From the IMG/VR virus record IMGVR_UViG_3300009488_000058, positions 1-27,692 of that record: a stretch of 27,692 bases of DNA; one strand, written 5' to 3'. Numbering within the stretch: position 1 is the first letter of the stretch; every line of letters begins with the position of its first letter. This document shows positions 1-27,692 of the stretch, piece after piece. The stretch comes from a virus. The notes beneath the pieces were generated by a model. The model worked only from the letters and a program-made list of their open reading frames with translations, was not told the origin of the DNA and ran no database searches. Position numbers and translations under genes: made by a program.

Positions 1-50
1 AAATAAAAAAAAAAAATAGAAAAATAAAAAAAAAAAAAATAAAAAAAGAA
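1..50 (+). other. A-rich leader before recT
   Basis: These first 50 bases are almost pure A, with single T or G interruptions. No strong Shine-Dalgarno sequence is visible before the ATG at 51; the nearest purine stretch is the AAAAAAAGAA directly upstream. The stretch could be the lysine-rich 3' end of an upstream gene lying outside the window, or an A-rich untranslated leader. Nothing else can be read from it. Confidence 0.4.
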
Positions 51-848
51 ATGAGCGAAGAAACAAAAAAAGATAAACCAAAGCAAACAATGACTGATTT
101 TGTTGCTAATATTTATAGAGAGGGAACTGATTTTGATACAGGAAAAATTCTAACTATAGCAAGAAGTGTAATTGCAACTATTAAGAAAAGCCCTAAGTTA
201 TTAGAAATAGCAAACAATAATAGAGAAGGTTTTGTTAATTGTATAAATAATGCTATAAGCTTGGGATTACCAATTGATGCAAATCAATATTGTTATTTAG
301 TTCCTTATAATTGCAATATAAATGGTCAATGGTCAAAGACATTACAATTACAAATAGGTTATAAAGGTTATATTTACAAAATAAAACAAAGTTTTCCTAA
401 TGCTATATTTCAAGCATCTTTAGTCAGAAAACTTGATGAAATAAAAGTTTACAAAGAAAAAAATAATGATTATGTAGACCAAAAATATAATTCTCCATTG
501 TCTAAAAAAAATAACGATATTATAGGTGCTTATTGTCTTATTACTTTTTTAAATAATAACGACACTAAAAGTGTTGTAGAATTCTTAGACAAAGAAGATT
601 TAGATTTAATAAAATCAAAATCAAAGACAAAAGAAGGTAGAAAAGATAAATATGGAAAAATAATATTAACAATTTGGCAAGAGTGGGAAGGTGAGATGTG
701 TAAAAAATCAGCTATAAGAAGAGCTTGCAAAGTTCATTTCCCATCTGAAACTAAAGATTTAAATGAATTTGACAACAAAATGTACGATATAACACCGAAA
801 CAAAAGAAATTATCAAAAACCGCAGGATTGGAAGAAAAAAATGAGTAA
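51..848 (+). CDS. recT: RecT-family single-strand annealing protein
   Basis: Phage recombinase of the RecT/Redbeta-type class. Such proteins bind single-stranded DNA and anneal it to complementary strands, normally after resection by a partner exonuclease. The 265-residue length is typical. Family landmarks are visible: LGLPID (71-76) followed by YLVPY (82-86), QIGYKGYI (101-108), and the helix IWQEWEGEMCKKSAIRR (208-224), with the conserved W..E...K.A.RR pattern. The C-terminus is lysine/glutamate-rich. The gene ends in GAG-TAA and overlaps the next start (ATG at 841) by 8 nt. No exonuclease partner lies downstream; it may lie upstream outside the window, or the nuclease at 1836-2456 may serve. 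Neighbouring SSB-like and nuclease genes support a phage recombination/replication module. The assignment is firm; the partner is inferred. Confidence 0.93.
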   Translation: MSEETKKDKPKQTMTDFVANIYREGTDFDTGKILTIARSVIATIKKSPKLLEIANNNREGFVNCINNAISLGLPIDANQYCYLVPYNCNINGQWSKTLQLQIGYKGYIYKIKQSFPNAIFQASLVRKLDEIKVYKEKNNDYVDQKYNSPLSKKNNDIIGAYCLITFLNNNDTKSVVEFLDKEDLDLIKSKSKTKEGRKDKYGKIILTIWQEWEGEMCKKSAIRRACKVHFPSETKDLNEFDNKMYDITPKQKKLSKTAGLEEKNE

Positions 849-1050
849 TAAACAAAAATTAAGAGAAGAAACTTTAAGAAAGATAAATTCTTTGCAATTA
901 GGAACGCAAGAACCTTTGCTTAGTGAATATTCATAAATTGAAAACTTAAAAAAAATTACTATAAAAATATATGCTAATTTAGTAGAATTAAATACAATTA
1001 TAATAGAAGAACGATTTAATAATAAAAATGGAGAAAAGAAATGCCAGTAA
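841..1050 (+). pseudogene. Small ORF split by an in-frame TAA (31 + 37 codons)
   Basis: An ATG at 841, overlapping the recT stop, opens a frame of 31 codons (MSNKQKLREETLRK...) that meets TAA at 934-936. The same frame then stays open for 37 more codons (starting IENLKKITIKIYANL, ending GEKKCQ) to TAA at 1048-1050, overlapping the next gene's ATG (1041) by 10 nt. Both halves look coded: Lys/Glu-rich, amphipathic and of similar composition. The second half has no ATG, GTG or TTG in frame to start it. Overlaps at both ends are what an intact 69-residue gene between its neighbours would show. I therefore read it as one small gene carrying a nonsense codon at codon 32, a sequencing or assembly error, or (less likely) readthrough. 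The 31-residue product alone may still be made. Function unknown. Confidence 0.5.
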
Positions 1051-1640
1051 AAGAAACCTTACATAAAGTTATAATTTTAAATAGAAGTGATTTTTATTCT
1101 TTTAAAATGTGGGTTAAAGATATAGAATTTGAAGATGGAAATAAAGCAAGAAAATTTAACTACTCCATTGACAGGTCTTTTTACAAAGGAAAAAAAGAAG
1201 ATGGAACTAATGATTACGATAATCGTTCTTTAGGATTAGCAAGAACAAGCGATATTTCATATATTAGGAAATTATTGCAAATATTAAAACCAAAAAAAGC
1301 TGAAACTGAATTTAAAATTGGAAAATATTATGCAAGAAAAATTCTTACTCCATCACAAAAAGACCCTTCTAAAAAATTCTTAACAACTTATGAAATAAAT
1401 AGAGAATATTTTAAAAAAGAAACTAAAAAGTACGAAAGAACACAAACTGTAGTATTTCCTTGTAATGATATGTATGTGTTAATGGACTTTTTAGGAGACT
1501 GTGTTAAACAAGTTAATTATGCACTATCAGAATTAGAGCCTAGATATAGAGCTGAATTTTATGGCGACTCTGATAAAGAAGTTGGAAATGGTAAAGGCGA
1601 ATTTATAGATGAAAGAATTGACGATGATATTCCGTTTTAG
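1041..1640 (+). CDS. SSB-like protein with acidic C-terminal tip
   Basis: A 199-residue protein directly after the recT region. The start ATG at 1041 is preceded by GGAGAAAAGAA (1030-1040), a usable ribosome binding site. The most telling feature is the extreme C-terminus, ERIDDDIPF, which closely matches the D-D-D-I-P-F tip that bacterial SSBs use to dock repair and replication partners. It follows a flexible Gly/Asp/Lys segment (about 173-190), as in SSBs. The body (1-170) is rich in beta-prone and aromatic residues (FYSFKMWVKDIEF, FKIGKYYARKIL, TQTVVFPCNDMYVL), compatible with an OB fold, but I do not recognise a specific family. Known biology: phage SSBs are commonly paired with RecT/Redbeta annealases, and their tip can be needed for that pairing. 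Inference: ssDNA-binding protein of this recombination module. Alternative: another recombination accessory with a convergent acidic tail. Confidence 0.65.
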   Translation: MPVKETLHKVIILNRSDFYSFKMWVKDIEFEDGNKARKFNYSIDRSFYKGKKEDGTNDYDNRSLGLARTSDISYIRKLLQILKPKKAETEFKIGKYYARKILTPSQKDPSKKFLTTYEINREYFKKETKKYERTQTVVFPCNDMYVLMDFLGDCVKQVNYALSELEPRYRAEFYGDSDKEVGNGKGEFIDERIDDDIPF

Positions 1641-1648
1641 AAACAAAA

Positions 1649-1727
1649 GGGGATATATCTCTGCGGAGGCGAGAAGATTACTAAAAATAATTTGCTGAAA
1701 GGCTGTAAGGTCGTTCTTACTATCCCC
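1649..1727 (+). ncRNA. tRNA-like cloverleaf RNA (degenerate tRNA or novel structured RNA)
   Basis: A GC-richer island in an AT-rich gap folds as a complete cloverleaf. Acceptor 7 bp: GGGGATA (1649-1655) with TATCCCC (1721-1727). Linker TA (1656-1657). D stem 4 bp: TCTC (1658-1661) with GAGA (1671-1674), 9-nt loop containing GG. One-nt linker. Anticodon stem 5 bp: GATTA (1676-1680) with TAATT (1688-1692), one G-U pair, 7-nt loop CTAAAAA with U33. Variable region 12 nt (1693-1704). T stem 5 bp: GTAAG (1705-1709) with CTTAC (1716-1720), running directly into the acceptor strand. Against a working tRNA: the T loop is only 6 nt (GTCGTT, lacking U54 and A58), A14 and A21 are missing, the nominal anticodon AAA is atypical, and the 3' end reads A-CTC rather than A-CCA. 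It may be a decayed phage tRNA, a tRNA mimic, or a leader element of the downstream nuclease mRNA. Confidence 0.5.
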
Positions 1728-1744
1728 ACTCAAAATAAATAGTT

Positions 1745-1813
1745 ATGAGTAAAATAAAAATAAACCCATACAATATAAGATTAGAAATTGAATATTTAAT
1801 GGGAGAAATTTAA
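1745..1813 (+). CDS. Possible 22-residue leader or small peptide
   Basis: An ATG at 1745 opens MSKIKINPYNIRLEIEYLMGEI and ends at TAA 1811-1813, 22 nt before the nuclease start. It lies between the tRNA-like RNA and the nuclease, in a stretch that otherwise has no gene. No clear ribosome binding site is visible. In such AT-rich sequence an ORF this short can be chance, so it is listed only as a candidate. Confidence 0.18.
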   Translation: MSKIKINPYNIRLEIEYLMGEI

Positions 1814-1835
1814 TAGAGAGTAAAGAATAAAAAAA

Positions 1836-2456
1836 ATGTATGAAGTTTTAAAAAAAAAGAAATATTTAGCAGAATGTAAAAAAATATTTAATAAACATAA
1901 CCTTAAATTTTTTAAAGGAAAATACCCTTTTTGTTATGAAGATAATATAGGAAGAGAAAAAACAACACCGCAACAAGATTTTGTTTGTGATCTATTACTT
2001 AAAAAAGGTTATCATTTTATTGTTGAATATAAAACTATAGCTCAAGTGTATAATCATTTTTATAGTGATATTCTTGTAAAGGGAAAGCATCATTTAATAA
2101 GTTTAGAGATTAATGGTAAACATCATTCAAGTAAATTTCATAGAATTAGAGATCTTAAAAAAGCGACACATCTTGTTGAATATAAAAAAATTTATACTAT
2201 AGAAATCGACAATGAAATTGTTGACAATTATTATAATAATAAACAACCTTTAGAAGATAAATTAAAAGGATTAAATTTTTTATTATTTGATGGAATAAAT
2301 AAAACTGAACGAAGATATATTTCAGAAAAGCTTGGTTATTTAAAGATGTTGACGAGGGAGGCTAAAAGTGAAAAAGGTAAAAAGAAAAAAAAGAAAGTTA
2401 GAAAAGGTTATAGAACTAACTTTCTACAGAAAAAATTATATTATGGAAATAGTTAA
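1836..2456 (+). CDS. VSR/DUF559-like endonuclease of the PD-(D/E)XK type
   Basis: A 206-residue protein with the layout of VSR/DUF559-type nucleases. An N-terminal basic region is followed by TTPQQDFVCDLLLKKGYHF (43-61; family form is T-x-x-E near a helix), E64, D78 in the strand SDILV (77-81), a basic KGKHH, then SLEINGKHH (89-97), where E91 would complete the active site. H97 and the strand YTIEIDNEIV (120-129, the 'R.xxxE' strand in relatives) follow. Q46 or Q47 stands where relatives often have Glu. The C-terminus (roughly 170-206) is extremely Lys-rich and probably binds nucleic acid. Relatives include mismatch nicking and phage recombination or repair nucleases. The role is inferred: processing DNA for RecT, a Holliday-junction or branch nuclease, or a homing-type enzyme. 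Translation continues directly into the next gene, whose start lies inside this one. Confidence 0.6.
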   Translation: MYEVLKKKKYLAECKKIFNKHNLKFFKGKYPFCYEDNIGREKTTPQQDFVCDLLLKKGYHFIVEYKTIAQVYNHFYSDILVKGKHHLISLEINGKHHSSKFHRIRDLKKATHLVEYKKIYTIEIDNEIVDNYYNNKQPLEDKLKGLNFLLFDGINKTERRYISEKLGYLKMLTREAKSEKGKKKKKKVRKGYRTNFLQKKLYYGNS

Positions 2457-2646
2457 TATTGACAGAAAAGATTTTAAGAAAACTGTTATTAAATTTTTTG
2501 AAAAAAATAAGAAAGCTACTCATCTAATGAAAGATAGTTTTTTAAAAGTTCCTATCAAGCTATACACTATTAATCAAATGAAAAAGAAGAAAGATGAGAA
2601 GATAAAATTAGAAAATCTTGATTTTTTTAAAAAGAATTTACTTTAA
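2443..2646 (+). CDS. Small basic protein of unknown function
   Basis: A 67-residue protein (MEIVNIDRKDF... to ...DFFKKNLL), rich in Lys (about a quarter of residues) and Phe. I chose the ATG at 2443 rather than the longer frame opening at 2368 because the extra 25 residues would lie inside the nuclease's Lys-rich tail and read as an out-of-frame echo of it. The start overlaps the end of the nuclease gene by 14 nt, which suggests translational coupling. The 3' end overlaps the stop region of the convergent endolysin gene by 20 nt, so the early and lysis transcripts meet here tail to tail. No recognisable domain; a nucleic-acid-binding accessory is possible. Confidence 0.45.
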   Translation: MEIVNIDRKDFKKTVIKFFEKNKKATHLMKDSFLKVPIKLYTINQMKKKKDEKIKLENLDFFKKNLL

Positions 2647-3055
2647 TATAACCTTTAGATGTCTTTATTAAATTTTCCTTTCTTTCTAAAATACTTAAAG
2701 AATTAAAAGAAATGTGAACAAAGTTTTTACATAAAATCAATTGATCGTATGAATAAAAACTTTTTTGTATTTTATCGCAAATTTCTTTTGGAGATAATCC
2801 ACTAATACTAAAATCTATAGCTTGACCTTTTTTATGTTGAGAATTAGAAGAGCCTTTTATTACTTTGTTTAAAAAAAAACATCTAAAACCGCTTGTTATG
2901 ATAATTTTTTTATTATCAAAAACATTTTTTATAATATCGTCCATAGACTTTAAAGTATGCAAAATATTTTCAATAATAGCTCTTGTTTTAGGGTTATTGT
3001 CTATTTTGTATCTTTTTGCTGTTTCTGATTTTATGAAATCTATATATTTTATCAT
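2627..3055 (-). CDS. Peptidase M15 family endolysin (D-Ala-D-Ala-type peptidase)
   Basis: A 142-residue, full-length single-domain M15A-type zinc peptidase. It cuts stem peptides or cross-links of peptidoglycan to release progeny phage. Landmarks: the N-terminal YIDFIKSETAKRYKIDN (4-20), as in family members that start F-x-x-x-E-F-x-x-S-x-T-A; SGFRC (55-59); SQHKKGQAIDF (72-82), giving the zinc ligands H74 and D81; and FVHISF (112-117), giving the third ligand H114. There is no signal peptide, so it needs a holin to reach the wall. It is the last gene of the lysis cassette, 6 nt downstream of the o-spanin, which fits its role. The 3' end overlaps the convergent + strand gene by 20 nt. Confidence 0.88.
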   Translation of the reverse strand: MIKYIDFIKSETAKRYKIDNNPKTRAIIENILHTLKSMDDIIKNVFDNKKIIITSGFRCFFLNKVIKGSSNSQHKKGQAIDFSISGLSPKEICDKIQKSFYSYDQLILCKNFVHISFNSLSILERKENLIKTSKGYIKVNSF

Positions 3056-3061
3056 TTTTAT

Positions 3062-3274
3062 TTATTTTAAACTTTTCATATATTGCTTTTCGTTATACTC
3101 AATAACTTTTACAGTTTCATTACCTAAATATTCTATTTCTCCATTAGTAAGGTAAGGTATTAAAGATTTATATTTATAACAATTGCTTTTTCTTTCTCTT
3201 GTGCAGCCATTTGCGAGACTTAGAAGAAGAACTATGCATAATTTTATTAAAATCTTTTTCTGATTGTTTATCAT
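3062..3274 (-). CDS. o-spanin (Rz1-like outer-membrane lipoprotein)
   Basis: A 70-residue protein starting MINNQKKILIKLCIVLLLSLANGC: a short basic N-terminus, a hydrophobic stretch (about 8-20) and Cys24 in an A-N-G-C context, which reads as a slightly atypical lipobox (Ala where Leu is usual at -3). Lipidated Cys24 would anchor the mature roughly 47-residue peptide in the outer membrane. Its start lies inside the i-spanin gene in another frame and it runs on past that gene's end, the classic overlapping Rz/Rz1 arrangement. Spanin pairs fuse inner and outer membranes at the last step of lysis in Gram-negative hosts. This is the best single indication of host type in the window. The mature part is not proline-rich as in lambda Rz1. 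Confidence 0.72.
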   Translation of the reverse strand: MINNQKKILIKLCIVLLLSLANGCTRERKSNCYKYKSLIPYLTNGEIEYLGNETVKVIEYNEKQYMKSLK

Positions 3275-3398
3275 TTTTTAATTGGTCTTTGTTATTTTTA
3301 TTGATTATCTTATTTTCGCCTGATTTTTTAACTCTAAAAAGAAAATATATTGTTCCTAATATTATTGATACTATTTTTATTTCTTTAAATTTAATCAT
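3174..3398 (-). CDS. i-spanin (Rz-like inner-membrane protein)
   Basis: A 74-residue protein with one N-terminal membrane segment (about residues 8-21, IVSIILGTIYFLF) followed by a highly charged, Lys/Asn-rich predicted periplasmic domain. The o-spanin gene starts within it in a different frame (overlap 3174-3274). Its ATG at 3398 overlaps the stop of the preceding small ORF as ATGA, so it is probably translated by reinitiation. It is shorter than lambda Rz (153 residues) but of a size seen in compact phages. The function follows from topology, the partner and the endolysin directly downstream; sequence alone is not diagnostic. Partnered with Rz1, it would span the periplasm and fuse the membranes. 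Confidence 0.68.
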   Translation of the reverse strand: MIKFKEIKIVSIILGTIYFLFRVKKSGENKIINKNNKDQLKNDKQSEKDFNKIMHSSSSKSRKWLHKRKKKQLL

Positions 3399-3499
3399 TT
3401 TTTCCAGTTGCTTTTTAACAAATTTTCTTCCATTTGTTTTTTTGATGGTTTGAACAAGTTTATAAAAAACATTAATATTTTATTCCTAAGTTTTTTCAT
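3395..3499 (-). CDS. Small first ORF of the lysis transcript
   Basis: A 34-residue peptide, MKKLRNKILMFFINLFKPSK..., ending at a TGA that overlaps the i-spanin start as ATGA. The same frame is open up to 3586, but that longer version would begin upstream of the promoter at 3556-3528 and run through an inverted repeat. I therefore place the start at the ATG at 3499, about 22 nt after the expected transcription start. The peptide has a short hydrophobic stretch (8-16) flanked by basic residues, too short for a confident membrane span. It may be a lysis regulator or only a leader that couples ribosomes into the spanin gene. No good Shine-Dalgarno sequence is visible. Confidence 0.4.
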   Translation of the reverse strand: MKKLRNKILMFFINLFKPSKKQMEENLLKSNWKK

Positions 3500-3527
3500 A
3501 AAATCTAATAATGTTAAAACTATTATA

Positions 3528-3556
3528 ATTTTACTTATTTTTAATGATTTTGTCAA
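3528..3556 (-). promoter_or_regulatory. Sigma70-type promoter of the lysis cassette
   Basis: On the minus strand, a perfect -35 TTGACA (3556-3551) and a -10 TAAAAT (3533-3528) are separated by exactly 17 nt. Transcription would start near 3521, 22 nt before the ATG at 3499. It lies between the terminator at 3739-3761 and the first lysis ORF, where an independent lysis promoter would be expected. Confidence 0.65.
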
Positions 3557-3562
3557 ATTATG

Positions 3563-3592
3563 TTTAACTTGCAAATACAAATACAAGTTAAA
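3563..3592. repeat. Inverted repeat abutting the lysis promoter (possible operator)
   Basis: TTTAACTTG (3563-3571) and CAAGTTAAA (3584-3592) are perfect 9-bp inverted arms with a 12-nt spacer, ending 7 nt upstream of the -35 box. A third copy, TTTAACTTGTAAA, lies at 3627-3639 in the same orientation as the left arm (TTTAACTTGCAAA, 3563-3575). A direct repeat GCGGTTT occurs at 3611-3617 and 3622-3628. This pattern suits binding sites for a dimeric regulator of lysis timing; no regulator is identified. Confidence 0.5.
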
Positions 3593-3660
3593 ATTAAATC
3601 CTTATTTTATGCGGTTTTTGAGCGGTTTAACTTGTAAAGGCTTATATGATAAATTTTGCG

Positions 3661-3712
3661 AGGGACATCAATGTCCCTTATGAATTCCCTTTATTTATAA
3701 GGATTTCCTTAT
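3661..3712. repeat. Two palindromes in the regulatory gap
   Basis: AGGGACATCAATGTCCCT (3661-3678) has perfect 8-bp arms with a CA centre. ATAAGGATTTCCTTAT (3697-3712) has perfect 7-bp arms with a TT centre. Neither is followed by a T-run on either strand, so protein-binding sites are more likely than terminators. They sit between the operon terminator and the lysis promoter, in the only long gap of the left half (3500-3844). Confidence 0.45.
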
Positions 3713-3738
3713 TTGATGGTTATTTGATTTAAAAGAAA

Positions 3739-3761
3739 AACCCCTTGATTTACAAGGGGTT
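3739..3761 (-). terminator. Rho-independent terminator of the late operon
   Basis: AACCCCTTG and CAAGGGGTT form a perfect 9-bp stem with a 5-nt loop, GC-rich against its surroundings. Read on the minus strand it is followed directly by TTTTTCTTTT (3740-3731). On the plus strand no T-run follows, so it works for minus-strand transcripts coming from the holin-like gene at 3845. It separates the structural/holin transcript from the endolysin-spanin transcript. Confidence 0.8.
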
Positions 3762-3844
3762 AATGAAAATTGATTTTTTTTATTAAAAAATAAGATTTAA
3801 AACATTTAAAATTTAATTATAAACTATATAATATTAATTGTCTA

Positions 3845-4042
3845 TTATTTTGTTTCAAAAAGACTTAGTCCACTTTCTAAAACAGTTATACCAAAAAACC
3901 ATTTAATTAAATCAGAGTCTACATTTTTGTCTGTGAAAGCTTGTAAATATAATAAAACTAAAGCTATAGCAAGCGAGATTAATGCTATTAATCTTTTATG
4001 GGATAATTTATTGTTTTTATCTCTTATAAAGTCTGATTTCAT
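3845..4042 (-). CDS. Holin-like two-span membrane protein
   Basis: A 65-residue protein with a charged N-terminus (MKSDFIRDKNNKLSHKR), a first membrane segment (about 18-35), a short Asp-containing loop (TDKNVDSD) and a second hydrophobic segment (about 45-61). The opening K-L-S-x-K-R-x-I-A-L-I followed by two spans resembles the small two-span holin-like proteins common in phage lysis regions. It is the last gene before the terminator and only about 0.8 kb from the endolysin, so holin is the natural reading. It overlaps the upstream gene's stop as ATGA. Small membrane proteins are hard to assign by sequence, and the neighbour at 4039-4335 could be the holin or antiholin instead. Confidence 0.55.
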   Translation of the reverse strand: MKSDFIRDKNNKLSHKRLIALISLAIALVLLYLQAFTDKNVDSDLIKWFFGITVLESGLSLFETK

Positions 4043-4335
4043 TTTCTTACTTTAAAGGTTATATTTTTTAAAAAATTAATTTCTTTTTTATTGTCTTCAA
4101 TGCCTTTTTTGTTTTCCTTAGTATCTTCTTCGTTATCAATAATGTTTTCAACATTTAAAGCTATTTGTGTATCGTGTTTAAAAAGTTTATCGTGCATTTC
4201 TTTTGTTAATTTTAAGTCTTCTTTTGAAAAAAAAAGGATAAAAGACAAAAGCGTTCCAAATAAAGATACTATAATAAAAGCCATAATTTTTATTAAAAAA
4301 TCTTTAGTCAAAATAAATTGTTTTATTTTTTTCAT
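4039..4335 (-). CDS. Single-span membrane protein with coiled-coil tail
   Basis: A 98-residue protein: basic N-terminus (MKKIKQFILTKDF), one strong membrane segment (about 14-36, IKIMAFIIVSLFGTLLSFILFF), then a highly charged helical domain (38-98, ...NIIDNEEDTKENKKGIEDNKKEI...) with heptad-like spacing. The topology resembles an i-spanin or an accessory lysis protein. However, a nested spanin pair already exists downstream and no lipoprotein overlaps this gene. It is translationally coupled to the holin-like gene by ATGA. It could be an antiholin, a holin partner or a phage membrane protein of unrelated function; I do not recognise a family. Confidence 0.5.
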   Translation of the reverse strand: MKKIKQFILTKDFLIKIMAFIIVSLFGTLLSFILFFSKEDLKLTKEMHDKLFKHDTQIALNVENIIDNEEDTKENKKGIEDNKKEINFLKNITFKVRK

Positions 4336-4347
4336 ATTATTTTTTTA

Positions 4348-4764
4348 TTATTTATCTTCAATTAACCAACCTAAATTTTTCGCCCAAAAAGAATTGAGTT
4401 TTAATTCTTTATCTTCTTTTAATGCTTTTTCAAAATCTGATAACTTTAATGTGCCATAATATTCTACTTTTTCTTTTGTATTTAAGAATTCTGCCCATTC
4501 TTTTTTATAATTTTCAATATTTTCTACATTATCTGAAGTTAGAGCTTCTTTATTGTTGATAACTTGAATTAATACATTATGTTTTTTTGCAGTAGCTTCT
4601 CTTAATGGAAGAACGGTTTTAGAGATTTTTTCTAATGAATGATATGTTCTACCTATTGAATAATTAAATTTTATGTTCCTAATTTCTTTTTTAGAAAGAT
4701 ATTTTAGTTCGTTTACACTATTTAAAATCTCTGCAATAGTTAGTTTTATTTTTTTCATTTTCAT
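4348..4764 (-). CDS. Phage protein of unknown function (DUF1617-like layout)
   Basis: A 138-residue soluble, helical, Lys/Glu-rich protein. Its layout (KLTIAEILNSVNELKYLSKK, then a long helix around SLEKISKTVLPLREA, then a C-terminal YGTLKLSDFEKAL and LGWLIED) is like small phage proteins that sit between tail fibres and lysis genes, including the DUF1617 group, but I cannot confirm membership. The start could be either Met of MKMKK; the difference is two residues. A 55-nt AT-rich gap lies upstream. No membrane segments and no catalytic motif are visible. Confidence 0.5.
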   Translation of the reverse strand: MKMKKIKLTIAEILNSVNELKYLSKKEIRNIKFNYSIGRTYHSLEKISKTVLPLREATAKKHNVLIQVINNKEALTSDNVENIENYKKEWAEFLNTKEKVEYYGTLKLSDFEKALKEDKELKLNSFWAKNLGWLIEDK

Positions 4765-4819
4765 TTTTAATTGTTATTAATATAATTAATATCTTATTAT
4801 TATAAAATATCAAGCTTAT

Positions 4820-5068
4820 CTAAGAATTATTTAAGTCAATATTTTCCCATAAATTATGACCTTCAACAAATCTTTCCATAATTCCAGAGTCTCCAAAATC
4901 AAATTTGTTTTCAATACTCTCAAACTCTTTTGTTATATCGTTGTATCTCATCTTGTATTTTTTTCCATTGATTGCATGAATGTATGTAATTTCGTGCATG
5001 GGGTTTTCTTCACAATAATCTAAAGCTTCTTTATATTTTAAAAATTTTTCTCTATCTTTCATTTCCAT
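4820..5068 (-). CDS. Small acidic phage protein, unknown function
   Basis: An 82-residue protein with an N-terminal helix (KDREKFLKYKEALDYCEENP), a beta-prone centre (EITYIHAINGKKYKMRYND) and an acidic C-terminus. It lies directly downstream of the giant fibre gene. The position, size and fold prediction would suit a fibre-associated or fibre-assembly protein, but there is no recognisable motif. The ATG choice (MEMKDRE versus MKDRE) is uncertain by two residues. Confidence 0.5.
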   Translation of the reverse strand: MEMKDREKFLKYKEALDYCEENPMHEITYIHAINGKKYKMRYNDITKEFESIENKFDFGDSGIMERFVEGHNLWENIDLNNS

Positions 5069-5101
5069 AGTGTTTTTATTGTTTTTAATAAATTATAATA
5101 A

Positions 5102-8100
5102 TTATTCTACGTATTTTATCGTTATTGTGATTGGTCTACCTGCAACTGCAGTTTGACCAGAATAAATCAAAACAGCTATAGTCCCATCACTATTTATAAA
5201 CCAATCGTATCTGAAACCACTTGAAAATTGATAATGTGGTGGAATTTCTTGACTTGAACTTGTGATTATAATAATTGAAACAGCCCTTATTTTAGTTGCT
5301 GAAATTCCAGTTGTATAATTGGTAGAACCCCCAACGGAAGGGGAAGTTCCTGTTATAACTTTTGTCGCTGTTGGTTCGTTTCCAGCCCCCATTGCGGTAA
5401 ATCCTGCAAATTCTACATTTCCATTAGTCAAATCCATTGTAATGCCAGAATTCCAAGTAATAGTATTTCCAACAGGAACTCCAGATTTATATTTTATTTG
5501 GTATTTGTCAGAAAGTTTTGAAACAAATAAATTACTTCCAACATCTGAAGAAGTCCAACCAGTCGTTCCATTAAAATAAGCACCATAAGAATGAGTTATG
5601 TTATCACTATTAAAGTTTAATTCGTGATAAATTGGGTGGTCTGTATTTTCCGATGTATAAACTGTTGTGTGTGGCCCAACAATATTTGAGTCTAATCCTC
5701 TTATATTTAATTTTCCATAATCAGAATTACCAGCATCTTCATAATCCAAAGTTATTTCTCCAGAATGGTAAAAATCAATATCATCTTTTATTGAACCTTC
5801 AAAATTATAATTTCCTGTTCCGTCTGCATCAAAAGTCAACGAGGTATTAAAACCTGTAGTTATTATTTTTGCTCCTCCGCTACCTGTAAAATCTATGACT
5901 CCTATTGCTTCGTCAACAACTATGTTTCCAACTGTTAGTTGGTCTGCTATATCTGCGTCATCTGTAATTATTAAATGCTCTGCTTGTATTGTTTCTGTAA
6001 ATGTTTTATTTCCAGCAATACTTTCGTCCCCTATTAAATGAACAACTTCATCATCATTTGCTTTTAAATCTAGGAGTGTATCAACATAAAGTTTATTCGT
6101 AGCGTGATTAGGTAAAGTTGGAGCATTTATAATACTAACATCTGTAAAAGTTGGACTGTCAAGGTCTACATCTCTATCCGCCATTATTATAGTTCTTGTA
6201 TTGCCAGTAGTAATATTTGAAGCATCAACCTTAACAATTTTTGTATCATCTACACTGTTAAACACCGCAAAATTATTATCAGAAAATTGTTGAACAGCAG
6301 CAGTTCCAGAACCGCTTGAAGAACCGCCTACATCAACCTCTGTTAAATCAATATTATTGACTCCACCTTGTGCGGGTGCTTCATTAGTAATTTGCGTTCC
6401 ACCTTGAATTTTGAAAACTCCAGCAAACAACAAATAAACAGAATCAAAACCTTTAGGAAAACTCGTCACGGAATATTTTGCAATATCATCAAAAGCACTT
6501 TTTGCACTTCCATAACTTCCATTAGGAACATTAATTAAAAGTTTGTCAGGATAACCGTTAGCGTTTAAAGAAACAGCACAAATTAATTGAAAATATTTAT
6601 TATTTAATGGTTGGTTTTTTGCATCGTGCGTAATCTCATTTAAATCAAATATTTCTCTATATTTTGTTGTGAAATCATTAACAACCAAAGCACCATTTAC
6701 GCTTAAAATAAGCGAGTTAATATTTTGTTCATAAATTTCTCTAATTATTCCAGCATTTACAGTAAAATCAACACTATCAGGGGAAGGTACGGTATCAATT
6801 GTAATTGTAGCTTTTAACCCTGATTCATATGGTTTAAAGTTTCTTATTTTAGAAAGAATTGTCGCAATAATTCCCCTACCATCAACATTTTTTGCCTCCG
6901 TCCACCTCCTAGAGTTATAAAATCCTTTAGAAACTGAATATGCAATACTAGGTATAAATGCTTTGAATACCATAGCATACGAACCTGTAGGTTTTGTAGT
7001 TGAATAGTTTAAAGTTAATATTGCACCATTTCTTGTAATATACGAATAACCTAGTTGTGGGACTTCATCAGATCCAGCAGTTAAAACGACTCTTGCTCTT
7101 CCGTTTCTTCCTGCACCTGTGGTACAATTAAGTATAAATTCTTTTTGATTGAAAATATAAGTTATATCGCCCTTTCCCGCAGTCTCAATCTTAATTTCTG
7201 CCCCTGCCGATTCATCTTCAATTGTTTCGCTTACAATTATTTTTAATGTTGAAACTGAAACTACTGTAAAAATTCCATTATTATTTGTGCTTCCACTAAT
7301 AATAATTTTATCATCTACAATCATACTATCATTATCAAAATCTCCTGAAACTGTATTTATTGAACTATCTGAATTTTGAAATGAAATATCATCTCTAATA
7401 AAGTTAAATTCTTTTGCTATGTCTGCATATAGTACACCGCCTGAGTTATAATAACTTATCGCTTGCCTTTCGTTTGAAAGTCCGTCTCCAGCTTCAATTA
7501 ATTCTGCGAATTGAGAGAAGTTTTGTATCTTATTAAATGTTCTATCGCCAAAAATACCAACTTGAACAAATTTTACACAATCAGGGTCGGTTAAATCAGT
7601 ACAACCTTTAATTATTGGCATTATAGTTGGCAAAATTAAATTTTTAGCAATAGGATTAGTAATATAATCTTCTTGCTCCCATGACATAGAAGCTTTTTTT
7701 TGAGAATTGTAAGTACGTTGTCCATATTGTAAAACAAGTTGGTCTGATGATTGTTCATAATAGAGTCTATGTGTAGTATAATATCCATCAGGAATATCAA
7801 CCAAAACACCGAGACCTTCTTTATCATATTTGTCAGAAGGTACAGAATTTGTAGTTGTTATCAAAGTTGAATTTGCTAATAAAGTTCCAGTTAAAGCATT
7901 TGTTTTAGCAGGAATAGTTTTTGCATGTGGATTTTTTTTGTTATTTTTATAATTAATTCCCAAACCAAAAACTGAAAATTCACTTCTATCAAGTAATAAA
8001 TTATTACCATTTGGTAAAATCTGTCCAGAAAATTTTAATCTTCCACCAAAACCACTCATAAAATCAGCAAATTGAAGTAAAGTATCTTTTCCCCAGTTTC

Positions 8101-9166
8101 CAAAATTATCAACACTTGTAATATTTGTTAAATTTGGATGATAAGCCAATCCAAGAGTTACAAACTCTCTTTCTTGTTCAGGTGTAAATGCAGTAAAATT
8201 TTGTGTTATATTTCCGCTTGAATCAAAACCTAAAAATGTTACTGGAGAAACAGATAAATAAGTTAAAGGTATTTCTTCTTGATCTTCCCATATAATAGTT
8301 GTTGAAGTTGGATTTTCGGGGTCTTCATTATTAATAAATCTTGCCGAACCTTTTGCAATATTAATTTTTGTTGAAACGACTGCGGGAAATATTGGTGGTG
8401 CGATTGATATTTCTCCACCCCACAAAAGACAAGTTCCTATTGCGATTTCTTTTTCAAGTTTGTTTTCGTTAACTGCCCCGACAATTGATTTTTTAATGGT
8501 ATTAAATGCAACTTCTCCAACTTCTCCTAATTTTATCGCAATTGAAACAAAAAAATCTTTAAAACCTCCAGTTTCTGTATTAATATTATCGCCTTTCACT
8601 TTTGGCGTAATATCTCCATTAGGTCTACGAACAAAAGCAGGATCTAAATCATATTCATCAAGTATTTTTTCAGAAGGAATTACAAACATATCTTTCGCTT
8701 GACCTTTTAGTTGCCAAATTAAAGCGTAATTTACTGGATTTAATGGAAGAACTGGGGGTATAGGGTCATCAAAAACATCGTACCCTATATGAAGTACATA
8801 ATTTCCGTTTTCGTCTATGTCAGCGAGGACGTATTCTCCGTTTGCGTCAAAGACGGGCTTGTCTACTGGTCTTTCTTCGCTCTCAACTTCTTCAATAGCA
8901 ACAACGAGACAATCTTCTTCGTTATGGCTTTTATCTTGGTTGATTGGTATAATTTCCGCTTCATTCGGCGGTTGTCTTTGATACGTTTGGATCGTACCTT
9001 GTGTGCTTCCAGTGATGTCTTCAAATAATTCCTTGATTTCATTGTTGCTACCTAAATTTTCTATTAAATTAATTAAACGATTTAAAGCTTCTTTTACATT
9101 TCTTACACAAACGCCTTCAATTATTGCGTTGTATAAAACCTCTATTGCGTGATAACCAAAAGCCAT
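5102..9166 (-). CDS. Large tail fibre / baseplate-associated adhesin
   Basis: A 1354-residue protein at the distal end of the tail operon, likely the main host-recognition fibre. Regions: a helical N-terminus (1-50), an acidic/proline-rich linker (60-145), a large globular region (150-590), and a compact beta module around 595-660 (SGDF...IIISGSTNNNGIFTVVSVS...). The last is a small domain that recurs in phage tail proteins: S-G-x-F, then G-D-x-I-x-V-x-G-S, then N-G-x-Y/F. A segment at 750-930 precedes a Gly/Ser linker (944-956), and a fibre shaft (960-1180) contains ATNKLYVDTLLDLK (1022-1035) and I-x-F-x-G-S/T repeats typical of trimeric shafts. The tip is at 1275-1354. No intramolecular chaperone motif is obvious. 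A combined baseplate-adaptor plus fibre role is inferred. Confidence 0.75.
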   Translation of the reverse strand: MAFGYHAIEVLYNAIIEGVCVRNVKEALNRLINLIENLGSNNEIKELFEDITGSTQGTIQTYQRQPPNEAEIIPINQDKSHNEEDCLVVAIEEVESEERPVDKPVFDANGEYVLADIDENGNYVLHIGYDVFDDPIPPVLPLNPVNYALIWQLKGQAKDMFVIPSEKILDEYDLDPAFVRRPNGDITPKVKGDNINTETGGFKDFFVSIAIKLGEVGEVAFNTIKKSIVGAVNENKLEKEIAIGTCLLWGGEISIAPPIFPAVVSTKINIAKGSARFINNEDPENPTSTTIIWEDQEEIPLTYLSVSPVTFLGFDSSGNITQNFTAFTPEQEREFVTLGLAYHPNLTNITSVDNFGNWGKDTLLQFADFMSGFGGRLKFSGQILPNGNNLLLDRSEFSVFGLGINYKNNKKNPHAKTIPAKTNALTGTLLANSTLITTTNSVPSDKYDKEGLGVLVDIPDGYYTTHRLYYEQSSDQLVLQYGQRTYNSQKKASMSWEQEDYITNPIAKNLILPTIMPIIKGCTDLTDPDCVKFVQVGIFGDRTFNKIQNFSQFAELIEAGDGLSNERQAISYYNSGGVLYADIAKEFNFIRDDISFQNSDSSINTVSGDFDNDSMIVDDKIIISGSTNNNGIFTVVSVSTLKIIVSETIEDESAGAEIKIETAGKGDITYIFNQKEFILNCTTGAGRNGRARVVLTAGSDEVPQLGYSYITRNGAILTLNYSTTKPTGSYAMVFKAFIPSIAYSVSKGFYNSRRWTEAKNVDGRGIIATILSKIRNFKPYESGLKATITIDTVPSPDSVDFTVNAGIIREIYEQNINSLILSVNGALVVNDFTTKYREIFDLNEITHDAKNQPLNNKYFQLICAVSLNANGYPDKLLINVPNGSYGSAKSAFDDIAKYSVTSFPKGFDSVYLLFAGVFKIQGGTQITNEAPAQGGVNNIDLTEVDVGGSSSGSGTAAVQQFSDNNFAVFNSVDDTKIVKVDASNITTGNTRTIIMADRDVDLDSPTFTDVSIINAPTLPNHATNKLYVDTLLDLKANDDEVVHLIGDESIAGNKTFTETIQAEHLIITDDADIADQLTVGNIVVDEAIGVIDFTGSGGAKIITTGFNTSLTFDADGTGNYNFEGSIKDDIDFYHSGEITLDYEDAGNSDYGKLNIRGLDSNIVGPHTTVYTSENTDHPIYHELNFNSDNITHSYGAYFNGTTGWTSSDVGSNLFVSKLSDKYQIKYKSGVPVGNTITWNSGITMDLTNGNVEFAGFTAMGAGNEPTATKVITGTSPSVGGSTNYTTGISATKIRAVSIIIITSSSQEIPPHYQFSSGFRYDWFINSDGTIAVLIYSGQTAVAGRPITITIKYVE

Positions 9167-9171
9167 AATAT

Positions 9172-9471
9172 TTATAATAAAATTTCAAATTTAATATTTC
9201 CACTTACATTTTTAATTATATTAACTTTAGCCCCTCTAGATTTTCCTGTTATAGAAACTCTTTGTATTTTTCCTTCACAAGAATATAGTTCGTCTTCCCA
9301 ATCAACAATTTTTTCTTTAATAACAAATTCATCTTCACTACTTCCACCTATACAACTAATAGTTCCCTCCAAAGGATAACCGTTTTTAATATCAAAAATT
9401 ATTTCTTCTTGTTCTCCAATTCCATCATAAACTTTTTTTATAGCTTCGTCTCTTTTTAATAGTATTATCAT
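9172..9471 (-). CDS. Small tail-region protein, unknown function
   Basis: A 99-residue, acidic, beta-prone protein (for example IIFDIKNGYPLEGTISCIGG and EGKIQRVSITGKSRGAKVNIIKNV) between two fibre-type genes, 5 nt apart on both sides. A structural or fibre-adaptor role is likely from context alone. No family is recognised. The alternating hydrophobic pattern suggests a small beta sandwich that could cap or connect fibres. Confidence 0.55.
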   Translation of the reverse strand: MIILLKRDEAIKKVYDGIGEQEEIIFDIKNGYPLEGTISCIGGSSEDEFVIKEKIVDWEDELYSCEGKIQRVSITGKSRGAKVNIIKNVSGNIKFEILL

Positions 9472-9476
9472 TTTAT

Positions 9477-10505
9477 TTAAAAGTAATTTCTATAATCTGT
9501 ATACGAAATTGTCGTCATTTCAAGATTGGTATATGTACCTGTTCCACCTGCTAAATATTGTATCAAAGAGGATATATTAGATGTAATTGTAGCTACTCCT
9601 GATGTAGAAACTCCTGTATCTAATGTACATAATCTTTTACTTGCACTTCCTAATTTATCTTTTATAGATAATATTGAATTACCACTAGATAGAGAAGGAA
9701 CTCCACCTATCTCAACATCAAGTTTTAAACCTGAAGGTGTTTTTGTATCTAAATCCGCTAATGTACCTGATGGAGATCCTGTACTTAATATATTAAGTGC
9801 AGTAGCTAATTTTATTTTTATTGTTCCATTTCCTAATAATTGCCCATTAAATCCATATAAATCTCCGCTACTATCTGTATCTAAACTCAATACTCTTCTA
9901 TAAGCTTTAACACTTTTTATATTTGCAATAGTTGGAGTTAATGAAATATCTAAATGCCATTGCATAGTATCGTCATCTTTTAAAAATCTAAATAGATGAT
10001 AAGTTGTATCAACTGCCAAAGCCCCACCATTTAAAGTAGGATAATCAATATCAGCTTCATCACTTGCTAATTCAATTATTGTTGTTCCATTTTCGCAAAT
10101 TGCTTGACCAGAACCCATATTTACTTGTTCGTCAGGAGTAGAGCCACTTGAAGGAACAAAACCAGTAATTCTATGTTTATAAAAAATTGGCATATAAAGA
10201 GTCCACCAAGTAGGCTCAAGTAATGGATTTTTATTTAAGTTTGTATTTTGTAAAGATTTATAAATAATACCACCTAATAAACAAAGTCCGCCTACTGGAT
10301 AAGTTTCAGTTGAAATCCATTCAGGAATACCATTTTTTGAAACATGGTCTGCTTGGTTAAATAATTTATTTATTGCCCAGTTCCACCATTGAAAAGGTGG
10401 TCTTTCTTCTATAAAACCTAAATCTATTTTAGAACCACTTGGGGCAACGCTTGAACCTACATCTGAACCCCATATATTAACAAAAATTTGTCTTATACCA
10501 CTCAT
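9477..10505 (-). CDS. Tail fibre / receptor-binding protein with a carbohydrate-binding-like segment
   Basis: A 342-residue protein. The N-terminus (1-55) contains a conserved-looking adaptor segment, FIEERPPFQWWNWAINKL, of the kind that fixes fibres to the wedge or gpI-like protein encoded directly upstream. Residues about 60-108 (P-E-W-x-S-T-E-T-Y-P-V-G-G-L... I-Y-K-S-L-Q-N-T-N-L-N-K-N-P... T-W-W) have the aromatic spacing of carbohydrate-binding type-5/12-like modules found on phage tails. The C-terminal two thirds are beta-rich and Gly/Ser/Thr-rich. Position after the DUF2612 gene supports a baseplate-proximal fibre. The glycan target cannot be inferred. Confidence 0.68.
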   Translation of the reverse strand: MSGIRQIFVNIWGSDVGSSVAPSGSKIDLGFIEERPPFQWWNWAINKLFNQADHVSKNGIPEWISTETYPVGGLCLLGGIIYKSLQNTNLNKNPLLEPTWWTLYMPIFYKHRITGFVPSSGSTPDEQVNMGSGQAICENGTTIIELASDEADIDYPTLNGGALAVDTTYHLFRFLKDDDTMQWHLDISLTPTIANIKSVKAYRRVLSLDTDSSGDLYGFNGQLLGNGTIKIKLATALNILSTGSPSGTLADLDTKTPSGLKLDVEIGGVPSLSSGNSILSIKDKLGSASKRLCTLDTGVSTSGVATITSNISSLIQYLAGGTGTYTNLEMTTISYTDYRNYF

Positions 10506-10518
10506 AATTATAACCTTA

Positions 10519-11136
10519 TTAACTTATTAATCTTCCTAAATAACCGCCACTATTTACATCATTCAAATCAGCAAAACCCGATACATCAGAAATAATATTA
10601 GGATTGTTTAAATCCGCAAACATAAAAGCAGGTAAATTTTCATTTACAGTAATATCAATTCCAACACCGCCAGCAACCGACCCATTAATTGTTTCTTTTA
10701 AAAAATCTTCTGATAAAACAAGATTTATACCTATAATATTTAAAATTATTTTAGCAGGAAAAAGTTCTGTTAAAACAACAAAATCCGCATTTGTCATTAA
10801 TTTAACAATATTTATTATATCATTAATTGAACCATCAGAATTATATTGCCCTATTCTTCCATATAAAATTTGTCTATAGTCATCATCATTTAAACCTTGT
10901 CTAGTAGTTGATAAATTATAACCTAAATTGTCTAATTGTTGACCAGTTGCAGAACTCAACCATCTTAAAAGATATAGTTGAAAAAGTGAATCTTCTAATT
11001 CGTCAAATTGTCTTGCAAAAATAGTAAGTAATTTTTGAAAATTTTCTTTTCCTTTATATTGTTGCAAAAGTTTTTCATTACCTATTGCTAGATAACTTGT
11101 TATTTTTTCTAATGTATTCCCTTCTTTACTGCCCAT
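10519..11136 (-). CDS. DUF2612-family baseplate wedge protein
   Basis: A 205-residue protein matching the DUF2612 pattern: an N-terminal helical part (NFQKLLTIFARQFDELEDSLFQLYLLRWL) followed by ATGQQLDNLGYNLSTTRQGLNDDDYRQILYGRIGQYNSDGS, which carries the family's G-x-Q-L-D-x-L-G and D-D-x-Y-R-x-x-L signatures. In Mu-like and P2-like tails the position after gpJ is taken by gp48 or gpI, which complete the baseplate wedge and accept the fibres. The start ATG overlaps the gpJ-like stop by one base (TAATG). Good family call; the detailed role is inferred from the cassette. Confidence 0.82.
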   Translation of the reverse strand: MGSKEGNTLEKITSYLAIGNEKLLQQYKGKENFQKLLTIFARQFDELEDSLFQLYLLRWLSSATGQQLDNLGYNLSTTRQGLNDDDYRQILYGRIGQYNSDGSINDIINIVKLMTNADFVVLTELFPAKIILNIIGINLVLSEDFLKETINGSVAGGVGIDITVNENLPAFMFADLNNPNIISDVSGFADLNDVNSGGYLGRLIS

Positions 11137-12314
11137 TAACTATTTACTATTATGTTTGCTAAACTAAAACTTGCTAATTCATTTTTACCAATTGAAACTG
11201 GTGTATCGGTTGTTGGTGTTGGAGTTAAAGCAAATAAAACTTCTACAACTCTAATTCCAGCTATTTCATTAATTGGATTAATAATTCCTTTTGCTCCATC
11301 TCTTAAAACATCTTGACCTATTGCAAAATCAGCACCCCAAGAAACAATGGCATCTTTAACTTGATCATCGCCATCAACTGGATATAAAACACCTTCATCA
11401 GGGTCAGTATTCGGAGTAATATTTACAATAACATATAAAGGTTTATCCGTTGGACGGTTAAAATTAATCGTATGATTTAAACCTTGATTATCTGTAATTA
11501 TTTCCGATTCACTTCCAAAAGTTTGAATTCCTGCGGATTTTGATTGAAATATTGCAGTTGCTATTTCTGTGTCATCGCCACCTTGCACAACTGATTCTAC
11601 AGAATGCGGTGGTCTTCCGTCTATATCAATCACATCATCTTCATTTTCAATAACTATAGCTTGAAAAACATTATCTAAATCTAAAATTGCTCTTCTTATT
11701 CCTTCAACGGGTGAAGTTCCTGATTTTTGTTTTTTATCTTCTGCACTTAATTTTGCTTCAGCATCCGTTTCAGAATCTCTTCCAACCGTAGCATCTGCCG
11801 AGTTAGAACCTGAAGTAATACCATCTATAGGGGTGTCAATTACTGTCAAAGTTCCAGATAATGCAATTTTTGCACCTGTTTCAGTTGCAGTCATTGTCAA
11901 ATTAATATTTCCACCTGCTGGGATAGTTTCTTCAGAAGTAGTTTCAAAAATTGTTAAAGAATCGCCAATGACGGACATTCTAAAACCTATTGGAATTACT
12001 GTTCCAGCTAATCCAATAATATTTTGAACTACGCTTGATTTTAATTTTCCCAATCTTTCATTATTTGTCAATGCAAGTGCATTATCTAAAGGAATACCTT
12101 CAGCGGTATTTTGATACATAGAATTATAAACACCTTCTTGACCGTCCCAAGCTTGACCTACTTGAAAACCAACAATAGTTATTATATTTCCTAAAGGGCT
12201 TTCATCTTCAACATCAATAGAAGGACCATAAGAACTTCTTGCATCGTCTCTCATTTCTTGTATGGCTATATCTCGTGTCTTTTTGTTAAATCCTGTTGGC
12301 GTTACTCCATACAT
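11136..12314 (-). CDS. Baseplate J-like protein
   Basis: A 392-residue protein with the standard gpJ layout. The N-terminal YGVTPTGFNKKTRDIAIQEMRDDARSSYG leads into a helical segment with GQAWDGQEGVYNSMYQNTAEGIPLDNALAL, the conserved A-x-G-x-x-L-D region. A central beta domain follows (about 100-165), then SAEDKKQKSGTSPVEGIRRAILDLDNV and the later beta domains. It forms wedge units around the hub and triggers sheath contraction. It is preceded by GAGG about 8 nt before the ATG, whose AT overlaps the gp25-like stop (TAATG). Length is normal for the family. Confidence 0.85.
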   Translation of the reverse strand: MYGVTPTGFNKKTRDIAIQEMRDDARSSYGPSIDVEDESPLGNIITIVGFQVGQAWDGQEGVYNSMYQNTAEGIPLDNALALTNNERLGKLKSSVVQNIIGLAGTVIPIGFRMSVIGDSLTIFETTSEETIPAGGNINLTMTATETGAKIALSGTLTVIDTPIDGITSGSNSADATVGRDSETDAEAKLSAEDKKQKSGTSPVEGIRRAILDLDNVFQAIVIENEDDVIDIDGRPPHSVESVVQGGDDTEIATAIFQSKSAGIQTFGSESEIITDNQGLNHTINFNRPTDKPLYVIVNITPNTDPDEGVLYPVDGDDQVKDAIVSWGADFAIGQDVLRDGAKGIINPINEIAGIRVVEVLFALTPTPTTDTPVSIGKNELASFSLANIIVNS

Positions 12315-12658
12315 TAAGAAACCTCTTCATTTATTTGTATATTTCCATTTACATTGGCGGAAATATTCATAGACCTATTATCATTTACTAATAAATTAAA
12401 TTTATCTAAACTTTCAACACTTTTTATACTTATTATCTCATTTTTATATAAACTTTCAATTAAATTAAGATTTTTATTTTTTCCCATTACTTCGGTTAAT
12501 ATAGGAACACCTTTAGAAGGTGTCAAATAACATTCTCCTCTAATTGTTCTTAATACAGTTTTGATTTTTTGTTCGACTTCTTCTTCTCTAATAACAAGAT
12601 TAAAAGAATTGTTTGTTATATCTAAGTCTCCATTGGAATCTAGTTTTAAACTGCTCAT
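12314..12658 (-). CDS. gp25/W-like (DUF2634-type) baseplate wedge protein
   Basis: A 114-residue protein with the family pattern: SNGDLDITNNSFNLVIREEEVEQKIKTVLRTIRGECYLTPSKGVPIL, i.e. G-D-L near the start, then E-x-V-x-Q-x-x-x-x-x-L-x-T-x-x-G-E with the usual W replaced by C, and G-x-P. Such proteins nucleate sheath polymerisation at the baseplate and sit, as here, between the spike and gpJ. It overlaps its upstream neighbour as ATGA. Assignment rests on motif plus conserved gene order. Confidence 0.75.
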   Translation of the reverse strand: MSSLKLDSNGDLDITNNSFNLVIREEEVEQKIKTVLRTIRGECYLTPSKGVPILTEVMGKNKNLNLIESLYKNEIISIKSVESLDKFNLLVNDNRSMNISANVNGNIQINEEVS

Positions 12659-13326
12659 TCTACCTTTGTTTTTGTTGCTAAAATAGAATTCGTTATAGGT
12701 GTGGCATCTGCTGTTGGAATATCAGTTGCTGGAGTTGGTCTACCGTGTGTATGTGTATCATATTCGCTAATTAGAGTTTGCAAAGCACTTAAAAGTAAAT
12801 CACCCAAAACCGCCTTTTCAGTAGCAGTAGAACCCAACTTAATCTCTGGTCCTTCTATCTCAATTTTACCATCATCTCCTATAATAACTTTACCATTTTT
12901 TAAAATTATTTGTAAAGAACTATTAATTGCCAATCCTTTCCCATCATACATAATTGAAGGCATAAAATAACAATCTGTTAAATGGTGTTTTCTATCGTCT
13001 TCAGGGTCTTGAATTTCTCCGCTTAATTGCCAATTTTTAATTGAACTTTCACTAAAAAATAATGTTCCTGTATCATCTTTATTTATTGGAATACTTATTA
13101 AAGCAACGGAAGTTCTTAAAAACATTATCGGAACATTAGAAATTATAGGTAAATTTTTATATTTTCCATCTATTTTACTTCTTATAAGAGGTTGAACATC
13201 TACGGTTCTATTTGTTAAATTTATTTTATTTATTCTTGCAGGCAAAGAAGTATGAACTTGAGCAATCCTATTTTCAATAGCTTTTTTAATAATATCCGCA
13301 GTTGTTAATTCTTCTTTTCTTATCAT
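12655..13326 (-). CDS. Gp138/gpV-type baseplate spike protein
   Basis: The cell-puncturing spike at the tail tip. The N-terminal half (after about 15 residues) is an OB-like domain (LPARINKINLTNRTVDVQPLI...). The second half has beta-helix-like repeats (KVIIGDDGKIEIEGPEIKLGS). The C-terminal part contains the D-T-H-T-H-G motif typical of spike tips that bind a metal through paired histidines. I chose ATG 13326 (about 223 residues) over the in-frame GTG at 13350, because GGGAGG lies upstream of 13326 and this start overlaps the hub stop as ATGA, as elsewhere in the operon. The longer form would add only eight residues. Confidence 0.8.
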   Translation of the reverse strand: MIRKEELTTADIIKKAIENRIAQVHTSLPARINKINLTNRTVDVQPLIRSKIDGKYKNLPIISNVPIMFLRTSVALISIPINKDDTGTLFFSESSIKNWQLSGEIQDPEDDRKHHLTDCYFMPSIMYDGKGLAINSSLQIILKNGKVIIGDDGKIEIEGPEIKLGSTATEKAVLGDLLLSALQTLISEYDTHTHGRPTPATDIPTADATPITNSILATKTKVE

Positions 13327-14132
13327 TCTACTATTAGCCTCCCTTCCCACATTCCCTCTTCATTATCTCCATTCATTATTGCTTGTCTGATTTGATAAAA
13401 TCCTTCAAAACCTTCTACATTTAAAGATACTGTTTTGTGTGGAATAAATTTTGTATCAATATGTGCTTTTAATAATAAACCGCCATCTTGTAATTCAACA
13501 GGTTTATCAATCAATCCGCTTTCATAACTTAATTCAAAAAAATCAATATTATTAGTTTCTCCTTTAGTAGAAATTAATAATTGATTGTTTTGTATACTCC
13601 ATTCAAAACCTAGACTACCTAAAACTATATTTAAAATATCAACACATCTTTCAAAAGCTACAAAACCCCCATTATATGTACCTGTAATTTTATTTAGTGT
13701 TGTTGTTAAAATATCTATATCTAATAAATTAATACAATCTTTTACAATAGTTCTTTTTTGTACTTTATTTATATAGCTTTTAGATAAAAAGGCTTCGGTT
13801 ATACCTTTTTCACTATCTCCAGCTTCAATAACAAAAACATTATCAACGTTTGGGTTTCCATAATATGCACGTTTTAAATCCCCAGTAAATAAAATATCTA
13901 ATTCTTCTTCAAAATATCCTGTTTCTAAGTCAATTTTTAAATTCTCTCTTTTTGAAAAATTTACAAAATCTTCCGAAGGATTAGTTATTTTTATTTCAGA
14001 TAAATTAGGAAAACTATTTATAGACTTTTCAACTTTAAATTCAATTTTGTTTTCAATAAGTTCAAAACTATCTTTTATAACTGTGTCTGTTATAGTTATT
14101 TTAGCATTTCTTTGAAAGGAAAAATCAGACAT
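13323..14132 (-). CDS. Baseplate hub protein (Mu gp44 / gpD-like)
   Basis: A 269-residue protein at the hub position between plug and spike. The N-terminal half is beta-rich and carries FTGDLKRAYYGNPNVDNVFVIEAGDSEKGI, like the split-barrel 'x-G-x-I-x-x-...-x-I-x-A-x-D' region of tail hub proteins. The centre has IVKDCINLLDIDI and CVDILNIVLGSLGFEWSIQNNQLLIS, a helix-beta unit typical of the second hub domain. The C-terminus reads GLLLKAHIDTKFIPHKTVSLNV...GFYQIRQAIMNGDNEEGMWEGRL, matching the usual ending (hub proteins often end K-H-x-G-D-x...G-x-W-x-x-x-L/V). It forms the trimeric adaptor between tube and spike. The call is by motif and context. Confidence 0.78.
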   Translation of the reverse strand: MSDFSFQRNAKITITDTVIKDSFELIENKIEFKVEKSINSFPNLSEIKITNPSEDFVNFSKRENLKIDLETGYFEEELDILFTGDLKRAYYGNPNVDNVFVIEAGDSEKGITEAFLSKSYINKVQKRTIVKDCINLLDIDILTTTLNKITGTYNGGFVAFERCVDILNIVLGSLGFEWSIQNNQLLISTKGETNNIDFFELSYESGLIDKPVELQDGGLLLKAHIDTKFIPHKTVSLNVEGFEGFYQIRQAIMNGDNEEGMWEGRLIVE

Positions 14133-14433
14133 TATAATATAACCTAACCTTTAACCCTAATTCCCCTTCTTCAGCATTTTCATTGTCGGCAGAAAAAGGC
14201 AAAAAGTCTCCTTGTGGAATTTCTAAATATTTATAATTTTTAGTTAATTGTACGTTGGTTAAAATTGGAATTCCTGAAATTATTAAATTCTTTACACTAT
14301 CCATAATGTTCATTGTATATCTACTAATTCTTGAATTATATATAATATCAAAAAAATATACTACTCCATCTACAACACTTGAAAATTGATAATCTGTTAA
14401 AGTTGGATCAGTTGGTATTTCAAAAGTAGCCAT
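14125..14433 (-). CDS. Baseplate plug protein (Pam3 gp18-like)
   Basis: A 102-residue beta protein: FEIPTDPTLTDYQFSSVVDGVVYFFDIIYNSRISRYTMNIMD, then an IPIL...YLEIPQGDFLPFSADNENAEEGELGLKVRLYY ending. This is the pattern of the small plug protein of simple contractile baseplates (as in cyanophage Pam3): an F/Y-x-x-x-V-x-L-x-Y-N-x-R-x-x-x-W/Y-x-x-D core and a C-terminal 'L-G-x-x-x-x-L-x-Y'. It closes the tube lumen at the hub. It overlaps the hub gene by 8 nt, and its start meets the upstream stop at position 14433 (TAATG). Confidence 0.72.
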   Translation of the reverse strand: MATFEIPTDPTLTDYQFSSVVDGVVYFFDIIYNSRISRYTMNIMDSVKNLIISGIPILTNVQLTKNYKYLEIPQGDFLPFSADNENAEEGELGLKVRLYYNV

Positions 14434-15068
14434 TAAGAACCTCCGAATTTTGATAAAGTTTCAAATAATAGTGAACCTGATTGCGTTACTTTTTCTTTTA
14501 ACTTTTTAAAACCTTTTTTTGTCTGTCCGCTTGTGCTTTTAGATTTTAAAACCATTTGTTGCATAGATACTGAAAATATCAAACAAGTTTGAGAATCTGT
14601 TCTCTCTTCAACAACAATTGAAGTAAAAAACATATTTTGATAAACTTTTAATCCACTTACAACATCAAAAGGTATTTTATTATTTCTTAATTCTAATAAT
14701 TTATTGAAAAAATCTTGTCTTCTATTTGTAGATCCATGTAAAAGAAAATTACTTAATTTAGTGACATATTTTCCTGAAAACTCCTGAAATAATGGATTGG
14801 AAGGCAAAACACTTGAAATAGTACCTGCAATATTTCCAAGCAAAGAAACTGGTGTATTACTTATTCTACAAGTCATACTTAATTCAACAGGTAAATTTTT
14901 AATATTGTCATTTGTTGAGTTTAAAGTTCCTATTTGAGAAGAAATATCAGAAGTCATATTATGAGTTATATTTTCAACAAGTTCAATATCCATAAGAACT
15001 TCGCCATTTGATTTTTGAAAACCAAAAGGGGTTCTTTTTGATAATAAACTTATTAAAGCACCTGCCAT
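14433..15068 (-). CDS. Dit-like / baseplate hub-initiator protein
   Basis: A 211-residue protein between the tape measure and plug genes. It opens ALISLLSKRTPFGFQKSNGEVLMDIELVENITHNMTSDIS and has a beta-rich body with VVSGLKVYQNMFFTSIVVEERTDSQTCLIFSVSMQQM, resembling Dit-like tail protein N-terminal domains: 'T-x-x-...-Y-x-N-M-x-I-x-x-x-x-x-x-R-x...L-x-F-x-x-x-x-x-E/Q' in relatives. It would form the ring that starts the tube at the baseplate. The Lys/Ser-rich C-terminal tail (about 175-205) is likely flexible. An equivalent gene occupies this slot in other DUF3383-type myophages. Moderately sure of family, surer of role by position. Confidence 0.65.
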   Translation of the reverse strand: MAGALISLLSKRTPFGFQKSNGEVLMDIELVENITHNMTSDISSQIGTLNSTNDNIKNLPVELSMTCRISNTPVSLLGNIAGTISSVLPSNPLFQEFSGKYVTKLSNFLLHGSTNRRQDFFNKLLELRNNKIPFDVVSGLKVYQNMFFTSIVVEERTDSQTCLIFSVSMQQMVLKSKSTSGQTKKGFKKLKEKVTQSGSLLFETLSKFGGS

Positions 15069-15080
15069 AGTATCCTTTTA

Positions 15081-16523
15081 TTATATCATTGTTCTTAAGC
15101 TTTGGTTTAAAGAATTTTGTAAACCGTTTTCTATTCCTGTTGAAACATCTTTAATTAAAGTTTGTCCTCTGCCTTTAGAATTGTCAATATTTACTGTTAT
15201 TTTTGGACTTTGAACGATAGCACTATTATTTGTACTACTTGAATTATTATTAGATGTTTTAGGTGCTAAATTTTGACCAAACGGATTTGTTATAAAATCT
15301 GATGATGGTTCGCCTTTTTCATCTTTACCAAAGATATTTTTAACTTTATTGAAACTATTTTTTGCAAAATCTACAATTCTTGTAAAAGGTGCTGATAATA
15401 ATTCCCAAATTTTCTCACCAATAAAAGTAAAGACTTTTATTACATCAGTTCCAAAATCTTTAAATTTTTGTAAAATAATTCCTGTTACAGAATTTCTTCC
15501 TTGAAAAAATGCAATAATATCGTCTATCAATAAACCTATTGCTAAAGCTATTGCTGTTATTAAAGCAACCATTCCAATTAAAGGTGCAAAAGCTATTGCC
15601 CAACTAAGAGCCATAGATAAAGCAGTTATAATCATTTGTGCTTTTAAAATTGCAAGTATTCCGACTAAACCTAATATTCCTAATCCTAAAATTTTTACCC
15701 AAGGTAAAATAATTAAAATAGCATTTACTAATCTTATTTGTATTTCAATAATAAATTGACGTATTGGAGATAAAATTGTTCCTATTGCAATTTTTAAATC
15801 ATTAAATCTTTTTGTTAATAATTTACTTCTATTAGAAGCACTATCGGAAGTTCTTGTATAATCTCCTATTGAGTTTTTGGATTGTCTTATAATTAAATCT
15901 AAAGTAATTTGTGCTTTTTGTTGTCGTGTTAATTCTGTAGTTATTCCTCTTATACTAGCCTCCCTTTTAACATCTGAATCTAAAATTGCAATTCCCAATA
16001 ATTTTAAACTTTCTTTTTCTCCGATTAAAGCTTTCGTAATTGCAATTGATGCTCTTGTACTTCCTCCTTGAATATTAGTAAATGAAGCTAAATCTACAGC
16101 CATTTTTTGAACTTCATTACTTAATTCTAATGCTTTTTCTTGTGTAAAACCAAATCCTGACAATAAATCACCAGTATCAGATAAAAGTTTATTAGATTCA
16201 TTCCTTGCTAATCCATAATTCTTTCTTAAATTTTCGGCAAACATTTTTGCTTTCTCATTTACTTTAGAAAAAACAACATCAAATTTATTTTGAGTTTCTA
16301 CTGCGTCCTCTGCCAATTTTGTCCACTCGTTACCAATGCTTATAAGTTTCTTAGCAACTCTTAATACTTGAAAACCAGCAAATAATTTTAATGAAGTTTT
16401 CACAAGAGGATTTAATTCTTGAAAACTAGATTTGAGTCCTTTTGCTGATTTTTCTATTTGTTCAAGTTTTTTAGTATCACCTTTAAAAACAAACTCTGTA
16501 ATAATTTCCCTTAAAGTAGCCAT
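15081..16523 (-). CDS. Tail tape measure protein
   Basis: A 480-residue protein that sets tail length and is ejected at infection. The N-terminus is helical and coiled-coil-like (FKGDTKKLEQIEKSAKGLKSSF, 13-34). The central part has NSIGDYTRTSDSASNRSKLLTKRFNDLKIAIGTILSPI (217-254), the characteristic tape-measure segment ending in the 'G-x-x-L-x-P' turn. Hydrophobic membrane-spanning segments follow (about 262-295 and 305-340), then a Ser/Asn-rich linker (405-440). No lytic domain is present. For a tape measure it is short; at the usual rule of about 1.5 angstrom per residue the tail would be roughly 70 nm. Its ATG sits one base after the stop of the frameshift extension ORF (16525-16617), the standard chaperone-to-tape-measure arrangement. 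Confidence 0.85.
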   Translation of the reverse strand: MATLREIITEFVFKGDTKKLEQIEKSAKGLKSSFQELNPLVKTSLKLFAGFQVLRVAKKLISIGNEWTKLAEDAVETQNKFDVVFSKVNEKAKMFAENLRKNYGLARNESNKLLSDTGDLLSGFGFTQEKALELSNEVQKMAVDLASFTNIQGGSTRASIAITKALIGEKESLKLLGIAILDSDVKREASIRGITTELTRQQKAQITLDLIIRQSKNSIGDYTRTSDSASNRSKLLTKRFNDLKIAIGTILSPIRQFIIEIQIRLVNAILIILPWVKILGLGILGLVGILAILKAQMIITALSMALSWAIAFAPLIGMVALITAIALAIGLLIDDIIAFFQGRNSVTGIILQKFKDFGTDVIKVFTFIGEKIWELLSAPFTRIVDFAKNSFNKVKNIFGKDEKGEPSSDFITNPFGQNLAPKTSNNNSSSTNNSAIVQSPKITVNIDNSKGRGQTLIKDVSTGIENGLQNSLNQSLRTMI

Positions 16524-16524
16524 A

Positions 16525-16617
16525 TCATTTTTTATTAATTTGTTTTTCTTCTAAAAAATTCATATAATCTAGTGCATCGTGGCAATCCATTAAATCTTGA
16601 AAATTCCAAGTATTCAT
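16525..16617 (-). CDS. -1 frame extension of the tail assembly chaperone
   Basis: The -1 reading frame downstream of the chaperone encodes MNTWNFQDLMDCHDALDYMN... (30 residues from ATG 16617) and ends at TGA 16527-16525, one base before the tape measure start. It is open upstream without a stop back to the slippery site, so a -1 slip at 16644-16638 adds 37 residues (beginning GTDPKVI) to the first 170 chaperone residues, giving a 207-residue fusion. The W-x-x-x-D-L-x-D-x-x-x-A-L-D-x-x-x-x-x-E-E pattern looks coded and resembles the short C-terminal 'T' extensions of other phage chaperones. It may also be translated on its own from ATG 16617, but no Shine-Dalgarno sequence is visible. Too short for ordinary gene callers. 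Confidence 0.75.
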   Translation of the reverse strand: MNTWNFQDLMDCHDALDYMNFLEEKQINKK

Positions 16618-16619
16618 TA

Positions 16620-17147
16620 TTACTTTGGGGTCTGTGCCTTTTTTAAGATAGATTCGCCAAACGTACCAGTTGATTTTTGGAATCCGATTATCATTTTGCT
16701 TACTTTCTCCTTTCCCATTAGATTTTTTAGAAGACCAATAAAAAAATTCTTATAGTAAACCTCTATAATTTTAATAATTACTAAATACATTATATCAGGT
16801 CTTCCTTTTAAGTGAAAAATTTCGTTTAATTCTTTTTCGCCAGTTTTTTCAATAACTTTTATATATTTTTTATGTGTTTCAAAAAATCCTAATAAATACT
16901 CAACATCAAGATTATTCATTAAACCACTTATAGCACTTAACAAACAAGGTAGATATTTTGAAATATCATCGTCTAAACTACCTTTTATATTATCAATAGA
17001 TCCTTTTAAAGAACTTGTTATTTTTTGTCCTAAAATATGAAATTGAGGAAAACTTAATTTTAAAGGTATTTCTTTAAAAGATAGTTTTAATTCTTCTCCA
17101 TCTTCAATCTCTAAATCTAATTCGTATGGAAATACTAATTTTTTCAT
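16620..17147 (-). CDS. Tail assembly chaperone (G-type, short form)
   Basis: A 175-residue protein between tail tube and tape measure, the slot of the lambda gpG-type chaperone that coats the tape measure before tube polymerisation. The N-terminus is beta-like (KLVFPYELDLEIEDGEELKLSFKEIPLKLSF). The rest is helical with a Leu-rich core (YLPCLLSAISGLMNNLDVEYLLGFFETHKKYIKVI). The C-terminus, FGESILKKAQTPK, spans the slippery site at K169-K170, so most ribosomes should make this 175-residue form and a minority the 207-residue fusion. AAGG lies 7 nt before the ATG. The family itself is not recognisable by eye; position plus the frameshift make the role convincing. Confidence 0.78.
   Translation of the reverse strand: MKKLVFPYELDLEIEDGEELKLSFKEIPLKLSFPQFHILGQKITSSLKGSIDNIKGSLDDDISKYLPCLLSAISGLMNNLDVEYLLGFFETHKKYIKVIEKTGEKELNEIFHLKGRPDIMYLVIIKIIEVYYKNFFIGLLKNLMGKEKVSKMIIGFQKSTGTFGESILKKAQTPK
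16638..16644 (-). promoter_or_regulatory. Programmed -1 frameshift site A AAA AAG
   Basis: On the minus strand the zero-frame codons are TTA AAA AAG, giving the heptamer A AAA AAG at 16644-16638, identical to the slippery site of E. coli dnaX. It lies 5 codons before the chaperone stop (TAA 16622-16620). A weak downstream stem, CCAA(A)G (16628-16623) with CTTGG (16610-16606), could stimulate slipping; its strength is doubtful. The -1 frame is open for 37 codons to the tape measure start. Confidence 0.75.
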
Positions 17148-17161
17148 TTATACCTTTATTT

Positions 17162-17563
17162 TTAAGTTAATTCTTGACCTGAACCATAAATTGCCCAAGC
17201 TCTTTCACCTATTTTTTTGCCACCTACTTTTGTAGCTGGTTTTACAAATTTACACCCTGTCATAGAAACTCTTTCGCCAGAATGTTCGTCATCATAATAA
17301 CAAGGAAATAAACCACCTGAAGCTTTTAATCCTCTTAAATATTTATTATCTTCACTATTTGGCATTACTGAAAAAGTTAAATCATAAAGAACACTATTGC
17401 TTTCATTATTAACAACAGAACCATCTAAACCCTCTGTTGGCTCATTATCGTCATTTCTTTTTTCAAGAGAAACTTCACTATCCTCAAAAAAATTTTCAAT
17501 AGATTTAGTTCCTATAATTAATTTTAAATCCTTTATATTATAATTATCTGTTGGAGTTGGCAT
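17162..17563 (-). CDS. Tail tube protein (DUF3277-like)
   Basis: A 133-residue protein with the layout of DUF3277-type tube proteins: YNIKDLKLIIGTKSIENFFEDSEVSLEK at the start (the family pattern is D-L-x-V-x-x-G-x-x-x-I-x-G-F-x-E), then a beta-rich body including LYDLTFSVMPNSEDNKYLRGL (strand followed by S-E-D/N-x-x-L helix) and FPCYYDDEHSGERVSMTGCKFVKPA (the D-x-x-G...x-x-x-x-x-I-x-x-P pattern). It polymerises into the rigid tube inside the sheath. AGAGG lies 6 nt before the ATG. It directly follows the sheath gene, as in all such cassettes. Confidence 0.82.
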   Translation of the reverse strand: MPTPTDNYNIKDLKLIIGTKSIENFFEDSEVSLEKRNDDNEPTEGLDGSVVNNESNSVLYDLTFSVMPNSEDNKYLRGLKASGGLFPCYYDDEHSGERVSMTGCKFVKPATKVGGKKIGERAWAIYGSGQELT

Positions 17564-17584
17564 TTTAAACCTCTTTTTTAATTG

Positions 17585-19261
17585 TTAAAAACTCAAATTA
17601 ATTTGTATTTCGGCTTTTTGTATAGCACCTGCAAATCTAGCAGTTGCTTGTATAGTTCCGAATTTTCTTGATTCTCTTTGTGCTGAAGTTAAATCATTAA
17701 CATCAGGAGCGGTAACAACTGGAACTTCATCATCAGATAAGAAACCATTACTTACACCTTCATTCAATCTGTTATAAACAGCATTTACAAGAACAGCTAC
17801 GCCTTTGTTTGTATATGGTATTTTATCCTCTAAAGCGAATAATTCAAAAATATCAAGTTCCATATTACTTTGTAACCAATCAGAACCTCTTGTTATATCA
17901 AAATATTCACCTCCTATTGTTTTTCCTCCGTTTTGTGCTGGAGAAAGAACATCAAGACCACCAATTCTTGTATACCAATTTACATTATTTGTTTGTAAGA
18001 ACCCTAATACTGCATCTTGATTTACATAATCATCAACCAAACCAAGTTTAGATTTTTGATATGACCAAGTTATAGATCCTGCGTTTTTATCTCCATTTGC
18101 ACCAATTAAACCATCATTTAAATAATTTGCTAATTGTGGAGTATAAGTTCCAAAAGTTCTTATAACATCTTCTGCTAAGTTTCCTCTATCAGTTGCTTTT
18201 TTTATAATATCAACCGCAATATTATCCGTGCTATTTGTTGTCAAACGAATGTCTGCGGTATTGAAGAAAAATGCTTTTTTATATTCCCAATTTTCTATAA
18301 AATCAGATAGATCAACAACTTCTGCATTATCAACAAAATCTCTTGCGTATATTACCATGTAGTAATCTTGAAAAGCCAAAGCAGTCAAATAAGCCTTTGC
18401 AGTATTGTTTGGGAAACTTGTATCTTCTGCCCAAGTTCCGCCTGCCTGCGTAGCTCCTAGTGTAACAACAATGTCTTCTAGTGATATTTCTCTGTTATCA
18501 ATACAAGTTATTTCAATGCTTAAAAATGGCGTTGTTGCAACAACAGCGCTTTCAATATAAGGACTTACCTCTAATGCTAATGCTATCAAACCCATTGTAG
18601 TTTCGTGATCCGTTGTAAAAGTAATCGGACTCATTGCGGTTTTTACTTCATTATGAGTAATATTTAAATTCACAACATTTAAAGCAATCAAATCAGCATC
18701 AAAAGTTAATGTGCTTATTTGTCTTGCAAGTCCAGTTTGTAATAAAGTTGTATCATTAACCGCTAAAGTGAAATCAGTTGTTGCAACATCTGCTCTTAAT
18801 TCTATATAATCAGTTGTTGCGACATAAACGGCGGTTACTGGTTCAGAACCAGCATTTATTAAAGTTGCCAATCCTTCGGCAATTAATAATTTTGTACTTG
18901 AAGTTGCTGAAAAAGTAAATGAAGTTCCATTTATCGTAACTATATAATTTCCATCTTCATTATCTAAAACATCAATTCTTGCATTTGAAGGCAAACGTCC
19001 AATATATGCTTTTTCAGGTGAAAGCATTCTTGCACCGTTATTATCTCTTGTTGTGTTATCAAAAATTGCTTTCATTCTTAAATACTCAACGCTATCTGTT
19101 GCAAAATCCGCTTCTACTTGTTGAATATTTACATATTCTTTATAAGTATCTGCAAATTTATTATGATAACTTAATAAAAATGGTGTTCCGAAACCTTCTC
19201 TATTTACACCTGCTTGACCTTTTACAATATTTACTACTACTATATTATCTAATTGACTCAT
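17585..19261 (-). CDS. DUF3383-family tail sheath protein
   Basis: A 558-residue contractile sheath protein. It starts MSQLDNIVVVNIVKGQAGVNREGFGTPFLL, the usual DUF3383 opening (L-x-x-I-V-x-V-x-I). The C-terminal half has the conserved core YYMVIYARDFVDNAEVVDLSDFIENWEYKKAFF and FATIQA-like ending (FGTIQATARFAGAIQKAEIQINLSF). Two similar alpha/beta insert modules lie at about 104-176 and 181-280; the second is shared with the capsid cement protein at 23007-23831. GGAGC lies 4 nt before the ATG. The gene overlaps its upstream neighbour's end by 4 nt. Monomers stack around the tube and contract to drive it through the host envelope. Confidence 0.88.
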   Translation of the reverse strand: MSQLDNIVVVNIVKGQAGVNREGFGTPFLLSYHNKFADTYKEYVNIQQVEADFATDSVEYLRMKAIFDNTTRDNNGARMLSPEKAYIGRLPSNARIDVLDNEDGNYIVTINGTSFTFSATSSTKLLIAEGLATLINAGSEPVTAVYVATTDYIELRADVATTDFTLAVNDTTLLQTGLARQISTLTFDADLIALNVVNLNITHNEVKTAMSPITFTTDHETTMGLIALALEVSPYIESAVVATTPFLSIEITCIDNREISLEDIVVTLGATQAGGTWAEDTSFPNNTAKAYLTALAFQDYYMVIYARDFVDNAEVVDLSDFIENWEYKKAFFFNTADIRLTTNSTDNIAVDIIKKATDRGNLAEDVIRTFGTYTPQLANYLNDGLIGANGDKNAGSITWSYQKSKLGLVDDYVNQDAVLGFLQTNNVNWYTRIGGLDVLSPAQNGGKTIGGEYFDITRGSDWLQSNMELDIFELFALEDKIPYTNKGVAVLVNAVYNRLNEGVSNGFLSDDEVPVVTAPDVNDLTSAQRESRKFGTIQATARFAGAIQKAEIQINLSF

Positions 19262-20019
19262 ACCTGCTCCAAATTTAAGTTAATATCAGCACTTAATGCG
19301 GAAACCATAGAATTATTAAATTCATCTGTGGTATAGCATAAAATGTCTAAACTATGTCTTTGCTCATAGGTGTTATTAATCAAAGCATTAACATCTGTAA
19401 TTCCTTGAGAGCTTGCAAATGAAACCCCCTTATTTTTACAAAAACTTACAACTTCATCTAATTTTAAACTACTTTCTAAAAAATTAAGATAATCAAAACT
19501 ATCGCCTCCGAAAGCTTGAATATTGATTGTAAACTCTTTTAAATCTTTAATATCATATAATTCAGTAGAAGAATTATATTTTATATTATTACCACTACTA
19601 AGACTATCTACTCCATTTATAATTTTCAATGATAAATATGTTGCGTTTGGTTGTGGAGAACTTAAATCTTGTAAAGATATCTTTCCGTCAAGATAAGGAG
19701 TGAATTTTAAATTATCACTTAATTCAAAGAAAAAGAAATAATTTGTAATTGATTTTGTAATAACCATTTTATCACTAACAATCGCCGAAGTAGTTTGTAA
19801 AGTTTTATTTAACCAAGCAGTATTTAAAGCTGTTAGAATAATTAAAGCAGTATCGCTTGCCTGTGCGATATAACTTATTTTTTGCCATAAAGTATTAATA
19901 TAATATTCTTGACCTTCAACAATGGTTGAAACATCAATAGTAATTGTTTGTGGTATATTTGATAAGATCCAATGTAAACATTGTAAAATTTTTTCTTGTA
20001 ATTCGGATTTATTCAACAT
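19258..20019 (-). CDS. Tail terminator / neck protein (gp12-like)
   Basis: About 253 residues. I chose ATG 20019 (MLNKSELQEKIL...) over the in-frame start at 20043 because GAGGAGG (20035-20029) lies 9 nt upstream. It begins with a helix (LQEKILQCLHWIL), continues through a beta domain, and carries Y-I-N-T-L-W-Q-K-I-S-Y-I and FFFFELSDNLKFTPY. The C-terminal third (GVSFASSQGITDVNALINNTYEQRHSLDILCYTTDEFNNS...V) matches neck/terminator proteins, with the 'R-x-x-L-D-I-x-x-x-Y' pattern before a beta strand and helix. It sits directly upstream of the sheath gene, where the tail terminator that caps tube and sheath is expected. Confidence 0.65.
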   Translation of the reverse strand: MLNKSELQEKILQCLHWILSNIPQTITIDVSTIVEGQEYYINTLWQKISYIAQASDTALIILTALNTAWLNKTLQTTSAIVSDKMVITKSITNYFFFFELSDNLKFTPYLDGKISLQDLSSPQPNATYLSLKIINGVDSLSSGNNIKYNSSTELYDIKDLKEFTINIQAFGGDSFDYLNFLESSLKLDEVVSFCKNKGVSFASSQGITDVNALINNTYEQRHSLDILCYTTDEFNNSMVSALSADINLNLEQV

Positions 20020-20401
20020 CTCTATTCGCCTCCTCGTTATCAACTAAAATAGCAAATTGTCTAAAGAATTTTATATCATAATTTCCAGTTGACCAATCTT
20101 GATTTTGAAAAACTTCATAAGATCTATTATTATATGTAAATCTATCGCCTTTCATTTTTTCTTTATCATTTGTGATATTTAATGCACTATCAGTATAAAC
20201 TTTTATAACTTCGCTATTTCTAACTGCTTCAGGTAATAATAATCTATCTTTTTCTTTCATTGGTTGAATGCACAAATCAACTTTTATAACTTCATTATCT
20301 CCATCAACAAATAAACCGCTATTATTATCATAACTTCCAGCAGTTGTTTGTCTTGTAATGTCAACTTTAGAATGTGTTATAAATTCGCTTATATTTGTCA
20401 T
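20009..20401 (-). CDS. Head closure / head-tail stopper-like protein
   Basis: A 130-residue, beta-rich protein (VDLCIQPMKEKDRLLLPEAVRNSEVIKVYTDSAL...GDRFTYNNRSYEVFQNQDWSTGNYDIKFFRQ). The pattern I-Q-P, L-P-E...R, V-Y-T-D, G-D-x-F-x-Y-x-G/N-x-x-Y-x-V and a W before the last strand are usual for the small beta-barrel head completion proteins that join portal complex to tail. It lies between the gp10-like and tail terminator genes, in line with this role. It overlaps its neighbours by 4 and 11 nt. The exact family is not identified. Confidence 0.62.
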   Translation of the reverse strand: MTNISEFITHSKVDITRQTTAGSYDNNSGLFVDGDNEVIKVDLCIQPMKEKDRLLLPEAVRNSEVIKVYTDSALNITNDKEKMKGDRFTYNNRSYEVFQNQDWSTGNYDIKFFRQFAILVDNEEANRDVE

Positions 20402-20913
20402 TTCATAATTACTTTATTAGTCATAGCTTGTCTTAATTGTCCTTCATCAATCAAAGGTCTTGAACTTCCTTTTTTCTTAATTGTAGATGGTGCATTCGGT
20501 GCTAAAGTACCATCAGTAAATTTTAACTTCATAGCACCTTCAATAAAAACACCTAGTAATTTAAAAGTATTCTCAAAAGTAGTTTGCCCTTTTATAATTC
20601 TATCATATTCTTTCAAAACTAATTTCATAGCATCTTTTTCCTTTTCCTTTGTAGTGCTTCTTAAAATACTTCTTTGAGAAATAGAAACTGTGTGATTGCG
20701 ACCTGCTTTTCTTCCGCTTCCTGTTGGATTGTTTGGAACTCCGAATTCGTGAATTGCCATTAATCCAACATTATCAATATTTCCTTTATTTAATTTTCTT
20801 TGCTTAATATCAGAAAATACCCCAACTTGAACTTTTGGTTTTAATTTCAAAAGTTTTAAATGTTCTACAAAAACATCCATTCCTAAATCTACAATTTTAA
20901 CTTTGAATGCCAA
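20398..20913 (-). CDS. gp10-like tail completion protein
   Basis: A 171-residue protein with the well-known pattern VGLMAIHEFGVPN (A-x-I-H-E-F-G), SISQRSILRST (the 'I-P-x-R-S-F/I-L-R' turn), a central helix and RPLIDEGQLRQAMTNKV (P-L-I-D-x-G-Q-L-R-x-x-I/M-T) at the C-terminus. This is the HK97 gp10 / Mu-G-like head-tail completion family. The start is a TTG at 20913, supported by GGGAG (20926-20922) 8 nt upstream; it overlaps the DUF4054 gene by 17 nt. An internal ATG at codon 12 is possible but would lack a good binding site. Confidence 0.82.
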   Translation of the reverse strand: MAFKVKIVDLGMDVFVEHLKLLKLKPKVQVGVFSDIKQRKLNKGNIDNVGLMAIHEFGVPNNPTGSGRKAGRNHTVSISQRSILRSTTKEKEKDAMKLVLKEYDRIIKGQTTFENTFKLLGVFIEGAMKLKFTDGTLAPNAPSTIKKKGSSRPLIDEGQLRQAMTNKVIMK

Positions 20914-21250
20914 AGATTGGTCTCCCTGCTTTATTAATTAGACTATTTTTAATTGCTAAATATTGTTGTCCGTAATTAGTAGAACCAAAACCCTCCCCAC
21001 CACTTCCACTTTTTCTATATTCTCTTTCCATTACATCAGTTTTTATTTTTGTGGCATCACCTTTTCCACTACTTGTATTTAATGTAAGAAAATGTGCGGT
21101 TAAATAACTAACCGCACTATCGTATTTACTACCATATTTACTTTCACAAATTAAAGATTTTGCTGTGGTTATATGAATAGTTATTAAAGAGTCTTCCAAA
21201 GAGGAAAACTGCGGAAACATAGCTTTTATGGTTGTCGCAGTTACGCTCAT
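20897..21250 (-). CDS. DUF4054-family head-tail connector
   Basis: A 117-residue helical protein with the DUF4054 pattern: IKAMFPQFSSLEDSLITIHITTAKSLI (F-P-x-F near the start), AVSYLTAHFLTLNTSSGKG (the long A-x-x-x-L-x-A-H-x-L helix) and YGQQYLAIKNSLINKAGRPIFGI (Y-G-x-x-Y...R) at the end. It forms a ring below the portal and is the first connector gene after the capsid module. Its start is immediately adjacent to the upstream stop. Firm family call. Confidence 0.87.
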   Translation of the reverse strand: MSVTATTIKAMFPQFSSLEDSLITIHITTAKSLICESKYGSKYDSAVSYLTAHFLTLNTSSGKGDATKIKTDVMEREYRKSGSGGEGFGSTNYGQQYLAIKNSLINKAGRPIFGIQS

Positions 21251-21772
21251 TTATTCCTCCCCTTCTTCTTCTTCTTCACTTTCATTTTCGTCTTCTTCTT
21301 CAGAACCTTCAGCTTCTTCTTTTGCTTTTTTCTCAGCCTCTTTAATCAAAGCGACTCTATCAGGATAACTTTTTCCGCCAACTTTTATTTTTAATTCTTT
21401 ACATTTAGCATTAACAACAGCTTTTTGTTCTTTAGAAAGTTCGCCAAGTTGTTTTTCGTCAAAAGTTCCAATAATTTCATTGATTTTTACAGAATCAATT
21501 ATTTTATCTTTATCAACTTGTTTAATTCCAGCAGGCATTGAGTTTTCTAATTCTTGTTTAATTGCTTTTTCCTTATTTTTAAGGATTTTAATATGAGCAG
21601 GCTTTCCATTGTGAGATTTAAGAAGGCTTTGAAACAAAGGATGTTTTTCCAAACTTTCAAATAAATTTGACTCAATTTTATTCGGGCCCGGCAAAATTAT
21701 TAAATTACCAATAGAGTAGCAATGTTTAGTTCTATTATAAATTATTATAGGTTTTTTTTCTATTATAGGCAT
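21251..21772 (-). CDS. Capsid-module protein with acidic C-terminal tail
   Basis: A 173-residue protein. The N-terminal 70 residues form a small beta-type unit (YSIGNLIILPGPNKIESNLFESLEKHPLFQSLL) similar to the next upstream small protein (21763-21972). The middle part is helical, with a short LDR/SAP-like segment (IGTFDEKQLGELSKEQKAVVNAKCKELKIKV...YPDRVALIKEAEKKA) that reads like the helix-extended-helix units found in phage capsid-neighbour proteins. The last 25 or so residues are nearly all Glu/Asp/Ser. It may be a decoration, scaffold-like or connector-accessory protein. Position between major capsid and DUF4054 genes is typical for such accessory proteins. Confidence 0.55.
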   Translation of the reverse strand: MPIIEKKPIIIYNRTKHCYSIGNLIILPGPNKIESNLFESLEKHPLFQSLLKSHNGKPAHIKILKNKEKAIKQELENSMPAGIKQVDKDKIIDSVKINEIIGTFDEKQLGELSKEQKAVVNAKCKELKIKVGGKSYPDRVALIKEAEKKAKEEAEGSEEEDENESEEEEEGEE

Positions 21773-21972
21773 TTTTTCCTTTTTATTAAGATTATTAAAT
21801 TTTTATCAATAAGTTCTTTTATTAAAGAATGCTTTTTTGAATTTTCTTTTGATTTAAAACTTTCGTATAAATCTTTATCAATTTCAGTTTTACCAACTTT
21901 TATTAAAAAACCATCAATCAAAAAAGTATTCTTTTTAAAATTAGTTATAAAATATTCAAATTTTTTTGACAT
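21763..21972 (-). CDS. Small capsid-module protein, paralogue of downstream N-terminus
   Basis: A 69-residue basic protein. TFLIDGFLIKVGKTEIDKDLYESFKSKENSKKHSLI aligns by eye with YSIGNLIILPGPNKIESNLFESLEKHPLFQSLL of the downstream 173-residue protein: both have strand, G, strand, G, x-x-x-I, x-x-x-L-F/Y-E-S, then helix. It overlaps that gene's start by 10 nt and lies 8 nt after the major capsid stop. Likely a minor capsid or decoration component arisen by tandem duplication; the function is unknown. Confidence 0.5.
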   Translation of the reverse strand: MSKKFEYFITNFKKNTFLIDGFLIKVGKTEIDKDLYESFKSKENSKKHSLIKELIDKNLIILIKRKKCL

Positions 21973-21980
21973 ATTTTTCC

Positions 21981-22997
21981 TTAAATATTTTTTCCATAAG
22001 CAAAAGCTAAAGGTTGAAAAATATCACAACCGCCAGTTTCCATTTCGGATGGGTTTCTAATTTCTAATCCTTGCTGATAAGAAGGTTGAACCTTGTAAGG
22101 CATTGGCTGTTGAACTTCAACAGTTTCTTTATTAACATTTGCAGCAATCATCATAGAACCAGTTAAAGCACCGCCAGCAGGACCAAGTATTCCATTAGCT
22201 GTCAAAATAGCTTGTGCTAATTGTCTAACTTGTATAAATCTAACATTAGGGAAAATTCCTTGTACACTTGCTAAAATTTTTGTATTATCAGTTGTACTAA
22301 GCGATGTACAAGCAATATGTTGATAATGAGTTGTTGGTAAATATAACCTATTCGCTAATTGAGTTTCTTTTGAAGTATTTTCAATACTATTTAAAATACC
22401 GCAAATATCAGCAACTATTTGAGCAGGGGTTTTTTTTGCAATACCACCTACTAACCAAGCAGTATTTGGAGTTCCTGAACCAACTGTTGAAACTGCATAT
22501 TCAGTAATATTTGAGTTATTATAAAAACCTAAAACATTTCTTACAGCATTTCCGAACTGAATAGTATCATTAAATAAGCTCATATGAGCTCTTTTAGAAG
22601 CACTCATCAATCTAGTATTCAATTTACGACCAGCTAATTTTGCACTTCTCAAATCTTTAAAAGTCCAAGCAAATTCGTTTGCTGAATTTAAGATTTTTGC
22701 TATAATTTCTGCAACATCAAGACCTACACGTGGTAAATCATCAGCTCCATTTGAAATATATTTTGCAAGACCTAAGGCATTATATATTTTGTATTTATAC
22801 CATTCTGTACCTTCTGGTAGTTCAAAAGATATTGGCAACATATTTCCATTAGCCCATTGTAAAGATGGATAAACAGTTTCAAGAGCAAGTTTTTTAGTTC
22901 TTATTAATTCGCTTTTAAGAAAAGTATCATCTTCTTTTTTCCAAGGTTTATTTATGTCTTGATTTTTAAAAGCACTATCTAAATATATTCTATACAT
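21981..22997 (-). CDS. DUF2184-family major capsid protein
   Basis: A 338-residue HK97-fold capsid protein of the DUF2184 group. Landmarks: the N-arm YRIYLDSAF, then the P-I-S-F-E-L-P-E-G-T-E-W-Y-K-Y-K segment, DDLPRVGLDVAEIIAKILNSANEFAWTFKDLRSAKLAGRKLNTRLMSASKRA (a conserved long stretch ending L...R...A.R), LYLPTTHYQHIACTSLS (P-x-x-x-Y), and a C-terminal MPYKVQPSYQQGLEIRNPSEMETGGCDIFQPLAFAYG that closes with R-x-x-x-x...G-G-x-x-x-x-x-P-L-A. AGGA precedes the ATG at good spacing. It is the third gene after a putative promoter at about 25045, with protease-scaffold and cement genes in between, so stoichiometric overproduction is plausible. Confidence 0.85.
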   Translation of the reverse strand: MYRIYLDSAFKNQDINKPWKKEDDTFLKSELIRTKKLALETVYPSLQWANGNMLPISFELPEGTEWYKYKIYNALGLAKYISNGADDLPRVGLDVAEIIAKILNSANEFAWTFKDLRSAKLAGRKLNTRLMSASKRAHMSLFNDTIQFGNAVRNVLGFYNNSNITEYAVSTVGSGTPNTAWLVGGIAKKTPAQIVADICGILNSIENTSKETQLANRLYLPTTHYQHIACTSLSTTDNTKILASVQGIFPNVRFIQVRQLAQAILTANGILGPAGGALTGSMMIAANVNKETVEVQQPMPYKVQPSYQQGLEIRNPSEMETGGCDIFQPLAFAYGKNI

Positions 22998-23006
22998 ATT
23001 TTTCCT

Positions 23007-23831
23007 TTAGTTTAAGTTAATAGAAACAGCACCGATACCATCAGCACTAATCTTATCTAATACACGAACCGTTCCAGTAGGTGCAACTGTAGCAGTTGAA
23101 CTATCTGAATCACTTCTTATTCTTCCGATATTATCAGTATGAACAGAGGTTGCAGTTTCAGCAATCGTTGCTGTAACTTGACCAGCACCAAGAGTAACTA
23201 CCCAATCAGACAAATCTTCATCACCTGCATCTAGTTTTGTAGTCATCGTGATAATATTACCTGTGAAAGTACAAGTTAAAACATCTGAATTTGCTAATAA
23301 AATAGCATCACAAATCAACTGCATTGTTGTAGCGTGGTCAGTTGTAAAAGTAACTGGAGCAATTGCTATTCCGCCAACTTTACCATTTATAACATTTAAA
23401 GAAACCAAAACACCACTCCAAGTCAAAGTTTGAACTTGTTTACGTCCAGCATGTCTAATATAAATAGCACTTGCAGGAGTCATTGCATCTTCAGGAGACA
23501 TATATATTGACCCTTCTTTTAAAACGCCAACGTCTTCGCCAATTGTAAAATCCCTTACACCTTCACCACCAGAATTATCAAGTTCTACATTAGGAGTTGG
23601 TCTTGTTCTATCGTGTACCGTAACACCCCATAATTTACCAAGAGCAACATCACCAGTCGCAGAAATCTTTTTAATTTGTTCCGCTGGTTTTGTTCCTAAT
23701 TTAACAAAAATACCAGTTTTCATTATTTCTTCAGCTACCATTGACTGTTGGTATTTTGGTTTAGAGTTTGCAATTGCACCTACTATTCCAACTGCAAAAC
23801 CTTCGCTTACGCTTGTTTGTACTTTACTCAT
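23007..23831 (-). CDS. Capsid cement/decoration protein (DUF2190-like) with inserted sheath-like module
   Basis: A 274-residue protein between protease and major capsid genes, where cement or decoration proteins lie in this phage group. The outer parts (1-130 and 227-274) look like the beta-barrel structural cement proteins: GFAVGIVGAIANSKPKY, KISATGDVALGKLWGVTV, GVLKEGSIYMSPEDAMTPASAIYIRH, and a C-terminal VRVLDKISADGIGAVSINL. Residues about 131-226 (QVQTLTWSGVLVSLNVI...PVTFTTDHATTMQLI...DWVVTLGAGQ) match residues 181-280 of the tail sheath, at DNA level too, and look like an inserted module. AAAGGAG lies 7 nt before the ATG, the strongest binding site of the capsid block, and the start overlaps the upstream gene by 8 nt. 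Confidence 0.65.
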   Translation of the reverse strand: MSKVQTSVSEGFAVGIVGAIANSKPKYQQSMVAEEIMKTGIFVKLGTKPAEQIKKISATGDVALGKLWGVTVHDRTRPTPNVELDNSGGEGVRDFTIGEDVGVLKEGSIYMSPEDAMTPASAIYIRHAGRKQVQTLTWSGVLVSLNVINGKVGGIAIAPVTFTTDHATTMQLICDAILLANSDVLTCTFTGNIITMTTKLDAGDEDLSDWVVTLGAGQVTATIAETATSVHTDNIGRIRSDSDSSTATVAPTGTVRVLDKISADGIGAVSINLN

Positions 23832-24987
23832 TTTTTTCTCCTTTCCAATTATTAGATGTTTTTTCTTCTGAGTCTTTTTGTAATTTTTCTAATTCTTTTT
23901 CAGCATCAGTTTTCTTTTTAACGCCATTAAAGAAATTTCCAAGTTCATTATCAGCTTTGACTTGTAATTGTTCATCAATCATATCAAAACGAACTGAAAT
24001 ATATGTGTCTTCTTTAGTAGATAAATCAGCATCTTTTAAATGAACTTTTAAAGTTTCTTTCTTGATTTCCATTAAATCTTTTCCGTCAAGTTTTTTAAAC
24101 TCTTCATCTGATAGAACTTTTTTAGCTGTATTTATAGCTTTTGCATATTCTTTTGCTTTCAAAGGAACTTCGGAAACTAAAGTGTCATATTTTGCTTGTA
24201 AAGTGTCTAATTCTTTTTTAACTTCAGAGTCATTTTTTTCAGCATCTTTTTTTGCTTTATCTTTTGACTCTTCTTTTTCTTTTTTTATTTTAGAATTTTC
24301 AGTCTCAAGTTTTTTGTTTTTAGTATCCAAGGTATCTTTTTCAGTTTTAGCATCTTTCAAAGCCTTTTCTACTGCATCAAAAACCTCTTCTTTAACTTCA
24401 AACTCTTTATCATTAATTTTAAGTTTTTTCATAGTATTATTTACTTTTTGGTTAAAAATGGCATTATTGTCGCTATCAAGATGAAGTTTAGCATTTCTAC
24501 CAGCCCTCGCCCTATCAACTATAGCTAAATGATTGCCTCTAATATTCCGTTGTTTGGCATCGTATGCACCATATACGGGGTGAACACCTGACTCAAAATC
24601 TAACAAACATTCATAGCCAAGTGATAATTCCGACTTACCATCAACAACTTTGTCAATTAAAGATTGGTCTGTCAGGGTTATTTCATTTATTACAAAATCA
24701 TTATCTTTTCTACTTTTATCATGGGTTAAACCTTTTTGAAATTGTGTAGCATTTTTGCTATTCACAATTATTCGTGGGTGATTGTCTGTAACAGGAATAT
24801 TATTGAAACTATCTAAACTTTCTTGCCCAAAAACATCTTCAGGAAGTCTCAATTCTCTTATTAATTTTCCTTTTGCATCATAATAATTTTGAACCCCAAC
24901 TCTTGACATACTACCCAAAGCAGTAATAAAGCCTTTTGCGTGCTTTTTTACTTTTGATAATTTACCAGTATCATATCTAGTATACAT
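23824..24987 (-). CDS. DUF2213 prohead protease fused to a scaffold domain
   Basis: A 387-residue protein with two parts. Residues 1-170 are a DUF2213-type capsid maturation protease: VTDNHP (H70), ELSLGY (S122) and NHLAIVDRARAGRN (H153, D157), consistent with a Ser-His-His/Asp catalytic set. Residues about 195-360 are highly charged, with a Lys/Glu coiled coil (205-270) and a second helical region, as in self-assembling scaffolds. Such fusions template the prohead and then digest themselves. Met186 (ATG 24432-24430) starts KKLKINDKEFEVKEE and could initiate a free scaffold, though no clear Shine-Dalgarno sequence precedes it. The C-terminus overlaps the cement gene. The promoter candidate at 25049-25022 lies upstream. 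Confidence 0.82.
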   Translation of the reverse strand: MYTRYDTGKLSKVKKHAKGFITALGSMSRVGVQNYYDAKGKLIRELRLPEDVFGQESLDSFNNIPVTDNHPRIIVNSKNATQFQKGLTHDKSRKDNDFVINEITLTDQSLIDKVVDGKSELSLGYECLLDFESGVHPVYGAYDAKQRNIRGNHLAIVDRARAGRNAKLHLDSDNNAIFNQKVNNTMKKLKINDKEFEVKEEVFDAVEKALKDAKTEKDTLDTKNKKLETENSKIKKEKEESKDKAKKDAEKNDSEVKKELDTLQAKYDTLVSEVPLKAKEYAKAINTAKKVLSDEEFKKLDGKDLMEIKKETLKVHLKDADLSTKEDTYISVRFDMIDEQLQVKADNELGNFFNGVKKKTDAEKELEKLQKDSEEKTSNNWKGEKNE

Positions 24988-25021
24988 AATACGTAAGAAT
25001 ATATTGAGGTGTGTTAATATT

Positions 25022-25049
25022 AGTCTAGTATAAATTTTAGCATTGTCAA
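25022..25049 (-). promoter_or_regulatory. Candidate promoter for the capsid block
   Basis: On the minus strand a perfect -35 TTGACA (25049-25044) is followed after 16 nt by TAGACT (25027-25022), a 4/6 match to the -10 consensus. A TATACT also overlaps the spacer but is too close to that -35. This gap (24988-25110) is the only sizeable one in the head region, and it directly precedes the protease-scaffold, cement and major capsid genes. Moderate confidence, because TTGACA is rare by chance but the -10 is weak. Confidence 0.45.
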
Positions 25050-25081
25050 ATAAAAAGTTTATCCTATACTTTTAACTATGG

Positions 25082-25114
25082 ATAGGCAACTTTATAGGTG
25101 TTGTTGTTGCCTAT
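25082..25114 (-). repeat. Inverted repeat across the head morphogenesis stop codon
   Basis: ATAGGCAAC (25082-25090) and GTTGCCTAT (25106-25114) are perfect 9-bp arms around a 15-nt loop; the second arm contains the TAG stop of the head morphogenesis gene. On the minus strand the hairpin is followed by CCATAGTTAAAAG, not a T-run, so it is not a standard terminator. It could be an RNA-stability or attenuation element, or a protein-binding site, between the packaging/portal genes and the capsid genes. Confidence 0.5.
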
Positions 25115-25926
25115 TCTATCAAAGGAATAGCAACACAACGACATCTAATATCTTCCGAGGGGTGTCCAGTATCCGAAGGTGGGTCATTCCATTTTTGAAT
25201 ACTGCCTTGTTTACTTGCATGCGATGATCTAACTCTTTCATCTTGCGAAGTTTCCCAGATATATTTTTTAATTCCGACATCTTCTTGTCTTTGCATTGCA
25301 AGATTTCCATTAAGTTTACTTATTTGGTCTCTTGAAATTAAATCAGCTTTCTTTTTACTTGTTCCATATCTTTTTGTTAATTGTTCGCTTAATTCTTTTG
25401 CTCTTCCTTGTTTTTCTACAATTCTTAAAACATCTTGTTCAAGGTCTTTAAAGAATTTATCCGGAATAGAACGAATTAATTTAACATTATTCTCAATAAA
25501 AACTTGTTTTGTTGCGGTTATCTTTTGCGAGGTATTACTTAGAATAATTTCACTACCAACTTTACTTTTTGTTTGAATATTTAACATTCTTGCTTGTTCT
25601 ACTCTGTTAAATTCGTTTGTTTGGTTAAATAATCTTGTAGCTTCGTTTCTTAAAACTTTATCGGAATATCTATTTTTCCATTTTCTCTTTAACTCATTAA
25701 ATATCTTAACAATTTCTTTTGCCTCGTTATCATCATTCCTTACGGTATTTGCTTTTTCTTTTTGAGTAAAAAATGCTGACTTAATAGGTTTTGCTTGTTC
25801 ATTGGTTATTTTAAACACATACCTCATCATTTCTTTTAGAAATGAATTGTATCTATTTTCAATTTGAATTGGTAATTTAGGTTTTATTTTCTGTGTCGTC
25901 GTCGTCGCCCTCTTCTTCAAAACCAT
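25111..25926 (-). CDS. Head morphogenesis protein (Mu F / SPP1 gp7-like)
   Basis: A minor head protein associated with the portal and probably ejected with, or guiding, DNA. I chose ATG 25926 (MVLKKRATTTTQKIKPK..., 271 residues), because AAGGAGAGG lies 6 nt upstream; the open frame extends to 26037 but the extra 37 residues lie wholly inside the portal gene. The N-terminal part is helical. The C-terminal 60 residues have the family signature: KADLISRDQISKLNGNLAMQRQEDVGIKKYIWETSQDERVRSSHASKQG, then PPSDTGHPSEDIRCRCVAIPL (the P-G/S...C-R-C-x-x-x-P ending). The portal gene overlaps it by 50 nt, longer than is usual for this operon. Stop TAG lies inside a hairpin. Confidence 0.85.
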   Translation of the reverse strand: MVLKKRATTTTQKIKPKLPIQIENRYNSFLKEMMRYVFKITNEQAKPIKSAFFTQKEKANTVRNDDNEAKEIVKIFNELKRKWKNRYSDKVLRNEATRLFNQTNEFNRVEQARMLNIQTKSKVGSEIILSNTSQKITATKQVFIENNVKLIRSIPDKFFKDLEQDVLRIVEKQGRAKELSEQLTKRYGTSKKKADLISRDQISKLNGNLAMQRQEDVGIKKYIWETSQDERVRSSHASKQGSIQKWNDPPSDTGHPSEDIRCRCVAIPLIE

Positions 25927-27283
25927 TGTCAACCTCTCCTTCAACCTTTGTTTCAAAACTATATTTTTCTCCTCTAAACCTTGCTTGTCTAACTTCATCA
26001 GCAGTATAAACACCATTAGAAATATAAATATTATCAATGTCTGCTTGTGCTTTCCTTGTTTCAGTAATCTCTTTTTGTGTTGGTTTATGTAATGGTTTAA
26101 ACTCGTATTTTATATTAGGAATTGACAAGGTAATTGATAAAATTTTAAATACTATATCTAATCCTTCTTCATAATTATTTTGTTGCCATTCTTTAATTTT
26201 AGAATGCCAATCAAGTGTTGTTGAATTTCCTGTTGCGTTTGAACCTGTTGGACTTTCGCCCATTAAAATAGTATGAGGAACATCACCTTCCGCAATTAAT
26301 CTAGCATCTATTTTGTCATACAATTCTTTTAATCCACTTACATTAGGGGTAATTTGTTCAATACTATCTTCGGAGTCAACACCAAACATTCCTAAAATAC
26401 TTCTTGATAATCTTATAGCTTCAAGTCTATCTTTTATTATCTCTTCCCCATCTTCTACATTTCCCTTTTCATCTTCTTTGCATTCGTCTATTATTTTATT
26501 CATTTGAAACATCTTAAAAACGAATATTCTAAAATCATTTATTAAATTAGGTAAAACATCATAAGAAGAACCATAATCAATAAGTATTTGATTTAATCTC
26601 TGCAAAACACTTAAACCAAACGAACCATTTAACTCAAATGTACTATCCGAAGCTTCTTCGCCTTGAATTAAAATAAACCTAGAACTATGAATATTAACGC
26701 TGTTCATTTCTTGATTTTCGCCTTTATCCGAATTTAAAGTATAAAAAGCTGGCATTCCAAAGTTTGGATCATTTATATCAGTAATCTTTTCATTTGAAGA
26801 AGTCATCTCATAGTTATTAAAAACTAACAATGTTTGAATATGTTTTATACTTTCAATCTTTAAAGGCAAAGCCAAGTTATCTAACGAAGTTCCATCAGCA
26901 ATTAAAATTGCACCGCAACCGTACAATCTTGAATATCTGCCAGCTTGATAAAATTTCTTTTTTAGTTTTAATCTTCTTAATTCTTTTGCTAAAGTTTCTT
27001 TTTGTGCTGGTTTTAATCCTTCAATTTCAATCCATTCACGAGTAGCATTCTTTGGGTAAATATCAACAACTTTCTTTGCCATTGCACTTGAATCATAAAG
27101 ACCTTCAAAAGCTCCTGCTTGTAATATGTTAGCTTGAACAAAAGTATTCATTCTTTTATCTTTTGAAGTACCCATACCTGTGAGCATATTAACAAAAGTA
27201 TCTAGTTTTTGTTTATTTAAAGCTAATCTTTTATATCGGTTTTTTTTACTGTCAGACTTTCTTTTAAGCAATCCTTTTAGCAT
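25877..27283 (-). CDS. Portal protein (DUF1073 family)
   Basis: A 468-residue portal of the DUF1073/HI1409-like group. It forms the dodecameric ring through which terminase pumps DNA. Landmarks: basic N-terminus, TFVNMLTGMGTSKDKRMN, YDSSAMAKKVVDIYPKNATREWIEIEG (the conserved Y...x-x-V-D-x-P-A/K-x-x-x-R-x-W), the AGRYSRLYGCGAILIADG segment, and AEGDVPHTILMGESPTGSNATGNSTTLDWH, close to the family's 'P-x-x-x-L-x-G-x-x-P-x-G-x-x-A-x-G' hallmark. The C-terminus is acidic and mostly Asp/Glu. The ATG at 27283 lies inside the terminase gene's last codons, an overlap of 20 nt. Confidence 0.88.
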   Translation of the reverse strand: MLKGLLKRKSDSKKNRYKRLALNKQKLDTFVNMLTGMGTSKDKRMNTFVQANILQAGAFEGLYDSSAMAKKVVDIYPKNATREWIEIEGLKPAQKETLAKELRRLKLKKKFYQAGRYSRLYGCGAILIADGTSLDNLALPLKIESIKHIQTLLVFNNYEMTSSNEKITDINDPNFGMPAFYTLNSDKGENQEMNSVNIHSSRFILIQGEEASDSTFELNGSFGLSVLQRLNQILIDYGSSYDVLPNLINDFRIFVFKMFQMNKIIDECKEDEKGNVEDGEEIIKDRLEAIRLSRSILGMFGVDSEDSIEQITPNVSGLKELYDKIDARLIAEGDVPHTILMGESPTGSNATGNSTTLDWHSKIKEWQQNNYEEGLDIVFKILSITLSIPNIKYEFKPLHKPTQKEITETRKAQADIDNIYISNGVYTADEVRQARFRGEKYSFETKVEGEVDNGFEEEGDDDDTENKT

Positions 27284-27692
27284 TTTTAAGCCTTTGTAAT
27301 CGTTTGTAATACTTGCTTCTTTCTTTTACAATTTCATTCTCTATTGCATATCTTAAAGCATCCATTAAATGGTTAAATTTGTCAACAACTTCCTCTAAAA
27401 CTTCACCATCTTTATTCTCTCGGTGCTTATACATCAATATTTCATTTTGAAAATTGATACAACTAGGATGAATTATTATTTGAAACTCTTGTAAAAACTT
27501 TATTCCATTTTCTATAGATCCAGCGCCTTTAATTGCTCCCTCTGCATTTATTCCATATTTTTCTTTATATTCATCAATACTTTTTGGTTCTGAACTATCG
27601 CAAACAACTAAAGAATTTTTATAAACAAGCTTTTTGACTAATTCTGATGATTTTTTATTTGATAATTGGGATTGATAAATTTCATCGCAAAT
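27264..27692 (-). CDS. Terminase large subunit, C-terminal part (runs off the window)
   Basis: The minus-strand frame is open from the window edge (27692) to TAA 27266-27264, giving 142 codons of the C-terminus. It reads ICDEIYQSQLSNKKSS..., LVVCDSSEPKSIDEYKEKYGINAEGAIKGAGSIENGIKFL, and DKFNHLMDALRYAIENEIV. The D-S-S-E-P-K-S-I-x-E segment and the N-H-x-x-D-A-L-R-Y-A motif are standard for the RNase H-like nuclease domain of phage large terminases, where D-x-x-E and the last Asp bind metal. The ATPase domain and start lie outside the window. It cuts and packages DNA through the portal encoded directly downstream. Confidence 0.88.
   Translation of the reverse strand: MCDEIYQSQLSNKKSSELVKKLVYKNSLVVCDSSEPKSIDEYKEKYGINAEGAIKGAGSIENGIKFLQEFQIIIHPSCINFQNEILMYKHRENKDGEVLEEVVDKFNHLMDALRYAIENEIVKERSKYYKRLQRLKNAKRIA

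Follow-up and report, generated by a model that had tools for sequence, protein, structure and literature searches.

Programmed −1 frameshifting in the tail assembly chaperone gene is a textbook feature of tailed phages, and the question raised by the locus considered here is whether its chaperone is also made as a longer fusion and, if so, at which point in the gene the ribosome would change frame. The window, by which is meant the whole stretch of viral DNA that was analysed (27,692 nucleotides), carries in order a DUF3383 tail sheath, a phrog_280 structural protein in the tube position, the chaperone, an extension in the −1 frame and the tape measure protein. The original prediction proposed a −1 fusion of the λ G/GT type with a hidden extension, generated by slippage on the heptamer A AAA AAG. 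The fusion and an extension are strongly supported by the present analysis, whereas the slip position is not: judged from the sequence, the slip would very probably occur ~100 bases earlier, again producing a longer form of the chaperone. The probability that a minority of ribosomes slip −1 on T TTT TTT, yielding a 207-residue chaperone fusion, is put at about 0.87 (features in Table 1).

Table 1. Features of the chaperone locus, numbered as in the window
Feature	Positions	Strand	Basis or remark
Zero-frame tail assembly chaperone (TAC), 175 aa	17147-16620	minus	ORF; PHROG 1613 tail assembly chaperone, E 0.0011
Shine-Dalgarno (SD)-like GAGG, proposed 5′ stimulator	16763-16760	minus	13 nt before slip site; family-wide enrichment
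T TTT TTT, proposed −1 slip site, zero-frame Phe135-Phe136	16746-16740	minus	Same site in relatives
−1-frame extension, 71 codons + TGA	16740-16525	minus	Open frame, profile match, three-helix model
Whole frameshift fusion (predicted), 207 aa = 1-136 + 71	17147-16525	minus	
A AAA AAG heptamer	16644-16638	minus	Not conserved; at most a secondary slip site
Further in-frame heptamers A AAA AAT and G GGA AAG	16728-16722; 16716-16710	minus	Not found in L003
Tape measure protein, 480 aa	16523-15081	minus	PHROG tape measure families, best such E 8e-12

Organization of the chaperone locus

As in λ G/GT, the chaperone gene lies between the major tail/tube gene and the tape measure gene, and a −1 ORF overlaps its 3′ end and stops near the tape measure start. 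The −1 frame is open over 10944-11166 in reverse-complement numbering and ends, as had been predicted, in a TGA one base ahead of the tape measure ATG (TGA T ATG at 16527-16521). In the closest distinct relative, L003, the extension stop overlaps the tape measure start (TAATG at 8788-8794). With the stop abutting or overlapping this start, there could be coupling between the end of fusion translation and initiation of the tape measure protein. Against the Pfam family Phage_TAC_15 (PF21822), which has a gathering cut-off of 22 bits, the window chaperone scores 18.7 bits (E 0.0026), its L003 counterpart, 37% identical to it over the full length, scores 36.9 bits, and that of a further relative, L006, scores 59.8 bits.

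Elsewhere in the window, a domain of ~100 residues is common to the tail sheath (17585-19261, residues 180-279) and to a protein encoded at 23007-23831 (residues 131-225), between a capsid-like ORF and an ORF of 387 aa; the two copies are 40% identical (E 2e-11), and the L006 sheath is shorter and without most of this domain. Two IMG/VR contigs, 3300028835_000191 and 3300028835_001423, match window positions 13959-27692 and 2139-13180, respectively, at 99.99-100% identity, so that the same phage is present there in two pieces.

Candidate slip sites and chance expectation

An open frame together with an in-frame heptamer was rejected as proof in its own right, since the A+T-rich genome of this phage contains many heptamers. 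In the 24 other genes of the window, 114 in-frame X XXY YYZ heptamers occur in 7279 codons, nine of these genes having one within their last 43 codons, and a lone heptamer therefore means little. The last 43 codons of the chaperone gene, which constitute the overlap, hold five: T TTT TTT, A AAA AAT, G GGA AAG, A AAA AAG and C CCA AAG. The openness of the −1 frame exceeds chance expectation, with a probability of ~0.05 across the overlap, as judged by synonymous recoding, and of ~0.03 over the 31 codons past the chaperone stop. For T TTT TTT in the window, the Asn-Phe-Phe sequence and codon usage alone give a probability of 0.66, which counts against this site.

A AAA AAG is present in the chaperone zero frame exactly where the original prediction placed it, and the −1 frame behind it reads GTDPKVIMNTWNFQDLMD...QINKK, 37 codons to the TGA. 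The predicted fusion length of 207 residues is likewise correct, and is the same for either site because any −1 slip in the overlap reaches the same stop; the two products differ at residues 137-170. The original prediction overlooked ~37 further open codons of the −1 frame, which precede A AAA AAG and extend from just before the T run. The conserved −1 domain begins before A AAA AAG, and the extension therefore comprises not 37 codons, as first described, but 71, counted from T TTT TTT.

Comparison with L003, whose sheath is 66% identical to that of the window, was decisive for the position of the frame change. The −1 frame of L003 reads INWWFWRVVLK...NWTLDDLLDCHDALDY, its window counterpart being INWYVWRIYLK...TWNFQDLMDCHDALDY, and the L003 zero frame stops at 8633-8635, where INWWFWR begins, so that the change of frame must lie earlier. 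T TTT TTT is the sole in-frame heptamer of the L003 overlap and stands at the same Phe-Phe as in the window. The motif DCHDALDY was found only in the window's kin contig and the L003 contig.

The extension as a conserved domain

When a profile built from six other extensions, four of them found through similarity to the window, was compared with the six window frames, only the −1 ORF matched (E 2.4e-7), and the alignment starts upstream of A AAA AAG. An AlphaFold2 model of the extension has three helices, at residues 25-34, 38-44 and 47-70, with block-mean pLDDT of 86-96 over residues 21-70; a slip at A AAA AAG would begin the extension at residue 35. A check for conservation of the extension, as had been suggested, found W28, R29, D49, D52, E55, A56 and D58 kept in at least 90% of 58 sequences.

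The extensions of relatives match phrog_4364 in 49 of 53 cases and Pfam DUF6889 (PF21829) in 34 of 58. That of the window matched neither family at E 0.01 or better, and that of L003 reached E 0.021 at best against phrog_4364; by sequence, the window extension is related to DUF6889/phrog_4364 and is not counted as a member. A Foldseek comparison of the model with the PDB revealed no resemblance (best E 5.8), a profile search of PDB sequences with the extension returned nothing, and no mention of DUF6889 was found in the literature searched.

Conservation of the proposed slip site among relatives

Compared with annotated phages, the 71-residue extension gave weak matches (E 2-8) in 15 records. 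In the four records examined (Manatee Spring phage, Aminobacter phage Erebus and two Rhizobium phages), the match is in the −1 frame relative to the chaperone, immediately ahead of the tape measure gene, and is preceded by T TTT TTT or T TTT TTC at Phe-Phe. Felix-like, Erwinia, Klebsiella and Faecalibacterium phages and Pseudomonas phage MiCath, all reached through the sheath or tube rather than the extension, have the same heptamer at the same Phe-Phe, and T TTT TTN occupies the homologous position in nine annotated-phage loci. The Otagovirus, Pakpunavirus and Acinetobacter phages examined have the −1 relation with no strict X XXY YYZ heptamer, and in Funu2 no −1 extension could be matched.

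When five extensions were used as queries, 80 viral and 11 genome loci were recovered, two of which ended too early to test. At each of the remaining 89, a −1 reading of the extension is possible that overlaps a chaperone-like ORF, although L032, L045 and L064 were assigned under a rule that sought only the −1 relation. As in λ G/GT, the slippery site is conserved among relatives: 56 of 68 non-redundant loci have T TTT TTN in the zero frame, with another heptamer in seven and none in five, so that T TTT TTN is absent from 12. Elsewhere in the chaperone frames of these relatives, T TTT TTN occurs five times in 10,591 codons, and at six annotated-phage loci with a G+C content above 0.5 codon usage gives it a chance of 4-8% each. 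The extension is also kept in the −1 frame of L006 (sheath 37-43% identical), where A AAA AAA lies five codons further on. At L029, L038, L039, L047, L060 and L110 it is kept, but the conserved position reads no more than T TTT and then A, G or TAC, a sequence that suggests slippage on a shorter T run in this minority. In the distant, G+C-rich L012, a small ORF follows the chaperone (1420-1867) in the +1, not the −1, frame; this locus was left out.

A tblastn search of the phage collection with the chaperone and a sheath-alignment search of the genome collection gave no matches, and viral contigs searched with the chaperone, capsid and portal yielded near-identical contigs only; in these contigs the sheath query added L003 and L006, and a baseplate protein query added L012.

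Candidate stimulatory signals

An SD-like tetramer (GGAG, GAGG, AGGA or AAGG) ending 8-14 nt before the T run is found at 49 of 66 sites, where 23.7 would be expected from synonymous recoding of the upstream codons with local usage (z 8.5, a value that overstates independence, given the common ancestry of the sites). No comparable excess was seen at 14 upstream control positions in the same gene (z −3.1 to 1.9). The GAGG of the window, with its 13-nt spacer, falls within the 8-14 nt of dnaX-type 5′ SD elements and uses GAG where GAA is six times commoner. Such elements are known stimulators in dnaX and in many IS elements (PMC5009743).

The stable 3′ hairpin of the dnaX type was not found in the window, as the RNA 3′ of T TTT TTT folds unremarkably (z +0.9 and +1.3); nor does any fold stand out 3′ of A AAA AAG (z −0.8), where a stimulatory structure had been suggested. 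In L003, a hairpin (8522-8581; z −3.6 versus shuffles) lies directly 3′ of T TTT TTT, and stimulators may thus differ between close relatives. Downstream structure as a family-wide stimulator is unsupported, the mean z being −0.9 with 12 of 66 loci below −2.

Alternative explanations

Slippage on A AAA AAG, in which only the last 37 residues of the fusion would differ from the chaperone, now appears improbable. This heptamer lies in frame and, among those compared in E. coli, shifts most readily, U UUU UUU being far less prone to do so (PMC5009743); the latter point weighs against the T run. However, the product of a slip on A AAA AAG would be without the conserved helix 1 and W28-R29, the zero frame of L003 ends before the equivalent position, and a check of its conservation located A AAA AAG in the overlap of none of the 89 relatives. 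It may act as a secondary slip site.

It is less probable still that the extension forms a small, independently initiated gene and that no fusion is made. A small hypothetical protein in its own right is what the annotation of several relatives shows at this place, and extension codon 42 of the window is an ATG. This is, however, the first start of the window −1 frame, in which, as in that of L003, no ATG, GTG or TTG precedes W28-R29; in 32 of 50 loci checked no start lies between slip site and motif, and the −1 frame of relatives is open back into the chaperone gene, with a conserved T run. The least probable explanation is that RNA polymerase slips on the seven Ts of this A+T-rich gene, so altering the mRNA that normal translation then gives the fusion. 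Bacterial transcription slippage is known on runs of nine As or Ts (PMC5009743), but in 41 of the 56 loci with T TTT TTN the final base is C, A or G, so that a seventh T is missing from the 3′ end, and the fixed spacing of the SD-like element points to the ribosome.

Proposed mechanism and comparison with known systems

In the favoured reading, ribosomal slippage on T TTT TTT, most ribosomes would terminate at the stop codon of the chaperone itself, releasing the 175-residue form. A minority would slip back one base on the heptamer while decoding the two Phe codons, probably aided by pairing of GAGG with the 3′ end of 16S rRNA, and would continue as YWSSKK... to the shared TGA. The resulting fusion would consist of chaperone residues 1-136 followed by an extension of 71 residues, most of it helical. 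If λ gpG/gpGT is taken as the model, the short chaperone and the fusion would each associate with the tape measure protein as the tail is assembled, and the scarcer fusion would use its extension to bring in tail-tube subunits.

The window locus joins the known chaperone frameshifts of the λ type (Levin 1993; Xu 2004, 2013, 2014, as reviewed in PMC5009743). In common with λ, the chaperone gene stands just before the tape measure gene, the proposed −1 slip lies near its 3′ end and the predicted fusion ends beside the tape measure start. In contrast to λ, the phage of the window is contractile, as indicated by its DUF3383 sheath, its conserved site is T TTT TTT rather than G GGA AAG (although the latter is also present in the window) and a 5′ SD-like element is proposed. 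A 2025 paper inferred a −1 frameshift with a GTTTTT site at the chaperone locus in Vandenendeviridae (Pakpunavirus Adele) and in Andersonviridae (PMC12846349). These loci resemble the present one in gene order, in the −1 frame, in the T-run site at the chaperone 3′ end and in an extension that is usually annotated as hypothetical or absent from annotation. They are, however, very distant from the window, the site being GTTTTT as against T TTT TTT in the window and its nearest kin, and an SD-like element, as proposed here, is not mentioned in the passages of that paper that were consulted. The 5′ SD-like element ~10 nt before the slippery heptamer is shared with E. coli dnaX (PMC5009743, PMC3711429), which differs in its heptamer, in the 3′ hairpin that the window is without and in that the shifted product here would be the longer one.

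Implications

The corrected site and the full extension redefine the targets of any reporter or mass-spectrometry test. A limited literature search found neither the SD-like element nor DUF6889/phrog_4364 as a frameshifted half, which is weak evidence that these are new. It is likely that phages of the Phage_TAC_15 type, a large group, share a single cassette, in which T TTT TTN at a conserved Phe-Phe is preceded at 8-14 nt by an SD-like GAGG or GGAG, and hence that DUF6889/phrog_4364 is the C-terminal domain of a frameshifted chaperone rather than a protein apart, probably its tube-recruiting half. The SD-like element and the T run at Phe-Phe together provide a simple rule for annotation and, if this is true, DUF6889 and phrog_4364 could be annotated as the portion that frameshifting adds to the chaperone.
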